This document shows positions 1 to 64,000 of a stretch of DNA of 64,000 nucleotides, piece after piece. The stretch spans positions 1 to 64,000 of the forward strand of contig NZ_JAEHOH010000015.1 in assembly GCF_016522505.1 (NCBI RefSeq), written 5' to 3'. A model generated the notes under the pieces. That model saw nothing but the letters and a program-made list of their open reading frames with translations. It had not been told where the DNA came from and ran no database searches. A program made the translations under genes and the position numbers. This DNA is from Leucobacter chromiisoli. GTDB lineage: Bacteria > Actinomycetota > Actinomycetes > Actinomycetales > Microbacteriaceae. Within the stretch, counting starts at the first letter, position 1. Each line of letters opens with the position of its first letter.

Positions 1-77
1 CTGATCTCGAGCGTGGAATAGCCCTGCACCAAGAGGTGCAAGAGTGACTCGATAGTAGACCAAGGCCAGAACTTCAT
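1..77 (-). CDS. Partial unknown protein, N-terminus only
   Basis: An open frame starts with ATG at position 77 and runs off the left edge, giving 25 residues (MKFWPWSTIESLLHLL followed by VQGYSTLEI). A GGAGG Shine-Dalgarno lies about 7 nt upstream (complement of 86-90), which is the main support. The composition is less GC-biased than the neighbours. I do not recognise the family from this fragment and no function is claimed. Confidence 0.45.
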   Translation of the reverse strand, partial: MKFWPWSTIESLLHLLVQGYSTLEI

Positions 78-82
78 GACAG

Positions 83-103
83 CACCTCCGGGTAAAAGAG
101 GTG
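83..103 (-). promoter_or_regulatory. Small hairpin covering a ribosome binding site
   Basis: CACCTC at 83-88 and GAGGTG at 98-103 form a perfect 6-bp inverted repeat with a 9-nt spacer. On the minus strand one arm contains the Shine-Dalgarno of the gene starting at 77, so the fold could mask it. This is a geometric observation only; such short repeats also arise by chance. Confidence 0.3.
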
Positions 104-259
104 TTGCGTTAGCCCCCTGAAACCACCGACGATCCAGGACATCTACTGTCGAGCGCAGATGGTGCGCGGGGCGGATAGGGCTGGCGGAGCGGATAGGGCG
201 GACGGGACGGGGCGGGGCGGGGTCGCCGACGCCGGGGCGCGGGGCTGGGCGCCGCCGGA

Positions 260-502
260 TCAGGCTCCCGTGTGGAGGTCGCGCAGCCCGTCGAGCACGG
301 CCTCGCGCAGGGTGGGCGGCGCAGCGCCCGAGCAGGCCCGCCTGACGGCCTCGGTGAGCCGCTGATAGACCTGCTCCTCGTCGCGGCACTCGGTGCACCG
401 CTCCAGGTGCTCCCGGATCGGTGCCGACTCCTCGGCGCACAGCTCGCCCCGGATCAGCTCCTCCAGGTTGGCCCTGGCCTCATCGCATCCGCAGCCGCTC
501 AT
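260..502 (-). CDS. rsrA: RsrA-like zinc anti-sigma factor
   Basis: Small (80 aa) zinc-associated anti-sigma factor that in this family binds and silences the disulfide-stress sigma factor SigR/SigH and lets go when its cysteines are oxidised. The ZAS signature H-x3-C-x2-C is visible as HLERCTEC (His32, Cys36, Cys39), with Cys6 as the likely fourth zinc ligand and further cysteines at 4 and 22. The ATG overlaps the stop of sigR by 4 nt, so the two are translationally coupled, as expected for a sigma/anti-sigma pair. It is shorter than Streptomyces RsrA (about 105 aa) and mostly lacks the tail beyond the zinc motif. Confidence 0.9.
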
Positions 503-1104
503 CGCGACCCTCCCTTCGTATCCGCGCCGATCCCGACGCCCTGCTCACGCGCGTACTCCCCCAGCGACTTCCTCAGCCGCGCTCGTCCCCGGTGCAGCCG
601 ACTCATGACGGTGCCGATGGGCACCTCCACGATGTCCGCGATCTCCTGGTAGGAGAAGCCCTCCACGTCGGCGAGATACACGGCCATGCGGAAATCCTCC
701 GGCAGATCGTTCAACGCCTCCGTGACCACGGTGTCCGGCGTCCGGTCGATCGCCTCGGCCTCGGCCGAGCGGGAGGTCATCGCCGTCGTCGACTCGGCTC
801 CGCCGAGCTGCCAGTCCTCGAGATCCTCGACGACGCCCAGGTAGGGTTCGCGCTGCCGCTTCCGGTAGCCGTTGATGTAGGTGTTCGTCATGATCCGGTA
901 GAGCCAGGCCTTGAGGTTCGTGCCCTCCGCGAAGGACGCGAACGCGGCGTACGCCTTCAGGAAGGTCTCCTGCACGAGATCCTGCGCGTCCTGCGGATTC
1001 CGCGTCATCTTCATCGCCGCCCCGTAGAGCTGGTCGAGAAGGGGAAGTGCGTCGCGGGCGAAGCGCTGCTCCAGCCCCGTCGCCTGGTCGTCGGTGCCGC
1101 TCAC
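499..1104 (-). CDS. sigR: ECF sigma factor SigR/SigH (thiol-oxidative stress)
   Basis: 201-aa ECF-group RNA polymerase sigma factor. Region 2 occupies about residues 15-85, with the segment [17 protein letters not shown] and then the promoter-melting stretch around [16 protein letters not shown]. Region 4 (about 125-185) carries the helix-turn-helix [23 protein letters not shown]. The adjoining RsrA-type gene identifies it as the SigR/SigH class, which controls thioredoxin, mycothiol and protease genes in actinobacteria. A sigma-R-like box pair sits upstream at 1171-1196, consistent with the autoregulation known for this family. Confidence 0.93.
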
Positions 1105-1170
1105 AGTCTCCGATCCTAGCCGTTCGCGTCACGCGCAGCCCCTCTCTCCGAACCCGCCTCACCTGGGAAC

Positions 1171-1196
1171 AACGCCCGGAGCGGCCGGATATTCCC
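1171..1196 (-). promoter_or_regulatory. Candidate SigR/SigH-type promoter for sigR-rsrA
   Basis: On the minus strand GGGAAT (complement of 1191-1196) is followed after 17 nt by GTTG (complement of 1170-1173). This matches the GGAAT-N(16-19)-GTT pattern recognised by actinobacterial SigR/SigH. The predicted start of transcription is about 60 nt upstream of sigR, giving a positive feedback loop. Confidence 0.65.
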
Positions 1197-1294
1197 GGGG
1201 CCGGGTCCACCGTGGAGCGGTCGTGGAGGAGATCGGCGCACGGCCGCCGCAACCGAGGGCGACAGGACGACGAAACGACGTAGACTCGTGAGCG

Positions 1295-2728
1295 ATGCTG
1301 ATTGCGAAGATGAACCCCCAGGACGACGACGGAGCACGCGCGGGAGAGGCCGGCCCCGGCGATGCCGAACTCTGGGCGGCGCCGACGGCGGGGAGCGCTC
1401 TCCGCGCGACGGTGCCCCTGCCGGGGTCCAAGTCCCTCACGGGCCGCGAGCTGATCCTCTCCGCCCTGGCCGACGGCCCGGGGACGCTGCGCAGGCCCCT
1501 CCACTCCCGCGACTCGGCGCTCATGGTCGACGCGCTGCGCGCGCTCGGCACCGGCATCGAGGAGATCCCGAGCGAGGGCGCGTTCGGCGCCGACCTGCGC
1601 GTCTCCCCCGCCTCCGAGCTGACGGGTTCGACGAGCATCGGCTGCGGTCTGGCCGGTACCGTGATGCGCTTCATCCCACCGGTCGCGGCACTCGCGCTCG
1701 GGCCCGTCGCCTTCGACGGCGACCCGTACGCGCGGAAGCGGCCCATGCGGGCGATCCTCGAGGCGCTGCGCGCCCTCGGCGCCGACATCGCGGACGAGGG
1801 CCGCGGCGCGCTGCCGTTCACCGTGCACGGCTCGGGATCGCTGCGCGGCGGCCGCGTCGAGCTCGATGCGTCGCTCTCCAGCCAGTTCGTCTCGGGGCTC
1901 CTGCTGTCGGCTCCGCGCTTCGACGAGGGCGTGCACGTGGTGCACACGGGCGAGCGCGTCCCGAGCCTGCCGCACATCGAGATGACGGTCGAGGCGCTGC
2001 GGGCCCGCGGCGTCGACGTCTCCTCCCCCGCTCCGCACGAGTGGCGCGTCGAGCCGGGCCCGATCGCGGCGCGCGACCTCACGATCGAGCCGGACCTCTC
2101 GAACGCCGCCCCGTTCCTCGCCGCCGCGCTCGTCGCGGGCGGCAGCGTGTCGGTGCCGAACTGGCCCGACGCGACCACCCAGGTGGGCGATCAGCTGCGC
2201 CGGCTGCTGCCCGAGTTCGGCGCACAGGTGCGGCTCTCCGACGACGGCGTGCTGTCGGTGTCCGGGGATGGCGCGGTGCGAGGCGTGCAGTTGCATGTGC
2301 CGGAGGCCGGAGAGCTCGCCCCCACCCTCGTGGGCCTCGCGGCGCTGGCGGACGGACCGAGCGAGATCACGGGCATCGGCCACATCCGGCACCACGAGAC
2401 GGACCGCATCGCGGCGCTCGTGGCGGAGATCCGGGGCCTCGGCGGCGACGCCGTGGAGCTCGAGGACGGCATCGCCGTGAGGCCGGCGCCGCTGCACGCG
2501 GGCGTCTGGAAGAGCTACGCCGACCACCGCATGGCGACGACGGGGGCCCTCCTCGGCCTGCGGGTCGCGGGGGTCGAGGTCGAGGACATCGCGTCCACCT
2601 CCAAGACGCTGCCGCAGTTCTCGGAGCTGTGGCACGGCATGCTCGGGGACGAGTCGGATGCCGCCGAGCCCGGGGCCGCCGGGTGGCTGCCGACCACCGG
2701 CACGACATTCGGTCCCGACGGTCTCTGA
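1295..2728 (+). CDS. aroA: 3-phosphoshikimate 1-carboxyvinyltransferase (EPSP synthase)
   Basis: Transfers the enolpyruvyl group of phosphoenolpyruvate to shikimate 3-phosphate, the sixth step of chorismate synthesis in the cytoplasm. The 477-aa protein shows the substrate-binding motif [19 protein letters not shown] (about 43-61), the hinge GLAGTVMRF and the C-terminal YADHRMA box. About 30 residues of Asp/Gly-rich sequence precede the core, so the start is uncertain between the ATGs at 1295 and 1310. I chose 1295 because a TAGACT -10 box at 1281-1286 predicts a leaderless or near-leaderless message there. rsgA follows 9 nt after the stop, probably in the same transcript. Confidence 0.93.
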
Positions 2729-2737
2729 CCCCAGACC

Positions 2738-3784
2738 ATGAGCTGGCTGAACTTCGACGACGAGGACGACGTCCCGTACGCGGAGTACGCGGATCACGCC
2801 GTGCGCGAGCGGCCCAACCCGAAGGCGAACCGGCCGCGCACCAAGCGCAGGCCCGACCACGCTGACTCGGTGACGGGCATGGTGACGGGCGTCGACCGCG
2901 GCCGCTACGCCGTGCTCGTAGCGGAGGGCGCGGATCCCGAGGATCGCCGCGAGCGCGAGATCGTCGCGGCGCGCGCCCGTGAGCTGCGGCGCACCTCGAT
3001 CGTCATCGGGGACCGGGTGCAGCTGGTCGGCGACACCAGCGGGGCCGAGGGTTCGCTCGCGCGCATCGTCACCGTCGGGGAGCGGCGCACGCTGCTGCGC
3101 CGCAGCGCCGACGACACCGACCGCGTCGAACGCGTCGTCGTCGCCAACGCCGACCAGATGCTCATCGTGGTCGCGAGCGCCAACCCGGAGCCGCGCGTGC
3201 GGCTCGTCGACCGCTACCTGGTCGCCGCCTACGACGCGGGCATCGCACCGCTGATCTGCATCACCAAGACCGACCTGGCCGACCCCGAGCCGTTCCTCGC
3301 CCACTTCAGCGCGCTCGAGGTGCCGGTGTTCCGCTCGGCGCCGGGAGCGGAGCCGCTGGCCGCGATCCGCCTCGCCCTCGCGGGGCACACCACGGTCTTC
3401 GTCGGCCACTCCGGCGTCGGCAAGTCGACGCTCATCAACGCGCTCGTGCCCGACGCCGGGCGGGCGACCGGTCACGTGAACGAGGTCACGGGACGCGGCC
3501 GGCACACCTCCTCGTCGTCCGTCGCCCTGCGCGTCACGACACCGGCGGGAGACGGCTGGGTCGTCGATACCCCGGGCGTGCGTTCGTTCGGGCTCGGGCA
3601 CGTGACGAGCGAGGGGATCCTGCGCGGTTTCACCGACCTCGCGGAGCTGATCGACCACTGCCCGCGGGGCTGCAGCCACCAGGAGGACGCGCCCGACTGC
3701 GAACTCGACGCGGCGATCGCCGACGGCCGTCTCGACGCCGTGGGCGCGGCCCGAGTGGAGTCGCTGAGGCGCCTGCTGCACTGA
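2738..3784 (+). CDS. rsgA: Ribosome small-subunit-dependent GTPase RsgA
   Basis: Late-stage 30S ribosome assembly GTPase of 348 aa. An N-terminal OB-fold (about 45-125) precedes a circularly permuted GTPase domain in which the G4 motif ITKTDLAD comes before the P-loop GHSGVGKSTLINAL and the G3 motif DTPGVRSFGL, the order diagnostic of this family. A C-terminal Cys/His cluster (CPRGCSHQEDAPDC) is the zinc site. The gene sits 9 nt behind aroA, an arrangement that I recall as frequent in actinobacteria. Its 3' end faces the convergent icd gene across a strong hairpin at 3901-3927. Confidence 0.95.
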   Translation: MSWLNFDDEDDVPYAEYADHAVRERPNPKANRPRTKRRPDHADSVTGMVTGVDRGRYAVLVAEGADPEDRREREIVAARARELRRTSIVIGDRVQLVGDTSGAEGSLARIVTVGERRTLLRRSADDTDRVERVVVANADQMLIVVASANPEPRVRLVDRYLVAAYDAGIAPLICITKTDLADPEPFLAHFSALEVPVFRSAPGAEPLAAIRLALAGHTTVFVGHSGVGKSTLINALVPDAGRATGHVNEVTGRGRHTSSSSVALRVTTPAGDGWVVDTPGVRSFGLGHVTSEGILRGFTDLAELIDHCPRGCSHQEDAPDCELDAAIADGRLDAVGAARVESLRRLLH

Positions 3785-3900
3785 TCTGCAGGTCCGGCCC
3801 GTCCGGCGCGTCCGGCCGCCGTTCGGTGCGGCGATCGGCTCCGCCCGGAGACGCGGATCCCTCCTCCGGCGAGCGGACGATCCTTCTCGCCGAGACAGCA

Positions 3901-3927
3901 GGAGAGGGGCGGCGGCCGCCCCTCTCC
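3901..3927. terminator. Bidirectional terminator between rsgA and icd
   Basis: A perfect 13-bp inverted repeat (GGAGAGGGGCGGC / GCCGCCCCTCTCC) with a 1-nt centre lies between two convergent genes. There is no U-tract, as is common in high-GC actinobacteria. It lies about 115 nt past rsgA and 38 nt past icd. Confidence 0.75.
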
Positions 3928-3964
3928 CGTCTCGCGCTCGATGCGCCCGGCGATCCTCAGACCA

Positions 3965-6316
<2,352 letters not shown>

Positions 6317-6317
6317 C

Positions 6318-6323
6318 TAGGCT
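6318..6323 (+). promoter_or_regulatory. -10 box for leaderless bcp mRNA
   Basis: TAGGCT at 6318-6323 is followed by 7 nt and then the ATG of bcp, so transcription would begin at or next to the start codon. No Shine-Dalgarno is present in those 7 nt. Confidence 0.5.
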
Positions 6324-6330
6324 GGCTGGC

Positions 6331-6804
6331 ATGGCAGATCGCGTGATCCTCGAACCCGGGCAGACCGCCCCCGATTTCTCGCTCCCCGACCAGGACGGCG
6401 TCACCCGAACACTCTCGGAGCTGCGCGGCGAACGGGTGATCCTCTTCTTCTATCCGGAGGCGATGACCCCGGGCTGCACGAAGGAGGCCTGCGACTTCCG
6501 CGACTCCGTCGAACCGCTCGCGGCAGCGGGGTACCGCGTGCTCGGCGTCTCGCGCGACGCCGTCGAGAAGCTGAAGCGCTTCGCCGAGCGGGACGGACTC
6601 ACCTACCCGCTGCTCAGCGATCCCGAGCTCGCCGCCCATCACGCGTACGGCGCCTACGGCGAGAAGAACAGCTACGGACGGATCGTGACGAGCGCCATCC
6701 GCTCCACCTTCGTGGTGGACGAGGAGGGCCGGATCGCCGAGGCGCTGTACAACGTGAAGGCCACCGGGCACGTCGCGCGGGTACGCAAGATGCTCGGCGT
6801 CTGA
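6331..6804 (+). CDS. bcp: Thioredoxin-dependent peroxiredoxin, Bcp/PrxQ type
   Basis: 157-aa atypical 2-Cys peroxiredoxin that reduces hydrogen and alkyl peroxides using thioredoxin. The family motif PEAMTPGCTKEAC places the peroxidatic cysteine at 49 and the resolving cysteine five residues later at 54, the Bcp arrangement. Start chosen at the ATG giving MADRVILEPGQTAPDF; an upstream in-frame ATG would add 34 residues not seen in the family. A TAGGCT box 7 nt upstream suggests leaderless transcription. It is divergent from icd. Confidence 0.93.
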   Translation: MADRVILEPGQTAPDFSLPDQDGVTRTLSELRGERVILFFYPEAMTPGCTKEACDFRDSVEPLAAAGYRVLGVSRDAVEKLKRFAERDGLTYPLLSDPELAAHHAYGAYGEKNSYGRIVTSAIRSTFVVDEEGRIAEALYNVKATGHVARVRKMLGV

Positions 6805-7020
6805 GACGCGGGCGGACTGCTCGCGTGGTTCCGTCCGGGCGCCAGAGGCGCGCGGGCTGCCCTGGCCCCTGGGTCTTCCGGCACCGGATCCCGACACCTC
6901 CGCCGAAAGGCGACTTTTCGCTGCGGAACGCTCGCTCCGCAGCGAAGACCCGCCTCTCGAGGCGGTTCTCCGCTGTCCCGCTCTGCGCTTGCGGAAGTTG
7001 CTGGAGCCTGCACGTGGCCG
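6805..7020. other. Intergenic stretch with three consecutive hairpins
   Basis: No convincing gene. Three perfect stem-loops follow each other within 65 nt: CGCC-GAAA-GGCG at 6901-6912, an 11-bp stem TTCGCTGCGGA / TCCGCAGCGAA at 6917-6946 with an 8-nt loop, and CCGCCTC-TC-GAGGCGG at 6950-6965. They could end bcp transcription or belong to a structured RNA. The stretch leads directly into the decayed hicA-like reading frame. Confidence 0.45.
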
Positions 7021-7212
7021 CTCGCCTTCGGCGACCGGCTCTTGAAGCAGGCCGGATTCCTCCCGCGCCAGGGCAAGGGTGATCACGAGGTGTGGAGCAA
7101 GGGTTCGCTTCAGGTCAGACTCACTCAGACGAGAGAGGTCTCGCCGGGTCTGGTACGAAAGGCGTTGAAGGCGATCGATGCTTCGAAGGGGAATCGTGAG
7201 TATCGAGGTTGA
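7021..7212 (+). pseudogene. HicA-like mRNA interferase remnant
   Basis: The frame ending in TGA at 7210-7212 reads LLKQAGFLPRQGKGDHEVW and then VSPGLVRKALKAI. This is the core of HicA toxins: the KxAGF start, the G-x-H/D-H-x-x-W strand with the catalytic-region histidine, and the terminal VSPGLxRKxLK helix. The normal N-terminus with an ATG/GTG and ribosome site is missing: upstream the frame continues as Arg/Gly-rich sequence without a credible start. I read it as a 5'-truncated, inactive toxin gene. A functional protein from a rare start codon is not excluded. Confidence 0.55.
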
Positions 7213-7312
7213 CGCCCGTCGCTGGGAGCACGGCTGGGAGCTCTGGACCGCGCTCAGGCGGACGCCGCCAAGCGCTCCCGCGAGGTCGCGAGGTCGCGAG
7301 AGAGCTTGTCGA
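7196..7312 (+). pseudogene. HicB-like antitoxin remnant, frameshifted
   Basis: Directly after and overlapping the hicA remnant, GTG at 7196 opens VSIEVDARRWEHGWELW, which resembles the start of HicB antitoxins (a basic strand followed by HGWEL). The similarity then moves into another frame, LDRAQADAAKRSREVAR from 7243, which resembles the Ala/Arg-rich helix near the end of some actinobacterial HicB proteins. The middle domain appears deleted. Toxin then antitoxin order and the 17-nt overlap fit a former hicAB operon. Confidence 0.4.
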
Positions 7313-7581
7313 GGATCGGGGCCGGCATCCCGGCTGGCGCCGGCGTCGACCGCCGCGAACTCGTGCTGCCCTCGCCGACCGTGCCGACGAGCTTCGCCGA
7401 GCTGCGGACCCTCACGCTGATGGGGCGCGGCGACTCGGTCGCGGGCCGCTGGGAACCGTACGGGCTGGAGTGGGTCTACGCGGCCGGCAAGGTCTCACCC
7501 TCGACCTACGAAGTGATCTGGAAAGGAAGGATCGAGCCCCGCCGCCGGGTCGTTCACCCGGCATTCGGCGCGGGATCCTGA
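7306..7581 (+). pseudogene. Unrecognised reading-frame remnant
   Basis: An open frame without start signals encodes about 90 residues including FAELRTLTLMGRGDSVAG and PYGLEWVYAAGKVSPSTYEV. The mix of residues looks more like real protein than a random GC-rich frame, and it follows the HicB-like remnant in the same frame as its last recognisable piece. I cannot name the family. It may be the 3' end of a deleted gene fused to the toxin-antitoxin scar. Confidence 0.3.
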
Positions 7582-7597
7582 GCCGAGCAGGCTCAGG

Positions 7598-8023
7598 TCA
7601 CGTCTCGCGATCCGGATCACCCGGCGCCGCCGGCACCGTCGGCCTCGCCAGCACCGCGGCGAAGAACCCGACCAGCGCGAGCAGCACGAGCGCCCACCCG
7701 AGCAGCGGATCGCCGAGGATTCCCTGCAGCACCCCGGTGCCCGCCGCGAACAGCAGCACGTGGATCGTGAGGGCCGAGCCGCGCGCCCACGGGGCGCGCT
7801 TGGAGAGCGCTCCCGCCAGCGTCGCGCACACCCAGATCCAGGCCAGCAGCAGCGCGATGAGGATGCTGAGGCGCTGCGCGAGGGGCTCGTCGGCCGCGGC
7901 GAAGCTGCTCTGGATCGTGACCCAGAGCAGCGCCGCGCCGCCCAGGCCCTCGCAGATCAGGATCAGCGTGAGCACGGCCCACGCGACCCGCGACCTCGTG
8001 TGAACGACGTCTTGCGGCTGCAT
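7598..8023 (-). CDS. Small integral membrane protein, unknown function
   Basis: 141-aa protein with about four hydrophobic helices (AVLTLILICEGLGGAALLW, ILIALLLAWIWVCATLAGAL, ALTIHVLLFAAGTGVL, GWALVLLALVGFFAAVL). Start ATG at 8023 (MQPQDVVHTRSR) is preferred because GAAAGG stands 8 nt upstream; the longer in-frame start 111 nt upstream runs through AT-rich promoter-like DNA. The protein resembles many anonymous actinobacterial four-helix proteins. No catalytic motif is visible. Two palindromes upstream (8046-8068 and 8072-8084) may control it. Confidence 0.7.
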   Translation of the reverse strand: MQPQDVVHTRSRVAWAVLTLILICEGLGGAALLWVTIQSSFAAADEPLAQRLSILIALLLAWIWVCATLAGALSKRAPWARGSALTIHVLLFAAGTGVLQGILGDPLLGWALVLLALVGFFAAVLARPTVPAAPGDPDRET

Positions 8024-8045
8024 GTCAGGAACCTTTCGGAGTGAT

Positions 8046-8084
8046 TGCAAATTGACTATTGATTTGCACTTGTTTCCGTGAAAC
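8046..8084. promoter_or_regulatory. Two adjacent palindromes in an AT-rich control region
   Basis: TGCAAAT / ATTTGCA (8046-8052 and 8062-8068, 9-nt spacer) and GTTTC-CGT-GAAAC (8072-8084) are both perfect dyads in a conspicuously AT-rich patch between the divergent small membrane protein gene and whiB. They are placed to act as operators for the minus-strand gene. No regulator is encoded next to them. Confidence 0.4.
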
Positions 8085-8159
8085 CATATATTTCGTCGAG
8101 TTTCGCGCACGCCGACGTGAGCAATCTCAGCCACTGTTAGGTAATTACGGCGCGAGTTC

Positions 8160-8165
8160 TAGGCT
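8160..8165 (+). promoter_or_regulatory. -10 box for whiB
   Basis: TAGGCT lies 54 nt upstream of the whiB ATG, with TTAGGT 17 nt further up (8137-8142) as a weak -35. This would give a leader of about 48 nt containing the GGAGG ribosome site at 8207-8211. Confidence 0.35.
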
Positions 8166-8219
8166 ATCCCGGCCTCCGGTTATTCGCGTGCGTGCGTATG
8201 AAGTATGGAGGACGAAAGA

Positions 8220-8468
8220 ATGGATTGGCGCGAGCAGGCTGCATGCCTCACAGTAGACCCCGAGCTCTTCTTCCCGGTGGGCAACACCGGCCCGGCGGTC
8301 GAGCAGATCGAGCGGGCCAAGTCGGTCTGCGCCCGCTGCACCGTGACCGAGATGTGCCTGCAGTACGCGATGGATACGGGCCAGGACTCGGGCGTCTGGG
8401 GCGGCCTCTCCGAGGACGAGCGCCGCGCCCTCAAGCGGCGCGCCGCTCGCGCCCGCCGCGCATCCTGA
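8220..8468 (+). CDS. whiB1: WhiB-family Fe-S transcription regulator (WhiB1 type)
   Basis: 82-aa nitric-oxide/redox-responsive regulator that binds a 4Fe-4S cluster and partners the primary sigma factor in actinobacteria. Four cluster cysteines are at 9, 37, 40 and 46 (C-x2-C-x5-C in the last three), followed by the GVWGG turn (58-62) and the basic tail RRALKRRAARARR that contacts DNA. The opening MDWREQAACL and PELFFPVGNTGPA match WhiB1. ATG at 8220 is chosen because GGAGG lies 8 nt upstream; the in-frame ATG at 8205 lacks a ribosome site. A bidirectional terminator follows 20 nt after the stop. Confidence 0.93.
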   Translation: MDWREQAACLTVDPELFFPVGNTGPAVEQIERAKSVCARCTVTEMCLQYAMDTGQDSGVWGGLSEDERRALKRRAARARRAS

Positions 8469-8488
8469 TCCGCAGCACCGCACCGCAG

Positions 8489-8526
8489 ACGACGAAGGCC
8501 CCCGGAGATCCGGGGGCCTTCGTCGT
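8489..8526. terminator. Bidirectional terminator between whiB and argG
   Basis: A perfect inverted repeat with 17-nt arms (ACGACGAAGGCCCCCGG / CCGGGGGCCTTCGTCGT) and a 4-nt centre sits between convergent genes. The outer part provides an A/T-rich edge on both strands. Confidence 0.85.
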
Positions 8527-8543
8527 ACCCGGGGGCGCGAACG

Positions 8544-10001
<1,458 letters not shown>

Positions 10002-11291
10002 TCACGGGCGGGCACGGGGGATGTAGCGCGGAACCCAGCGTATGAACCCCACCGCGCCGAGCAGCGCGATGCCGCCGATGACCCCGCTCGCGACGGCGAG
10101 GCTCGACACGGCCGCCACCGCGGAGACGATCAGCGGCGCGACCGCTCCTCCGGCGTCGGTGAGGGTCCGCCACGAGCCGAGGAAGGAGGCGGGATCCCGC
10201 TGCGGCGCCGTATCGGCTCCCAGGGTCAGCAGGATCCCGCTCGAGAGCCCGTTGCCGATGCCCAGCACGACGGCCAGGATCCCGAACCAGAGCACAGCGG
10301 TGCCCAGCTCGTGCGTGAAGGCGAGCGCGATGAAGCCGGCCCCCATCAGGAGCATCGCAGGCATCGCCGCCCAGAGCCGCCCGAACCGGTCCATCACCTG
10401 GCCGCTGGCGTAGAACAGCGCGAAGTCGATCGCCCCGGACAATCCGACGACGAAGGCGATGGTCTGCGCGTCCACGCCCAGCGAGAGGCCCCACAGCGGC
10501 AGCACCACCTGGCGCGCGGACCGCGCGGCCGACAACGTCGCCGCGGCCAGCCCCAACCGCGAGAGCACTCCCCGATATCGCCACATCGTGCGGAGCACAC
10601 CCGCCCGGGCCGGCTCGGGGTCTGCCGGCCCCGGATCGGCGGGCCCGGAGCCGGCACTCCCGGAGCCGGCACGCCCAGAGCCGGCACGCCCAGAGCCGGC
10701 ACGCCCCGGAGGAGCAACGGTCTCGGGATCCGTGCCGAGCAGCACCAGGAGCACCAGCCCGACGAGGCACGCGAGCAGGAACACGACGGCGGACTGCTCG
10801 GTCCCGAACAGCTGCAGCAGCCCCGCGGCGACGAAGGGGCCGACGAAGACGCCCAGCCGGAAGCTCCCTCCCAGCATCGACAGAGCGCGTGCGCGGAACT
10901 CGAGCGGCACCCGCGTGGTCATGAACGAGTGGCGGGCGAGCGCGAAGGCCGCGGCGCAGAAGCCCAGCAGCAGCACCGCGACGGCGAAGCTCCACAGCGC
11001 GGGGGCGAACAGCAGGCCGAGCCCCGCGACCATCGAGACGAGGCCCGCGACCACCATCGTGAGCCGCTCGCCGATGCGCGAGACGGCCCATCCTGCGGGG
11101 ATGTTGCCGCAGAGCTGGCCGACGACGAGCGCCCCCGCGACGACGGCCGCGGTGGCGAGGTCGGCGCCCAGACGCGTCGCGATCACGGGGATGAGCGGGA
11201 TGACCGCTCCCTCGCCCAGCGAGAACAGCAGCGTCGGCCCGTAGATCATCGGACCGTACTGCCAGAGGACGCTGCGCGCGCGGATGCTCAC
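10002..11291 (-). CDS. MFS transporter with repeat-expanded central loop
   Basis: 429-aa major facilitator with about 12 hydrophobic helices in two halves, for example LSGAIDFALFYASGQVMDRFG with its RFG loop. Such proteins export drugs or metabolites by proton antiport; the substrate is not predictable. The cytoplasmic loop between helices 6 and 7 contains GRAGS-type 5-residue repeats and Pro/Asp-rich copies (10,600-10,715), an in-frame 15-bp microsatellite. The GTG start follows a TAGCGT box (complement of 11298-11303) by 6 nt, pointing to leaderless expression. It is followed by argG in the same direction, with its own promoter. Confidence 0.85.
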   Translation of the reverse strand: MSIRARSVLWQYGPMIYGPTLLFSLGEGAVIPLIPVIATRLGADLATAAVVAGALVVGQLCGNIPAGWAVSRIGERLTMVVAGLVSMVAGLGLLFAPALWSFAVAVLLLGFCAAAFALARHSFMTTRVPLEFRARALSMLGGSFRLGVFVGPFVAAGLLQLFGTEQSAVVFLLACLVGLVLLVLLGTDPETVAPPGRAGSGRAGSGRAGSGSAGSGPADPGPADPEPARAGVLRTMWRYRGVLSRLGLAAATLSAARSARQVVLPLWGLSLGVDAQTIAFVVGLSGAIDFALFYASGQVMDRFGRLWAAMPAMLLMGAGFIALAFTHELGTAVLWFGILAVVLGIGNGLSSGILLTLGADTAPQRDPASFLGSWRTLTDAGGAVAPLIVSAVAAVSSLAVASGVIGGIALLGAVGFIRWVPRYIPRARP

Positions 11292-11297
11292 CCGACC

Positions 11298-11303
11298 ACG
11301 CTA
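11298..11303 (-). promoter_or_regulatory. -10 box for leaderless MFS mRNA
   Basis: TAGCGT on the minus strand, then 6 nt, then the GTG start at 11291. No Shine-Dalgarno lies between. Confidence 0.4.
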
Positions 11304-11398
11304 CCGCCCCTCGCCCCGCCGCGCCGCGGGAGAACGGTCGACCGCCCCGCGAGAGAGCTGCCCAGCCGCACCGCGAGCGAACCTCCCGCCGCGCCCGG

Positions 11399-12397
11399 CT
11401 AGCGGATCAGCCCGAGCTCGCGCACCGCATCGCGCTCGGCGATCAGCTCCGCGACCGACGCGTCGATGCGCTCGCGCGAGAACTCGTCGACGGAGAGCCC
11501 TTCGACGACCCGCCACTCCCCCGCCTCCGAGCGCACGGGGAAGGAGGAGATCAGGCCTTCCGGCACGCCGTACTCGCCGCGGGAGACGATCGCCGCGCTG
11601 GTGCGGCGCCCGGGATCGCCGGGCCTCGCCGTGCCGAGCAGCCAGTCGCGCACGTGCTCGATGGCCGCGTTCGCCGCGGAGCCGACCGAGGACCCGCCGC
11701 GCACCTCGATGATCTCGGCTCCGCGCCGGGCCACGCGCTCGACGTAGGGCCCGCGAGCCCACTCGACGTCGACCGTCTCGAGCGCCGGCCGGCCGCCCAC
11801 GGTGGCGTGGCTGAGATCGGGATACTGCGTCGCCGAGTGGTTGCCCCAGATCGTCACGCCGTCGATCTCGGCGACCGGGGCGCCGGCCTGCGCCGCGAGG
11901 ATCCCCACCGCCCGGTTGTGATCGAGCCGGGTGAGCGCCGTGAAGCGCTCGGCGGGCACGTCGGGCGCGTGCTGCTGCGCGATCAGGGCATTCGTGTTGG
12001 CCGGGTTGCCGACCACGGCCACGCGCACGTCATCGGCGGCGCACTCCCCGATGGCGCGCCCCTGGGGACCGAAGATCGCGCCGTTCGCCGAGAGCAGGTC
12101 GCCGCGCTCCATCCCGGCGGTGCGGGGGCGGGAGCCGATGAGCAGGGCCACGTTCGCGCCGTCGAACGCGGTCGCGGGATCGTCGGTGAGCTCGACCCCC
12201 GCAAGCGTCGGGAACGCGCAGTCGGCGAGTTCGAGCGCCGCTCCCTCCGCGGCCCGCATCCCCTGCGGGATCTCGAGCAGGCGGAGCCTCACCGGCCGAT
12301 CCTCGCCGAGCATCGCGCCCGAGGCGATCCGGAACAGCGCGGCGTAGCCGATCTGCCCGCCGGCGCCCGTCAGCGCGATCGTGATGGGGTCTCTCAT
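11399..12397 (-). CDS. mdh: Malate dehydrogenase
   Basis: Interconverts malate and oxaloacetate with NAD in the citric acid cycle. The 332-aa protein starts [18 protein letters not shown] with the Rossmann glycine motif (GAGGQIG), followed by [13 protein letters not shown], the active-site loop LTRLDHNRA and the catalytic histidine in [13 protein letters not shown], the type-2 (cytosolic-like) form. Start ATG at 12397 has GGAGG 7 nt upstream. An aldo/keto reductase gene precedes it by 50 nt on the same strand; the two may be co-transcribed although their functions are unrelated. Confidence 0.95.
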
Positions 12398-12447
12398 GGT
12401 TCTCCTCCGTCTCTCCGCCCCGGCCTGCCGGGGGCGACGTCGACGCG

Positions 12448-13284
12448 TCAGCGCACGTCGAAGGTGCGCGGATCCGGGCCCAGTCGACGCCCCTCCTCGA
12501 GTCCGTCGATCGCAGCCATCTGGGCGTCGTCCAGCTCGAAGCCGAACACGTCGGCGTTCTCGAGCATCCGCGCGCGATGCGTGGTCTTGGGGAACACGAT
12601 GCGCCCCTGCTGCAGGTGCCACCTGAGCACCGCCTGCGCGGGAGTCTTGCCGTGCGCAGCCGCGACGTCCGAGAGCTCCGGCCGGTCGAGCAGGTCGCTC
12701 TTGCCCTGGCCGAGCGGGCCCCACGCCTCGACGGCGATGCCGTGCTCGCGGCAGAACTCGACGAGCTCGCGGCGCTGGTGCAGGGGGTGCAGCTCGATCT
12801 GGTTGACGGCGGGCACCACGCCAGTCTCGTCCAGCAGCTGCTGCAGGTGCTCGATCTCGAAGTTCGACACGCCGATCGACGACGCGCGTCCCGAGCCGAG
12901 GATCTCGACGAGCCCCCGCCAGGCGCCCAGGGCCTCGCCGAACATCGGCTGCGGCCAGTGGATCAGGTAGAGGTCGACGCGGTCGAGGCCCAGGCGCTCG
13001 AGGCTCGCCTCGAACGCGGCGTGAGCGTCGCCCTGATCGGTGTTCCAGAGCTTCGTCGTGACGTAGAGCTCGTCGCGCGCGATGCCGCTCTCGGCGATCG
13101 CGCGGCCGACCTCGGCCTCGTTGCCGTAGATCGCGGCGGTGTCGATGTGCCGGTATCCGACCTCCAGCGCGTCGGTGACGATGCGCTCGGTCTCGCCGGG
13201 GTCGACCTGGAAGACGCCGAAGCCGAGCTGCGGGATCTCCTGGCCGTCGTTCAACCTCACTGTTGGAATCGGCAGAGCAGTCAT
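12448..13284 (-). CDS. Aldo/keto reductase (2,5-diketo-gluconate reductase type)
   Basis: 278-aa NADPH-dependent carbonyl reductase with a TIM-barrel fold. The AKR tetrad is visible: Asp and Tyr in [14 protein letters not shown], Lys in YVTTKLWN and His in YLIHWPQP; the NADPH site is in the C-terminal region [21 protein letters not shown]. These features fit the AKR5 subgroup. The natural substrate cannot be deduced. Start ATG at 13284 ([14 protein letters not shown]) has a GGGGGGAA ribosome site about 10 nt upstream. Confidence 0.9.
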
Positions 13285-13422
13285 GAGTGTCGTGTTCCCC
13301 CCGGGTCGACGTTGCAAACGATGGTTCTGATCGCAAGTCTACGCACGCGACGACGCCATCCGGCGTCATCGCCACGCCGTTCCGGGGCCGTGTGCGGGCG
13401 CGTGCCGGATAATGGAGAGGTC

Positions 13423-16400
13423 ATGTCGTACCCCGCCGCCTCCGCCGAGCCTCGCATCGAGTTCCCGCCGGAGCTCCCCGTCAGCCAGATGCGCGACGAG
13501 ATCGCCGAGGCGATCCGCGATCACCAGGTCGTCATCGTCGCCGGCGAGACCGGCTCGGGCAAGACCACGCAGCTGCCGAAGATCGCCCTGGCGCTCGGCC
13601 GCGAGCGCATCGCCCACACGCAGCCCCGCAGGCTCGCCGCCCGCACCATCGCCGAGCGCGTGGCCGAGGAGCTCGGCTCGGAGCTCGGCGGCCTCGTCGG
13701 CTACCAGGTGCGCTTCACCGACAGGGTCTCGGCCGGCACGCGCATCCGGCTCATGACCGACGGGATCCTGCTGAACGCGATCCACCGCGACCGCGACCTC
13801 ACCGCCTACGACACGATCATCATCGACGAGGCGCACGAGCGCAGCCTCAACATCGACTTCCTGCTCGGCTATCTGAAGACGCTGCTGCCCCGCCGACCCG
13901 ATCTCAAGGTGATCATCACCTCCGCGACGATCGATCCCGAGTCGTTCGCCGAGCACTTCGCCTCGGCCGGCGGGGAGCCGGCGCCCGTCATCGAGGTCTC
14001 GGGGCGCACCTTCCCCGTCGAGATCAGGTACCGGCCGCTCGTCCAGGAGACGGCGATGCCGGACCCCAAGGGCGGGCCGCCCCGGATCCGCAAGGAGGAG
14101 CGCGACCTGTTCGACGCGATCGGCGACGGGGTCGAGGAGCTGGGCCGCGAGGAGAAGGGCGACGTGCTCGTCTTCCTCAGCGGTGAGGCCGAGATCCGCG
14201 ACGCCGCAGACGCCTTGCGCGGCCGCTTCGGGTCGAACCGGGCGAAGCCGATCGAGATCCTCCCCCTCTACGGACGCCTGAGTGCGGCCGAGCAGCACCG
14301 CGTCTTCGAGCGCCCGACCGGTGCGAGCGCCGCCGCCCGGCGCATCGTGCTCGCGACGAACGTCGCCGAGACCTCGCTCACCGTGCCCGGCATCCGCTAC
14401 GTCGTGGACGCCGGCACCGCGCGCATCTCGCGGTACAGCGCCCGCAGCAAGGTGCAGCGGCTCCCCATCGAACCGGTCTCGCAGGCGAGCGCGAACCAGC
14501 GCTCCGGCCGCTCCGGCCGCACGAGCCCCGGCATCGCGATCCGCCTCTACTCGGAGGAGGACTTCGAGAGCCGCCCCGAGTTCACCGAGCCGGAGATCAG
14601 GCGGACGGGGCTCGCATCGGTGATCCTCCAGATGCTCTCGCTGGGTCTCGGAGACATCTCCCGCTTCCCCTTCCTCACGCCCCCGGATCAGCGGGGCATC
14701 GCCGACGGGCTCGGACTGCTCACCGAGCTGGGGGCGGTCGAGTCGCGCTCCCCGGGCCCTTCGAAGGGATCGCGACGACCCGATCCCTCGTCGGGATCGG
14801 CGCGCGGATCGCACCGGATCACGAAGATCGGGCGTGAGCTCGCCCGGCTCCCGATCGAGCCGCGTTTCGCCAGGATGGTCGTCGAGTCGCGCAGGCACGG
14901 CGTCGTCGACGAGGTGCTCGCCATCGTCGCCGGGCTCACGATCCAGGACGTGCGCGAGCGCCCGCAGGCCGAGCGGGGCCGCGCGGACGAGATGCACGCG
15001 CGCTTCGCCGATCCGCAGGGCGATCTCATGACCCTCCTGAACCTGTGGAACTACCTGCAGGAGCAGCAGCGCGAGCGCTCCTCGAGCGCGTTCCGGCGCA
15101 TGTGCAAGGCCGAGTACCTGAACTTCCTGCGAGTGCGCGAGTGGATGGACCTCTTCCGGCAGCTCTCGCGCATCGCCGGTGTCAAACGGCCCGCCGCGAA
15201 ATCGGGGACGGTAACGGTCGCTTCGGAGGGCGGGAAGCGTGCACCAGCGTCCCCGATTCCGGGAGAGAGCGGATCGGGATCGAGCGAGGCGATCCACCGC
15301 TCCATCCTCGCGGGCCTGCTCTCCCAGCTCGGCGTGCGCGACGACCGGCAGGATCGCAGCGCCCCGGCGCGGGGACGGGGCGCACCGGGAGCGGTCAAGC
15401 GCAAGCCCGCCCAGGAGTACGTCGGATCGCGCGGCACCCGTTTCGTGCTCTACCCCGGTTCGGTGCTCGCGAAGAAGCCGCCCGAGGTCGTGATGAGCGT
15501 CGAGCTCGTCGAGACCTCGCGGCTCTTCGCCCGATCGAACGCCGTCGTCGATCCGGCGTGGGCGGAGGAGCTCGCGGGCCCCCTCGCGAAGCGCAACCTC
15601 AGTGAGCCGCACTGGGAGAAGAAGCAGGGCGCCGCGGTCGCCTACGAGCGCGTGACCCTCTTCGGCGTGCCGATCGTGGACCGCCGCCGCGTGCAGCTCG
15701 CCCGCTACGATCGCGAGCACGCCCGCGAGCTGTTCATCAGGCACGCCCTCGTCGACGGCGAGTGGGACTCGCCGCAGGCCTTCGACCGGGCGAACCGGCA
15801 GCTCCGCCGCGAGCTCGAGCAGCTCGAGGAGCGCACGAGGCGACGGGACCTGCTGAGCGACGACGACGCGGTCTTCGACTTCTACGACGCGAGGATCCCG
15901 AGCGACGTCACCAGCACCCGGAGCTTCGAGGGCTGGTGGAAAGAGGCGCAGCGGAAGCAGCCGAAGCTGCTCACCATGCGCCGCGAGGATCTGCTCGAGA
16001 ACGAGGCCGGGGCCGAGGTCGACGAGAGCGAGTTCCCGCGCCAGTGGCGGCACGGCGACCAGACGCTGAAGCTGCGGTACCGCTTCGACCCCACCGCCGA
16101 GGACGACGGCGTGACGGTCACCGTGCCGCTGCCGCTGCTGCCCCGCCTCGACGGCTCCGACTTCGAGAAGCTCGTGCCGGGTCTGCGGGAGGAGCTCGTG
16201 ACGGCGCTCATCAAGACCCTGCCGAAGGCGATCCGCAAGCACGTCGTGCCCGCCGCCGACTGGGCTCGCACGCTGCTCGCGGCCGTCGGCCCCGTGCTCG
16301 ACCGGCCGCTGCGACCCGGCGACGACGCGCCCGCGCTCACCGCCCTGCTGGCCGACGAGATCCGCCGCCGCACGAGCGTGCAGGTCTCCCCCGGCGATTT

Positions 16401-17460
16401 CGATCCCTCGCGCCTGCCCGCCCACCTCACTCCGACCTTCCGCGTGATCGACGAGCGCGGCCGCACGATCGGCGCCGGCAAGGACCTGGGCGATCTGCAG
16501 CAGACGCACCGCGAGCGGGCGACGAAGGGCGTGGCGAAGGTCGCCGCGGCCTCGCTGCCGAGGAACGAGCTCGAGCGCGCCGGCGCGACGGCGTGGCAGT
16601 TCGGGGAGCTGCCCCGGCACGTCGACACGAGCTACTCCAAGGCGCGCGGAGGCGGAGGCGTGGTGCGCGCGTACCCCGCCATCGTCGATCGCCGCACGAG
16701 CGTCGATCTCGTGCTCGTCGCCTCCGAGGAGGAGCAGGCGCGACTGTCCAGGCGCGGGATCCGGCGACTCGTCGCCCTGAGCTCCCCCTCGCCCGCCGCC
16801 TACATCCGCGAGCACCTCTCCAACCAGGAGAAGCTGCTGCTCGGCGCCGGCCCCTACCGCACGCTCGATCTCGCGATCGCGGACGTCTCGCTCGCGGTCG
16901 CGGATCGCGTCATCCGGCGTCACGCCCCCGACGGTCTCGTCTGGTCGGAGGGCGGGTTCGAGCTGATCGCGAACGACTACGCCCGCTCCCTCATCGACGA
17001 GATCTACGGCGCCATCGCCCTCACCGCGCGCGTGCTCGACGGAGCGAGGCTCGCCCGCAAGGCCGTCGACGGCGCGAAGTCGCTGCAGGTGCTCGGCCAG
17101 GTGGCCGATGCGGCGGGGCAGATCGACGGCCTCGTCGCCGACGGCTTCGTCTCGCGCACGGGACTCGCGCAGCTCGAGCGGCTGCCGGTCTACCTCGAGG
17201 CGGTGCGACTGCGCATGCGGGGGCTGACCGAGAATCCCGGCCGGGATCGCGGCCGGCAGAACGAGGTCGACCGCGCGCTGCAGATGTTCAGGGACGCCGG
17301 CGGCGCGATCCCGCTCCCCGACCCCGCTCCCGAGCGGCTGGTGCGCACGCGCTGGCTCATCGAGGAACTGCGCGTTAGCCTGTTCGCGCAGCAGCTGCGC
17401 ACCGCCGAGCCCGTATCGCTCTCGCGCATCCAGAAGACGCTGAGCGCGACTGAGCGGTAG
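13423..17460 (+). CDS. hrpA: ATP-dependent RNA helicase HrpA
   Basis: 1345-aa DEAH-box RNA helicase; the family resolves mRNA structures and rescues stalled ribosomes. Motif I GETGSGKTTQLPK (about 43-55), DEAH in IIIDEAHERS, motif III ITSATIDPESF and motif VI QRSGRSGRTSPG are followed by the helicase-associated domains and the long HrpA-specific C-terminus. Start ATG at 13423 has GGAGAG 6 nt upstream. Two palindrome-rich stretches without counterpart in E. coli HrpA as I recall it interrupt otherwise aligned sequence (14742-14800 and 15197-15262); both stay in frame. A -10-like GATAAT lies at 13408-13413. Confidence 0.95.
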   Translation: MSYPAASAEPRIEFPPELPVSQMRDEIAEAIRDHQVVIVAGETGSGKTTQLPKIALALGRERIAHTQPRRLAARTIAERVAEELGSELGGLVGYQVRFTDRVSAGTRIRLMTDGILLNAIHRDRDLTAYDTIIIDEAHERSLNIDFLLGYLKTLLPRRPDLKVIITSATIDPESFAEHFASAGGEPAPVIEVSGRTFPVEIRYRPLVQETAMPDPKGGPPRIRKEERDLFDAIGDGVEELGREEKGDVLVFLSGEAEIRDAADALRGRFGSNRAKPIEILPLYGRLSAAEQHRVFERPTGASAAARRIVLATNVAETSLTVPGIRYVVDAGTARISRYSARSKVQRLPIEPVSQASANQRSGRSGRTSPGIAIRLYSEEDFESRPEFTEPEIRRTGLASVILQMLSLGLGDISRFPFLTPPDQRGIADGLGLLTELGAVESRSPGPSKGSRRPDPSSGSARGSHRITKIGRELARLPIEPRFARMVVESRRHGVVDEVLAIVAGLTIQDVRERPQAERGRADEMHARFADPQGDLMTLLNLWNYLQEQQRERSSSAFRRMCKAEYLNFLRVREWMDLFRQLSRIAGVKRPAAKSGTVTVASEGGKRAPASPIPGESGSGSSEAIHRSILAGLLSQLGVRDDRQDRSAPARGRGAPGAVKRKPAQEYVGSRGTRFVLYPGSVLAKKPPEVVMSVELVETSRLFARSNAVVDPAWAEELAGPLAKRNLSEPHWEKKQGAAVAYERVTLFGVPIVDRRRVQLARYDREHARELFIRHALVDGEWDSPQAFDRANRQLRRELEQLEERTRRRDLLSDDDAVFDFYDARIPSDVTSTRSFEGWWKEAQRKQPKLLTMRREDLLENEAGAEVDESEFPRQWRHGDQTLKLRYRFDPTAEDDGVTVTVPLPLLPRLDGSDFEKLVPGLREELVTALIKTLPKAIRKHVVPAADWARTLLAAVGPVLDRPLRPGDDAPALTALLADEIRRRTSVQVSPGDFDPSRLPAHLTPTFRVIDERGRTIGAGKDLGDLQQTHRERATKGVAKVAAASLPRNELERAGATAWQFGELPRHVDTSYSKARGGGGVVRAYPAIVDRRTSVDLVLVASEEEQARLSRRGIRRLVALSSPSPAAYIREHLSNQEKLLLGAGPYRTLDLAIADVSLAVADRVIRRHAPDGLVWSEGGFELIANDYARSLIDEIYGAIALTARVLDGARLARKAVDGAKSLQVLGQVADAAGQIDGLVADGFVSRTGLAQLERLPVYLEAVRLRMRGLTENPGRDRGRQNEVDRALQMFRDAGGAIPLPDPAPERLVRTRWLIEELRVSLFAQQLRTAEPVSLSRIQKTLSATER
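14742..14800 (+). repeat. Palindrome-rich in-frame insertion 1 in hrpA
   Basis: Two stem-loops in succession: GTCGCGCTCCC (14742-14752) pairs with GGGATCGCGAC (14766-14776) with one mismatch, and CCGATCCC (14780-14787) pairs perfectly with GGGATCGG (14793-14800). They encode a Ser/Gly/Arg/Pro-rich segment between LLTELGAVES and HRITKIGREL, where HrpA normally has a short loop. Confidence 0.5.
15200..15258 (+). repeat. Long imperfect palindrome inside hrpA (insertion 2)
   Basis: AATCGGGGACG (15200-15210) and CGTCCCCGATT (15248-15258) form a perfect 11-bp outer stem; CGCTTC / GAAGCG (15219-15224, 15234-15239) form a 6-bp inner stem, with a symmetric 8-nt mismatch region between and a 9-nt loop. 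It encodes the extra KSGTVTVASEGGKRAPASP stretch between RIAGVKRP and AIHRSILAGLL. The layout resembles the intergenic palindromes at 33279, 44692 and 53615. Confidence 0.55.
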
Positions 17461-17463
17461 CCT
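17458..17463 (+). promoter_or_regulatory. -10 box for leaderless ppgK mRNA
   Basis: TAGCCT, spanning the hrpA stop codon, is followed by 6 nt and the ATG at 17470. This would allow transcription of ppgK independent of hrpA. Confidence 0.4.
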
Positions 17464-17469
17464 GTGCGT

Positions 17470-18279
17470 ATGAGTCACCACAGCTCTGGGAACGCGAAGA
17501 GGATTCCCGCGATCGGCATCGACGTCGGCGGCACCGGGATCAAGGGGGCCGGCGTCGACCCCGCGACCGGCGAGAGGCTGACGAAGCGGCATCGGGTGGA
17601 GACCCCGCAGGGCGGAGCCCCCGACGCGATCGCGGCCGCCGTCGCCGCGATGGTCGCGGGCATCCGCGACGAGCTGGCCGAGCGCGAGCTGCTCGACCGC
17701 ACCCTCGTGCCGAAGATCGGGGTGACGCTTCCAGGGGTCGTGCAGCGCGGCATCATGCGCACCGCGGCGAACATCGACAAGCGATGGATCGACACCGACG
17801 CCGAGGCCCTGCTCACGGCGGCGGTCGGCGCGCCGTGCCTCGTGGTGAACGACGCGGACGCCGCAGGAATGGCGGAGACGGAGTTCGGCGCCGCGCGGGG
17901 CCAGCACGGCGTGACGATGGTGCTGACGTTCGGCACCGGGATCGGCACCGCCCTCATCCACGACGGGCGCCTCGTGCCGAACTTCGAACTCGGGCACCTC
18001 CAGCTGAACGGGCAGCTCGACTACGAACGGTTCGCCTCGCCGAAGAACATCGAGCGCGAGGGGATCACGATCGCCGACTGGGCGGCTCGCGTGGCCCCCT
18101 ACCTCGCGCATCTCGAGTTCGTGTGCCGCCCCGACCTCTTCGTGATCGGCGGCAGCATCAGCAAGTCGAGCGACGAGTACCTCCCCTTCGAGCACGTCAC
18201 GACCCCGGTGGTGCCCGCGCACTTCCGCAACAACGCCGGGATCGTGGGCGCCGCCGCGCTCGCGGCCGCCGCAGGCTGA
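17470..18279 (+). CDS. ppgK: Polyphosphate glucokinase (ROK family)
   Basis: 269-aa ROK-family sugar kinase that phosphorylates glucose, in this actinobacterial subgroup with polyphosphate as well as ATP. The phosphate-binding motif [11 protein letters not shown] is near residue 17, the second glycine motif [15 protein letters not shown] near 155, and the glucose-binding FELGHLQL shortly after. Length and the ELGHLQL variant fit the strictly polyphosphate/ATP glucokinase group (PPGK) rather than the zinc-containing ROK repressors. The ATG at 17470 follows the hrpA stop by 9 nt; a GTG two codons earlier is the alternative start. Confidence 0.9.
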
Positions 18280-18297
18280 CGCCTCGACGGGCTGGGC

Positions 18298-18312
18298 GGG
18301 CCTGCCAGGCCC
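18298..18312 (+). terminator. Short terminator-like hairpin after ppgK
   Basis: GGGCCTG-C-CAGGCCC forms a 7-bp inverted repeat 19 nt after the ppgK stop, with no U-tract. Confidence 0.4.
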
Positions 18313-18323
18313 CGCTGCCCCAG

Positions 18324-18340
18324 CGCGCATGATATGCGCG
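18324..18340. promoter_or_regulatory. 17-bp palindrome upstream of an MFS gene
   Basis: CGCGCAT-GAT-ATGCGCG is a perfect dyad about 75 nt upstream of the MFS -35 box. Just downstream the decamer CCCGCCGATA occurs twice. These are possible regulator sites; no regulator gene adjoins. Confidence 0.35.
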
Positions 18341-18413
18341 GTGAAACCACCCGCCGATAGCGGAATCCGACGCCTTCCGCGCTCTCGCCCGCCGATATGA
18401 TCCGTCCCCGCCC

Positions 18414-18442
18414 GTGACGCGGAGGGGCCGGCGGACTATACT
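18414..18442 (+). promoter_or_regulatory. Promoter for leaderless MFS mRNA
   Basis: GTGACG (18414-18419) and TATACT (18437-18442) are 17 nt apart, a good sigma-70-type pair. The GTG start codon at 18449 falls 6 nt after the -10 box, at the expected transcription start. Confidence 0.65.
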
Positions 18443-18448
18443 CTCCTG

Positions 18449-19678
18449 GTGGGCATCTATCGAGATCTGGGGCGCAGTCCGGGGGTCTTCCGAGTCCTCT
18501 TCGCGCAGCTCACCGCCCGGTTCCCCTTCGGGATGCTCTCGATCATCCTGCTGCTGCACATCCAGCTGGCCTACGGCGACTACACCTCCGCAGGCATCAT
18601 CCTCGCCTCGCAGAGCGTCGGCCAGGCGATCGCCGGCCCGCTGACCAGCCGCATGATGGGGCGCTGGGGCATGCGCCCCGTGCTGACCATCACCTCCCTG
18701 CTGTGCGCATCGCTCCTCGTCACGATCGCGCTGGTGCACCTGCCGCTGGCCGTGGTGGCGGGCATCGCGTTCCTGGTCGGCATCTCGACCCCGCCCGTCA
18801 CCCCGGCCGTGCGCACGATCTACCCCAAGCTCGTGCCGGGCAGGCAGCTCTCCGCCCTCTTCTCGCTCGACGCCTCGGCGCAGGAGATCATCTGGGTGTT
18901 CGGGCCCGTGGTCGCGGTCTTCGTCTCCTCGCAGTTCGGCACCTCCGCCGGCCTGCTCGTCGCGGCCGCGTTCATGGTCGGCGGAGGCGCCTGGTTCATC
19001 ATGAGCCCGGCGGTCGCCCAGGTGAGGATCCCGCGCGCCAGACGCAGCCTCGGCGCCGTGCTGCGGCGCCCGACCGTCGTGATCTCCACCATCGTCGGCT
19101 TCCTCTTCGTCGCCTCGTTCGCGGCGATCGAGGCGGGCATCGTGGCCGCCTTCGCCGACCAGGGCGGTGGGCACGGCGGACACGGCAGCATCGAGTCGGG
19201 CATCGTGCTCGCGGTCTTCGCGGGCGGATCGCTGATCGGCGGGCTGCTCGTCGGCCATCGCCAGCTGCGCCCGTGGTCGATGCTGCTGCGCGCGCTCGTG
19301 GTGCTCGCCGGCACGGCGCTGTGCCTCGTGAGGCTCGACATGTGGTGGCTCGCGCTCGTGCTGTTCCTCGGCGGTCTCGGCACTGCGCCGGTGTTCGCGG
19401 CCCTCTCGAACATCGTGAGCTCGACCGTGAAGTTCTCCGAGACCGCCGAGGCCTACGGCTGGGTCGGCACCGGCCAGCTCGTCGGAGTCGCCGCCGGTTC
19501 GGCGGTGGCGGGCATCGCCATCGACGCGGCGGGCCCGCGGGGTGCGATCCTCGTGTCGGTCGGATTCCTGCTGGTCACGGTGATCAGCGCGGCGGTCACG
19601 ATTCGCTGGCTCCCCGATCTGCGGGGGAAGGACGCCACGCCGCTCCCCGACACCGAGCCGCTGCAGCTGCCCGACTGA
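18449..19678 (+). CDS. MFS transporter
   Basis: 409-aa major facilitator with about 12 hydrophobic helices. The intracellular loop 2-3 has GPLTSRMMGRWGMRP and helix 4 is preceded by FLVGISTPPVTPAVRTIYPKL. A histidine/glycine-rich external loop (GGGHGGHGS, about 230-238) might bind a metal ion. The sequence resembles actinobacterial drug/arabinose-efflux-type MFS proteins, but no substrate can be assigned. The start is GTG with no Shine-Dalgarno, supported by a promoter placed for a leaderless transcript. The gene ends 6 nt before the convergent XRE-cupin regulator. Confidence 0.85.
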   Translation: MGIYRDLGRSPGVFRVLFAQLTARFPFGMLSIILLLHIQLAYGDYTSAGIILASQSVGQAIAGPLTSRMMGRWGMRPVLTITSLLCASLLVTIALVHLPLAVVAGIAFLVGISTPPVTPAVRTIYPKLVPGRQLSALFSLDASAQEIIWVFGPVVAVFVSSQFGTSAGLLVAAAFMVGGGAWFIMSPAVAQVRIPRARRSLGAVLRRPTVVISTIVGFLFVASFAAIEAGIVAAFADQGGGHGGHGSIESGIVLAVFAGGSLIGGLLVGHRQLRPWSMLLRALVVLAGTALCLVRLDMWWLALVLFLGGLGTAPVFAALSNIVSSTVKFSETAEAYGWVGTGQLVGVAAGSAVAGIAIDAAGPRGAILVSVGFLLVTVISAAVTIRWLPDLRGKDATPLPDTEPLQLPD

Positions 19679-19684
19679 TCGCGC

Positions 19685-20266
19685 TCAGTTGGAGCCGCTC
19701 CACGGCGCGGGGATCAGGGTCCACATCACCTCGGCGCCCTCGTCGCCGGCGTACCAGTTGTGCGGCGTCCTGCCGGGGAACGTGAGGGTGTCGCCCGCCC
19801 CGAGGTGCTCCTCGCGCTCCGCGAACCGCAGCAGCACCGAGCCGCTGATCACGTGCAGCACCTCGACGTCGCAGTTGACGGTGTAGAGCCCGCCCCCGCC
19901 GCTGCCGCCCGGTTCCAGCGAGGAGCGGATGGTCTGCACCCGGTCCTCGCCCCGCGGCGTGATCAGCCGCTCGTCGACACCCGTGCCGCCCATGTTGATG
20001 CGCGGCGCGCCGGCGAGGGCGATCCGCTGCACCTCGGGCGCCTCGAAGAGCGAGCCGACGGGCAGTGACAGCGCCTGGCAGATCTGCACGAGCGTCGAGA
20101 CGCTCGGCGACGTGCCGTCGCGCTCGATCCGGCTGAGGAACCCCTTCGTCACCCCCGCGGCGGCCGCGACGCGCTCCAGCGTGAGCCCCTGGGCGAGCCG
20201 GGAGGCGCGGAGCTTCGCGCCGATGCGGATCGGGCCGGACTCCGCGGCGGGGTGCACCGGTCGCAT
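19685..20266 (-). CDS. XRE-family regulator with C-terminal cupin
   Basis: 193-aa transcription factor. The helix-turn-helix (about 18-72) contains LRASRLAQGLTLERVAAAAGVTKGFLSRIERDGTSP-type residues, with VAAAAGVTKGFLSRIER as the recognition core. A cupin domain (about 110-185, ending PGRTPHNWYAGDEGAEVMW) is the likely ligand sensor. The architecture is that of PuuR-like repressors of amine and amino-acid catabolism. It is divergent from the ureohydrolase operon, whose promoter region holds two inverted repeats, so it is probably the local repressor; the ligand is unknown. AGGAG lies 7 nt before the ATG. Confidence 0.88.
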   Translation of the reverse strand: MRPVHPAAESGPIRIGAKLRASRLAQGLTLERVAAAAGVTKGFLSRIERDGTSPSVSTLVQICQALSLPVGSLFEAPEVQRIALAGAPRINMGGTGVDERLITPRGEDRVQTIRSSLEPGGSGGGGLYTVNCDVEVLHVISGSVLLRFAEREEHLGAGDTLTFPGRTPHNWYAGDEGAEVMWTLIPAPWSGSN

Positions 20267-20281
20267 GTCGCGCTCCTGTCA

Positions 20282-20311
20282 TTGACCGCAGCGGGGCGCT
20301 GCGCCTATAGT
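20282..20311 (+). promoter_or_regulatory. Promoter of the ureohydrolase operon
   Basis: TTGACC (20282-20287) and TATAGT (20306-20311) are separated by 18 nt, one of the best matches to the sigma-70 consensus in the window. The leader would be about 55 nt and carries two inverted repeats. Confidence 0.7.
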
Positions 20312-20321
20312 GAGGGGAAGT

Positions 20322-20359
20322 TCACCTCGGTGACTCATATGTTTACCACAAGAAAACAT
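20322..20359. promoter_or_regulatory. Two inverted repeats in the ureohydrolase leader
   Basis: TCACC-TC-GGTGA (20322-20333) begins just past the predicted transcription start, and ATGTTT / AAACAT (20339-20344 and 20354-20359, 9-nt spacer) precedes the GGAAGG ribosome site. Both are perfect dyads. They are likely operator candidates for the divergent XRE-cupin protein. The octamer ATGTTTAC recurs at 25572, in front of the MHS transporter gene. Confidence 0.5.
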
Positions 20360-20373
20360 GGAAGGACAAGGAC

Positions 20374-21321
20374 GTGACCTCTCACACCCCGCAGGGACCG
20401 GTGGACGCCAGCCTGACGCCCCGCTACGCAGGGATCGCGACGTTCGCGAAGCTGCCCCGCATCGAGGACGTTCCCGAGGCTCGCGTCGCGGTCGTCGGCG
20501 TCCCCTTCGACAGCGGCGTCAGCTACCGCCCCGGCGCCCGCTTCGGCCCCTCCCACGTGCGCGAGGCCTCGCGTCTGCTCCGCCCCTACAACCCCGCCCA
20601 GGACATCTCGCCGTTCGCCGTGCAGCAGGTCGTCGATGCGGGCGACATCGTCGCCAACCCCTTCAACCTCGACGAGGCCGTGCGCCAGGTCGAGGAGGCC
20701 GCGACCGAGCTCGGCGAGCGCGTCGAGAAGATCGTGACCATCGGCGGCGACCACACCATCGCCCTGCCGCTGCTGCGCGCCATCACCAAGAAGCACGGTC
20801 CGGTCGCGGTGCTGCACTTCGACGCGCACCTCGACACGTGGGACACGTACTTCGGCGCCCCCACCACGCACGGCACCCCCTTCCGCCGCGCCTCCGAAGA
20901 GGGCCTCATCGACATGACCGCCAGCATGCACGGCGGCACCCGCGGCCCGCTCTACGGCAAGGAGGACCTCGAGGACGACGAGCGCCTCGGCTTCGCGATC
21001 GTGACGAGCGAATACATCGAGGAGCACGGCGTGCAGGCCGCCCTCGACCGGATCCGCGACCGGATCGGCGACAAGCCGCTCTACATCTCGATCGACATCG
21101 ACGTGCTCGATCCGGCGCACGCGCCCGGCACCGGCACCCCGGAGGCGGGCGGGCTGACGAGCCGCGAGATGCTGCGCCTCATCCGCGGGCTCGCCGACCG
21201 CAACATCGTCGGCGCCGACGTCGTCGAGGTCGCCCCCGCCTACGACCACGCGCAGATGACGGCGGTCGCGGCGAGCCACGTCGTCTACGAGCTCATCAGC
21301 GCGATGGGCAAGTCGGTCTGA
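20374..21321 (+). CDS. Agmatinase-family ureohydrolase (guanidino substrate uncertain)
   Basis: 315-aa binuclear-metal amidinohydrolase that removes urea from a guanidino compound. Metal ligands are visible in [23 protein letters not shown] and [19 protein letters not shown]. The segment [17 protein letters not shown] is closer, as I recall the family, to guanidinobutyrase/guanidinopropionase-type enzymes than to E. coli SpeB, so agmatine is only one candidate. GTG start with GGAAGG about 8 nt upstream. It is first in an operon with a SnoaL-like protein, NCS1 permease, cyclase-family hydrolase and aldehyde dehydrogenase, suggesting uptake and catabolism of a nitrogenous compound. Confidence 0.85.
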
Positions 21322-21326
21322 GCGTC

Positions 21327-21791
21327 ATGCGCACCCCTGCCGAAGAGTCCGTCCTCGCCGCGGCCGACGCGATCGTGGCCGCGTTCGCCGCGACCGACAC
21401 CGCCGCCTACTTCGCCGGCTTCTCCCCCGATGCGAGCTTCGTCTTCCACCCCGAGCCCGCCCGGCTGAACTCCCGGGCCGAGTACGAGGAGCTGTGGCGG
21501 GGATGGCTCGAGAGCGGCTGGCGGGTGACCGCCTGCGAGTCGAGCGAACGGCTCGTGCAGACCTTCCCCGGCGGGGCGGTCTTCAGCCACACGGTCGCCA
21601 CGAGCATCGACAGCGCCGAGGGGCCCGACTCGTACGTCGAGCGGGAGAGCATCGTCTTCCGCGTGGACGGCGACGACCTCCTCGCCGTCCACGAGCACCT
21701 CTCCACCGTGCCCGACGAGATCGGAGCGCGGAACGCCGCCGCCGCGCAGGCGGGCGAGGAGCGGGATCGGAACAGGGAGGAGGCGGCATGA
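21327..21791 (+). CDS. SnoaL/NTF2-like protein (YybH-type)
   Basis: 154-aa protein of the nuclear transport factor 2-like cone fold, a family used as small binding domains or isomerases. The pattern (long N-terminal helix AAADAIVAAFAATDTAAYFAGF, then strands with FVFHPEPARLNSRAEYEELWRGW and VERESIVFRVDGDDLLAVHEHLS) fits DUF4440/SnoaL-like members. It starts 5 nt after the ureohydrolase stop, and its TGA overlaps the ATG of the permease, so it is translationally coupled to both. Its role in the pathway is unknown; possibly it binds or isomerises an intermediate. The tail is Ala/Glu/Arg-rich. Confidence 0.75.
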   Translation: MRTPAEESVLAAADAIVAAFAATDTAAYFAGFSPDASFVFHPEPARLNSRAEYEELWRGWLESGWRVTACESSERLVQTFPGGAVFSHTVATSIDSAEGPDSYVERESIVFRVDGDDLLAVHEHLSTVPDEIGARNAAAAQAGEERDRNREEAA

Positions 21792-23338
21792 CGAGCCCCG
21801 CGACCATGGCCGTCAACCTCGACGGCAGCGCCGACTCCGCGGGCCCCGTCCGCGGCACGCAGTCCCTGCCCCACGTCGGGATGATCTGGCTGGCGGCCAA
21901 TCTCGTCGTCACGACCCTGCTGACGGGCACGCTGTTCGTGCCGGGCGTCTCCTTCGGCACGGCCACCACGATGATCCTGCTCGGCACGCTCATCGGCGTG
22001 GTCGTGCTCGTGCTCGTCGGCAACATCGGCACCCGCACCGGACTGCCCACGATGGCGATCACGCGCGGCGCGTTCGGCATCCGGGGCAGCCTGCTGCCGG
22101 CCGCCGCCAACCTCATCATCCTGATGGGGTGGAGCTGGGTGCAGGCGATGCTCGCAGGGGTCACCGTGGACTACCTCGTCCATGAGGCCACGGGTTTCTC
22201 GAATCCGGCTCTGTTCTCCGCGATCTGCCAGGGCATCGTCGTCGTGCTCGCGATCTTCGGCCACACCGGCATCTCGCGCGTGGAGCCCTGGCTCGCGCTC
22301 GCGATCCTCGTGGTCATGGGCTTCGTCTTCGCCGCGGCGTTCGGCGCCTTCGGCATCTCCGACTTCGCCGCGATCCCGGTCGACCCCGAGTTGGGCGCCA
22401 CGCCCTTCACCACGCTCGACATCGTCATCGCCACCGCGATCTCGTGGACCGTGCTCTCGGCCGACATGAACCGCCACGCGAAGACCAGCACCGCCGGAAT
22501 CGTCGGCTCGGGGATCGGCTACACCCTGTCGACCGTCATCGCGATGCTGCTCGGCCTCGTCGCCTTCAGCACCGTGCTGCTGCGCGACGGCGACGCCGCG
22601 CCGTTCGACCCGACCGTCATCGTCTCCGAATTCGGGTGGCCGCTCGGCATCGCCATCTTCCTCTCCGTCATGGCCACCAACACGATGGTCGTCTTCGGCA
22701 TGGTCACCTCGGTGGTCAACGCCCAGTCGAAGTGGCACCTCCGGTTCCTGCCCACCGCCATCGTGCTCGGCGTGATCTCGGTGATCGGGTCGACGTTCCT
22801 GGGGCTGCTCGACCAGTTCACCGACTTCCTGTTCGTGATCAGCGCGTTCTTCGTCCCCGTGTTCGCGATCATGATCGCCGACTACTACCTGCTCAAGCGC
22901 CGCGCCTACTCGAGGCAGATCCTGCACGAGACCCCCGCGAGCCGCTACTGGTACCGCGGCGGCGTCAACTGGATCGCCGTGGTCGTCTGGGTGATCGGCG
23001 CCGCGCTCTCCTACCTGCTCAGCTACGTCGTCCCGAGCCCCCTCGGGGCGAACATCCCCGCGTTCGCGGCGAGCTTCCTGCTCTATCTCGTCCTCATGCT
23101 CCTGCTCGGTCGCGCGCTGGGCCTGCGGGATCCGCGCGATCCCGAGCCGACGGGCCACCTGCTCGACCAGATCGCGACCGAGGAGATCGCCCAGCCGGCG
23201 CGGTCGACGCAGGCTGGGCCCGAGCGGTCGGCGCGGCCGGCGCAGGCGAATCGGGATCCGGCAGAGGGGGATCCGGCGCAGGGGGATCCGGCGCAGGGCG
23301 GCCCGGCGCGACCGACGGACCCCGGGGCGAAGGACTGA
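21788..23338 (+). CDS. NCS1-family permease (cytosine/purine/hydantoin type)
   Basis: 516-aa secondary transporter with about 12 hydrophobic helices. NCS1 hallmarks include the N-terminal WLAANLVVTTLLTGTLF, the GWSWVQAMLAGV segment and SADMNRHAKTS in the middle, where substrate and sodium or proton sites lie. Family substrates are nucleobases, hydantoins, allantoin and thiamine precursors; here the operon suggests a guanidino or ureido compound, which is inference. The start overlaps the previous stop (ATGA). The C-terminal tail contains three 15-bp repeats encoding DPAEG/DPAQG (23255-23299). Confidence 0.88.
   Translation: MTSPATMAVNLDGSADSAGPVRGTQSLPHVGMIWLAANLVVTTLLTGTLFVPGVSFGTATTMILLGTLIGVVVLVLVGNIGTRTGLPTMAITRGAFGIRGSLLPAAANLIILMGWSWVQAMLAGVTVDYLVHEATGFSNPALFSAICQGIVVVLAIFGHTGISRVEPWLALAILVVMGFVFAAAFGAFGISDFAAIPVDPELGATPFTTLDIVIATAISWTVLSADMNRHAKTSTAGIVGSGIGYTLSTVIAMLLGLVAFSTVLLRDGDAAPFDPTVIVSEFGWPLGIAIFLSVMATNTMVVFGMVTSVVNAQSKWHLRFLPTAIVLGVISVIGSTFLGLLDQFTDFLFVISAFFVPVFAIMIADYYLLKRRAYSRQILHETPASRYWYRGGVNWIAVVVWVIGAALSYLLSYVVPSPLGANIPAFAASFLLYLVLMLLLGRALGLRDPRDPEPTGHLLDQIATEEIAQPARSTQAGPERSARPAQANRDPAEGDPAQGDPAQGGPARPTDPGAKD
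23255..23299 (+). repeat. Three 15-bp tandem repeats in a permease tail
   Basis: GATCCGGCAGAGGGG, GATCCGGCGCAGGGG and GATCCGGCGCAGGGC follow each other in frame, encoding DPAEG, DPAQG, DPAQG in the cytoplasmic C-terminus of the NCS1 permease. Confidence 0.8.
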
Positions 23339-23342
23339 GCGC

Positions 23343-24164
23343 GTGACGCTCGTCGATCTCAGCCGGCCCGTCACGAGCGGGATGCCCGTCTACCCCGGCG
23401 ACCCCGAGGTGCGGATCGACGAGGCGCTCGACATCGAGACGGACGGCGTGGCCGTCGCGTCGCTGCGGATGGGATCGCACACCGGCACGCACCTCGATGC
23501 CCCGTCGCACTCGATTGCGGGCGGCAGGACCGTGGACCGGATCCCGCTCGATCTGCTCTGCGGCGAGGCGCGGGTGCTCCGGGCGTCGTCGGTCGGCCCC
23601 GGGGAGGGGATCGTCGCCGACCATCTGGACGCGCCGCTCCCGGCGGAGCTGCCCCGCATCGTCCTGCTCGGAACGGGGTGGGATCGCGCCTTCGGCACCC
23701 CGGAGGCGCTGCAGCACCCCCACCTGGCGGTCGAGTTCGCGCGGCGGCTCTGGGACCGCGGGGCCCGGGTGCTCGGTGTCGACACGTTCAGCCCGGACCC
23801 GACGGATCCGGCGGCGACCGCGATGCCGGTCCACGAGTTCTGGCTCGGGGGCGACGGGGTCATCGTCGAGAACCTCACCGGGCTCCTGGCCCTGCCGGAC
23901 CGCGTGGAGGCCGCCCTGCTCCCGCTGCGCCTGGCGGGCGTCGACGGATCGCCCGTGCGGGCCGTAGCCAGGATCGCCCAGGAACCCCTCTGGCGACGGA
24001 ATCCGTCGCACATTCGCACCGATACGAACGATACGAACAGCTCGAACGCCGAATTCGCACGCATTCGGGATGTAGTGCGAACGAGCGAGGTGTGGGAGAC
24101 TGGCAGCACCCAGCACACGACGAAGTCACGAGGAGTGAGTCATACATGGGCAAGTACGCCGTGA
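23343..24164 (+). CDS. Cyclase-family metal hydrolase (kynurenine formamidase-like)
   Basis: Member of the cyclase/KynB fold that hydrolyses amides or lactams using a metal bound by the motif HxGTHxDxPxH, seen here as HTGTHLDAPSH (about 50-60). The early DLSRPVTSGMPVYPGDP is also typical. Expected length is about 210-225 residues, and the recognisable domain ends near GSPVRAVARI; the frame then continues about 60 residues through AT-richer DNA that overlaps the next gene by 19 nt. The extra tail is probably fortuitous. GTG start 4 nt after the permease stop. It might open a ring or amide product upstream of the dehydrogenase. Confidence 0.85.
   Translation: MTLVDLSRPVTSGMPVYPGDPEVRIDEALDIETDGVAVASLRMGSHTGTHLDAPSHSIAGGRTVDRIPLDLLCGEARVLRASSVGPGEGIVADHLDAPLPAELPRIVLLGTGWDRAFGTPEALQHPHLAVEFARRLWDRGARVLGVDTFSPDPTDPAATAMPVHEFWLGGDGVIVENLTGLLALPDRVEAALLPLRLAGVDGSPVRAVARIAQEPLWRRNPSHIRTDTNDTNSSNAEFARIRDVVRTSEVWETGSTQHTTKSRGVSHTWASTP
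24053..24081. promoter_or_regulatory. Inverted repeat upstream of the aldehyde dehydrogenase
   Basis: TTCGCAC (24053-24059) and GTGCGAA (24075-24081) form a 7-bp inverted repeat, and a further TTCGCAC copy lies at 24013-24019 beside the tandem GATACGAAC-type repeat. The area is less GC-rich than its surroundings and sits in the poorly conserved tail of the cyclase gene, so it may be a control region for the next gene. Confidence 0.4.
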
Positions 24165-25501
24165 TCAACCCGGCCACGGGCGAAACCGTCGCCGAGTACC
24201 CCGGGGCCACCGACGAGCAGATCGAAGAGGCCATCGCCTCCGCGCACCGCGCCTACCGGGAATGGGCTCGCAAGACGACGCTCGCCGAACGAGCCGCGCT
24301 GGCGCAGAAGGCCGCGGACCTGATGATCGAGCGCAAGGAGGAGCTCGGGGCCATCATCAACCGCGAGATGGGCAAGCCCCTCGATCAGGCGGTCGGCGAG
24401 GCGGAGTTCTCGGGTGAGATCACCGCGGCATTCGCGAAGAACGCCGAGACCTGGCTCGCCGACGAGGAGCTGCAGGTCGAGGACGGCCTGCGCACCTTCA
24501 TCCGCAAGCAGGGCATCGGCCCGATCCTCGGCATCATGCCCTGGAACTACCCCTACTACCAGGTCGCGCGCTTCGCGTCGCCGAACCTGATCCTCGGCAA
24601 CACGATCGTGCTCAAGCACGCCGAGCAGTGCCCAGAGTCGGCGCTCGCGCTCGAGAAGATCTACCGCGACGCCGGCTTCCCCGAGGGCGCGTACGTGAAC
24701 GTGTTCGCGTCGCACGACCAGATCTCGACCATCATCGCCGACGATCGCATCCAGGGCGTCTCGCTCACCGGCTCGGAGCGCGCCGGCGCGATCATCGCCG
24801 AGCAGGCCGGCAAGCACCTCAAGAAGTGCGTGCTCGAGCTCGGCGGATCCGATCCGTTCATCGTGCTCGACACCGCCAACATCGACCACGCGGTCGAGCA
24901 GGCCGTGGGCGGCCGCATGGAGAACACCGGCCAGGCGTGCAACGGCTCGAAGCGTATCATCGTGCTCGACCAGTACTTCGACGAGTTCGCCGAGAAGTTC
25001 AAGGCGGCGATCGGCGGCCAGTCGTACGAGAACGGCGACTTCGGCCCGCTGTCCTCCGCGAAGGCGACCGAGACGCTCGCCTCGCAGGTGCAGGGCGCCC
25101 TGGACCAGGGCGCCGAGGTGCTCGTCGGTGACAGCTCCCCCGAGGGCAACCGGTTCACACCGACCGTGATCACCGGCGTCACTCCGGAGATGGACGTGTA
25201 CAGCCAGGAGCTGTTCGGCCCCGTCGCCCAGCTCTACCGGGTATCGAGCGAGGAGGAGGCGATCGAGCTCGCCAACTCGTCGCCCTACGGCCTGGGCTCG
25301 GTCGTGATCTGCGACGACCTCGAGCGCGCGGAGAGCGTGGGCGATCGCCTCGACGTGGGCATGGTGTTCATCGGGGCCGCGGGCCTCGAGGGCGCCGACG
25401 TGCCGTTCGGCGGCGTGAAGAAGTCGGGCTACGGCCGCGAGCTGGGCAAGGGCGGCATGGAGGAGTTCGCCAACAAGAAGCTCTTCCGCTTCGCCGGCTA
25501 G
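24146..25501 (+). CDS. gabD: Aldehyde dehydrogenase, succinate-semialdehyde type
   Basis: 451-aa NAD(P)-dependent aldehyde dehydrogenase. The catalytic glutamate lies in LELGGSDPFIVL and the nucleophilic cysteine in NTGQACNGSKR; the substrate/cofactor region GIMPWNYPYYQVARF and the oxyanion Asn in PWN are present. Length and sequence are closest to the GabD/YneI subgroup that oxidises succinate semialdehyde, so it could finish degradation of 4-guanidinobutyrate, putrescine or GABA, in keeping with its operon (inference). ATG at 24146 has AGGAG about 10 nt upstream. A strong terminator follows 18 nt after the stop. Confidence 0.88.
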   Translation: MGKYAVINPATGETVAEYPGATDEQIEEAIASAHRAYREWARKTTLAERAALAQKAADLMIERKEELGAIINREMGKPLDQAVGEAEFSGEITAAFAKNAETWLADEELQVEDGLRTFIRKQGIGPILGIMPWNYPYYQVARFASPNLILGNTIVLKHAEQCPESALALEKIYRDAGFPEGAYVNVFASHDQISTIIADDRIQGVSLTGSERAGAIIAEQAGKHLKKCVLELGGSDPFIVLDTANIDHAVEQAVGGRMENTGQACNGSKRIIVLDQYFDEFAEKFKAAIGGQSYENGDFGPLSSAKATETLASQVQGALDQGAEVLVGDSSPEGNRFTPTVITGVTPEMDVYSQELFGPVAQLYRVSSEEEAIELANSSPYGLGSVVICDDLERAESVGDRLDVGMVFIGAAGLEGADVPFGGVKKSGYGRELGKGGMEEFANKKLFRFAG

Positions 25502-25519
25502 GCTCGGCCCGTCTGCGCA

Positions 25520-25549
25520 GGGGTCGGGGTCCTTCGGGGCCCCGACCCC
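25520..25549 (+). terminator. Terminator of the ureohydrolase-ALDH operon
   Basis: A 13-bp stem (GGGGTCGGGGTCC / GGGCCCCGACCCC, one G-U pair) is closed by a TTCG tetraloop. This very stable hairpin marks the end of the operon. Confidence 0.85.
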
Positions 25550-25570
25550 GTTGCGTTCCCGCTCACCCGC

Positions 25571-25579
25571 TATGTTTAC
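25571..25579 (+). promoter_or_regulatory. -10 region for leaderless MHS transporter mRNA
   Basis: TATGTT (25571-25576) lies 6 nt before the GTG start at 25583. The overlapping octamer ATGTTTAC is shared with the leader of the ureohydrolase operon (20339-20346), hinting at common regulation. Confidence 0.4.
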
Positions 25580-25582
25580 TAA

Positions 25583-26923
25583 GTGGCATCCGGCAGAACA
25601 GCAGCGACGAATCAGGAGCACGCGGTGGACGCACCCCTCGATGAGGACCCTCGCACCTCCCTCTCCCGGGCCCGCAAGGTCGCGTTCGCGGCGCTCGCCG
25701 GCACCGCGATGGAGTGGTACGACTACTACCTGTTCGGCCTCGCGGCCGCGCTGGTCTTCAACCGCCTCTACTTCACGACGCTCGATCCGCGCGCGGCCTC
25801 GCTCGCGGCGTTCGCGACGTTCGGGGTCGGCTTCGTCGCCCGCCCGCTCGGCGCGGTGCTGTTCGGCAGCATCGGCGACCGCGTCGGCCGCAGGCCGGCG
25901 CTGATCCTGAGCGTCGCGCTCATCGGCGTGGCGACCGCGTGCATGGGCGTGCTCCCCGACTTCACCGCGATCGGCATCGCCGCCCCCGTCTTCCTCGTGC
26001 TGCTGCGCCTCGTCCAGGGCGTCGCCGTCGGGGGCGAGTGGAGCGGCGCCATGACCATCGCCGTCGAGCACGCACCGCCGGAGCACCGCAGCCGGCTCGC
26101 CTCGCTCGTGCAGCTCTCGTCCCCCGTCGCGACACTGCTGTCGAGCGGCGCCTTCACGCTCGTGCTCATGCTGCCGCCCGAGTCGTTCGACGCCTGGGGC
26201 TGGCGGCTGCCGTTCCTCGCCGCGCTGCCCATGCTCGGCGTGGCCGTCTTCATGCGGATCCGGATCGACGAGTCGCCGGAGTTCCGCGAGGTCGCGCGGG
26301 AGGGCGCCCGCACCCGGGTGCCGTTCGCTGCCGTCTTCCGGCGCGCCCCGGGGCGGCTCGGCATCGCGATCCTCATCTCGATGCTCGGCGTCGGCGGCTT
26401 CTACTTCATGAACACGTTCCTCGTGAACTTCGGTGCGAACGAGCGCGGCTTCGACCGGCAGCTCATGGTGAACGCGACGCTCGTCGCCGCCGTGGTGCAG
26501 GCCGGGGTGACGCTGTGGTCGGGGCGGCTGGCCGAGCGCTTCGGTCCCGGCCGGGTGACGCTGTGGGGCGGGCTCGCGACGGCCGTCGTCGCGTTCCCGG
26601 TGTTCTGGCTCGTGGATTCCCAGCAGCCGGCGGCAGCGGTGCTCGCGGTGTGCCTGGGGCTGTCGGCGGTGATCCTCGCCTACGGGACGGCCGGCTCGGC
26701 CCTCGCCGGGCTCTTCCCGACGGAGCTGCGCTACTCAGGGGTGAGCCTCGGCTACAACCTGGCTGCGGTCGTCGGGGGCTTCCTTCCGCTCGCGGCGCAG
26801 GCCTCGCTCGGAGCATCGGGCGGAGCCTCATGGGGGCCGGCAGCCCTCTTCGCCCTGTTCGGGCTGGCCACCGCCCTCGGCGGAGCGCTCGCCCACCGCG
26901 TCTCACGCTCCCCCGACGCCTGA
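25583..26923 (+). CDS. MFS transporter, metabolite:H+ symporter (MHS) type
   Basis: 446-aa major facilitator of the MHS subgroup (relatives ShiA, ProP, KgtP), proton symporters for organic acids and betaines. The subgroup marker GTAMEWYDYYLFG in helix 1 and the loop FGSIGDRVGRRPALILSV are clear, with RFGPGRV in the second half. The substrate could be an acid or amine linked to the preceding catabolic operon, from which it is separated by a terminator. GTG start, apparently leaderless. The GTG is followed by about 25 polar residues before helix 1. Confidence 0.88.
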   Translation: MASGRTAATNQEHAVDAPLDEDPRTSLSRARKVAFAALAGTAMEWYDYYLFGLAAALVFNRLYFTTLDPRAASLAAFATFGVGFVARPLGAVLFGSIGDRVGRRPALILSVALIGVATACMGVLPDFTAIGIAAPVFLVLLRLVQGVAVGGEWSGAMTIAVEHAPPEHRSRLASLVQLSSPVATLLSSGAFTLVLMLPPESFDAWGWRLPFLAALPMLGVAVFMRIRIDESPEFREVAREGARTRVPFAAVFRRAPGRLGIAILISMLGVGGFYFMNTFLVNFGANERGFDRQLMVNATLVAAVVQAGVTLWSGRLAERFGPGRVTLWGGLATAVVAFPVFWLVDSQQPAAAVLAVCLGLSAVILAYGTAGSALAGLFPTELRYSGVSLGYNLAAVVGGFLPLAAQASLGASGGASWGPAALFALFGLATALGGALAHRVSRSPDA

Positions 26924-27035
26924 GAGACATCGTCGTCCGAGGTCGTCCTCAGCGATCGGCGACTGAGATCGTCGCCTGAGATCGACTCGTGAGCGATCGA
27001 CGGCTGAGACATCTCTCTCCGACCCTCGAGGTGCA
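26924..27035. other. Intergenic stretch with degenerate GATCG/CTGAGA repeats
   Basis: The 112 nt after the MHS transporter are rich in variants of GATCG and CTGAGA(GA)CATC (near 26930 and again near 27005). No reading frame or promoter is convincing. The two CTGAGA-CATC copies frame the stretch like direct repeats. Confidence 0.3.
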
Positions 27036-27071
27036 GTTGAGGCTCCGCATCCGAAGATGCAGAGCCTCGAC
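27036..27071. terminator. Bidirectional terminator between MHS gene and DEAD helicase
   Basis: GAGGCTC-C-GCATC pairs with GATGC-A-GAGCCTC around a CGAA tetraloop, extended by four more outer pairs; one C/A mismatch interrupts the stem. It lies between convergent genes. Confidence 0.75.
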
Positions 27072-27111
27072 TGCGCACTCGAAGCCTGGCCCGGCGCCCC
27101 GCGAGGGAGCG

Positions 27112-29367
27112 CTACCAGCGCGGCTTGCGCTTCCCGCCCTGGGGGCCGCGGTCGCCGCCCCGGCCCCCGCGGTCGTCGCGCCCGCCACGGTCGTCCCGGC
27201 CCCCGCGGCCCCCGCGGTCCTGGTAGCCGCCGCGATCGCCGCGCCCGCCGCGGTCGTCGCGGTTCCACGAGCCGCCGCGATCCGAGCCGCCGGAGCGGTA
27301 CCCGCGATCGCCGCGGTCCTCCCAGCGGCCACCGCGGTCCTCGCGCCCACCGCGGTCGTCGTACCGCCCGCGGTCTCCCCCGCGGGTGTCGCGGTCCCAG
27401 CCCCCGCGGGATCCGCCACGGTGATCCCGATCGCTCCGGCCGTCCCGGTCGCCCCGGCCATCCCGGTCGCCGCGGTAGGAGCCGCGCCCGCGATCCTCCC
27501 AGCCCTTGCCGCGCGGTGCGGGGCCGGCGTCGACGCGCAGTTCGATCGGCTTGCCGCCGATGCGCGTGTTCGCGAGCCGGTCGAGTGCGTCCGCCGGCAG
27601 ATTCGCCGGGAGCTCGACCAGCGAGAAGTCCTCGCGCACCTGGATGCGACCGAAGTCGTCCCGGCCGAGGCCGCCCTCGTTGGCGATCGCGCCCACGATC
27701 TGGCCCGGCTGCACCCGCTGCCTACGACCCACCTCGATGCGGTACATGGTGAGGTCGTCCCGGCGCTCACCGCGCGGGCGACGCTCGCCGCGCTCACCGC
27801 GCTCGCCCCGGTCGCCGCGGTCGCCCCGGTCGCGCGACCCATCCTCGAGGAAGCGGGCGGCCTGCGCACGGTCCCGCTCGAACTTGCGGTCGTCCTCCTC
27901 CGAGAGCAGCAGCGGGGTGTCGCCCTGCGAGACGACGGCGAGCGCCGCTGCGACGTCGTTCTCGGGCACGTTGTGGTGCTCGACGTAGTGGGCGATGATG
28001 TCGCGGAAACGGTCGATGCGCGCGGTCTCGGCGAGCGCCGCCGTGATGGCGTCGTCGAAGCGCGACAGCCGGGTGGCGTTCACCTCGTCGACGCTGGGCA
28101 GCGGCATCTGCGTGAGGGGCTGCTTGGTGGCCTTCTCGATCGCCTTCAGCAGGCGGCGCTCGCGGGGCGTGACGAAGCTGATGGCGTCTCCCGTGCGGCC
28201 GGCGCGACCCGTGCGGCCGATGCGGTGCACGTACGACTCGGTGTCGATGGGCAGATCGAAGTTCACGACGTGGCTGATACGCTCGACGTCGAGACCTCGG
28301 GCAGCCACGTCCGTCGCGACGAGGATGTCCAGCTTGCCGTCCTTCAGCGCCTGCACGGTGCGCTCGCGCTGCGCCTGCTGCACGTCGCCGTTGATCGCCG
28401 CAGCCGAGTAGCCGCGCGCGCGGAGCTTCTCGGCGACCTGCTCGGTGTCGTTCCGGGTGCGGGTGAAGACGATGAGCCCGTCGAAGTCCTCGACCTCGAG
28501 GATGCGGGTGAGCGCGTCGAGCTTCTGCGTGTACGAGACCACGACGTAGCGCTGCGTGATGTTCGAGGAGGTCTGGGTCTTCCCCGCGATCTTCACCTCG
28601 CGCGGGTCGTTCAGGTACTGCTGCGAGATGCGCCGGATCTGCGCGGGCATCGTCGCGGAGAAGAGCGCGACCTGCTTCTCGGCCGGGGTGTCGGCGAGGA
28701 TCGTCTCGACGTCCTCGGCGAAGCCCATCTTCAGCATCTCGTCGGCCTCGTCGAGCACGAGGTACTTGATCTGGGAGAGGTCGAGCGATCCGCGCTCCAT
28801 GTGGTCCATGATGCGCCCGGGGGTGCCCACCACGACATCGACGCCTCGGCGCAGCGCGGAGAGCTGCTGCCCGTACGCCTGGCCGCCGTAGACGGGCAGC
28901 AGGTGCACCTGCGGCAGGTGGGAGGCGTAGCTCTCGAACGCCTCGCACACCTGCAGGGCGAGCTCACGGGTCGGCGCGAGCACGAGCGCCTGCGGCACCC
29001 CCTGCCCGGGCTCGATGCGCGAGAGGATCGGCAGCGCGAACGCCGCGGTCTTTCCGGTGCCGGTCTGCGCGAGGCCGACGACGTCGCGCCCCTCGAGCAG
29101 GGTGGGGATGGTGGCCGCCTGGATCGCCGAGGGGGTCTCGTAGCCCACCTCGGTGATGGCGCGCAGCACCTCGGGGCCGAGGCCCAGATCGGAGAAGGTG
29201 ACGCGCTCCTGCTCGGGGGCGGCGTCGGAAGCGGTGTCGGTGTCGGTCGCGGCGCTGTCGCCCGCGGGGGCGGAGTTCGGCTGGGTCTCAGCCCGCTCCT
29301 CGGTCGCGGGGGCCTCGGCGGCGGGTTCGTCGGCCGAAGCGGGCGCGGGGTTCTCGGAAGAGGTCAT
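27112..29367 (-). CDS. deaD: DEAD-box RNA helicase (DeaD/CsdA type) with RGG-like tail
   Basis: 751-aa ATP-dependent RNA helicase acting in ribosome assembly and mRNA turnover, often cold-induced. An acidic Ala/Glu-rich leader (about 55 residues) precedes the Q motif (VTFSDLGLGPEVLRAI), Walker A AQTGTGKT, VLDEADEML, FSATMPAQIRR and HRIGRTGRAGR. A DbpA-like RNA-binding domain (about 545-625, MYRIEVGRRQRVQPGQIVGAI) is followed by about 120 residues of DRGG/RGDR repeats, which bind RNA non-specifically. ATG at 29367 is the second of two adjacent ATGs; a TAGACT box 6 nt upstream predicts a leaderless message starting there. Confidence 0.94.
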   Translation of the reverse strand: MTSSENPAPASADEPAAEAPATEERAETQPNSAPAGDSAATDTDTASDAAPEQERVTFSDLGLGPEVLRAITEVGYETPSAIQAATIPTLLEGRDVVGLAQTGTGKTAAFALPILSRIEPGQGVPQALVLAPTRELALQVCEAFESYASHLPQVHLLPVYGGQAYGQQLSALRRGVDVVVGTPGRIMDHMERGSLDLSQIKYLVLDEADEMLKMGFAEDVETILADTPAEKQVALFSATMPAQIRRISQQYLNDPREVKIAGKTQTSSNITQRYVVVSYTQKLDALTRILEVEDFDGLIVFTRTRNDTEQVAEKLRARGYSAAAINGDVQQAQRERTVQALKDGKLDILVATDVAARGLDVERISHVVNFDLPIDTESYVHRIGRTGRAGRTGDAISFVTPRERRLLKAIEKATKQPLTQMPLPSVDEVNATRLSRFDDAITAALAETARIDRFRDIIAHYVEHHNVPENDVAAALAVVSQGDTPLLLSEEDDRKFERDRAQAARFLEDGSRDRGDRGDRGERGERGERRPRGERRDDLTMYRIEVGRRQRVQPGQIVGAIANEGGLGRDDFGRIQVREDFSLVELPANLPADALDRLANTRIGGKPIELRVDAGPAPRGKGWEDRGRGSYRGDRDGRGDRDGRSDRDHRGGSRGGWDRDTRGGDRGRYDDRGGREDRGGRWEDRGDRGYRSGGSDRGGSWNRDDRGGRGDRGGYQDRGGRGGRDDRGGRDDRGGRGGDRGPQGGKRKPRW

Positions 29368-29373
29368 CATACT

Positions 29374-29379
29374 AGTCTA
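29374..29379 (-). promoter_or_regulatory. -10 box for leaderless deaD mRNA
   Basis: TAGACT on the minus strand is followed by 6 nt and the ATG at 29367. The spacing selects the second of the two tandem ATG codons. Confidence 0.5.
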
Positions 29380-29480
29380 CGACGGATCGGGCCGCATCAC
29401 GACCCCGAGCGCCGCGACACGCCGCGGGCCGCGCCCTTCCCGCCGCCGGGGAGGCGTCCGCGCTTCCCCGCTCCGATCGG

Positions 29481-30944
29481 CTACCGGGGGATCTCCTCCG
29501 TGACGACGGGAGCCGCCGAGGTGAGCGTCCCCGAGCGGTGCGGCAGGAACAGGCCGGCGACGAAGACCCCGACGAGGACGGCGCCCCACACGATCGCCTC
29601 GACGGTTCCGCCGACGAGGAACGGAAAGTTCCAGACGGAGATGCCGAGCACCAGCAGCAGGCCGATCCCCCCGAGCACCGCCGAGACGACCACGCGGATG
29701 GACGGCGCACCGGAGGAGGCGCCCGAGGAAGCAGCGGAGGACGCACCGCCGTGCTTCGCCCCGTACGCGCCGTGCTTCGCTCCGTACGCGACGACGGCGA
29801 AACTGGTCAGGGCCATCATCCAGATGACGCCCACCGCCCCGGCGCCGGAGTACCACGTGTAGATCTGGAGCACCGGATCCAGCTGGGCCAGGGCCGAGAC
29901 CAGCACGACGAGGGACGTCGCGGCGCTCACCCACAGCGACGATCGCGACGGCGCCCGGTGCCGGGCGTGCACCTCCGCGAGGCTCGCCGGCAGCACGCCG
30001 CGCTGCCCGAGGGTGAACAGGTAGCGGGTGACGATGTTGTGGAAGGCGAGCATGCAGGCGAACATGCTCGTCACCACGAGCACCTGCACGACGTCGGCGA
30101 CGATGGGCGCGACGACCTGGCCGGCCAGCGCGATGACCACCCGGTCGGGGTGCTCGGTCGACGCGGCGACCGCGTCGTCGGCGCCGAGGCCGGCGATCAC
30201 GAGCCAGGAGGAGACGAAGTAGAGCGCGCCGATCGAGACGACGGCGATGTAGGTGGCCCGGGGCACGGTGCGTTCGGGATCGCGGGCCTCGTTGCGGAAC
30301 ACCGCGGTCGCCTCGAAGCCGAAGAACCCGAGGAAGGCGAAGAGCAGGCCCAGGCCGGGCGTTCCCGAGAGCGCCTCCGCGGGGTCGAAGGGTCGGGTCG
30401 TCAGCTCTCGACCCGAGAAGAGGACCCCCAGGTCGATCACGAGCACCGCGACGACCTCCAGCACGAGCACCGCGCCGAGGACCTTGGCGGAGAGCTCGAT
30501 GTGGCGATAGCCGAGCAGCCCCACGACGAGCAGCATCAGTGCCGAGATCAGCCACCACGGCAGCTGCGCGCCCGTCCAGAGCTCGATCAGGTTGCCGGCC
30601 TGCACCCCGAGGTAGCAGGTCATCGAGACCGTGAGCAGCGCGTAGGAGAGCAGCGCGATCGCAGCGGTCCCGAGACCGGCGCGCCTGCCGAGGCCCCGAT
30701 GCACGTAGGAGTAGAACGCGCCGGCGTCGGGAACGCGAGGGGTCATCCAGGCGTAGCCGACCGAGAACAGCAGCAGGATCACCGTCGCCGCGAGCACCAT
30801 CAGGGGCGCTCCGACCGAGCCGGAGACGCCGATGATGATCGGGAAGTTCGCGGCGACGACGGTGATGGGCGCCGCGGCGGCGATCACCATGAGGACGATG
30901 CCGGGCACGCCGAGCGTTCGATTCAGTTGGGTGTCCAAGGTCAT
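29481..30944 (-). CDS. APC-family amino acid/polyamine permease
   Basis: 487-aa permease with about 12 hydrophobic helices. APC features are the first helix (GVPGIVLMVIAAAAPITVVAAN), helix 3 region AWMTPRVPDAGAFYSYVHRGLGRRAG and helix 6 FAFLGFFGFEATAVFRNEARDPERTVPRA. Substrate could be an amino acid or a polyamine; it cannot be fixed from sequence. A small loop near 400 holds a duplicated AYGAKHG unit followed by Ser/Ala-rich spacer. The ribosome site AAGGA abuts the ATG, so the TTG two codons later may be the true start. Confidence 0.85.
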   Translation of the reverse strand: MTLDTQLNRTLGVPGIVLMVIAAAAPITVVAANFPIIIGVSGSVGAPLMVLAATVILLLFSVGYAWMTPRVPDAGAFYSYVHRGLGRRAGLGTAAIALLSYALLTVSMTCYLGVQAGNLIELWTGAQLPWWLISALMLLVVGLLGYRHIELSAKVLGAVLVLEVVAVLVIDLGVLFSGRELTTRPFDPAEALSGTPGLGLLFAFLGFFGFEATAVFRNEARDPERTVPRATYIAVVSIGALYFVSSWLVIAGLGADDAVAASTEHPDRVVIALAGQVVAPIVADVVQVLVVTSMFACMLAFHNIVTRYLFTLGQRGVLPASLAEVHARHRAPSRSSLWVSAATSLVVLVSALAQLDPVLQIYTWYSGAGAVGVIWMMALTSFAVVAYGAKHGAYGAKHGGASSAASSGASSGAPSIRVVVSAVLGGIGLLLVLGISVWNFPFLVGGTVEAIVWGAVLVGVFVAGLFLPHRSGTLTSAAPVVTEEIPR

Positions 30945-30975
30945 TCCTTAGTCGGGAGCTGCCCGGTGCGATGTC

Positions 30976-30995
30976 GGCGCCCCGCGCGGGGCGCC
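30976..30995. terminator. 20-bp perfect palindrome after ung
   Basis: GGCGCCCCGC / GCGGGGCGCC forms an uninterrupted 20-bp palindrome between ung and the APC permease gene. It is flanked by three CGATGTCG(G/A)CG-type direct repeats (30969-31026). It probably ends ung transcription. Confidence 0.55.
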
Positions 30996-31040
30996 CGGGA
31001 CGATGTCGACGGGCGGTGCGATGTCGGCGGACGAGGGGCG

Positions 31041-31733
31041 CTACTCCCCCACCCGCCAGTCGATCGGCTCGGCGCCCTGCTGCTCGAGCGCGGCGTTCGC
31101 CCGGCTGAACGGGCGCGAACCGAAGAATCCCCGGGACGCGGAGAGCGGCGAGGGGTGCGGGCTCTCCACGACGGGGACGTCGCCGAGCATCGGCTTCAGC
31201 GACCGCGCGTCGCTGCCCCACAGGATCGCCACCAGCGGCCCGCCGCGCGCGACGAGCGAGCGGATCGCGTGCTCGGTGAACGCCTCCCAGCCCTTGCCGC
31301 GGTGCGAGGCCGGCGCCCCCGCGCGCACCGTGAGCACCCGGTTCAGGAGCATGACCCCGTGGTCGGCCCACGCGTTGAGATCGCCGTGCGGGGCGGGCTC
31401 GATCCCGAGGTCGTCGCGCAGCTCCCTGTAGATGTTCTGCAGGCTGCGCGGGATCGGCCTGACCTCCGGCGAGGTGGCGAACGAGAGCCCGATGGGGTGC
31501 CCGGGGGTGGGGTAGGGATCCTGTCCCACGATGAGCACCCGCACCTCGCGCAGGGGCCGCTGGAACGCGGCGAGGATACGGTCGCCGGCCGGGAGCACGC
31601 GCGCGCCCGAGGCCCGCTCGGCGTTGAGGAAGCTCCCCAGCTCGGCCAGCCGGTCGGCCATCGGCATCAGCGCCTCCGCCCAATCGGATGCGATGTACCC
31701 CTTCTCGGCGAGCTCCCGAGGGTTCATCCCCAT
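31041..31733 (-). CDS. ung: Uracil-DNA glycosylase
   Basis: 230-aa family-1 uracil-DNA glycosylase that starts base-excision repair of deaminated cytosine. The water-activating motif [17 protein letters not shown] and the C-terminal DNA-intercalation loop [17 protein letters not shown] are intact; the middle WGSDARSL segment is also typical. The ATG at 31733 has GGAGGA 6 nt upstream. It lies alone, divergent from metY and followed by a palindromic terminator. Confidence 0.95.
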
Positions 31734-31805
31734 GTCGTCCTCCTCACATCACCCGCGACGCGTCCGTGCGGCGGTCCATCATCCATTCTGCCGTGCCGCG
31801 CGGCG

Positions 31806-31822
31806 CCCGACGTTACGTCGGG
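31806..31822. promoter_or_regulatory. 17-bp inverted repeat between ung and metY
   Basis: CCCGACGT-T-ACGTCGGG is a perfect dyad in the divergent ung/metY gap, 12 nt upstream of a candidate metY -35 box. As a DNA site it could bind a dimeric regulator of methionine synthesis; no sequence like a SAM riboswitch is visible here. Confidence 0.45.
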
Positions 31823-31834
31823 TGTCGCGCGGCG

Positions 31835-31863
31835 TTGTGCCGTCGCCGCGCCTTCCGTAGTCT
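31835..31863 (+). promoter_or_regulatory. Candidate metY promoter
   Basis: TTGTGC (31835-31840) and TAGTCT (31858-31863) are 17 nt apart, about 73 nt upstream of the metY ATG. The match is moderate. Confidence 0.45.
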
Positions 31864-31936
31864 CTCTGCAGCGGCCACCGCCTCGAGCCCGCCGCGTGAC
31901 CTTCTCCCATCGCCCACACCCTCCGAGGAGCCTCCC

Positions 31937-33265
31937 ATGACCGAACAGCGGACCTGGCAGTTCGAGACCCAGCAGATCCATAGCGGGCAGCAGCCCGATC
32001 CGGCCACCGGATCGAGGGCGCTGCCGATCCACCAGACGACCTCGTTCGTCTTCGACGACACGACCCAGGCCGCCAACCGCTTCGCCCTGACCGAGCTGGG
32101 GCCCATCTACACCCGCATCACGAACCCGACCCAGGCCGTCGCAGAGGAGCGCATCGCCGCGCTCGAGGGGGGCACCGGCGCCCTCCTGCTGTCGAGCGGC
32201 CAGGCGGCGTCGACCTTCGCGGTCCTCAACATCGCCAACGCCGGCGACCACATCGTGTCCTCCAGCTCGATCTACGGCGGCACCTACAACCTCTTCAAGT
32301 ACTCCCTCGCGAAGCTGGGCATCGAGGTCACCTTCGTCGACGACCAGGACGATCCCGCCGCCTGGCAGCGCGCGGTGCGGCCCAACACCAAGCTCTTCTT
32401 CGCCGAGAGCATCGCCAACCCCCGGGTGAACATCCTCGACATCGAGCGGGTCTCCGAGGTCGCGCACGAGAACGGCGTCCCGCTGATCGTCGACAACACC
32501 GTGGCGAGCCCCTACCTGATCCGTCCGCTCGAGCACGGCGCCGACATCGTGCTGCACTCGGTCACCAAGTTCCTCGGCGGCCACGGCACGACCCTCGGCG
32601 GCGTGATCGTCGACGGCGGCAGGTTCGAGTGGTCGAAGCACGTCGACCGCTTCCCCGGCCTCACGGAGCCCGACCCCTCCTACAACGGCGTCAGCTACAC
32701 GGGCGCCGTCGGCGACGGAATCGCCTACATCATCAAGGCGCGCGTGCAACTGCTGCGCGATCTCGGATCCTCCATCGCGCCGCTCAGCGCGTGGCTGCTG
32801 CTCCAGGGCATCGAGACGCTCTCGCTGCGCATCGAGCGCCACGTGCAGAACGCCCAGGAGATCGCCGAGTGGCTCGACGCGCACGACGACGTCGCGAACG
32901 TCTACTACGCGGGGCTGCCGTCGAGCCCCTGGTACGCGGCCGCGAACAGGTACGCGCCGAAGGGCGTGGGCGCCATCGTGTCGTTCGAGCTCAAGGGCGG
33001 GGTCGGCGCGGGCAAGGCCCTGGTCGAGAACGTGGAGCTGTTCAGCCACGTCGCGAACATCGGCGACGTGCGCAGCCTCATCATCCACCCGGCCTCGACG
33101 ACCCACTCGCAGCTCACCCCCGAGCAGCAGCTCAGCGGCGGTGTCACGCCCGGTCTCGTCAGGCTGTCGGTCGGACTCGAGCACATCGACGACATCAAGG
33201 CCGACCTCGAGCGCGGCTTCGCGGCGGCTCGCGCGGTGGTCGCCGAGGCGGCGACCACCGCGTAG
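31937..33265 (+). CDS. metY: O-acetylhomoserine sulfhydrylase
   Basis: 442-aa PLP enzyme that makes homocysteine from O-acetylhomoserine and sulfide. The Cys/Met-metabolism fold shows [14 protein letters not shown] near the cofactor, [15 protein letters not shown], the PLP-lysine motif [16 protein letters not shown] and the C-terminal [15 protein letters not shown]. Length about 440 distinguishes it from the shorter cystathionine synthases. ATG at 31937 follows GGAGCC-type ribosome sequence. metX, which supplies its substrate, follows 122 nt downstream across a long stem-loop, so the pair forms the direct-sulfhydrylation route. Confidence 0.94.
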
Positions 33266-33278
33266 GGCCTGGCACCGT

Positions 33279-33339
33279 CGGAGGTCGTCAGTAGGTGCTG
33301 CCAATCGGCGCGCGAGGCGGCATCTACTGACGACCTCCG
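33279..33339 (+). repeat. Long palindromic element between metY and metX
   Basis: Arms of 24 nt (33279-33302 and 33316-33339) surround a 13-nt loop. The first 16 pairs (starting CGGAGGTCGTCAGTAG) are perfect; the remaining eight include two positions that pair as G-U in plus-strand RNA, so the whole stem closes. It begins 13 nt after the metY stop. It may protect or terminate metY mRNA, or be a member of a dispersed element family (compare 44692 and 53615). Confidence 0.75.
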
Positions 33340-33387
33340 GATCACGGGGAGCCGCGGCGGACGGAGGCGCGGACAGAAGGGAGCACC

Positions 33388-34593
33388 ATGGACTGGCAGA
33401 CGCCCGAGGACTCGTTTCCGACCGACTTCATCACGGATGCGCAGCTGCGAGCGCTCATCGGCCGTCCCCCGATCTCGGGCGGCTGGCGGGACGGGGATCC
33501 GGTCGGCGAGCGGCGCTTCGCCGCGATCGGCGAGCTGACGACGGAGGCGGGCGCCACGCTTCCGAACGTGAGGATCGCCTACGAGACCTTCGGGGAGCTG
33601 AACGACCGGCGCGACAACGCGATCCTCGTCTTCCACGCCCTGACCGGGGACAGCCACCTCGTGGGTCCGGCGGGCCCGGGGCACCCGACCGATGGCTGGT
33701 GGGCGGAGATCGTGGGGCCCGGCAAGCCTCTCGACACGGACCGGTACTGCGTGATCGCGCCGAACGTGCTGGGCGGCTGCCAGGGGTCCACGGGCCCGGG
33801 TTCCCTCGACCCGGCGGGCCGCGAGTGGGGCGGCCGATTCCCCTATCTCACCATCCGGGATCAGGCCGCCGCCGCGGCCCGCTTCGCCGATCAGCTCGGC
33901 GTCGAGCGCTTCGCCGCCGTCGTGGGCGGGTCGATGGGCGGCATGCACGCCCTGGAGTGGGCGATCGCCCAGCCCGGTCGCGCCGAGCGCCTCGCCGTCA
34001 TCGCCGCGCCGCCCGTCACGACCGCCGACCAGATCGGGCTCAACCTGGTGCAACTCGAGGCGATCCGCTCCGACCCGTTCTACCGCGGGGGCAACTACTA
34101 CGACGCCCCCGACGGCGTCGGGCCGCACCACGGGCTCGCCACCGCCCGCCGTCTCGCCCTGCTGAACTATCGCAGCAACACCGAACTCGACGACCGCTTC
34201 GGCCGCGCCTGGCAGTCCGCCGTGAGCCCGCTCGGCGACGGGGGCCGGTTCGCCGTCGAGTCCTACCTCGACTTCCACGGCAACAAGTTCACCCGCAGGT
34301 TCGACGCCAACAGCTACGTCACACTCGTGCAGGCGATGAACTCGCACGACGTCGGACGCGGCCGGGGCGGCGTGCGTGCGGCTCTCTCGACGCTCGAGCT
34401 GCCGACGCTCGTGCTCGGGATCCCGAGCGACCGCCTCTTCACGATCGAGGGGCAGGACGAGATCGCGCTGCATACGCCGGGCAGCCTCGACGGCGACCGC
34501 GCGACGCGGATCGACTCCCCGTTCGGCCACGACTCGTTCCTGATCGAGGCGGGCCTCGTCGGCGCCCAGCTGAACCGCCTGCTCGCCGTCTGA
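33388..34593 (+). CDS. metX: Homoserine O-acetyltransferase
   Basis: 401-aa alpha/beta-hydrolase-fold acyltransferase making O-acetylhomoserine from homoserine and acetyl-CoA. The nucleophile elbow GGSMGGMHALEW is clear, the Asp/His of the triad fall in the C-terminal part (GIPSDRLFTIEGQ and SPFGHDSFLIEA), and LVFHALTGDSHL is typical of the family. AAGGGAG stands 6 nt before the ATG. It is downstream of metY in the same orientation; the intervening stem-loop may lower its co-transcription. Confidence 0.93.
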   Translation: MDWQTPEDSFPTDFITDAQLRALIGRPPISGGWRDGDPVGERRFAAIGELTTEAGATLPNVRIAYETFGELNDRRDNAILVFHALTGDSHLVGPAGPGHPTDGWWAEIVGPGKPLDTDRYCVIAPNVLGGCQGSTGPGSLDPAGREWGGRFPYLTIRDQAAAAARFADQLGVERFAAVVGGSMGGMHALEWAIAQPGRAERLAVIAAPPVTTADQIGLNLVQLEAIRSDPFYRGGNYYDAPDGVGPHHGLATARRLALLNYRSNTELDDRFGRAWQSAVSPLGDGGRFAVESYLDFHGNKFTRRFDANSYVTLVQAMNSHDVGRGRGGVRAALSTLELPTLVLGIPSDRLFTIEGQDEIALHTPGSLDGDRATRIDSPFGHDSFLIEAGLVGAQLNRLLAV

Positions 34594-34694
34594 GCGCTCG
34601 TGCGTCGGCGGGGCCGTCCCGTGCTGCCAGCCCGCTCCCACTTTGCGGCAATAGGCTCGCCTGAGGCCGCAGACGCGGATGAGAGGGGGCCGAA

Positions 34695-35300
34695 GTGGCA
34701 GTTGTGCGCGTTCGTCGTTCGATGCGGGCCATCGCCATCGGCGTGACCGTCGCGACCGCGCCGCTCTGCATCGTCTCGTGCGCCTCGGCGAGCACCGAGG
34801 GCGAGGCGCAGGGCGCCGAGCTCCGGGCGGCCGCGGGCTCCGACGTGCTCGCCATGCCGGCCGAGACGGTGTACGAGGTCACCTCGGTCACGCTCACGGA
34901 CCCGACCGCCGCGCAGCTCGGCGACGTCGACCTCTCGCAGCTGCAGAGCGACGGCTCCCTGGTGCTGAACGACGGCATCATCACGGAGGCCTCGCTCTCC
35001 TTCACCCTCGCGAACAGCCCGGCCGTCTCATTCGTGCTGACCGAGCCGCTCGTGCTCCGCAAGAACGAGGGCTTCGACCAGGCGATCAACGCCACGGGCA
35101 CCCTCGTGGTCGACGGCGTCGAGCGCCCCGGCACGCCCGTCGAGCTGGTCCCCCGCTTCGAGGATGACGGCCGCGCGGAGTTCGACGTCGAGTTCGACCT
35201 GCCCGAGAGCGTGCTCCCCCAACCTGACGACGGCATCGCGTTCAGCACCCCCTCCCAGGCCGAGGTCATCTCGGCGAGAGTCGAACTCGCCGCGCGCTGA
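34695..35300 (+). CDS. Putative secreted lipoprotein, unknown function
   Basis: 201-aa protein with a basic start (VAVVRVRRSMRAIAIG), a hydrophobic helix and a possible lipobox ending IVSC at about residue 29, followed by an Ala/Glu-rich linker. The mature part is beta-rich; the stretch INATGTLVVDGVERPGTPVEL slightly resembles the GTLTLRGVTRPVTL strand of YceI-type lipid-binding barrels, but the similarity is weak and the domain would be incomplete. GTG start with GAGAGGGGG upstream. No operon partner; the next gene is convergent. Confidence 0.65.
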   Translation: MAVVRVRRSMRAIAIGVTVATAPLCIVSCASASTEGEAQGAELRAAAGSDVLAMPAETVYEVTSVTLTDPTAAQLGDVDLSQLQSDGSLVLNDGIITEASLSFTLANSPAVSFVLTEPLVLRKNEGFDQAINATGTLVVDGVERPGTPVELVPRFEDDGRAEFDVEFDLPESVLPQPDDGIAFSTPSQAEVISARVELAAR

Positions 35301-35307
35301 CCGCAGC

Positions 35308-35339
35308 GCCCCGCCGCCCCTCCCCACGGGGGCCGGGGC
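35308..35339. terminator. GC-rich hairpin between convergent genes
   Basis: GCCCCG (35308-35313) pairs with CGGGGC (35334-35339), and the intervening C-run pairs partly with a G-run. It separates the lipoprotein gene from the convergent CNNM/CorC gene. Confidence 0.45.
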
Positions 35340-35344
35340 CGCGG

Positions 35345-36391
35345 CTACTCGTAGCGCTGCCGCTTCGTCGCGTCGTGGATCTCGCCCACGAGCTCCTCGA
35401 TCACGTCCTCGAGGAACACCACGCCGAGCGTCCTGCCATCCGCGTCGTGCACCCTCGCCAGGTGGATGCCGCGGGCCTGCATGCGGGCCAGCACGTCCTC
35501 GAGCTCGGCGTCGGCGTGGATCGTCACCATGTCCCGGATCCGCTTGGGCGGGATCGGCTCGGCGATCCGCTCCTCCCCGAGGCGCAGCAGGTCCTTGATG
35601 TGCACGTAGCCGACCAGCCCGCCCTCGACGCCCGCGATCGGGTAGCGCGAGAAGCCGTGGCGCGCCACCGCGGCTTCGACGTCCTCGGGCGTCGCGCCCG
35701 GCGCCAGGACGATCAGCTGCTCGGAGGGGATCAGCAGATCGCGGGCGCGCTTCGTCGTGAACTCGAACGCCGCCGTGAGGGCGCCGCTGCGGTCCTCGAG
35801 CACGCCCTCCCGCGTGGAGTGGCTGACGATGCTCGCGACCTCCTCGAGCGTGAAGGTGCTGTTGGTCTCGGACTTCGGCTCGACCCCGAACATCCGCAGC
35901 GCGCCGTTCGCGACGGCGTTCAGCGCGGCGATGATGTGCCTCAGCAGCCGGGAGACAGCCACGAGCGGCGGCGCGAGCAGCAGCACCGCCTGATCCGGCA
36001 TCGAGAACGCCGCGTTCTTCGGCACCATCTCCCCGAAGACGACGTGCAGATACGACACCAGCACCAGGGTCAGCACGAACGCCGTGATGCTCACGGCCTC
36101 CGGCGGCAGGCCGGTCCAGGCCAGCGGCCCCTCCATCAGATGGTGGATCGCGGGCTCGGAGACGTTCAGGATCAGCAGCGAGCAGACCGTGATGCCGAGC
36201 TGGCTGGTGGCGAGCATGAGCGTGGCGTGCTCCATGGCGTACAGCGCGGTCTTCGCGCGCTTCGACCCGGCCTCCGCCCGCGGCTCGATCTGGGAGCGGC
36301 GCGCCGAGATCACCGCGAACTCCGCGCCCACGAAGAAGGCGTTGGCCACCAGGAGCACGACGAGCCAGACGATTCCCATCCAGTCGCTCAT
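35345..36391 (-). CDS. CNNM/CorC-type membrane protein, second of pair
   Basis: 348-aa protein: a DUF21/CNNM membrane domain of about four helices (1-190, starting MGIVWLVVLLVANAFFVGAEFAVISARRSQIE) followed by two CBS domains (about 210-330). The family includes magnesium/cobalt exporters and the so-called hemolysin TlyC proteins. Unlike its upstream neighbour it lacks the C-terminal CorC/HlyC domain and ends right after the second CBS. Its ATG overlaps the stop of the upstream paralogue by 4 nt, so the two are translated together and may form heteromers. Confidence 0.88.
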   Translation of the reverse strand: MSDWMGIVWLVVLLVANAFFVGAEFAVISARRSQIEPRAEAGSKRAKTALYAMEHATLMLATSQLGITVCSLLILNVSEPAIHHLMEGPLAWTGLPPEAVSITAFVLTLVLVSYLHVVFGEMVPKNAAFSMPDQAVLLLAPPLVAVSRLLRHIIAALNAVANGALRMFGVEPKSETNSTFTLEEVASIVSHSTREGVLEDRSGALTAAFEFTTKRARDLLIPSEQLIVLAPGATPEDVEAAVARHGFSRYPIAGVEGGLVGYVHIKDLLRLGEERIAEPIPPKRIRDMVTIHADAELEDVLARMQARGIHLARVHDADGRTLGVVFLEDVIEELVGEIHDATKRQRYE

Positions 36392-37722
36392 TCCGCGCCT
36401 CCTTCCACCGCGGCCGCGTCATCGGGGATCGGAGCCCCCGTGTAGCGCAGCCGCGCGATGCGGCGGCCGTCCATCCGCTCCACCCGCAGCGTGCCGCCGT
36501 CGGAGAGCCCCACCTCGTCGCCGACCTCGGGGATCCTGCCCAGCTCGCGCAGCACGAAGCCCGCGATCGTGTCGTAGTCGTCGTCGTCGGGGATCTCGAT
36601 GCCGGTCTGCTCCCGCAGCTCGTCGGGGCGCAGGTCGGCGGGCAGCGTCATCGCCTCGGCCGTGCCGACGACCCCGGCGCTCGCGCGGTCGTGCTCGTCG
36701 GCGACCTCGCCGACGATCTCCTCCACGAGATCCTCCAGCGTCACGATCCCCGCCGTGCCGCCGTACTCGTCGACGACGATGGCCAGTTGGAAGCCCGTGC
36801 CGCGCAGCTCGCCGAGCAGCTGATCGAGGCGCATGGTCTCGGGGACCCGCATCGCCTCCTCGGCGATCGCGGCGACGGGCACCTCTCCTCGCTTCGCCCG
36901 CGGCACCGACACGGCCTGCTTCACGTGGACGATGCCGACGACGTCGTCGCGGTCCTCGTCGATCACCGGGAAGCGGGAGAATCCGGTGCGTCCGGCGAGT
37001 TCGAGCACCGCCTGCGCGGGCTCGAGCTTCTGGATGCCCTCGATGCGCAGTCGCGGGGTCATGACGTCGCCCGCGGTGTGCTCCGAGAAGCGCAGCGTGC
37101 GATCGAGCAGGGTCGCCGTGTCGGCCTCGAGCAGCCCGGCGCTCGCCGAGTGCCGCACGAGCGAGGAGAGCTCCTCGGCGGTGCGGGCGCCCGACAGCTC
37201 CTCCTTGGGCTCGATGCCCATGGAGCGCAGCAGGCCGTTCGCGCTGCCGTTGAGCACGACGACGGCGGGCTTGAACGTCGTCGTGAAGGCGGCCTGCGCC
37301 GGCATCACGACCCTGGCGGTCGCCAGCGGCTTCGCCAGCGCGAAGTTCTTCGGCACGAGCTCGCCGACGATCATCGAGAACACCGTCGCGAGCGCCACCG
37401 CGATGGGGGCGCTGATGGCGCGACGCAGCCCCTCGGGGACGCCCAGCGCGCCGAGGGGCCCGTCGAGGTAGCCGCTGATCGCGGGCTCGAGGGTGTAGCC
37501 GGCGAGCAGCGTGGTGAGGGTGATGCCGAGCTGCGCGCTCGACAGGTGGGTCGACGTGCGCGAGAGGCCGCGGATGACGCGGTCGAGCCCGCGCTCCCCG
37601 GCCGCGCGCCTGCGCTCGAGATCCTGCCGGTCGAGGGCGACGAGGGAGAACTCGGCCGCGACGAAGATGCCGGTTCCGGCGGTGAGAAGGATGCCGATGA
37701 CGAGGAGGAGCCAGTCGCTCAC
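36388..37722 (-). CDS. CNNM/CorC-type membrane protein, first of pair
   Basis: 444-aa protein with a DUF21/CNNM membrane domain ([33 protein letters not shown] at the start), a CBS pair (about 225-345, [14 protein letters not shown] between them) and a complete C-terminal CorC/HlyC domain (about 360-430, [19 protein letters not shown]). The full architecture supports a cation-transport or transport-regulation role, magnesium being the best-studied substrate. It is first in a two-gene operon and lies divergent from odhA. Confidence 0.9.
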
Positions 37723-38078
37723 GGGCGGCCCCGCCCGGAGCGCCGCGCTCGCGCACGGCCGTCTGGTTCAGGTTGCCGCGCGTGAGCGCGGCAGATACTC
37801 GGAGGGTCTGACGGTCTTCGAGAGGGTACGTCCATGATTGCGACAACCTTACCAGCAGCGACTGCGAAAAGTGTCGTTCCCTGTGCACATTCCCCTCAGG
37901 AAAAGGCGTAGGCTTGTCCTCGAGCGCGCACAGGCGCGCTGGAGCTTCGAAGCGGAGGCCATGCGGCCTCCACCGAGACGCTCGAGCTGCAGAGGCCTTC
38001 GGGCCAGGGCCCGGCTGGGCGAGCGGCGCTCCTGATCTACCCCATCGCCGAACACGGCATGAATGAGAGGAAGTCGGA
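37723..38078. other. 356-nt control region upstream of odhA
   Basis: No gene seen. A TAGGCT -10-like box at 37909-37914 on the plus strand would give a leader of about 160 nt for odhA. Within it GGAGGCC-ATGC-GGCCTCC (37954-37971) is a perfect 7-bp hairpin, and CGAGCGCGC-type repeats occur around 37921. The opposite strand must hold the promoter of the CNNM operon, which I cannot place. Confidence 0.4.
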
Positions 38079-41000
38079 TTGGCTGAGCGGACGGACGCCA
38101 CCGGCAACGGTGGTTCCGCAGAAGATTTCGGCGCGAATGCGTGGCTCGTTGACGAGCTGTACAAGCAGTACGTGCAAGACAAGAACTCGGTGGACCGGTC
38201 CTGGTGGCCGGTGCTCGAGCGCTACAAGAACGGATCGGGATCCCAGCCGGCACCGGGCGCCTCTCAGCCCGCGACGGGGGCCTCCCAGGCCGCCGCCCCC
38301 TCCGCGCCGGCCGCGTCGAACACCCCCGCCGCGCCGGCGACCTCCTCCGCCCCGGCGGCCCCGTCCTCCTCCGCTCCCTCCACGGACACCGCCTCGACCT
38401 CGACCCAGCCGGCGCGCACGACCAACGCCGCGCCGCGCGAGGCCCCGATCCCCGCCGACGCCCCCCGAGCCGCGCCCGCGACCGACGTGGTGCCCGCTCA
38501 GGAGGACGCCGTCACTCCGATGCGCGGCATGGCCCGCACGCTCTCGAAGAACATGGATCAGAGCCTCACGGTTCCGACCGCGACGAGCGTCCGCACGATC
38601 CCCGCGAAGCTCCTCATCGACAACCGCATCGTGATCAACAACCACCTGCGCCGCAGCCGCGGCGGCAAGGTGTCGTTCACGCACCTCATCGGCTGGGCGC
38701 TGATCCAGACGCTCAAGGACTTCCCGAGCCAGAACGTCGCCTACGCCGAGGTCGACGGCAAGCCGTCGGTCGTCGTGCCGGCCCACGTCGGTCTCGGCAT
38801 CGCGATCGACGTCCCGAAGCCCGACGGCACGCGGTCCCTGCTCGTGCCCTCGATCAAGCGCGCCGAGACGCTCAACTTCAACGAGTACCTCGCGGCGTAC
38901 GAGGACCTCGTGAAGCGCGCCCGCGACAACAAGCTCGGCGCGGCCGACTTCCAGGGCACCACGCTCTCCCTGACGAATCCCGGCGGCATCGGCACCGAGC
39001 ACTCGGTGCCCCGCCTCATGCGCGGCCAGGGCTGCATCATCGGCGCGGGCGCCCTCGACTACCCGGCCGAGTTCCAGGGTGCCTCGCAGGAGGTGCTCAC
39101 GAACCTCGGCATCGGCAAGACCATCACGCTCACGAGCACCTACGACCACCGCGTCATCCAGGGCGCCGGCTCGGGCGAGTTCCTGAAGATCGTGCACGAG
39201 CGCCTGACCGGCGGGCACCGCTTCTACGAGGAGATCTTCGCCGCGCTGCGCATCCCCTACAAGCCCGTGCAGTGGGCGCCCGACATCCACGTCGACATCT
39301 CGGGCGCGGTCGACAAGACGGCCCGCGTGCAGGAGCTCATCAACTCGTTCCGGGTCCGCGGCCACCTCATGGCCGACATCGACCCGCTGGAGTACGTGCA
39401 GCGCACCCACCCCGACCTCGAGATCGAGTCGCACGGCCTCACCTTCTGGGATCTCGACCGCGAGTTCGTGACCGGCGGCATCGGCGGCAAGCGCACGATG
39501 AAGCTGCGCGACATCCTCGGCGTGCTGCGCGACTCCTACTGCCGCAAGATCGGCATCGAGTACATGCACATCCAGGATCCCGAGCAGCGCAGGTGGCTGC
39601 GCGAGCAGCTCGAGGTGCCCTACGCGAAGCCCAGCCACGACGAGCAGATGCGGATCCTCGAAAAGCTCAACGAGGCCGAGGCGTTCGAGACCTTCCTGCA
39701 GACGAAGTACGTCGGGCAGAAGCGGTTCAGCCTCGAGGGCGGCGAATCGGTCATCCCCCTGCTCGACGCCATGCTCATCGACGCCGCCGAGGACGGGGTC
39801 GACAGCGTCGATATCGGTATGGCCCACCGCGGCCGGCTGAACGTGCTCTCCAACATCGCGGGCAAGACCTACGGGCAGATCTTCCGCGAGTTCGAGGGCC
39901 AGCAGGCCTCCCGCACGGGTTCCGGCGACGTCAAGTACCACCTCGGCACGACCGGCGTCTTCACCGCCCCCAACGGCACCCAGGTGCCAATCCACCTCGC
40001 GGCGAACCCCTCGCACCTCGAGACGGTCGACGGCGTGCTCGAGGGCATCGTGCGGGCGAAGCAGGATCTGAAGCCCATCGGCTCCTTCACGACCCTCCCG
40101 GTACTCATCCACGGAGACGCCGCGATGGCCGGGCAGGGCGTGGTCTACGAGACCCTGCAGATGGCGCAGCTGCGCGGGTACCGCACGGGCGGCACGCTGC
40201 ACATCATCATCAACAACCAGGTGGGCTTCACCACGCTGCCCTCCGACTCGCGCTCGTCGGTCTACTCCTCCGACATCGGCAAGGTGACGCAGGCGCCGAT
40301 CTTCCACGTGAACGGCGACGATCCCGAGTCGGTCGTGCGGGTCGCGCGCCTCGCGTACGAGTTCCGCCAGCGCTTCCACAAGGACGTCGTCATCGACCTC
40401 GTGTGCTACCGCCGCCGCGGTCACAACGAGGGCGACGACCCGTCGATGACCCAGCCGCTCATGACCGACCTCATCGAGGCGAAGCGGTCCACGAGGCGCC
40501 TCTACACGAGCTCGCTCGTCGGCCGCGGCGACATCACCGAGGAGGAGTACGAGAAGGCGAAGCAGGACTTCCAGGATCGGCTCGAACGGGCCTTCCAGGA
40601 GACGCACGCGGCGCAGACCGGGTCCATCCCGATCATCGACCAGAGCGGCATCGCCTCGCCGGCGCCCGCGGCGCCCGCGATCCTCTCGCTCGAGACGGCG
40701 GTGGATCGCGACGTCATCGAGCGCATCGGCGACGCGCACGGCAACAAGCCCGAGGGCTTCACCGTCCACCAGAAGCTGCAGCAGCTGCTGAACAAGCGCG
40801 TCCAGATGAGCCGCGAGGGCGGGATCGACTGGGGCTTCGGCGAACTGCTCGCCCTCGGCTCGCTGCTGATGGAGGGCACCGCCGTCCGCTTCGCGGGGCA
40901 GGACGCCCGCCGCGGCACCTTCGCGCAGCGGCACGCCGTGTTCCACGACCGCTCGAACGGCCAGGAGTGGCTGCCGCTGCTCAACCTCGCCGAGAACCAG

Positions 41001-41852
41001 GCCAGGTTCTGGATCTACGACTCGCTGCTCTCCGAGTACGCCGCGCTCGCCTTCGAGTACGGCTACTCGCTGCAGCGCGAGGACGCCCTCGTGCTGTGGG
41101 AGGCGCAGTTCGGGGACTTCGTGAACGGCGCGCAGAGCGTGGTCGACGAGTTCATCTCGTCGGCGGAGCAGAAGTGGGGCCAGCAGTCCTCCGTGGTCAT
41201 GCTGCTGCCGCACGGCTACGAGGGCCAGGGGCCGGATCACTCCTCGGCGCGCATCGAGCGCTTCCTGCAGCTGTGCGCCGAGAACAACATGACGGTCACC
41301 CGCCCCTCCACACCGGCGAACTACTTCCACCTGCTGCGCCGCCAGGCCTACGCGCGGCCGCGCAAGCCGCTCATCGTGTTCACCCCGAAGTCGATGCTGC
41401 GCCTGCGCGGAGCCACCTCGAGCGTGGAGGACTTCACGACCGGCTCCTTCCAGCCCGTCATCGACGATCCCCGTCTCGAGTCGAAGGCCGACGCGCAGCG
41501 CGTGATCCTCACCTCCGGCAAGGTCTACTACGACCTGCTGCAGGCTCTCGACAAGAACCCCGATCCCCGGATCGCGCTGGTGCGCGTCGAGCAGTTCTAC
41601 CCGATCCCGTCCATCGAGCTCGGGCGCGTGCTCGCCGGATACCGGAACGCGGAGCTCGTGTGGGTGCAGGACGAGCCGGAGAACCAGGGCGCCTGGCCGT
41701 TCATCGCGCTCGAGCTGTCGAAGCACCTGAAGAACGACCGCATCCGCGGCGTCTCGCGCCCGGCCTCCGCCGCTCCGTCCACGGGATCGGCCAAGGTCCA
41801 CGCCGTCGAGCAGGAGGCGCTGATCGCCGAGGCGCTGCGCTTCGACGAGTAG
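38079..41852 (+). CDS. odhA: Fused 2-oxoglutarate dehydrogenase E1/E2 (OdhA/Kgd)
   Basis: 1257-aa multifunctional enzyme of the actinobacterial citric acid cycle that decarboxylates 2-oxoglutarate with thiamine diphosphate and carries a succinyltransferase domain. A short N-terminal segment (FGANAWLVDELYKQYV) is followed by an Ala/Pro/Ser linker (about 50-140), the E2 catalytic domain (ending TYDHRVIQGAGSGEFL, about 350-365) and the E1 part with MAHRGRLNVL, GDAAMAGQGVVYE and LLPHGYEGQGPDHSSAR. The start is TTG with GAGAGGAAG about 6 nt upstream, giving MAERTDATGN. No lipoyl domain is present, as is normal for this class. Confidence 0.95.
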   Translation: MAERTDATGNGGSAEDFGANAWLVDELYKQYVQDKNSVDRSWWPVLERYKNGSGSQPAPGASQPATGASQAAAPSAPAASNTPAAPATSSAPAAPSSSAPSTDTASTSTQPARTTNAAPREAPIPADAPRAAPATDVVPAQEDAVTPMRGMARTLSKNMDQSLTVPTATSVRTIPAKLLIDNRIVINNHLRRSRGGKVSFTHLIGWALIQTLKDFPSQNVAYAEVDGKPSVVVPAHVGLGIAIDVPKPDGTRSLLVPSIKRAETLNFNEYLAAYEDLVKRARDNKLGAADFQGTTLSLTNPGGIGTEHSVPRLMRGQGCIIGAGALDYPAEFQGASQEVLTNLGIGKTITLTSTYDHRVIQGAGSGEFLKIVHERLTGGHRFYEEIFAALRIPYKPVQWAPDIHVDISGAVDKTARVQELINSFRVRGHLMADIDPLEYVQRTHPDLEIESHGLTFWDLDREFVTGGIGGKRTMKLRDILGVLRDSYCRKIGIEYMHIQDPEQRRWLREQLEVPYAKPSHDEQMRILEKLNEAEAFETFLQTKYVGQKRFSLEGGESVIPLLDAMLIDAAEDGVDSVDIGMAHRGRLNVLSNIAGKTYGQIFREFEGQQASRTGSGDVKYHLGTTGVFTAPNGTQVPIHLAANPSHLETVDGVLEGIVRAKQDLKPIGSFTTLPVLIHGDAAMAGQGVVYETLQMAQLRGYRTGGTLHIIINNQVGFTTLPSDSRSSVYSSDIGKVTQAPIFHVNGDDPESVVRVARLAYEFRQRFHKDVVIDLVCYRRRGHNEGDDPSMTQPLMTDLIEAKRSTRRLYTSSLVGRGDITEEEYEKAKQDFQDRLERAFQETHAAQTGSIPIIDQSGIASPAPAAPAILSLETAVDRDVIERIGDAHGNKPEGFTVHQKLQQLLNKRVQMSREGGIDWGFGELLALGSLLMEGTAVRFAGQDARRGTFAQRHAVFHDRSNGQEWLPLLNLAENQARFWIYDSLLSEYAALAFEYGYSLQREDALVLWEAQFGDFVNGAQSVVDEFISSAEQKWGQQSSVVMLLPHGYEGQGPDHSSARIERFLQLCAENNMTVTRPSTPANYFHLLRRQAYARPRKPLIVFTPKSMLRLRGATSSVEDFTTGSFQPVIDDPRLESKADAQRVILTSGKVYYDLLQALDKNPDPRIALVRVEQFYPIPSIELGRVLAGYRNAELVWVQDEPENQGAWPFIALELSKHLKNDRIRGVSRPASAAPSTGSAKVHAVEQEALIAEALRFDE

Positions 41853-41870
41853 CGTCGCCTCTCGGAGGAT

Positions 41871-42012
41871 GAACGGGGGAGGGGCCCGGGCGGGGGGCCC
41901 CGGGCCGCCCCCCGTACCCCGGCGGCCGCCGCCGACCCCCGGTCGCCGCGGCGCGTGGGGGGTTTTCCGGGGGGGCGCGCGGGGCCGGGCCGCCCCGCCC
42001 CCTCCCCCGTTC
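41871..42012. terminator. Nested hairpins after odhA in extreme-GC DNA
   Basis: A perfect 14-bp repeat (GAACGGGGGAGGGG at 41871-41884 against its complement at 41999-42012) encloses a second stem GGCCCGGG / CCCGGGCC (41883-41890, 41899-41906). The segment is almost pure G and C and separates the convergent odhA and FMN reductase genes. Confidence 0.6.
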
Positions 42013-42023
42013 CCGCGGCGGCC

Positions 42024-42857
42024 TCAGCCGACCTCGGTGCCCGCGAATCGCGACATCAGCTCCGCGAAGTCGTCGTGCTCCTCCCGGCGTTCGCGCGCGG
42101 CCCGCGCCTCCGGCGTGAAGTCCGCGGCCGTGGCGGCGATCGGCGGCGTCGCCGTCGAGCCGACCACCGGCGCCGCCGGTGAGGCGATCGCCGTCGATCC
42201 GGTCGCCGGATCGACCGCCGGCGAGCCGGCTACCGGGTCGACCGCCGGCGGGCCGGCCACCGGATCGACCGTCGGCACCGGCGCGAGACCGGCCCGCACC
42301 GCGTCCGCGAGCTCGCGCGCCACGCGTGCGGCGCGCTCCTCGATGCCGCTCCCCGCCGCGCCCGCGCCCCAGTCCTCGGTCGCGGCGAACACCCCCGTGG
42401 GCATCGGCAGCGCCCGCAGGTAGGAGAACAGCGGCCGCATCGCGTACTCGATGACGAGGGAGTGCCTGGCGCTGCCGCCCGTCGCCCCGAGCGCCACGGG
42501 GACGCCGCCGAGCGCGTCCACGCCGACGAGGTCGAAGAACGATTTGAAGAGCCCGGCGACCGATGCGTTGAAGACCGGCGAGACCGCGATGACCCCGTCG
42601 GCGTGCTCCAGGCTCGAGAGCGCCCCCGCGAGGCCGGGCTCGGCGAAGCCCGTGACCAGGTTGTTGGCGATCGGAACCGCGAGATCGCGCAGCTCGATCA
42701 CCTCGGTCTCCGCCTGCACGCCGTGCGCGAGCAGCGCCCGTTCGGCATGCGCCACGACGCGATCGACGAGCAGACGGCTCGACGACGGGCTTCCGAGCCC
42801 TCCCGACACCGCCACCAGCCGAACCCGAGGCGCTTCGAGGGCCTGCACCTCCGTCAT
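42024..42857 (-). CDS. NADPH-dependent FMN reductase (CE1759-type)
   Basis: 277-aa flavodoxin-fold reductase that supplies reduced FMN to a partner monooxygenase. The FMN-binding start VRLVAVSGGLGSPSSSRLL and the VSPVFNASVAGLFKSFFDLVG and ALGATGGSARHSL segments are typical. The luciferase-like monooxygenase two genes upstream is its probable partner, as in the Corynebacterium CE1758/CE1759 pair. The C-terminal third is unusual: three 9-residue repeats VDPVAGPPA/VDPVAGSPA/VDPATGSTA (42189-42269) then an Ala/Arg-rich tail. GGAGGAGG precedes the ATG. Confidence 0.85.
   Translation of the reverse strand: MTEVQALEAPRVRLVAVSGGLGSPSSSRLLVDRVVAHAERALLAHGVQAETEVIELRDLAVPIANNLVTGFAEPGLAGALSSLEHADGVIAVSPVFNASVAGLFKSFFDLVGVDALGGVPVALGATGGSARHSLVIEYAMRPLFSYLRALPMPTGVFAATEDWGAGAAGSGIEERAARVARELADAVRAGLAPVPTVDPVAGPPAVDPVAGSPAVDPATGSTAIASPAAPVVGSTATPPIAATAADFTPEARAARERREEHDDFAELMSRFAGTEVG
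42189..42269 (-). repeat. Three 27-bp tandem repeats in the FMN reductase
   Basis: Three in-frame copies encode VDPVAGPPA, VDPVAGSPA and VDPATGSTA in the linker after the flavodoxin domain. Copies are similar but not identical. Confidence 0.8.
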
Positions 42858-43420
42858 CTCGTTCCTCCTCCGTCGTCTCCCACCAGTTTCTCCGCCAGCG
42901 CGCGCAGTCGCCGCAGCTCCTCGGGATCGAGGCGCTCCGACATCGCCCGCGCCACGTCCTTGGCGTGCCCCGCTCCGATCCGCCGCTGCACCGCGAGACC
43001 GCTGTCGCTCAGACTCAGCAGTGCGCCCCGGCCGTCGCGCGGGTCGGGGCAGCGCAGCACCAGCCCCTCGCCCACCAGCTTGTCGACGAGACGGCTGAGC
43101 GACGGCTGCGAGATCATCAGCCGGTCCATGAGATCCCGCTGACGCACCCCCTCCTCGCCGGAGAGGCTGAGCTGGTAGAGCACGTCGTACTCCCGTGTCG
43201 ACCGCCCCTGCCAGACCGGAGCCGCGGAGAACCGGCGGAAGAGCACGGTCTGCGCGCGGAACAGGGCCTCCCAAGCCTCCACGGCGAGGCGCTGCTCCTC
43301 CCTGCGCGACAGGGCCGCTCCCCCGCCCGCCGCCTCCACGGCGAGGCGCTGCTCCTCCCTGCGCGACAGGGCCGCTCCCCCGCCCGCCGCCTCCACGGCG
43401 AGGCGCTGCTCCTCCCTCAT
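42854..43420 (-). CDS. MarR-family regulator with duplicated N-terminus
   Basis: 188-aa winged-helix regulator. The MarR core (about 50-185) contains REYDVLYQLSLSGEEGVRQRDL, the recognition helix SQPSLSRLVDKLVGEG and the wing CPDPRDGRGALLSLSDSG. Before it stand two identical 19-residue units REEQRLAVEAAGGGAALSR plus a third partial one, from a 57-bp tandem repeat. The ATG overlaps the monooxygenase stop, and its own stop overlaps the FMN reductase start. It probably controls this operon in response to the monooxygenase substrate. Confidence 0.87.
   Translation of the reverse strand: MREEQRLAVEAAGGGAALSRREEQRLAVEAAGGGAALSRREEQRLAVEAWEALFRAQTVLFRRFSAAPVWQGRSTREYDVLYQLSLSGEEGVRQRDLMDRLMISQPSLSRLVDKLVGEGLVLRCPDPRDGRGALLSLSDSGLAVQRRIGAGHAKDVARAMSERLDPEELRRLRALAEKLVGDDGGGTR
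43275..43417 (-). repeat. 57-bp tandem repeat, 2.5 identical copies
   Basis: Units at 43275-43331 and 43332-43388 are identical to the base as far as I can see, and a 29-nt partial third copy ends at 43417 beside the marR start codon. The unit is a multiple of three, so copy-number change keeps the frame. Identity of copies implies a recent event. Confidence 0.9.
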
Positions 43421-44541
43421 CGCGCCACCTCCGCGGGCTCCGGATCTGCGGCGGATCCCTCGCCTCCGGCGCGCGCGGCCGCGAGCCGGCTCGCGTGCGT
43501 CGGGGTCTCGGGCACGTCCGCCGGTCGTCCCTTCGCGAGCTCCTCGCGCAGCGTGGGCAGCACGTGCTCGCCGAAGAGGTCGAGCTGCTCGAGCACGGTC
43601 TTCAGCGGCAGGCCCGCGTGGTCGATGAGGAAGAGCTGACGCTGGTAGTCGCCCGCCCACTCCCGGAACGACAGGGTGCGGTCGATCACCTGCTGCGGGC
43701 TGCCCACGATCAGCGGGGTCTGCGCCATGAAGTCCTCGAGCGAGGGGCCGTGGCCGTAGACGGGGGCGTTGTCGAAGTACGGCCGGAACTCGTTCACCGC
43801 GTCCTGCGAGTTCTTGCGCATGAAGAACTGGCCGCCGAGGCCCACGATCGCCTGGTGCGCCTTGCCGTGTCCGTAGTGCTCGAAGCGCTCGCGGTAGATC
43901 GCGATGAGCCGCTGGAAGTGCTCCTTCGGCCAGAAGATGTTGTTGGCGAAGAAGCCGTCGCCGTAGTAGGCGGCCTGGTGCGCGATCTCGGGGCTGCGGA
44001 TCGAGCCGTGCCAGACGAACGGCGGCAGCCCGTCGAGCGGGCGCGGCGTCGAGGTGAAGCCGTGCAGGGGCGTGCGGAACTTGCCCTCCCAGTCGACCGA
44101 CTCCTCCTGCCAGAGCCGGCGCAGCAGCGCGTAGTTCTCGAACGCGAGCGGGATCCCCTGCCTGATGTCCTTCCCGAACCACGGGTAGACCGGGCCGGTG
44201 TTGCCCCGCCCCATCACGAGGTCGACGCGGCCGTCGGCGAGGTGCTGCAGCGTGGCGTAGTCCTCGGCGATCTTCACCGGGTCGTTCGTCGTGATGAGCG
44301 TCGTGGCGGTCGAGAGGGTGATCCGCTCGGTCTGCGCCGCGATGTATCCCAGGGTCGTCGTGGGAGACGACGGGAAGAAGGGCGGGTTGTGGTGCTCGCC
44401 CGTCGCGAAGACGTCCATGCCCACCTCCTCGACCTTCTTCGCGATGGCCACGTGGGCCTTGATCCGCTCGTGCTCCGTCTGCGTCACGCCCGTCGTCGGA
44501 TCCGGGGTCAGATCCCCCACCGAGAACACTCCGAACTCCAT
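43417..44541 (-). CDS. Luciferase-like FMN-dependent monooxygenase (CE1758-type)
   Basis: 374-aa TIM-barrel flavin monooxygenase of the bacterial luciferase superfamily, which oxidises a small organic substrate with oxygen and reduced FMN. Segments MEFGVFSVGDLTPDPTTG, GMDVFATGEHHNPPFFPSSP, LVMGRGNTGPVYPWFG and VWHGSIRSPE are typical of the CE1758 subgroup. ATG at 44541 is preferred over the ATG at 44547 since AGGAGG lies 8 nt upstream of the former. It heads an operon with a MarR regulator and FMN reductase, linked by 4-nt overlaps. The substrate is unknown. Confidence 0.9.
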   Translation of the reverse strand: MEFGVFSVGDLTPDPTTGVTQTEHERIKAHVAIAKKVEEVGMDVFATGEHHNPPFFPSSPTTTLGYIAAQTERITLSTATTLITTNDPVKIAEDYATLQHLADGRVDLVMGRGNTGPVYPWFGKDIRQGIPLAFENYALLRRLWQEESVDWEGKFRTPLHGFTSTPRPLDGLPPFVWHGSIRSPEIAHQAAYYGDGFFANNIFWPKEHFQRLIAIYRERFEHYGHGKAHQAIVGLGGQFFMRKNSQDAVNEFRPYFDNAPVYGHGPSLEDFMAQTPLIVGSPQQVIDRTLSFREWAGDYQRQLFLIDHAGLPLKTVLEQLDLFGEHVLPTLREELAKGRPADVPETPTHASRLAAARAGGEGSAADPEPAEVAR

Positions 44542-44595
44542 GTGCATCGCCTCCTGCGCCTCCGCGCCCCGGCCGATCGACTCGGGATCGCTCCG

Positions 44596-44612
44596 CCGTC
44601 CGCACCGGACGG
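44596..44612 (-). promoter_or_regulatory. Leader hairpin of the monooxygenase operon
   Basis: CCGTCCG-CAC-CGGACGG is a perfect 7-bp stem lying in the predicted 5' untranslated region, 12 nt after the expected transcription start. It could act as an operator at the DNA level or as an RNA stem. Confidence 0.4.
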
Positions 44613-44630
44613 CCTCGTGTGAATGCCTCA

Positions 44631-44659
44631 ACTATATCCGAATGAATCTTTTTAGTCAA
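44631..44659 (-). promoter_or_regulatory. Promoter of the monooxygenase-marR-reductase operon
   Basis: On the minus strand TTGACT (complement of 44654-44659) and TATAGT (complement of 44631-44636) stand exactly 17 nt apart, a near-consensus promoter in an otherwise very GC-rich window. The leader is about 83 nt. Confidence 0.75.
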
Positions 44660-44691
44660 ACTTTCAAGCTTTTCTGCATGACTCGCCCGCG

Positions 44692-44766
44692 AGTGGATGG
44701 GTATGCCGCGAGCGGATGCCCGTCGTACCGCACAACAGGCGTCCGCTCGCGAGGCATGCATCCACT
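44692..44766. repeat. Long imperfect palindromic element upstream of aguA
   Basis: Arms of 29 nt (44692-44720 and 44738-44766) enclose a 17-nt loop. The outer 8 pairs (AGTGGATG) and an inner block of 14 (CGCGAGCGGATGCC, one G-U) match; a 7-nt middle section is mismatched. The layout recalls the elements at 33279 and 53615 and the one inside hrpA. Confidence 0.65.
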
Positions 44767-44779
44767 GGAGGAGGAAGGT

Positions 44780-44890
44780 GGGGCGGCGGGAGGGGACGGC
44801 GGGAGGGGACGGTGGGACGGCGGGGCGGGGGTCGGGGCGGGGGTCGGGGCGGGCGGGGGCGGGGGGACGGGGGGACGCGGGCAGGCGGGC
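44780..44890 (+). other. G-run tract with G-quadruplex potential
   Basis: Successive runs of three to six G separated by 1-4 nt (for example GGGGCGGGGGTCGGGG) cover about 110 nt on the plus strand just upstream of aguA. The pattern satisfies the usual G3+N1-7 rule several times. There is no open frame with coding character. Confidence 0.5.
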
Positions 44891-44920
44891 GGCGGGGCGG
44901 GCAGGATCCGCCGGACGGTC

Positions 44921-44940
44921 CGGCCCAGTAGACTGGGCCG
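44921..44940. promoter_or_regulatory. 20-bp palindrome over the aguA -10 box
   Basis: CGGCCCAGT-AG-ACTGGGCCG is a perfect dyad centred on TAGACT (44929-44934), a -10 candidate 45 nt upstream of the aguA ATG. A protein bound here would directly compete with polymerase. Confidence 0.5.
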
Positions 44941-44979
44941 ATCCCGATCAACGTCACGACACCGCGGAGAAGCACCAGT

Positions 44980-46008
44980 ATGACCACGTGGAAGATGCCC
45001 ATCGAAGGCCACGAGCAGGAACGGCTGTGGCTCGCCTGGCCCACGACCGGCTACACCCTCGGCGACACCGAGGCCGAGGCCGAGGAGGCCCGCCGCACCT
45101 GGGCCGCCGTCGCCAACGCGGCGAGCGAGCACGAGCCGGTGACCGTCGTGGTGCACCCGGGCGACGAGGGCATCGCGCGCACGTACCTCTCGGGGCAGAT
45201 CGACATCGTGTCAGCTCCACTCAACGACGCCTGGATGCGCGACATCGGGCCGAGCTTCGTCATCGGCGACGACGGCCGGCTCGGGGCCGTGAACTTCGTG
45301 TTCAACGGCTGGGGCGGCCAGGACTGGGCCCGGTGGGACAACGACCAGCACATCGGGCGCTTCGTCGCCGAGGCCTCGGGTGCCGAGCTGATCGATTCCG
45401 AGATGGTGAACGAGGGCGGTGGCATCCAGGTCGACGGGGCCGGCCGCGTCGTGCTCACCGAGACGGTGCAGCTCGATCCGGGTCGCAATCCCGGCTGGAC
45501 GAAGGAGCGGGTCGAGGCCGAGCTCGCCCGCACGATCGGCACCACGAGCGCACTGTGGCTGCCCCGCGGCCTCTTCCGCGACCACGACACCTTCGGCACG
45601 CGCGGGCACTCCGACATCCTCGCGGTGTTCCCGAGCCCCGACACCCTCCTCATGCACCGGCAGGACGCGGAGTCGCACCCCGACCACGCGATCGCCCGCG
45701 AGAACCGAGCCGTCGCCGAGCGCTACCTGACGGACACCTCCGCCGGCTTCGAGATCCTCGACCTGCCCGCCCCCGAGACCCTGCACGACGAGGAGGGCTT
45801 CGTCGACTACAGCTACATCAACCACGTCGTCATCAACGGCGCCGTGCTCGCCTGCGCCTTCGACGACCCCGCCGACGATCGCGCCCTCGGCGTGCTGCGC
45901 GAGGTGTACCCGGGTCGCGAGGTCATCGGGCTCGACGCCCGCCCCCTCTTCGCCCGGGGCGGCGGCATCCACTGCATCACCCAGCAGCAGCCGAAGACCG
46001 GCGTCTGA
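44980..46008 (+). CDS. aguA: Agmatine deiminase
   Basis: 342-aa guanidino-modifying enzyme that converts agmatine to N-carbamoylputrescine and ammonia. The family motifs are complete: NDAWMRDIGPSFVI, NEGGGIQVDG, RGHSDILAVF and the catalytic cysteine in GGGIHCITQQQP near the C-terminus. The usual downstream enzyme, N-carbamoylputrescine amidase, is not adjacent. With the ureohydrolase at 20.4 kb the genome has two guanidino-hydrolysing routes. GGAG lies about 10 nt before the ATG. Confidence 0.93.
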   Translation: MTTWKMPIEGHEQERLWLAWPTTGYTLGDTEAEAEEARRTWAAVANAASEHEPVTVVVHPGDEGIARTYLSGQIDIVSAPLNDAWMRDIGPSFVIGDDGRLGAVNFVFNGWGGQDWARWDNDQHIGRFVAEASGAELIDSEMVNEGGGIQVDGAGRVVLTETVQLDPGRNPGWTKERVEAELARTIGTTSALWLPRGLFRDHDTFGTRGHSDILAVFPSPDTLLMHRQDAESHPDHAIARENRAVAERYLTDTSAGFEILDLPAPETLHDEEGFVDYSYINHVVINGAVLACAFDDPADDRALGVLREVYPGREVIGLDARPLFARGGGIHCITQQQPKTGV

Positions 46009-46042
46009 CAGAGGATCCCAGGCCCCTCCCGGGCCCGGGGCC

Positions 46043-46048
46043 TAGGGT
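46043..46048 (+). promoter_or_regulatory. -10 box for leaderless lipoprotein mRNA
   Basis: TAGGGT followed by 6 nt and the ATG at 46055; no Shine-Dalgarno in between. Confidence 0.4.
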
Positions 46049-46054
46049 GGGCGC

Positions 46055-46477
46055 ATGATCCGCGCACCGCTCCGAATCCCGCTCGCGCTGGCCGCGGTCG
46101 CGGCCGGCGCGAGCCTCGCCCTGACCGCGTGCAGTTCGGGCGAGGGGCCCGACGGCCCTGAGGGCTCCTGGGGCCGCCCCGACGCCCGGGAGCTGCCGTC
46201 GCTGGAGTTCGAGCCGGCCGACGCGGAGGGCGCCGAGCGCGCCGAGCGCGGCGACTACACCGGCACCGACGGCTGCAACCGCCTCGGCGGCGAGTACACC
46301 GTCGAGGGCGACCTCATCGACCTCGGCATGATGCGCTCGACGCTCATCTTCTGCGAGGGCGTCGACACCTGGCTCTCCCTGGCCCGAACCGCGAGGATCG
46401 AGCCGGGATCGCCGGCCACCATGACCTTCTACGACGAGAACGACGAGGAGATCGGCTCCCTCGAACGGACCGATTGA
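46055..46477 (+). CDS. META-domain-like lipoprotein
   Basis: 140-aa secreted protein. A signal sequence with lipobox LTAC (cysteine at about 26) is followed by a Gly/Pro/Glu-rich spacer and a short META/HslJ-like domain, recognisable by YTGTDGCNRLGGEYTVEGD and the second cysteine in TLIFCEGVDTWL. META domains occur in heat-shock and resistance-related lipoproteins of unknown mechanism. The gene ends 50 nt before a strong bidirectional terminator. Confidence 0.8.
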   Translation: MIRAPLRIPLALAAVAAGASLALTACSSGEGPDGPEGSWGRPDARELPSLEFEPADAEGAERAERGDYTGTDGCNRLGGEYTVEGDLIDLGMMRSTLIFCEGVDTWLSLARTARIEPGSPATMTFYDENDEEIGSLERTD

Positions 46478-46522
46478 GGGCCGGGCACGGCGGAACACCG
46501 AGACATGTCGAGTACCGCAAAA

Positions 46523-46564
46523 CGGCGAGGGCGGCGGGATCCGATGACCCCGCCGCCCTCGCCG
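46523..46564. terminator. Bidirectional terminator
   Basis: A perfect 16-bp inverted repeat (CGGCGAGGGCGGCGGG and its complement) with a 10-nt loop lies between the convergent META lipoprotein and small membrane protein genes. AAAA precedes the left arm, which gives a U-tract on the minus strand. Confidence 0.85.
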
Positions 46565-46576
46565 TCTCCGCGGCTC

Positions 46577-46927
46577 CTACCAGAGCACCGCCAGGCAGAC
46601 GTTGACGACCGACAGCCCGGCGATCGCGCCCAGCACGCCTCCCGAGACACTCGGCTTCTTGCGGTTCACGAGGACGAGCACGATGATGGCGAGCAGCACC
46701 ACCGTCTTCACGCCGATCTTCGCGTTGTTCGGGGCGCCGCCGAGCGCGTAGAGCATGCCGACGAGCGCCAGCCCCGTCACGAGCAGCAGCAGGGAGCCGT
46801 GGAGAATCCCCTTGCTCACCTTCGCCGTGCCCGCCTTCACATTGGGCAGCTGGGCGAGCGCGCCGCCCATCACCACTCCGAAGCCGACGATGTGCAGTAC
46901 GACGAGGACGCCCTTCAGAATCTCCAT
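46577..46927 (-). CDS. Small integral membrane protein, unknown
   Basis: 116-aa protein with about four hydrophobic helices (ILKGVLVVLHIVGFGVVMGG, LLLLVTGLALVGMLYAL, VVLLAIIVLVLVN, GAIAGLSVVNVCLAVLW). It has basic loops, including NRKKPS, and no signal cleavage site. Similar anonymous proteins are common in Microbacteriaceae. GGAGA lies 5 nt before the ATG. No function is assigned. Confidence 0.75.
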   Translation of the reverse strand: MEILKGVLVVLHIVGFGVVMGGALAQLPNVKAGTAKVSKGILHGSLLLLVTGLALVGMLYALGGAPNNAKIGVKTVVLLAIIVLVLVNRKKPSVSGGVLGAIAGLSVVNVCLAVLW

Positions 46928-47005
46928 GTCTCCAGGGTATCCGGCGCCGGGTAACGAAACCCTGGTCGCCCGCGCCTTCGGCTCTTCTTCGCCGCAGCCG
47001 GCCGA

Positions 47006-48397
47006 TCAGTCGAACGCGAGCGCGGTGACCGGCGACACCCTCACCGCGCGCCTCGACGGCACCGCGGCGGCGCCGAGCGCGAGCACCACCCCGAAGAGCA
47101 CCACCCCGGCGAGGATCGGCCACGGGATCGCGGGCGCCACGAGCCCGACCTCGAAGCCCATGAGCGACTGTGCCGCGGCCCAGCCGTAGAAGACGCCGAG
47201 CAGCAGTCCGAACCCGAGCGCGGCGAAGGTCATCTGGACGCTCTCCGCGACGACCATGCCCCGCACCTGGTCCCCGGTGAAACCGAGCGCCCTGAGCAGG
47301 CCGAGCTCGCGGGTGCGCTGCAGCACGCCGAGCGAGAGCGTGTTGACCATGCCCACGGCCGCGATGACCGCAGAGAAGCCGACGAGACCCGTGAAGACCG
47401 CGGTCGTGATCGCGAGCGTCTCGCGGAACGTCGCCGCCATGTCCGGATCCTGCGCGAACGCCGACAGCACCATGTTCTCGTAGCTCGCCAGGGCGACCGC
47501 GAACATCGTGACGAGCGTCACCCCGATGACCAGCCCGATCGTCGCCCGCGAGCTCCGATCCGGGAAGCGCACCGCGTTCGCCGCGGCGAGACGGCCGACG
47601 GGCCCGCTCCCGAGCAGACGCCCGGCGAGGCCCAGCAGCGGAGGCATGACGAGGTGCGCGCCGAGAGCGATGCCGGTGAACGAGAAGAGCCCGCCGAGGA
47701 ACGCGACGAAGAGCCCGAGCGGGGTGATGAGCCCCAGCAGGATCCCGAGCGCGAGCAGCGAGACGCCGATGATGATGATGAGGACGATCGCCCAGACGGT
47801 GCGCCCGCTGCGGCGCCTCGCCTCCTCCGGTCGGAGCTCCACGGCGGCTCCGGTCGCCTCGATGGGCGAGACCTTCCCCACGCGACGGGATCCCGACCAG
47901 GCGGCGGCCCACGTCGTGAGCACGACCACGGCGACGGCGACGATCACGAGCGGGGTGAACAGCGGGTAGTCACGCCCCTCGGGCAGCCAGCCGAGCGACG
48001 GGCCCCACGCGACGGCCGCGGCGCAGAGCCCCTCCGCGAGCACGAGTCCGATGACGGCGCCGATCGCGCCCATGACGAGCCCCTCGCCGGCGACTCCGGC
48101 GCGCACCCGGTTCGAGGTGGCTCCGACCAGCCGGAGCAGTGCGATCGTGCGCGTGCGCCCCGCGATGATGGTCGCGAAGGTGTTGGCCGTCACGATCGCT
48201 CCCACGTAGAGGGCGATGAGGATGAAGATCAGCGCCACCATCATGAGCACCAGGTAGAAGGTGCCCTGGCTCTCGACGAGGGCCGGGTCGATCGACGCGG
48301 TGAGGATCCCGGTGAACAGGATCAGGGTGACGGCGAACAGGCTCGACAGCGCCGAGACGACGACGGTGGCGGCGTGCTCGCGGAGGCCGGCCCTCAT
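47006..48397 (-). CDS. ABC transporter permease, FtsX/MacB-like
   Basis: 463-aa permease with two FtsX-like modules, each with a long helix near the start (for example VALIFILIALYVGAIVTANTFATII and FVGL-type helices later) and the TIALLRLVGATSNRVRAGVAGE / LGLLRALGFTGDQVRGMVVAE coupling segments. Such proteins, with their ATPase, move lipids, peptides or antibiotics, or act as mechanotransmitters. Its ATG overlaps the stop of the ATPase gene. The substrate is unknown; no two-component or peptide gene adjoins. Confidence 0.85.
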   Translation of the reverse strand: MRAGLREHAATVVVSALSSLFAVTLILFTGILTASIDPALVESQGTFYLVLMMVALIFILIALYVGAIVTANTFATIIAGRTRTIALLRLVGATSNRVRAGVAGEGLVMGAIGAVIGLVLAEGLCAAAVAWGPSLGWLPEGRDYPLFTPLVIVAVAVVVLTTWAAAWSGSRRVGKVSPIEATGAAVELRPEEARRRSGRTVWAIVLIIIIGVSLLALGILLGLITPLGLFVAFLGGLFSFTGIALGAHLVMPPLLGLAGRLLGSGPVGRLAAANAVRFPDRSSRATIGLVIGVTLVTMFAVALASYENMVLSAFAQDPDMAATFRETLAITTAVFTGLVGFSAVIAAVGMVNTLSLGVLQRTRELGLLRALGFTGDQVRGMVVAESVQMTFAALGFGLLLGVFYGWAAAQSLMGFEVGLVAPAIPWPILAGVVLFGVVLALGAAAVPSRRAVRVSPVTALAFD

Positions 48398-49167
48398 ACC
48401 TCGGCCCCCGCGCTCGCCTCGAGGTTCAGCATGGCCTCGGAGATCCGCTCCGGAGTCATCGCGCCGTGATCGGCCACGATGCGCCCGTCGGCGAGGAACA
48501 GGGTACGATCGGCGTGGCTCGCCGCCACGGGATCGTGGGTGACCATCGCGATGCTCTGACCCGCGTCGACCACGGCCGCGCGCAGCAGCCCGAGCACCTC
48601 GCGCCCCGTCCGCGAGTCGAGCGCGCCCGTCGGCTCGTCGGCGAAGATGACGTCGGGCCGCGTCGCGAGCGCGCGGGCGATCGCCACGCGCTGCTGCTGG
48701 CCGCCGGACAGCTCGTGCGGTCGATGGGCGGTGCGCTCCGAGAGGCCGAGCGCGTGCACGAGCGAGTCGATGCGCTCGCGCTCCTGCGCGTTCGGCCCGC
48801 GCCCGTCGAGCTCGAACGGCAGCCGCAGGTTGCCGCGCACGTCGAGCGTGGGCACCAGGTTGAAGGCCTGGAATACGAAGCCGATCCGGCGCCGCCGCAG
48901 CTTGGTGAGTGCCGCATCGCCCAGGCCCGTGATCTCGTCGTCGCCCAGCCAGGCCCGCCCTTCGCTGGGCGTGTCGAGCCCGGCCATGACGTGCATGAGG
49001 GTGGACTTGCCGGATCCCGAGGGGCCCATGATCGCGGTGAACTGCCCGCGCCGGATCCCGATCGACACGTCGTCGAGGGCGGTGACGCGGTGCTCCCCGG
49101 CGCCGTAGTGCTTGCTGAGGTGTGTGACTCGGGCGACGAGGCCCATATCGCTCGGTTGAATCTCCAT
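48394..49167 (-). CDS. ABC transporter ATP-binding protein, LolD/MacB-like
   Basis: 257-aa ATPase partner of the adjoining FtsX-type permease. Walker [11 protein letters not shown]-loop [12 protein letters not shown], signature LSGGQQQR, Walker [13 protein letters not shown] and switch VTHD are all present in the family order; [12 protein letters not shown] is typical of the lipoprotein/antibiotic-export (LolD/MacB) subgroup. The stop overlaps the permease start by 4 nt. GGAGATTCAA-type sequence lies at the start, and [10 protein letters not shown], seven codons later, is an alternative start. Confidence 0.9.
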
Positions 49168-49207
49168 GCCTCGACGCTACGGCCGCGCCGCGGCGCGGCG
49201 CGTCGGC

Positions 49208-49235
49208 CCCCGGTCCCAAGCGCATGGGACCGGGG
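49208..49235. terminator. Terminator after purH
   Basis: A perfect 11-bp stem CCCCGGTCCCA / TGGGACCGGGG with a 6-nt loop lies 26 nt past the purH stop. Confidence 0.8.
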
Positions 49236-49260
49236 TACCGATGTGCCGGATCGGCGGGAC

Positions 49261-50919
49261 TCAGTGGAAGAAGTGGCGCTCGCCGGTGAAGTACATGGTG
49301 ACGCCGGCCGCCTTCGCGGCCTCGACGACCTCGGGATCCCGCACGGAGCCGCCCGGCTGCACGACCGCGCGCACCCCGGCGTCGAGCAGCACCTGCAGGC
49401 CGTCGGCGAAGGGGAAGAAGGCGTCGGAGGCCGCCACCGACCCCGCGGCCCGCTCCCCCGCCCGCTCGACGGCGAGGCGGCACGAGTCGACCCGGTTGAC
49501 CTGCCCCATGCCGACGCCGACCGAGGCGCCGTCCTTCGTCAGCAGGATCGCGTTCGACTTCACCGCCCGGCAGGCGCGCCAGGCGAATTCGAGCTCGGCG
49601 AGGGTCTCGGCGTCGGCGGGCTCGCCCGTCGCGAGCTCCCACTCCGCGGCGGGCGCGAATGCGCGATCGGCGTCCTGCAGCAGGAAGCCGCCCGACACCT
49701 GGCGCAGCTCAACCGGGTTGGGCGCGAAGTCGGCCGGCAGCACGAGCAGCCTGACGTTCTTCTTCCTCGTGAGGATCGCGAGCGCCTCGGGTTCGAAGCC
49801 CGGCGCCACGATCACCTCGGTGAAGATGCCGGAGACCGTCTCCGCCATCTGCGCGGTGACGACGCGGTTGGCCGCGATGACGCCGCCGAAGGCCGACACG
49901 GGATCGCAGGCGTGCGCGAGCTCGTGCGCCGCGGCGATGGGATCAGCGGCGTCTTCGGGGGCGACCGCGATGCCGCAGGGGTTCGCGTGCTTGATGATCG
50001 CGACGGCCGGCCGCTCGTGGTCGAACGCGGCGCGCAGCGCCGCGTCGGCGTCGACGAAGTTGTTGTACGACATCTCCTTGCCGTGCAGCTGGGTCGCCTG
50101 CGCGATGCCCGTGCCGTCGCTCTCGGTGAAGAGCGCGCCGCGCTGGTGGCTGTTCTCGCCGTAGCGCAGCACCGCCTCGCGCAGGCCGAACACCTCGTAC
50201 CCGACGTAGCCGTCGGCGCCCTCGAAGATGCTGTCGACCGAGGCGTCCGCCTGGGCGTCATCGTCGAGCGTCGCGTCGCTCCAGGCGCGCTCCTCCTGCT
50301 CGAGGAACCAGTTCGCGACCGAGGCGTCGTACTGGGCGGTGTGCACGAAGGCCTCGGTGGCGAGCGAGCGGCGCAGCTCGAGCGTCGTGCCGCCGGTGCG
50401 CACCGCCTCGATGACCTCGTCGTAGCGGAGGGGCGAGACGACGATCGCGGCGTTCGCGTGGTTCTTCGCGGTCGCGCGCACCATCGCCGGGCCGCCGATG
50501 TCGACGTTCTCGACGATGTCGGCGGCCGGCTTGCCCGCCGCGACCGTCTCGTCGAAGGGGTACAGGTTCACGACGACGAGTTCGAAGGGCGCGAATCCGA
50601 GCTCCTCGAGCTGGCGGCGGTGGTCGGCGAGGCGCAGGTCGGCGAGCAGGCCCGAGTGGACGGCGGGGTGCAGGGTCTTCACGCGGCCGTCGAGCGCCTC
50701 GGCGAAGCCCGTGACCTCCGAGACGTCGGTGACGGGGTGCCCGGCCTCGCGGATCGTGGACGCGGTCGAGCCCGTCGAGACGATCTCGACCCCGGCCTCC
50801 GCGAGGGCGGCTGCGAGGTCCAGCAGGCGCGTCTTGTCGCTCACCGAGATGAGCGCGCGCCGCACGGGGACGACGTCGCGGTGCTCGTACAGGCTGGGAT
50901 CGTGGCTCTTCACTGCCAT
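49261..50919 (-). CDS. purH: Bifunctional AICAR transformylase/IMP cyclohydrolase
   Basis: Catalyses the last two steps of inosinate synthesis: formylation of AICAR and ring closure to IMP. The 552-aa protein has the IMP cyclohydrolase domain first ([43 protein letters not shown]) and the transformylase after about residue 215, with the catalytic KHANPCGIA and [12 protein letters not shown] at 50919 is chosen since AAGGAG is 8 nt upstream; the gene overlaps purN by 10 nt, forming the usual purN-purH unit. Confidence 0.96.
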
Positions 50920-51701
50920 CGTGTGCGCTCCTTGCATGGGGTGGAGTGGTCGGTCTCGGGAGATCGGTCTCGTCGGTGGTCGGTCTCGTCGACGGCGCCG
51001 GACGCCGCGATCCGCAGGTCGAGCTCGCCCGCGGCGATCTCGCGCACGGTCTCGACGAGGAGCGGACGCTCGAGCTGCTTGATGCGCTCGTGCAGCTCCT
51101 CCTCGGTCTCACCCGGCCGCACCTGCACCGCGGCGCGGCGCAGTGCGGGTCCGGTATCGACGCCCTCGTCGATGACGTGGACGGTCACACCGGTCTCGGT
51201 CGCGCCCGCCACGAGCGCGTCGCGCACGGCGTGGGCCCCGGGGAAGAGCGGCAGCAGCGCGGGATGGGTGTTGATGAGGTTCGGCGAGAACGCGCGCACG
51301 AAGCCGGCGGGCAGGATCCGCATCAGACCGGCGCTCACCACGAGACCGGGCTCCCGGGCGGCGTCGCGAACCGGGTCCGGATCGGAGGTCGGACCGGAAG
51401 CCGAGCCCGCACCCGAGGCCGAGCCCGGACCGGAAGCCGGGCCGGGGGCGGAAACGCCGGAGACGCCGTGCTCCCGGATCGCGGCGGCGAGCGCCTGCCC
51501 CCACTCCTCGCGGGTGGCGTAGTCGCGGGGCCGCACGATGAAGGTCGGCACTCCCGCCGCCTCGGCGTGGGCGAGTCCGGCCGCGTCGGTGTCGGAGCCG
51601 ACGGCCACGACGCGGGCGGGGTAAGCGGGATCGGCGGCGGCGTCGAGCAGCGCCTTGAGGTTGCTCCCGCCGCCGGAGATGAGTACCGCGAGTTTCAGCA
51701 C
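50910..51701 (-). CDS. purN: Phosphoribosylglycinamide formyltransferase with insertion
   Basis: Formylates GAR using 10-formyl-tetrahydrofolate in purine synthesis. The N-terminal [18 protein letters not shown], the catalytic NxHPxLLPxFPG segment ([14 protein letters not shown]) and [12 protein letters not shown] are present. A 35-residue Gly/Ser/Ala/Pro-rich insertion ([18 protein letters not shown] and following) sits in the middle and a long polar tail follows, so the 263-aa length exceeds the usual 190-215. GTG at 51701 fits a leaderless transcript from TAGACT at 51708-51713. purH overlaps its end. Confidence 0.92.
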
Positions 51702-51707
51702 CAGCAC

Positions 51708-51713
51708 AGTCTA
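51708..51713 (-). promoter_or_regulatory. -10 box for leaderless purN-purH mRNA
   Basis: TAGACT on the minus strand is 6 nt upstream of the GTG at 51701. An alternative GTG at 51707 would directly abut the -10 box and is therefore less likely. Confidence 0.5.
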
Positions 51714-51802
51714 CCCGCGCCCCGACCGGTGCCGACCCGAGTTCCTCGATAGGCTGATCGACGCGCATCCCTACGTGATCCACCTCCAGAAAGCGAGCGA
51801 GA

Positions 51803-52708
51803 GTGACAGCGGCACTTCGCGAGGGGCACCGCGCCCGGCGCCGCCGGGAGACCGCGACCGCCTACACCCTCTTGATCCCCAGCTTCGTCGGCGTGGGGCT
51901 CTTCCTCGTCGTCCCCGTGCTCATCGTGGTCGTGCTCACCTTCATGCGGTGGGATCTCATCTCGCCTCCCCAGTGGGTCGGCCTCGCGAACTACGAGTGG
52001 CTCGCGAGCAACGGACGGTTCTGGAACTCGCTGCTGGTGACCGCCACGTTCGTGCTGCTCGCGATCCCCGCCTCCGTGGCGCTCGGGCTCCTGCTCGCGC
52101 TGGGCCTCAACCGGCGCCTGCCCGGATCGAACCTGCTCCGGATCGTCTACGTGCTGCCGTGGGTGTGCGCTCCCCTCGCCCTCGGGGTGGTGTGGCGCTG
52201 GCTGCTCGATCCCGCGAACGGCGCCGTCAACGTGCTGTTCGGCCGGCGCATCGAGTGGATGAGCGACCCGTCGCTCGCGCTGCCGGCGGTGGCCTTCGTC
52301 TACGTCTGGACGCAGGTGGGCTACATCTCGCTGTTCTTCCTCGCGGGGCTGCAGAACATCCCCCGTTCCGTATACGACGCCGCGAAGATCGACGGCGCGG
52401 GGCCCGTGCGGACGCTGTTCTCCCTGACGCTGCCGCTCCTGCGCCCGACCACCTTCTTCGTCAGCGTCACCTCCGTGATCGCCTCGTTCCAGGTCTTCGA
52501 CCTCGTGTACGGACTCACGGGCTCCGCGGCCGGCTATCCCGCGGGATCCACCGACGTCATCGTCACGCGCATCTACCAGGAGGCCTTCGTCTCGCTGAAC
52601 CTGGGCCGCGCGTCGGTCATGGCGCTCGCGCTCTTCGCCGTCCTCGTCGTCGTCACCGTCGTTCAGCAGCGGTACTTCTCCCGCCGGACCACCTACGACA
52701 TGTCGTGA
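51803..52708 (+). CDS. Carbohydrate ABC importer permease (MalF-like)
   Basis: 301-aa inner-membrane permease with six helices, first of two for a CUT1-type sugar importer. The EAA loop that contacts the ATPase reads SVYDAAKIDGAGPVRTLFSLTLPLL (split here as YDAAKIDGAGPVR and FSLTLPLL). Translation starts at GTG 51803 with GCGAGCGAGAG upstream. No ATPase gene is in the operon, so it probably uses a shared MsiK-type ATPase encoded elsewhere, as is usual in actinobacteria. The sugar is unknown. Confidence 0.9.
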   Translation: MTAALREGHRARRRRETATAYTLLIPSFVGVGLFLVVPVLIVVVLTFMRWDLISPPQWVGLANYEWLASNGRFWNSLLVTATFVLLAIPASVALGLLLALGLNRRLPGSNLLRIVYVLPWVCAPLALGVVWRWLLDPANGAVNVLFGRRIEWMSDPSLALPAVAFVYVWTQVGYISLFFLAGLQNIPRSVYDAAKIDGAGPVRTLFSLTLPLLRPTTFFVSVTSVIASFQVFDLVYGLTGSAAGYPAGSTDVIVTRIYQEAFVSLNLGRASVMALALFAVLVVVTVVQQRYFSRRTTYDMS

Positions 52709-52721
52709 GGAAGGCAGCACC

Positions 52722-53594
52722 GTGACCTCCGCAGCAGATGCCCGCCCCGCCGGAAGACGCCCCGTGAGGCTGGGCCGGGCGGCTTCCCTGGCCCTCACCT
52801 ACCTCATGCTCGTCGCCGGCGCGCTCATCATGGTGCTGCCGTTCGTGTTCTCCGTGGTCACGGCGTTGAAGACGCCGCGCCAGTTCGCGACCGCGCCACC
52901 GCTCACCCTTCCCGACCCGGCGACCGCGGAGAACCTCCTCACGCTCTTCACCCCGCAGTACCAGTTCTGGACGCCGATCGCGGTGACCGCCCAGGTCGTG
53001 GTCGTGATGGTCATCGGCCAGATGGTCTCCTCCGTGCTCGCGGCGTACGCGTTCGCGACGCTCAGGTTCCCCGGGCGCGATGCGCTCTTCTGGGTGTACG
53101 TCTCCACCCTGATGATCCCCGCCGTGGTCACGATCATCCCGCTCTACGTCATGATGTCGGAGGCGGGGCTCCGCAACTCGTTCGCCGGCCTGGTGGTGCC
53201 GCTGATGTTCGGCTCGCCGTACGCGATCTTCCTGCTGCGCGAGAACTTCCGGTCGACGCCGGCCGAGATCCTGGACGCCGCCCGCATCGACGGCGCGGGG
53301 CCGATCCGCCGCCTCGTCTCCGTGGTGCTGCCGATGAACAAGCCGATCCTCGCGACGCTGCTCATCATCACCGTCGTGACGCACTGGAACAACTTCATGT
53401 GGCCCTCCATCATCGCCCCGGCCTCTGAGTGGCGCGTCATCACCGTGGCGACGGCCGCCCTGCAGTCCCAGTACGACGGCAACTGGACCCTCGTGATGGC
53501 GGCGACGACGGTAGCGCTCGCCCCGCTCATCGTCCTGTTCCTCGTCTTCCAGAACCAGATCACGCGCTCGATCGGGATCACGGGCGTGCGCTGA
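52722..53594 (+). CDS. Carbohydrate ABC importer permease (MalG-like)
   Basis: 290-aa permease with six helices, partner of the preceding one (13 nt gap). EAA loop: EILDAARIDGAGPIRR, followed by VLPMNKPILAT; final segment NQITRSIGITGVR is the common CUT1 ending. GTG start with GAGGAAGG 8 nt upstream. A long palindromic element and then the binding-protein gene follow, an order (permeases first, binding protein last) that is less common than the reverse. Confidence 0.9.
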   Translation: MTSAADARPAGRRPVRLGRAASLALTYLMLVAGALIMVLPFVFSVVTALKTPRQFATAPPLTLPDPATAENLLTLFTPQYQFWTPIAVTAQVVVVMVIGQMVSSVLAAYAFATLRFPGRDALFWVYVSTLMIPAVVTIIPLYVMMSEAGLRNSFAGLVVPLMFGSPYAIFLLRENFRSTPAEILDAARIDGAGPIRRLVSVVLPMNKPILATLLIITVVTHWNNFMWPSIIAPASEWRVITVATAALQSQYDGNWTLVMAATTVALAPLIVLFLVFQNQITRSIGITGVR

Positions 53595-53614
53595 TCCCGT
53601 CTCGGCGCCCGCCG

Positions 53615-53680
53615 GCGGAAGATCTGCCGCCAGCGGAACCGACGCTCCGATCCGAGTTCCGCCGACGGCAGATCTTCCGC
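53615..53680. repeat. Long palindromic element between permease and binding-protein genes
   Basis: Arms of 25 nt (53615-53639 and 53656-53680) enclose a 16-nt loop. The core GCGGAAGATCTGCCG pairs with its complement without error and the inner GCGGAAC / GTTCCGC also matches; two A/C mismatches on this strand become G-U pairs in minus-strand RNA. It lies 20 nt after the MalG-like stop. In an operon it could act as a partial terminator or RNA-end protector. Confidence 0.7.
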
Positions 53681-53737
53681 TGGAGGCGGGTGCGCGACGC
53701 CCGAGACCGAGCCCCGACCGCGCCGGATCCTCCGGGC

Positions 53738-53769
53738 GTTGCCGAATCGTGACCGTCACAGGGGGCAAC
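53738..53769. promoter_or_regulatory. Nested inverted repeats upstream of the binding-protein gene
   Basis: GTTGCC (53738-53743) and GGCAAC (53764-53769) enclose GTGAC-C-GTCAC (53749-53759), two nearly concentric dyads about 64 nt before the binding-protein ATG. They could be an operator for separate control of that gene. Confidence 0.4.
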
Positions 53770-53832
53770 ACGGCGCCTCGCGACCCCTCGGACGCGCAGA
53801 ATGGAATAGTTGTCGTTTCAATAAGGAGTGTT

Positions 53833-55155
53833 ATGAAGTCCCCTACCAGGATCGCAGCTCTGACCGGCGCGGCCGCCCTCGCCCTCTCGCTCGCCGCATG
53901 CTCCCCCGGAGCGTCCCAGAACACCTCGGACGAGGGATCGGGCACCACGGTCACCTTCCGCCTGTGGGACGACGTCGCCGCCCCGGCCTACGAGGAGTCC
54001 TTCGAGGCCTTCATGGAGCAGCACGACGACATCGACGTCGAGGTCGAGGTCGTGCCCTGGGACGACTACTGGGAGCGCCTGCCGCTCGACTTCCAGTCGG
54101 GCGACATGGCCGACATCTTCTGGACGAACACCTCGAACTTCGGCCGCTACGTCGACAACGGCAACGTCATCAACATCTCCGAGGAGATCGGCGACGACCA
54201 CGACGAGTGGGTCGAGTCGGTGACGTCGCTCTACGAGCGCGACGGCTCTCTGTGGGGCGTGCCCCAGCTGTGGGACTCGATCGCGCTCTTCACCAACGAG
54301 GACCTCCTCGCCGAGGCCGGCGTCGATCCCTCCGATCTCACCTGGTCGGACGGGTCGGCGAACGACACCTTCCTGGAGGCTGCGAAGGCGCTGACCACCG
54401 ACGCCGAGGGCCGTCACCCGGACGACGCCGGCTTCGATCCGGGCAGCCGCCAGACCTACGGCTACAACGGCTCGGCCGACCTGCAGGCGATCTATGTGAA
54501 CTGGATCGCCGAGGCCGGCGGCCTCTTCCAGGATGAGAACGACGATTTCGCCTTCGCCTCCCCCGAGGGCGAGCGGGCGTTCCAGTACCTCGTCGACACG
54601 ATCAACACGTGGTACGTCGCCCCCTCGGCCGCCGAGACGAACACGAACGGCGACGCCGCCCGCGACCTCTTCGTGCAGGGCAAGATGGGCCTCTTCCAGT
54701 CGGGCCCCTACTCGCTGCGCCACATCGCAGACAACGCCGACTTCGAGTGGGGCATCGCGCCCCAGATCGCGGGCCCCGAGGGCCGGGTCTCGGTCGTGCA
54801 CGGCGTCGCCGCCCTGGGCAACGCCGACACGGAGCACCCCGAGGCCACCGTCGAGGTGCTGAAGTGGCTCGGCTCGGCCGAGGGCCAGGCCCCGCTCGCG
54901 GAGCAGGGCGTCTCGTTCCCGGGCGCGGTCGACGCGCAGGACGCGTTCGTCGACTACTGGGAGGCCGAGGGCGTCGACGTCTCGCCCTTCATCGAGGCGG
55001 CGAACGGCGAGACGACCCCCGCGCCCGTCGGCCCCGAGGTGAACGCGGGCGCCAACGAGATCGTCCCGATCCTGCAGGACATGTTCCTCGGCGGCTCCGA
55101 CGTCGCGGCGAAGCTGCGCGAGGCGCAGGACGCGGGCAACGCCGCGATGGAGTGA
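53833..55155 (+). CDS. Carbohydrate ABC importer substrate-binding lipoprotein
   Basis: 440-aa extracellular solute-binding protein, family 1. The signal peptide (MKSPTRIAALTGAAAL...) ends in the lipobox LAAC (cysteine near 25), after which the Ser/Asp-rich linker leads to TVTFRLWDDVAAPAYEESFEAFM and the sugar-binding fold; WGVPQLWDSIALFTNEDLLAEAG is characteristic. ATG at 53833 with AAGGAG 7 nt upstream; a longer in-frame GTG start is rejected because it would hide the signal peptide. Its gene converges on the thiamine operon kinase with only a 34-nt gap. Confidence 0.93.
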   Translation: MKSPTRIAALTGAAALALSLAACSPGASQNTSDEGSGTTVTFRLWDDVAAPAYEESFEAFMEQHDDIDVEVEVVPWDDYWERLPLDFQSGDMADIFWTNTSNFGRYVDNGNVINISEEIGDDHDEWVESVTSLYERDGSLWGVPQLWDSIALFTNEDLLAEAGVDPSDLTWSDGSANDTFLEAAKALTTDAEGRHPDDAGFDPGSRQTYGYNGSADLQAIYVNWIAEAGGLFQDENDDFAFASPEGERAFQYLVDTINTWYVAPSAAETNTNGDAARDLFVQGKMGLFQSGPYSLRHIADNADFEWGIAPQIAGPEGRVSVVHGVAALGNADTEHPEATVEVLKWLGSAEGQAPLAEQGVSFPGAVDAQDAFVDYWEAEGVDVSPFIEAANGETTPAPVGPEVNAGANEIVPILQDMFLGGSDVAAKLREAQDAGNAAME

Positions 55156-55189
55156 CCGGGGCGCGGAAGAGGAAGCGGGAGGAGACGCG

Positions 55190-55750
55190 CTAGGTGTACC
55201 GGGTCTCCCGGGCCAGCGCCCGGGGCCGGGTCACGGCGAAGCGCGCCTCCTCCTGCGCCGCCCAGCGCTCCCAGTGCGGCCGGAAGACGTCGCCGTCGCG
55301 CGTCAGAGCGCGCCGCCTGCGCCGCTCGTCGGGGCACTCGACCCAGATGCCCCAGGCCGGCCCTCCGCCGGCCCGTGCCGCGAAGCGGTTCGCCGCATCG
55401 AGGCTCGAGGTGGAGAGCGCTCCGCACCCCTCCACCACGATCGGCCCTCCGGCATCCAGCGCGCGCCACTCCGCGAACTCGCCGACGTGCCAGTCGAACC
55501 GCTGGAACCGCCCGGTCTCGAGCACCGTCGGCACCGCGCGGGATCCGGCCGCCAGACCGTCCCAACCGGGGTAGAGATCCTCGACCCGCAGGATCCGGGC
55601 GCCGAGTGCGGCCGCGATCGTCGCGGCGAGCGTCGTCTTGCCCGAACCCGAGCGGCCGTCGATGAGCACCGCTCCGGGCGGCGGACCGCCGCGCAGCGCG
55701 AGCACTCGGGCGAGCCACCGCTCGCCGCCGCGGAGGCCTGCGGGGCTCAC
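55190..55750 (-). CDS. P-loop kinase-like protein of the thiamine operon, function unknown
   Basis: 186-aa NTP-binding protein of the uridine-kinase/AAA-like type. Walker A is DGRSGSGKTTLAATIA (about 31-46), followed by ILRVEDLYPGWDGL, where kinases of this type bind substrate, and FDWHVGEFAEWRAL then PIVVEGCGALS (Walker-B-like). It starts with a GTG that overlaps the thiQ stop (GTGA), making it the last gene of the TPP-riboswitch operon. By position a role in phosphorylating thiamine or a precursor is possible, but related ATPases occur in other contexts, so this stays open. Confidence 0.75.
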   Translation of the reverse strand: MSPAGLRGGERWLARVLALRGGPPPGAVLIDGRSGSGKTTLAATIAAALGARILRVEDLYPGWDGLAAGSRAVPTVLETGRFQRFDWHVGEFAEWRALDAGGPIVVEGCGALSTSSLDAANRFAARAGGGPAWGIWVECPDERRRRRALTRDGDVFRPHWERWAAQEEARFAVTRPRALARETRYT

Positions 55751-56424
55751 GCGACGAGCCGCCCCTCGCGCATCCGGATCGTGCGATCCGCGATCGTCGC
55801 GGCCTCCTCCTCGTCGTGGGTGACGAGGATCGCGGTGGTCCCCGTCTCGCGCAGCAGCGCCGCGAGCTCGTCGGCCAGCCGCACCCGGAGCTCGCGGTCG
55901 AGCGCGGACAGCGGCTCGTCGAGCAGCAGCATGCGGGGCTCGGGCGCGAGCGACCGGGCGAGCGCCACCCGCTGACGCTCTCCGCCGGAGAGGGACGTCA
56001 CCGCGCGGGATCCCATACCGGGCAGCCCGACCAGGGCCAGCAGATCCGCCACCCTCGCCTCCCGCCGATCCCGGGGCAGCCGCTGCACCCGCAGCCCGTA
56101 GGCGACGTTCTCCGCGACGCTGCGGTGGGCGAACAGTTGGCCGTCCTGGAACATCAGCCCGAATCCGCGGCGGTGGGTGGGCACGGCGGCGAGGTCCTCG
56201 CCGTCCCACTCGACCGTGCCCCGCTCGAGCGGCTCCAGCCCGGCGACGGCGCGCAGCAGCGTCGACTTGCCGCAGCCCGAGGGGCCCAGGAGCGCCAGCA
56301 CCTCGCCGCGGCCGACCGCGAAGCTCGCCCCGTCGACCGCCGGGGGCGCGGCACGGCCGCTGCGCCCCTCGGCCGGGTATCGCACCACGATGTCGCGAAC
56401 GCTCAGCCCGTTGCTCCTCGTCAC
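55747..56424 (-). CDS. thiQ: Thiamine ABC importer ATP-binding protein
   Basis: 225-aa importer ATPase with Walker A LLGPSGCGKSTLL, signature LSGGERQRVALARSL, Walker B MLLLDEPLSALD and switch VTHDEEEA. The gene is third in the riboswitch operon, directly after the double-domain permease, so thiamine import is the best assignment. The GTG at 56424 follows GGGGAG by about 8 nt and overlaps no neighbour (2-nt gap to thiP). The 3' end overlaps the kinase-like gene. Confidence 0.9.
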   Translation of the reverse strand: MTRSNGLSVRDIVVRYPAEGRSGRAAPPAVDGASFAVGRGEVLALLGPSGCGKSTLLRAVAGLEPLERGTVEWDGEDLAAVPTHRRGFGLMFQDGQLFAHRSVAENVAYGLRVQRLPRDRREARVADLLALVGLPGMGSRAVTSLSGGERQRVALARSLAPEPRMLLLDEPLSALDRELRVRLADELAALLRETGTTAILVTHDEEEAATIADRTIRMREGRLVA

Positions 56425-56426
56425 CT

Positions 56427-58079
56427 CTACCACTCCCCTGCACTGTCGGTCCGCCAGCGCTCCGCCAGCATCATGATCCCGGCCGTCAGCACGCCGAGCA
56501 GCACCGCCGCCGCGAGGCCGGTGCCGTAACTCCCCCTCGCCGGGTGCCCGATCAGCTCGGCGACCACCACTGGAAGCGTCTGCGCCCCCGGCCTCACGAG
56601 GAACGCCGTCGCCCCGAACTCGCCGAGCGAGGCGGCGAAGGCGAAGCCGAGGGCGAGGCCGGCCGATCGGCCGATCATCGCGAAGTCGATCGTCGCGAGC
56701 ACCCGCAACGGCGATGCGCCCAGCGTCGCCGCGGCGTCCCGCAGCCGCGGCTCGATCCCGCGCAGCACCGGCAGTATCGTGCGCACGACGAGCGGCAGGG
56801 CGACGATGGCCTGCGCGATCGGGATCAGCACCACCGAGCTGCGCAGGTCGAACCCGATGCCGAGCGGCCGGTGCATGGTGAGCAGCAGGCCGAAGCCGAG
56901 CGTCACGGCCGAGACGCCGAGCGGCAGCATGATCAGGCCGTCGAAGAGGTCGATCCCGCGCCGCAGGGTCCGCGACCTGGGGCGGCGCGAGGCGACCAGG
57001 GCGACCAGGAGGCCGAGCAGCATCGCGAGCGCGGTGGCGGCGAGCGCGATGCGCAGCGACAGCGCGGCGGCGCCGAGCACCGACCCCTCGATGGGCGATT
57101 CCGGCGGCGGGAAGATCAGGTTCGCGTAGTTTCCGAGCGTCCACCCGCCGCCCGCGCCCCGGAAGGAGCGGAGCAGCAGGGTCAGGATCGGCAGCGCATG
57201 CAGCACCAGCACCGTCGCCGCGAAGATCGCGACCACGGGTGCGTGGCGACGCGTCGGCCGCACGCTCTCCGCCCGCCGCGCGACCGCGTGCTCGCGGCGC
57301 CGGCGCAGCCGCGACGAGACCACGAGCGCGAGGGCGACGATCGCGAACTGCGCGAGCGAGAGCACTGCCGCCGATCTCAGGTCGAGGAACTGGACGGTGA
57401 GGCGGTAGATCTCGGTCTCGATGTTCGAGAACTCTCGCCCGCCGAGCACGAGCACGACGCCGAACGACGTCGCGCAGAAGAGGAAGACGAGCGAGGCCGC
57501 GGAAGCGATCGCCGGCGCGAGCGCGGGAAGCGTGACGGTGCACCAGGCCCGCACCGGGCCCGCACCGAGCGTGCGGGCCGCCTGCTCGGGGCGCGTGTCG
57601 AGGTTGCCCCAGAACCCGCCGACGGTGCGCATGACGACGGTGACGTTGAAGAACGCGAGCGCCAGGACGATGACGGTCATGCTCCGATCGAGACCGGTCC
57701 ACTGCAGCGGCCCTCCCGGCCCGACCAGCGCCGTGAACGCGGCGCCGACGACGACCGTCGGCAGCACGAACGGCACCGTCAGCAGACCCCGCAGCAGGCC
57801 CCGTCCGCGGAACTCGAGACGGTACAGCACGAACGCCGCCGGGATCCCGAGCAGCAGCGCCACGACCGTCGCCAGGCTCGCCTGGGCGAGCGTCTGGCCG
57901 ATCACCCGCCAGGTGCGCGCCTCGCCGAACACCTCGGGGATCCCCGCGAGATCGGCCCGGCCGTCATCGGTGAAGCCCGTGGCGAGCAGGGCGAGCACCG
58001 GCCACACGAAGAAGACGGCGAGGAAGACGAGCGGGAGGAGGGCCGCGATCCCCCAGCCGATCCTCCCGGCCCGCGGCAT
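56427..58079 (-). CDS. thiP: Thiamine ABC importer permease (two-domain)
   Basis: 550-aa permease in which two six-helix permease units are fused, as in ThiP and iron(III) FbpB. Two EAA loops are seen: EQAARTLGAGPVRAWCTVTLPALAP (in the pieces EQAARTLGAGPVRAW and CTVTLPAL) and RDAAATLGASPLRVLATI. The ATG shares one base with the thiB stop (TGATG). The TPP riboswitch upstream argues for thiamine rather than iron or spermidine as substrate. Confidence 0.9.
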   Translation of the reverse strand: MPRAGRIGWGIAALLPLVFLAVFFVWPVLALLATGFTDDGRADLAGIPEVFGEARTWRVIGQTLAQASLATVVALLLGIPAAFVLYRLEFRGRGLLRGLLTVPFVLPTVVVGAAFTALVGPGGPLQWTGLDRSMTVIVLALAFFNVTVVMRTVGGFWGNLDTRPEQAARTLGAGPVRAWCTVTLPALAPAIASAASLVFLFCATSFGVVLVLGGREFSNIETEIYRLTVQFLDLRSAAVLSLAQFAIVALALVVSSRLRRRREHAVARRAESVRPTRRHAPVVAIFAATVLVLHALPILTLLLRSFRGAGGGWTLGNYANLIFPPPESPIEGSVLGAAALSLRIALAATALAMLLGLLVALVASRRPRSRTLRRGIDLFDGLIMLPLGVSAVTLGFGLLLTMHRPLGIGFDLRSSVVLIPIAQAIVALPLVVRTILPVLRGIEPRLRDAAATLGASPLRVLATIDFAMIGRSAGLALGFAFAASLGEFGATAFLVRPGAQTLPVVVAELIGHPARGSYGTGLAAAVLLGVLTAGIMMLAERWRTDSAGEW

Positions 58080-59209
58080 CACAGCCCGGTGGTCTCGCTG
58101 ACGGCCTTCAGCCATCCGTCCAGACCGGCGCCGATCTCGGCGGCGCTCAGGTCGTTCGGCTCGGTCGGCAGCGGAGCGTAGTCCACCCATGCCTCGGGCA
58201 CCGTCGCGCCCTCGTCGATCGGGTACATGTACATGGTCTCGGCGATGGTGTCCTGGAACTCGCCCGACAGCATGTAGTCCACGACCGCGCGGGCCCCATC
58301 GGGGTTCGCGGCGCCCGCGAGCACCCCCGCGTACTCGACCTGGCTGGAGCAGGTGTCGAGCAGCGCCGCCGTCGTGGAGGATGCGCCGTCCTCGCTCAGC
58401 GTCGCGGCGGGCGAGGAGCTGTAGGAGAGCACGATCGGCAGGGTGCCGCCCTCGCCGCTTCCGCTGAACTGGCCGTAGTAGGCGTCGCTCCACCCCTGTT
58501 CGATGCGCGCGCCGTTCGCCATGAGGTCCTCCCAGTAGCCCAGGTAGCCGTCCTCGCCGAAGTGCGCGACCGTGCCGATGAGGAACGAGGCCCCGGTCGA
58601 GGAGGCGGTCGGATCCATCAGCACGGTGAGGTCGCGGTAGGCGGGGTCGGCGAGATCCTCGAAGGACTCGGGGGCCTCGCGGCCCTCGCGCTCGAACCAG
58701 GCGGTGTCGACGTTGATGCAGGTCGCGCCGAAGTCGACGGGCACGAGGGCGTCCGAACCGTCGGCGAGGTAGTCGGCCGCGCGGGCCGGCAGCTCGTCGG
58801 GGGCGTAGGGCTCCGCGACCTCCTCGTCGATGATCCGCGAGGCGAACACCTGGTCGACGCCGAAGAACGCGTCGCCGAGGGGCGCCCCCTTCGTGAGCAC
58901 GAGCTTGTTGGTGAGCTCGCCGCCGTCGCCGGCGCTCACCACCTCGACGTCGTACCCCGTGGCCTCGCTCGCGGCCTCGGCGAAGGCGTCGTTGGGGAAC
59001 GAATCGTGCACCACGATCGTCACCGAGTTCCGGTCGGTCTCGTCGGCTCCGGTGTCGGCGGCGGAGCAGCCGGTCAGGGCGAGGCCGAGCGCGGCGGCGG
59101 AGGCGACGGTGCCGCCTCCCAGGCGCGCGAATCGCGCGATTCCCACCGCCCTTCCGGCTGGCGCGGCTCCGGATCGGCGCGTGGTGCGGTTCATGCGTGC
59201 AGACGTCAT
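58079..59209 (-). CDS. thiB: Thiamine-binding lipoprotein of the ABC importer
   Basis: 376-aa extracellular binding protein. A basic N-terminus and hydrophobic segment end in the lipobox LTGC (cysteine near 48). The mature protein follows the ThiB pattern: VTIVVHDSFPNDAFAEAASEATGYDVEVV, GDAFFGVDQVFASRI, LVPVDFGATCINVDTAWF and YMYPIDEGATVPEAW. The ATG at 59209 lies 8 nt after GGAAGG, which is part of the 3' end of the TPP aptamer, so ligand binding can block translation. Confidence 0.92.
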   Translation of the reverse strand: MTSARMNRTTRRSGAAPAGRAVGIARFARLGGGTVASAAALGLALTGCSAADTGADETDRNSVTIVVHDSFPNDAFAEAASEATGYDVEVVSAGDGGELTNKLVLTKGAPLGDAFFGVDQVFASRIIDEEVAEPYAPDELPARAADYLADGSDALVPVDFGATCINVDTAWFEREGREAPESFEDLADPAYRDLTVLMDPTASSTGASFLIGTVAHFGEDGYLGYWEDLMANGARIEQGWSDAYYGQFSGSGEGGTLPIVLSYSSSPAATLSEDGASSTTAALLDTCSSQVEYAGVLAGAANPDGARAVVDYMLSGEFQDTIAETMYMYPIDEGATVPEAWVDYAPLPTEPNDLSAAEIGAGLDGWLKAVSETTGL

Positions 59210-59214
59210 CGAGG

Positions 59215-59306
59215 CTTCCTTCCTCCGCTGGCATTACCCAGATCAGGTTGAACGGTCGGGGCGCGCGTGCCCCATCTCAGCCCGGCGCGTCCGGGCCCCC
59301 GTGGAT
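59215..59306 (-). ncRNA. TPP riboswitch (THI element)
   Basis: On the minus strand the conserved core appears in order: CGCCGGGCTGAGATGG, then TCAACCTGATCTGGGTAA, then TGCCAGCGGAGGAAGG. This matches the thiamine diphosphate aptamer (CTGAGA ... ACCTGAT ... GGTAATGCCAGCG-AGG). The last conserved block doubles as the thiB ribosome site, which points to control at translation initiation rather than by a terminator. It governs thiB-thiP-thiQ and the kinase-like gene. Confidence 0.95.
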
Positions 59307-59318
59307 TGCCCTCGCAGT

Positions 59319-61082
59319 CTATCGCTTTCCGCGCGGCGACCGCCAACCGGGCCGCTTCCGCGCCTCGCTCGGCTCCTGCTCGGGAGCGCGGTCCCAGGAA
59401 TAGGCCCGCAGCAGCGCCTCCGTGTCGTGCTCCCCGCGGTCCTCCTCCTCGATGTGGGCGCTCCGGTCGAGATGCCCGTCCGCCTCGTCGCCCGAGCCCG
59501 CAGCCACGGGAGGCGTCGCGTCGACGGGGTCGCTCTCCTCCGCCGCATCCGCGCGACCTCGCTGGCCGGGGGCAGAGCCCGTCGGATCGGGGCCGCTCGC
59601 CTCAGCCTCGCCCGCTCGCGAGCCGCCGAACCAGCTCGCGGCGCGGCTGAGCAGGCGCGAGCGCGGATCGCTCGCGGGTTCGCGCACGCCCGAGAGATCC
59701 TCGGTCGGGAGATCGGCGTCCGCGGAGGGGAGATCCGCCGCCGAGGACGGGAGATCGGCGTTTCCGGTCGGAGTATCCGCAGCAGCCGGGAGATCCGCCG
59801 CCACGGTAGAACGGCGACGCCGGTCGCCGGGCACCGGGAGCGCGGCGCGCAGGCGCGCCCGGTCCGCCCGGCCCGCGCAGACGCCGAGCAGGAGTCCGCC
59901 GCCGAGCTCCGCCGCCGCCAGGCCGCCCACGAGCCACGGCTCCGGTCCCGTCACGGCGAGCCTCCCCGGCCCCACCGCCCCGATCGCGAGCGCCGCGCCC
60001 CCCGCGACCACGAGCCCCGTCAGCGCCGCGGCCAGCGCCGTCGTCACCAGCGCCGCCGGCCACGAGCTGCGCCTCAGCTCGCTGCGCCTCGCGGCGAGCA
60101 GGCCGATCCCGACCCCCAGCAGCACGACGAGGGCCGGAGCGAGGGCGCCCGCCTCTCCCCACCCCTGCGGAACGGCGCCGAGGAGCGGCAGCGAGGGCAG
60201 CGGCCCGAGCATCGTCTCGAACGGAGAGACGGAGGTCGCCTCTCCGATCGCGAAGCCCGCCCCGGTGAACCACGCGACGGCCCACAGGACCACGATGGGG
60301 AGCAGCGCCAGCTGCAGCAGGAAGAGCAGCACGGCGCCGAGGGGGTCCAGCTGCAGCCCCTGCGCCAGCGCCGTGATCTCGACGTAGCCGATGACGAGGG
60401 CGGCGCCCGCTCCGAGCGCTCCGAGCCCCACGAGCCCGGCGACCGAGGCCAGCAGCACCCGGAACGTCTCCCGGAGATGACCGGGAAGGGCGGCGACGGC
60501 GACGCCGGGAAGCCCGCTGCGCTCGAGCCCGAGCTGCAGCCCGCGCACCGTTCGCAGCCACCACTCGCTGCCGTCGACCGCCGAGCGCAGCAGGAACGCC
60601 GCCGCCGAGCTCGCCGCGTAGACGGCGGAGGGCAGGGCGATCGCGGCCCACGCCGGCGCGTCCAGCAGAGGCCTGGCGAACGGCACGGCGAGCGCCGCGA
60701 CCACCGCGAACCCCGCGGGGCCGCCCAGCACTCCGGCCGCCCCCGTTCCTCCGCGCGCGGCGAGGCGCCAGCCCGAACGGCCGGCCAGCAGCACGGTGAT
60801 GAGCGTCGCGCCGAGCGGCGCGAGCGAGAGGGGCACGCCGAGCGCCTCCGGCGCGAGCCCGAGACCGCTCGCCGTCTCCGCGCTCACCTCGAGAGAGAGC
60901 GGGACGAGGTGAGCGAGCAGCCAGACCGCAGCCGCGCCGCCGAACACCTCTCCCGGATCCGAGGCCAGCTCGAACGTGGCGGCCCACAGCACCACCGCCG
61001 GAATCGCGAGCGCGATCAGCCCGGCGAGAGCGACGGCGGCCGCCTCGATCGCGGCGACGACTGCGGTCAGGAAGGGTCTCAT
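59319..61082 (-). CDS. PerM-like (DUF6350) multi-pass membrane protein
   Basis: 587-aa protein with about ten hydrophobic helices (first AVVAAIEAAAVALAGLIALAIPAVVLW) over the first 400 residues and a disordered acidic C-terminus with repeated ADLPS/DLPT units. It resembles the DUF6350 family, which includes the mycobacterial cell-division-linked PerM. In many actinobacteria the gene lies directly next to purN-purH; here they are 7.6 kb apart. A TAAGCT box 8 nt before the ATG may give a nearly leaderless message. Confidence 0.78.
   Translation of the reverse strand: MRPFLTAVVAAIEAAAVALAGLIALAIPAVVLWAATFELASDPGEVFGGAAAVWLLAHLVPLSLEVSAETASGLGLAPEALGVPLSLAPLGATLITVLLAGRSGWRLAARGGTGAAGVLGGPAGFAVVAALAVPFARPLLDAPAWAAIALPSAVYAASSAAAFLLRSAVDGSEWWLRTVRGLQLGLERSGLPGVAVAALPGHLRETFRVLLASVAGLVGLGALGAGAALVIGYVEITALAQGLQLDPLGAVLLFLLQLALLPIVVLWAVAWFTGAGFAIGEATSVSPFETMLGPLPSLPLLGAVPQGWGEAGALAPALVVLLGVGIGLLAARRSELRRSSWPAALVTTALAAALTGLVVAGGAALAIGAVGPGRLAVTGPEPWLVGGLAAAELGGGLLLGVCAGRADRARLRAALPVPGDRRRRSTVAADLPAAADTPTGNADLPSSAADLPSADADLPTEDLSGVREPASDPRSRLLSRAASWFGGSRAGEAEASGPDPTGSAPGQRGRADAAEESDPVDATPPVAAGSGDEADGHLDRSAHIEEEDRGEHDTEALLRAYSWDRAPEQEPSEARKRPGWRSPRGKR
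59690..59800 (-). repeat. Degenerate DLPS/ADLP repeats in the PerM-like tail
   Basis: About five imperfect units, each containing GATCTCCC-type sequence on the minus strand, encode ADLPAAADTP, NADLPSSAADLPSADADLP and TEDL. The repeats lie in a polar, probably disordered cytoplasmic tail. Confidence 0.6.
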
Positions 61083-61161
61083 CGCTCTGAAGCTTATCCT
61101 CCCGACCCCCGCGCTCCCCGAGAGGAGCCCGCCCTCGCGTGTTCGCAGGCCCGCCTGCCCG

Positions 61162-61863
61162 TCACCGCGGCCGGGCGCTGCGGGCGAGCGCCACCGCGTG
61201 CGTCCGGCTCTCGGCGCCCAGCTTCACGAGGATGCTCGAGACGTGGGTCTTGACGGTCGGGATCGAGATCCCGAGGCGCGCGGCGATCCTCGCATTGGAG
61301 CGGCCCTCGCAGAGCGCGTCGAGCACCTCCCGCTCGCGCGCCGTCAGCTCGGAGAACCCGGCGAAACCCCGTCCAGAGCCCGCCCCCTCCCGAGTCTCGG
61401 CGTCGCCCTCCGGTCCCGCTCCGCCGCCCGGCTGCGCCGCCACCGCGGCGAGCGCCCGCCTCGTGACGCGCGGATCGAGCACGCCCTCGCCGCGCGCGAC
61501 GCGGCGCACCGCCTCGACGAGGGGCCCCGCCTCGGTCGTCTTGAGCAGGAAGCCGGCCGCCCCCGCGCGGATCGCTCCCAGCACCAGCTCGTCCTCGTCG
61601 AAGCTGGTGAGCACCAGCACATCGGCATGCCCCGCAGCGACGATCTCCCGGGTGGCGGCGACGCCGTCGAGGCCCGGCATGCGCAGGTCCATGAGCACGA
61701 CGTCAGGCCGCAGCGCGGCGGCGTTGCCCACCGCCGCGGCGCCGTCGGCCGCCTCGCCCACCACCTCCACGCCGTGGCTCTCGAGGATCATGCGCAGGCC
61801 CTCGCGGATCATGCCGTGATCGTCCGCGAGGATCACGCGGGGAGGCGCCTCCGGCCCCGTCAT
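61162..61863 (-). CDS. NarL/LuxR-family response regulator
   Basis: 233-aa two-component regulator. The receiver domain has the acidic pair DD at 14-15, phosphoacceptor Asp59 (VVLMDLRMPG), T86 and Lys108 (GFLLKTTE). A Gly/Glu-rich linker (about 150-170) leads to the LuxR helix-turn-helix ELTAREREVLDALCEGRSNARIAARLGISIPTVKTHVSSILVKLG. Its start overlaps the stop of the upstream sensor kinase by 4 nt. Targets are not evident; no transporter or stress gene is in the same operon. Confidence 0.92.
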   Translation of the reverse strand: MTGPEAPPRVILADDHGMIREGLRMILESHGVEVVGEAADGAAAVGNAAALRPDVVLMDLRMPGLDGVAATREIVAAGHADVLVLTSFDEDELVLGAIRAGAAGFLLKTTEAGPLVEAVRRVARGEGVLDPRVTRRALAAVAAQPGGGAGPEGDAETREGAGSGRGFAGFSELTAREREVLDALCEGRSNARIAARLGISIPTVKTHVSSILVKLGAESRTHAVALARSARPR

Positions 61864-63131
61864 CGCCGCTCCTCCCTCGGCAGCCTCGCGCGCACGGCCC
61901 AGCCGCCGTCCTCCGCGCCGGCCTCGAAGCGGCCCCCGGTCGCCCTGACCCGCTCGGCCAGCATCTCGAGCCCCATGCCGGTGCCCTCCAATCCGGGCCG
62001 CGCGAGCGCCCGGCCGCCGCGCGAGACGACACTCGCGACGATCTCACGCCCGTCCGCCTCCAGCCGCACCTCGACGTCGGCCCCCGAGGCGTGCCGGGCG
62101 CAGTTCGCGAGAGCCTCCTGCACCACCCGCCCGAGCGCGTGATCCACGGGCGGCGCCAGCGGGCCCTCCGCCTCGTCGATCAGCGTCACGCGCACCCCCG
62201 AGCGCCGGGCCTCCTCCACCAGCTTCGGGATCAGCTCGCGCCCCACGGGGGCCGCGATGTCGTCGGTCCCCTTCCGCAGCACCGCGATCATGGAGCGCAG
62301 CGCGCCGTGCGCATCGAGGCTGGCGTCTCGGGCGGCCCGCAGCGCCTCGCGCTCCCGGCCGCCGTCCCGACCGTCCTCCGCCTCGCGCTCCCGGCCGCCG
62401 GTCCGGTCCCCGCTCGCGATCCGCTCATCCGCGTCGGAACCCGCGCCCGTGAGCGCCGCCTCGCTCCGGATCGCCACGGCCGCCACGTGCCCCGCCACGA
62501 CGTCGTGCAGTTCTCTCGCCATGCGCTCGCGCTCGCTCCGAACGGCCGCTTCGCGATCCAGCTCAGCCAGCCGCGAGGCGTCCTCCGCGCGCTGCCGGTA
62601 GAGCCCCACCAGCTCCTGGGACTGCGCGATGGAGTTCGCGTACCAGAAGGCGAACCCGAGCATCGCACCGAACTGGAGGCCGATCAGCACGCCCATCCGC
62701 AGCTCTCCCGTGACGGCCCAGGCGGCTGCCGCGAGCACCACGGTCGCGATCGCGACGCCCAGCAGCACGCGCCGGCGCCCCGCACCGCCGAGCACCACCG
62801 TGTAGGAGTGGAGCATCTCGAGCAGCACGATGAGCGTGACGATGCTGCCGAGCAGCAGCAGATCGCTCACGAACAGCACCGCCGCCGCCACGAGGCCGAG
62901 CAGGGGCGCGCGCCGCTTGAGCAGCACGAGCCCGCACGACGCGAACGGCACCGCGACCGCCCACCCGGGCGGGCGGGCGTCGTCGGGGACCAGCGAGAAC
63001 ACGTCCCAGAACCTGACGAGGCCGAAACCGACGACGGCCGCCGCGACGAGCAGGTAGGCCGCGGCCTGCACCGAGGGGCGGCCGAACAGGCGGCGCAGGG
63101 CCCCGGCGTGCGAGACGTGCTGCTGGAACAT
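61860..63131 (-). CDS. Sensor histidine kinase, NarX/DesK-like
   Basis: 423-aa membrane sensor kinase with about five to six helices in the first 160 residues and no large extracellular domain, so it likely senses a membrane signal. The HisKA_3 box ERMARELHDVVAGHVAAVAIRSEAAL holds the phosphorylated histidine; the ATP-binding domain ends with RGGRALARPGLEGTGMGLEMLAERVRATGG. Between H-box and the next helix the sequence GGREREAEDGRDGGREREAL is a partial duplication. Overlaps the response regulator; GAGGC-type ribosome site is weak. Confidence 0.9.
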   Translation of the reverse strand: MFQQHVSHAGALRRLFGRPSVQAAAYLLVAAAVVGFGLVRFWDVFSLVPDDARPPGWAVAVPFASCGLVLLKRRAPLLGLVAAAVLFVSDLLLLGSIVTLIVLLEMLHSYTVVLGGAGRRRVLLGVAIATVVLAAAAWAVTGELRMGVLIGLQFGAMLGFAFWYANSIAQSQELVGLYRQRAEDASRLAELDREAAVRSERERMARELHDVVAGHVAAVAIRSEAALTGAGSDADERIASGDRTGGREREAEDGRDGGREREALRAARDASLDAHGALRSMIAVLRKGTDDIAAPVGRELIPKLVEEARRSGVRVTLIDEAEGPLAPPVDHALGRVVQEALANCARHASGADVEVRLEADGREIVASVVSRGGRALARPGLEGTGMGLEMLAERVRATGGRFEAGAEDGGWAVRARLPREERR

Positions 63132-63238
63132 GCCTCCATCAAAGCAGGCCCCGCGGCCGTTCGTCTCAGACCAAGGGATGAGGCCGTCTCATCCCTCCTC
63201 CCGATCCCCTGCGCTTCCGCACCCGGGAGGCTGATCGC

Positions 63239-64000
63239 ATGGACTTCCTCGACAGCATCCCGCTTCCCGCGGCACTGGCCCTGCTGGCGCTGCTCGACGG
63301 GCTCAGCGTCGGCACGCTGCTGATCCCCGTCTTCCTCCTCATCGCCCCGGGCAGGCCCCGCGTCGCCAGGATCATGCTCTATCTGGGCACGATCACCCTC
63401 TTCTACCTCGCGATCGGGGTGCTCTTCACCCTCGGCCTCGTCAACGTGGTCGACGCGGGGCGGGAGTTCCTCGACTCCGCACTCGGGCAGACGGCGCTCC
63501 TCGTGGTCGGCCTGGCGCTGCTGGCGGGCGGGATCCTGACGGGGATCGCGGACTCCCGACGGCGGAAGGAGGCCGCCGCACGCGCCACTGCGCACGTCGC
63601 TGCGGGATCCGGACCGCGGGAGGCCGGGGCAGGGTCGGTCCCGGCCCCCGGGGCAGCGGCTGGATCCGGACCGCTGCCGGAGACCCGGACCGCGGAGGCG
63701 GCCGCGAGGCCTCCCGTGCAGCCGGGCGGCCGGATCCTGCGCTGGCGGGATCGCCTGCTCGCCGACCGCACGAGCCGCGGGGCGGTGATCGGGGTCGCCC
63801 TCGCCGCGGGCCTCGTGGAGGTGGCCAGCATGCTCCCCTATCTGCTCGGCATGACCATGCTCGCGGATGCGCCGCTCGGCATGCCCGCCCGCTTCGCGAT
63901 GCTCGCGGGCTACTGCCTCGTCATGATCCTGCCGGCACTCGTGCTGCTCGCGGCGCGGATCGTGGCCGCCCGCGCCGTCGACCGGCCGCTGCGGCGGCTC
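63239..64000 (+). CDS. GAP-family (Sap-type) membrane protein, 3' end outside window
   Basis: 254 residues are visible before the right edge. The protein begins with helices PAALALLALLDGLSVGTLLIPVFLLI and continues IMLYLGTITLFYLAIGVLF, the pattern of the GAP family that includes mycobacterial Sap/Gap proteins needed for glycolipid transport to the surface. A polar loop (about 105-160) carries repeated AGSGP and Ala/Pro/Glu-rich units. GGGAGG stands 9 nt before the ATG. It is divergent from the two-component system, which may control it. Confidence 0.8.
   Translation, partial: MDFLDSIPLPAALALLALLDGLSVGTLLIPVFLLIAPGRPRVARIMLYLGTITLFYLAIGVLFTLGLVNVVDAGREFLDSALGQTALLVVGLALLAGGILTGIADSRRRKEAAARATAHVAAGSGPREAGAGSVPAPGAAAGSGPLPETRTAEAAARPPVQPGGRILRWRDRLLADRTSRGAVIGVALAAGLVEVASMLPYLLGMTMLADAPLGMPARFAMLAGYCLVMILPALVLLAARIVAARAVDRPLRRL

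Follow-up and report, generated by a model that had tools for sequence, protein, structure and literature searches.

Analysis of the locus at positions 19685 to 26923 of the window (the whole 64,000-nt stretch of Leucobacter chromiisoli DNA studied here) indicates that this is probably a guanidinobutyrase locus equipped with a new transport and hydrolysis module. We consider it somewhat probable that its products take up and break down a guanidino acid, with 4-guanidinobutyrate or a precursor of it as the most likely compound. Computation established the order and conservation of the genes, the active-site residues, how often permease and ureohydrolase occur together, and the operator-like sites; all substrates, the direction of transport, the role of the SnoaL-like protein and the binding of the regulator are ones that we infer. 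An earlier note on this DNA had suggested a catabolic locus for a guanidino or ureido compound, and had named an agmatinase grouping without a conserved permease and cyclase as evidence against it. A guanidino-compound locus is supported by R70 and the adjoining loop of the ureohydrolase and by relatives beside genes of the 4-guanidinobutyrate-pathway type, and permease and cyclase adjoin the ureohydrolase in part of its relatives, so that the refuting case named in the note did not arise.

Gene organization of the locus

The genes named by the earlier note (XRE-cupin regulator, ureohydrolase, SnoaL-like protein, NCS1 permease, cyclase, dehydrogenase and MHS transporter) were all recovered in the locus by family models.

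Table 1. Features of the locus, with positions in the window.
Feature	Position	Strand	Basis or remark
XRE-cupin transcription regulator, 193 aa	19685..20266	-	Divergent from operon; HTH_3 and Cupin_2 above gathering
Sigma-70-like promoter TTGACC-18-TATAGT	20282..20311	+	Promoter scan
Operator-like palindrome GTTTACCACAAGAAAAC, downstream of -10 box	20341..20357	+	Matrix from related promoters
Ureohydrolase, predicted guanidino-acid hydrolase / 4-guanidinobutyrase, 315 aa	20374..21321	+	Arginase family, 320.8 bits
SnoaL_3 / NTF2-fold protein, 154 aa	21327..21791	+	SnoaL_3, 43 bits
NCS1 family permease, 516 aa	21788..23338	+	Transp_cyt_pur (PF02133), 124 bits vs gathering 23.5
PF04199 'cyclase' metal-dependent hydrolase	23343..24164	+	PF04199, 97.3 bits vs gathering 23.1
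Low-GC stretch with inverted repeats, likely regulatory DNA upstream of dehydrogenase	23980..24145	.	GC content, repeats
Succinate-semialdehyde-type aldehyde dehydrogenase, 451 aa with ATG 24146 as start (scan from 24134)	24146..25501	+	Aldedh, 423 bits
Very stable hairpin without T-run, 3' of dehydrogenase	25515..25556	+	Folding
Second operator-like site GTTTACTAAGTGGCATC, upstream of likely MHS start	25574..25590	+	Same relatives' matrix
MHS-family (metabolite:H+ symporter) MFS transporter	25583..26923	+	MFS_1, 108 bits

The stop codon of the SnoaL gene overlaps the start of the permease gene (ATGA), and the permease and cyclase genes are 4 nt apart. The claim that the genes through the dehydrogenase form one unit is plausible for the stretch from ureohydrolase to cyclase only. 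The conserved part of the cyclase ends near 23979 and its frame stays open for about 60 more C-terminal residues up to 24164, whereas 20 aligned relatives have 209 to 227 aa; positions 23985 to 24145 have a GC content of 59%, against 75% before and 68% after, and contain inverted repeats. Since the conserved cyclase is followed by such a stretch, the dehydrogenase is probably transcribed from its own promoter, as judged from base composition and repeats. The sigma-70-like promoter in Table 1 is the single one found in 18500-29500 (0.3 expected from shuffles). As for the strong terminator proposed after the dehydrogenase, a very stable hairpin is present, the 76-nt stretch containing it folding at -43.3 kcal/mol (z -2.4), but it lacks a T-run and was not listed by the terminator scan.

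The set of regulator, ureohydrolase, SnoaL-like, NCS1 and cyclase genes was also found in Agromyces, Agrococcus, one Microbacterium and one Cryobacterium, and in a rearranged form in Gulosibacter. In the 11 related loci where the sequence continues for 5 kb or more past the permease, the module has no adjoining dehydrogenase match; the dehydrogenase and MHS genes are local additions to it. The best NCBIfam model for the dehydrogenase, PRK09406 (SSADH-type), scores below its cut-off (443.6 vs 730), as does TIGR01780 (341.6 vs 646). The MHS transporter reaches 337 bits with TIGR00883, below the cut-off of 443, and its likely start, judged by eye, is GTG 25625 behind AGGAG.

Active site and phylogeny of the ureohydrolase

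The ureohydrolase contains GGDH at 124, DAHLD at 150 and SIDIDVLDP at 239, which we take to be the binuclear metal motifs of ureohydrolases; the motif quoted in the earlier note is present in the sequence. Its best PDB matches are guanidinobutyrase (3nio) and guanidinopropionase (3nip). The statement that it is closer to guanidinobutyrase-like enzymes than to SpeB does not hold for the whole sequence, which is about 42% identical to each of guanidinobutyrase, guanidinopropionase and agmatinase, and the scores of two NCBIfam agmatinase models exceed their cut-offs (PRK02190, 309.1 vs 302; TIGR01230, 238.2 vs 174.3). Both observations would suit an ordinary agmatinase of polyamine metabolism with incidental neighbours, a reading that we regard as very unlikely because of the active site, the phylogeny, the gene context and the synteny. 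R70 aligns with R72 of Pseudomonas aeruginosa GbuA, and the loop of guanidino-acid hydrolases is intact; the two aligned agmatinases have no Arg in this column and an 8-residue gap after IRT, and the window enzyme is without these agmatinase-like segments. According to an excerpt of PMC9772407, R72 of GbuA caps the active site and could thereby interact with the substrate carboxylate. In the tree, which has long branches and a midpoint root, there are three clades: the window enzyme with its relatives, GbuA with GpuA and PAH, and the two agmatinases, whose separation is strongly supported. The agmatinase identity is disfavoured by active-site residues and gene context, although the NCBIfam scores favour it.

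Residue 159 is Tyr, as in guanidinopropionase, whereas GbuA has Met. Of the 144 non-reference rows, 143 have Arg in the R70 column and 143 have Tyr in the 159 column. Each row is a distinct sequence from a locus with a coverage of 280 residues or more, after removal of shorter matches and of rows containing stops; copies of the window gene and of its paralogue are among them, as are overlapping cuts made from some genomes. The rows shown come from loci linked to TPP enzymes, to oxidases and to NCS1, which makes a common substrate probable. The enzyme is predicted to be a guanidino-acid hydrolase of the 4-guanidinobutyrase type.

A metformin or guanidine hydrolase identity was rejected, as the PDB entries of these enzymes score far below GbuA (at most 99.4 bits for the metformin hydrolase subunits, against 263 for GbuA). 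Control by a guanidine riboswitch, as in GdmH-type systems, was likewise rejected, since no Rfam family reached its gathering threshold in 15000-30000. The genome has a second ureohydrolase, 62% identical and near an SSS-type symporter gene; the two arginase-family genes that the genome has besides the window gene are on other contigs.

Gene neighbours of the ureohydrolase relatives

A homologue of TPP enzymes (at least 25% identity) was found within 6 kb of the ureohydrolase in 51 of 80 loci, and the best match of one representative (L045) is PRK07524, 5-guanidino-2-oxopentanoate decarboxylase (487.9 vs cut-off 500). An oxidase homologous to the L-amino acid oxidase/monooxygenase 3we0 (716 bits in L038) lies within 6 kb in 2/80 loci and is also present in further loci of the gene-order sample, and genes for a CN_hydrolase (amidase) and a GABA transaminase adjoin the ureohydrolase in some relatives. 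These neighbours, of the 2-ketoarginine-decarboxylase, amino-acid-monooxygenase, amidase or GABA-transaminase type, point to 4-guanidinobutyrate as the substrate. The window-type NCS1 gene lies within 6 kb of the ureohydrolase in 13 of the 80 loci, and other NCS1 subfamilies in 4 more. In Leucobacter edaphi an 87% identical ureohydrolase and the regulator are kept, and an SSS transporter and a TPP enzyme replace the NCS1-cyclase pair.

Co-occurrence of permease and ureohydrolase

Among 396 genomes, all 29 with this NCS1 subfamily (12 from the comparison of two match lists and 17 from a separate search) carry a ureohydrolase at E<=1e-60, a cut that orthologues of the window gene and the 62% paralogue pass alike; the base rate is 56/198. 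The hypergeometric p value is about 1e-7 by genome and 1.6e-4 by genus, uncorrected for kinship. The xylA control revealed no enrichment (30/116). The other control, a second NCS1 subfamily, was badly chosen, as it came from a ureohydrolase locus itself, and it co-occurs with the ureohydrolase too (4/4).

The ureohydrolase is within 6 kb of the permease in only 6 of these 29 genomes. Seventeen of the 29 have no cyclase match (E<=1e-15), among them 15/15 in one genus (g10), which suggests that ring opening is not needed for every use of the permease; together with the 23 genomes where the ureohydrolase is not close by, the lack of a cyclase match in that genus means that the permease could have another substrate. 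On a Tsukamurella plasmid, an NTF2-permease pair lies beside an Lrp-type regulator with no annotated ureohydrolase within 15 kb. The plasmid pair and the 23 genomes would fit a module (NCS1-SnoaL, with or without cyclase) serving an unrelated nucleobase-like nutrient and having no more than regulation or genome type in common with the ureohydrolase. We regard this as quite unlikely, given the 29/29 co-occurrence and the repeated physical linkage of the ureohydrolase with the window-type NCS1 and two further NCS1 subfamilies.

The permease, the SnoaL-fold protein and the cyclase

The nearest solved NCS1 structure in the PDB is the hydantoin permease Mhp1, whose W117 and Q121, named as pocket residues in an excerpt of PMC13390362, are kept as W115 and Q119 in the window permease. 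The cyclase has the motif HxGTHxDxPxH from H46, plus H164 and E176. Its distant relatives include the lactam-opening isatin hydrolase and the kynurenine formamidase KynB, with both of which it shares the metal-dependent hydrolase family (PF04199) and motif; identity with the arylformamidase KynB was rejected (TIGR03035, 91.5 bits vs cut-off 223). The module might therefore handle a cyclic substrate (hydantoin-, creatinine- or dihydropyrimidine-like), with the ureohydrolase acting on the opened acid, such as guanidinoacetate or 3-guanidinopropionate, instead of 4-guanidinobutyrate. The kept Mhp1 pocket, the relationship to a lactam opener and Tyr159 agree with this, but R70, Y159 and the surrounding loops are identical in relatives beside arginine-to-guanidinobutyrate-type genes, and most of the NCS1-positive genomes have no cyclase match, which makes a cyclic substrate of this kind rather unlikely in our view.

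The model of the SnoaL protein has a pLDDT of 94, and its PDB matches are NTF2/cystatin-like folds. AtzH/HpxZ (PMC6219798) is likewise a small NTF2-fold protein, an amidohydrolase, in a nitrogen-compound catabolic operon, but an AtzH-like identity was rejected, as profile comparison gave no usable match (probability 3.6%). CaMKII hub folds are among the PDB matches, and 11 of 23 SnoaL relatives match CaMKII_AD, which the window protein itself does not. The CaMKII hub binds GHB ligands via His395, Arg433, Arg453 and Arg469 (excerpt of PMC12148480); in an alignment with CaMKII-gamma, judged by eye under our own residue mapping, we saw no matching Arg in the SnoaL profile, and the hub idea is a weak lead only. 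The protein may be a partner of the permease.

Regulator and operator-like sites

The divergent regulator also lies beside the ureohydrolase in related loci; its similarity to PuuR is weak (60 bits vs cut-off 211). Besides that of the window, 24 gaps between regulator and ureohydrolase were available, of which 18 entered the matrix and six (L018, L023, L027, L031, L065 and L133) were left out, the site being absent by eye. With this matrix, which excludes the window, the 20341 site is the best of all window positions (17.8 bits); variants of it are present in related ureohydrolase promoters, and the full GTT-N11-AAC form occurs in 16 of the 18 matrix sites. The 25574 site is second best (11.7 bits), a score that does not stand out from those of 12 random windows (12.0-12.8 in three of them), and a third position (8017, minus strand) scores 11.1. 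Only a matrix of five Leucobacter sites lifts the 25574 site over the random windows (15.3 vs 14.7). A degenerate pattern matched only these two sites in the 3.35 Mb genome, but it was written with both in view and is partly circular. The regulator may bind the GTT...AAC palindrome.

Proposed pathway and comparison with known systems

We propose that the NCS1 permease, with its small SnoaL-fold partner, would import a guanidino compound, whose amide or lactam the cyclase-family hydrolase, where present, would open; both the substrate and the direction of transport, like the substrate of the cyclase, are ones that we infer. The ureohydrolase would then cleave 4-guanidinobutyrate to GABA and urea. 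An enzyme encoded outside the locus could transaminate GABA (the genome has a GABA transaminase, 612 bits, above cut-off), and the dehydrogenase would convert succinate semialdehyde to succinate. No urease was found in the genome, so urea may be a released product. The XRE-cupin protein would sense a pathway compound and control the operon, and probably also the MHS gene, through the palindrome.

GbuA and the arginine dehydrogenase-type pathways share with this locus the ureohydrolase family and motifs, the carboxylate-capping Arg and, for relatives of the window enzyme, adjoining 2-ketoarginine-decarboxylase-type and GABA genes. The window enzyme is, however, only 42% identical to GbuA and in a separate clade, and NCS1, SnoaL and cyclase genes replace the upstream arginine-pathway genes. 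A guanidinobutyrase from an actinobacterium is the Zn-guanidinobutyrase/D-arginase of Arthrobacter sp. KUJ 8602 (cited in an excerpt of PMC11271267). Excerpts of PMC11271267 and PMC13390362 place the NCS1 importer MetT in one cluster (metR2TR1ABCaCb) with a metformin hydrolase of the ureohydrolase family, a clustering also found here. That cluster has two ureohydrolase-family genes and nickel chaperones, whereas the nine proteins of 17464-26923 include one arginase-family protein and no nickel-chaperone family member, and SnoaL and cyclase genes are present.

Among the open-licence PMC papers listed by the searches, none presents an NCS1-cyclase-guanidinobutyrase unit in its title or the opening of its abstract, and only the metformin hydrolase paper mentions both 'guanidinobutyrate' and 'NCS1'. 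We tentatively suggest that NCS1 and its SnoaL-fold partner could serve the uptake of guanidino acids or of their amides or lactams, and that the PF04199 protein could be a masked-guanidino-acid hydrolase feeding the guanidinobutyrase, a route and transporter specificity undescribed in those papers. If true, this would provide a physiological substrate for an actinobacterial NCS1 subfamily, of which a plasmid-borne relative carries no annotation beyond 'cytosine permease', and a role for the SnoaL-fold and PF04199 proteins adjoining the permease. Natural guanidino-acid turnover would then also be tied to the pairing of NCS1 and ureohydrolase described for metformin degradation.

Gene content and layout of the locus

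Gene calls, coordinates and family searches confirmed the gene content that the earlier note had proposed for this possible catabolic locus for a guanidino or ureido compound. In the window sequence, the ureohydrolase, SnoaL, NCS1 permease and cyclase genes are closely spaced. The cyclase reading frame is about 60 residues longer than the ends of 20 aligned relatives; it lacks a stop at the relatives' end and runs through about 60 intergenic-like codons into the dehydrogenase start. The DNA 3' of the conserved cyclase end is low in GC and carries inverted repeats, and because of this stretch a separate promoter for the dehydrogenase is probable. Beyond the dehydrogenase lies a stable hairpin that has no T-run. 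Upstream of the locus is a ROK-family polyphosphate glucokinase gene, above the NCBIfam cut-off.

Features of the locus and its surroundings (window coordinates)
Feature	Position	Strand
ROK-family polyphosphate glucokinase	17464-18279	
XRE-cupin regulator	19685-20266	-
Operator-like site, ureohydrolase promoter	20341	
Ureohydrolase	20374-21321	
SnoaL protein	21327-21791	
NCS1 permease	21788-23338	
PF04199 cyclase	23343-24164	
Cyclase extension	23979-24164	
Aldehyde dehydrogenase	24146-25501	
Operator-like site, upstream of MHS gene	25574	
MHS transporter	25583-26923	

Identity of the ureohydrolase

The best PDB matches of the ureohydrolase are guanidinobutyrase (GbuA) and guanidinopropionase (GpuA), and it is about 42% identical to each of GbuA, GpuA, PAH and both agmatinases. 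In the tree, where all branches are long, it stands apart as a separate clade; the two agmatinases group together, and GbuA, GpuA and PAH form another group. NCBIfam names it agmatinase. In the alignment, R70 corresponds to GbuA R72 and Y159 to GpuA Y157 and GbuA M161, which we take to be specificity positions, and a loop absent from both aligned agmatinases is present. GbuA R72 is a carboxylate cap according to PMC9772407. We give these residues more weight than the agmatinase call.

R70, Y159 and the loop are unchanged in relatives adjoining a PRK07524-type decarboxylase, an L-amino-acid oxidase/monooxygenase homologue, a CN_hydrolase or a GABA transaminase, neighbours that presumably represent routes from arginine through 4-guanidinobutyrate to GABA. 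Beside one ureohydrolase 87% identical to ours (locus L078), an SSS symporter and a TPP enzyme occupy the place of NCS1 and cyclase; another locus (L108) has the set Ureo-NCS1-CN_hydrolase, as if an amidase substituted for the cyclase.

Conservation of gene order

Among the matches listed, the nearest named ureohydrolase loci are from Leucobacter (87-90% identity), which makes this genus the most likely source of the window. Of the best 80 of a longer list of named loci around the closest ureohydrolases, 13 have a window-type NCS1 no more than 6 kb from the ureohydrolase, 4 have an NCS1 of other subfamilies at that distance and 51 a TPP-enzyme homologue. Leucobacter musarum, Agromyces (L082, L083, L090), Agrococcus (L091, L100), Microbacterium yannicii (L092) and Cryobacterium sp. 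Y82 (L093) share the order XRE< Ureo> SnoaL> NCS1> cyclase>; Gulosibacter (L106) has the set rearranged. Three Leucobacter contigs stop less than 300 bases from the permease match, and L076 has no cyclase within 2.7 kb. In the eleven related loci with at least 5 kb of room, no dehydrogenase match adjoins the window-type module, and none of these loci shows an MHS match.

In L040, L049, L062 and L102, XRE, cyclase and ureohydrolase are retained in a second arrangement whose NCS1 shares just 23% identity with the window's; the ureohydrolase of L102 lies 3 kb off, adjoining a TPP enzyme. All of these except L062 have a SnoaL match, and L040 also has a dehydrogenase 54% identical to the window's.

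Co-occurrence of permease and ureohydrolase

Of 396 genomes searched in the order, 29 carry the NCS1 subfamily (E<=1e-80). Twelve of these fell inside a 198-genome ureohydrolase search and all 12 were positive at E<=1e-60, a cut that mixes orthologues of the window ureohydrolase with its paralogue, against a base rate of 56/198; the remainder, searched separately, gave 17/17. With kinship ignored, the hypergeometric test gives p = 1e-7 when genomes are counted, 1e-4 when genus g10 is left out (assuming 14/198 for its total) and 1.6e-4 when genera are counted. The neutral control xylA gave 30/116. Since a second NCS1 type, used as a control, also occurred with a ureohydrolase in 4/4, lifestyle or linkage effects may lie behind the co-occurrence.

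The ureohydrolase is within 6 kb of the permease in only 6/29 genomes; five of these belong to the window's family and one (G073) to another. Searches next to NCS1 detected SnoaL in 21/29 and the cyclase in 12/29; NCS1-SnoaL therefore looks like the smaller core, to which cyclase and ureohydrolase have been added in some lineages. Whole-genome searches likewise found the cyclase in 12/29 NCS1-positive genomes, and in none of the 15 from g10.

The SnoaL protein

The structure model, a confident one (pLDDT 94), has an NTF2 fold, and Tyr28, Arg106 and an HEHLS motif are invariant in 23 SnoaL sequences; no functional match was found. AtzH, which PMC6219798 describes as an NTF2-fold enzyme in the degradation of cyanuric acid, fails to align, and the idea of an AtzH-like SnoaL was rejected. 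The CaMKII association (hub) domain family is matched by 11/23 relatives (alignment A1; best E 1.6e-15) and not by the window protein itself. On a Tsukamurella plasmid (L247, 6576-9034), an NTF2 gene overlaps one annotated as 'cytosine permease', whose product shares 56% identity with the window NCS1; the next gene encodes a protein of 234 aa that has no match in Pfam.

Operator-like sites

A GTT-N11-AAC palindrome occurs in 16 of 24 related regulator-ureohydrolase gaps and a near form in two more; judged by eye, six lack it. With a matrix built from the sites in these 18 gaps, 20341 scores best of all positions in the window and 25574 comes next. The score of 25574 is unremarkable with all 18 sites; when the matrix is limited to the five from Leucobacter, it exceeds those of 12 random windows. 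A degenerate pattern, written with both sites known, matched only these two in 3.35 Mb, and its reversed control nothing. Because of the ranking and the pattern match, the MHS gene probably, though not certainly, belongs to the XRE-cupin regulon through this candidate site.

Genomic context and proposed function

Elsewhere in the genome are a GABA transaminase gene (contig 12, 612 bits), a second ureohydrolase 62% identical to the first, near an SSS-type symporter gene (L054, contig 38), and a third arginase-family gene (contig 39). Contig 27 encodes a PRK07524-like TPP enzyme that scores below cut-off (468 vs 500) and adjoins Amidohydro_3 and MHS homologues (L223); the 17.6 kb read there holds no ureohydrolase match. 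In several loci of Microbacterium, homologues of these three are neighbours of a ureohydrolase. Urea would be the product, yet the genome search gave no urease alpha subunit (best 21 bits, cut-off 680).

Targeted literature searches, covering few subscription papers, returned none on the NCS1-cyclase-ureohydrolase unit. According to PMC11271267 and PMC13390362, MetT is an NCS1 importer in a metformin cluster with ureohydrolase-family enzymes; on that precedent, NCS1 and ureohydrolase can serve a guanidino-type compound. We lean slightly towards a locus that imports and hydrolyses 4-guanidinobutyrate or a masked form of it, a reading in which we infer the substrates of the transporter and the cyclase.
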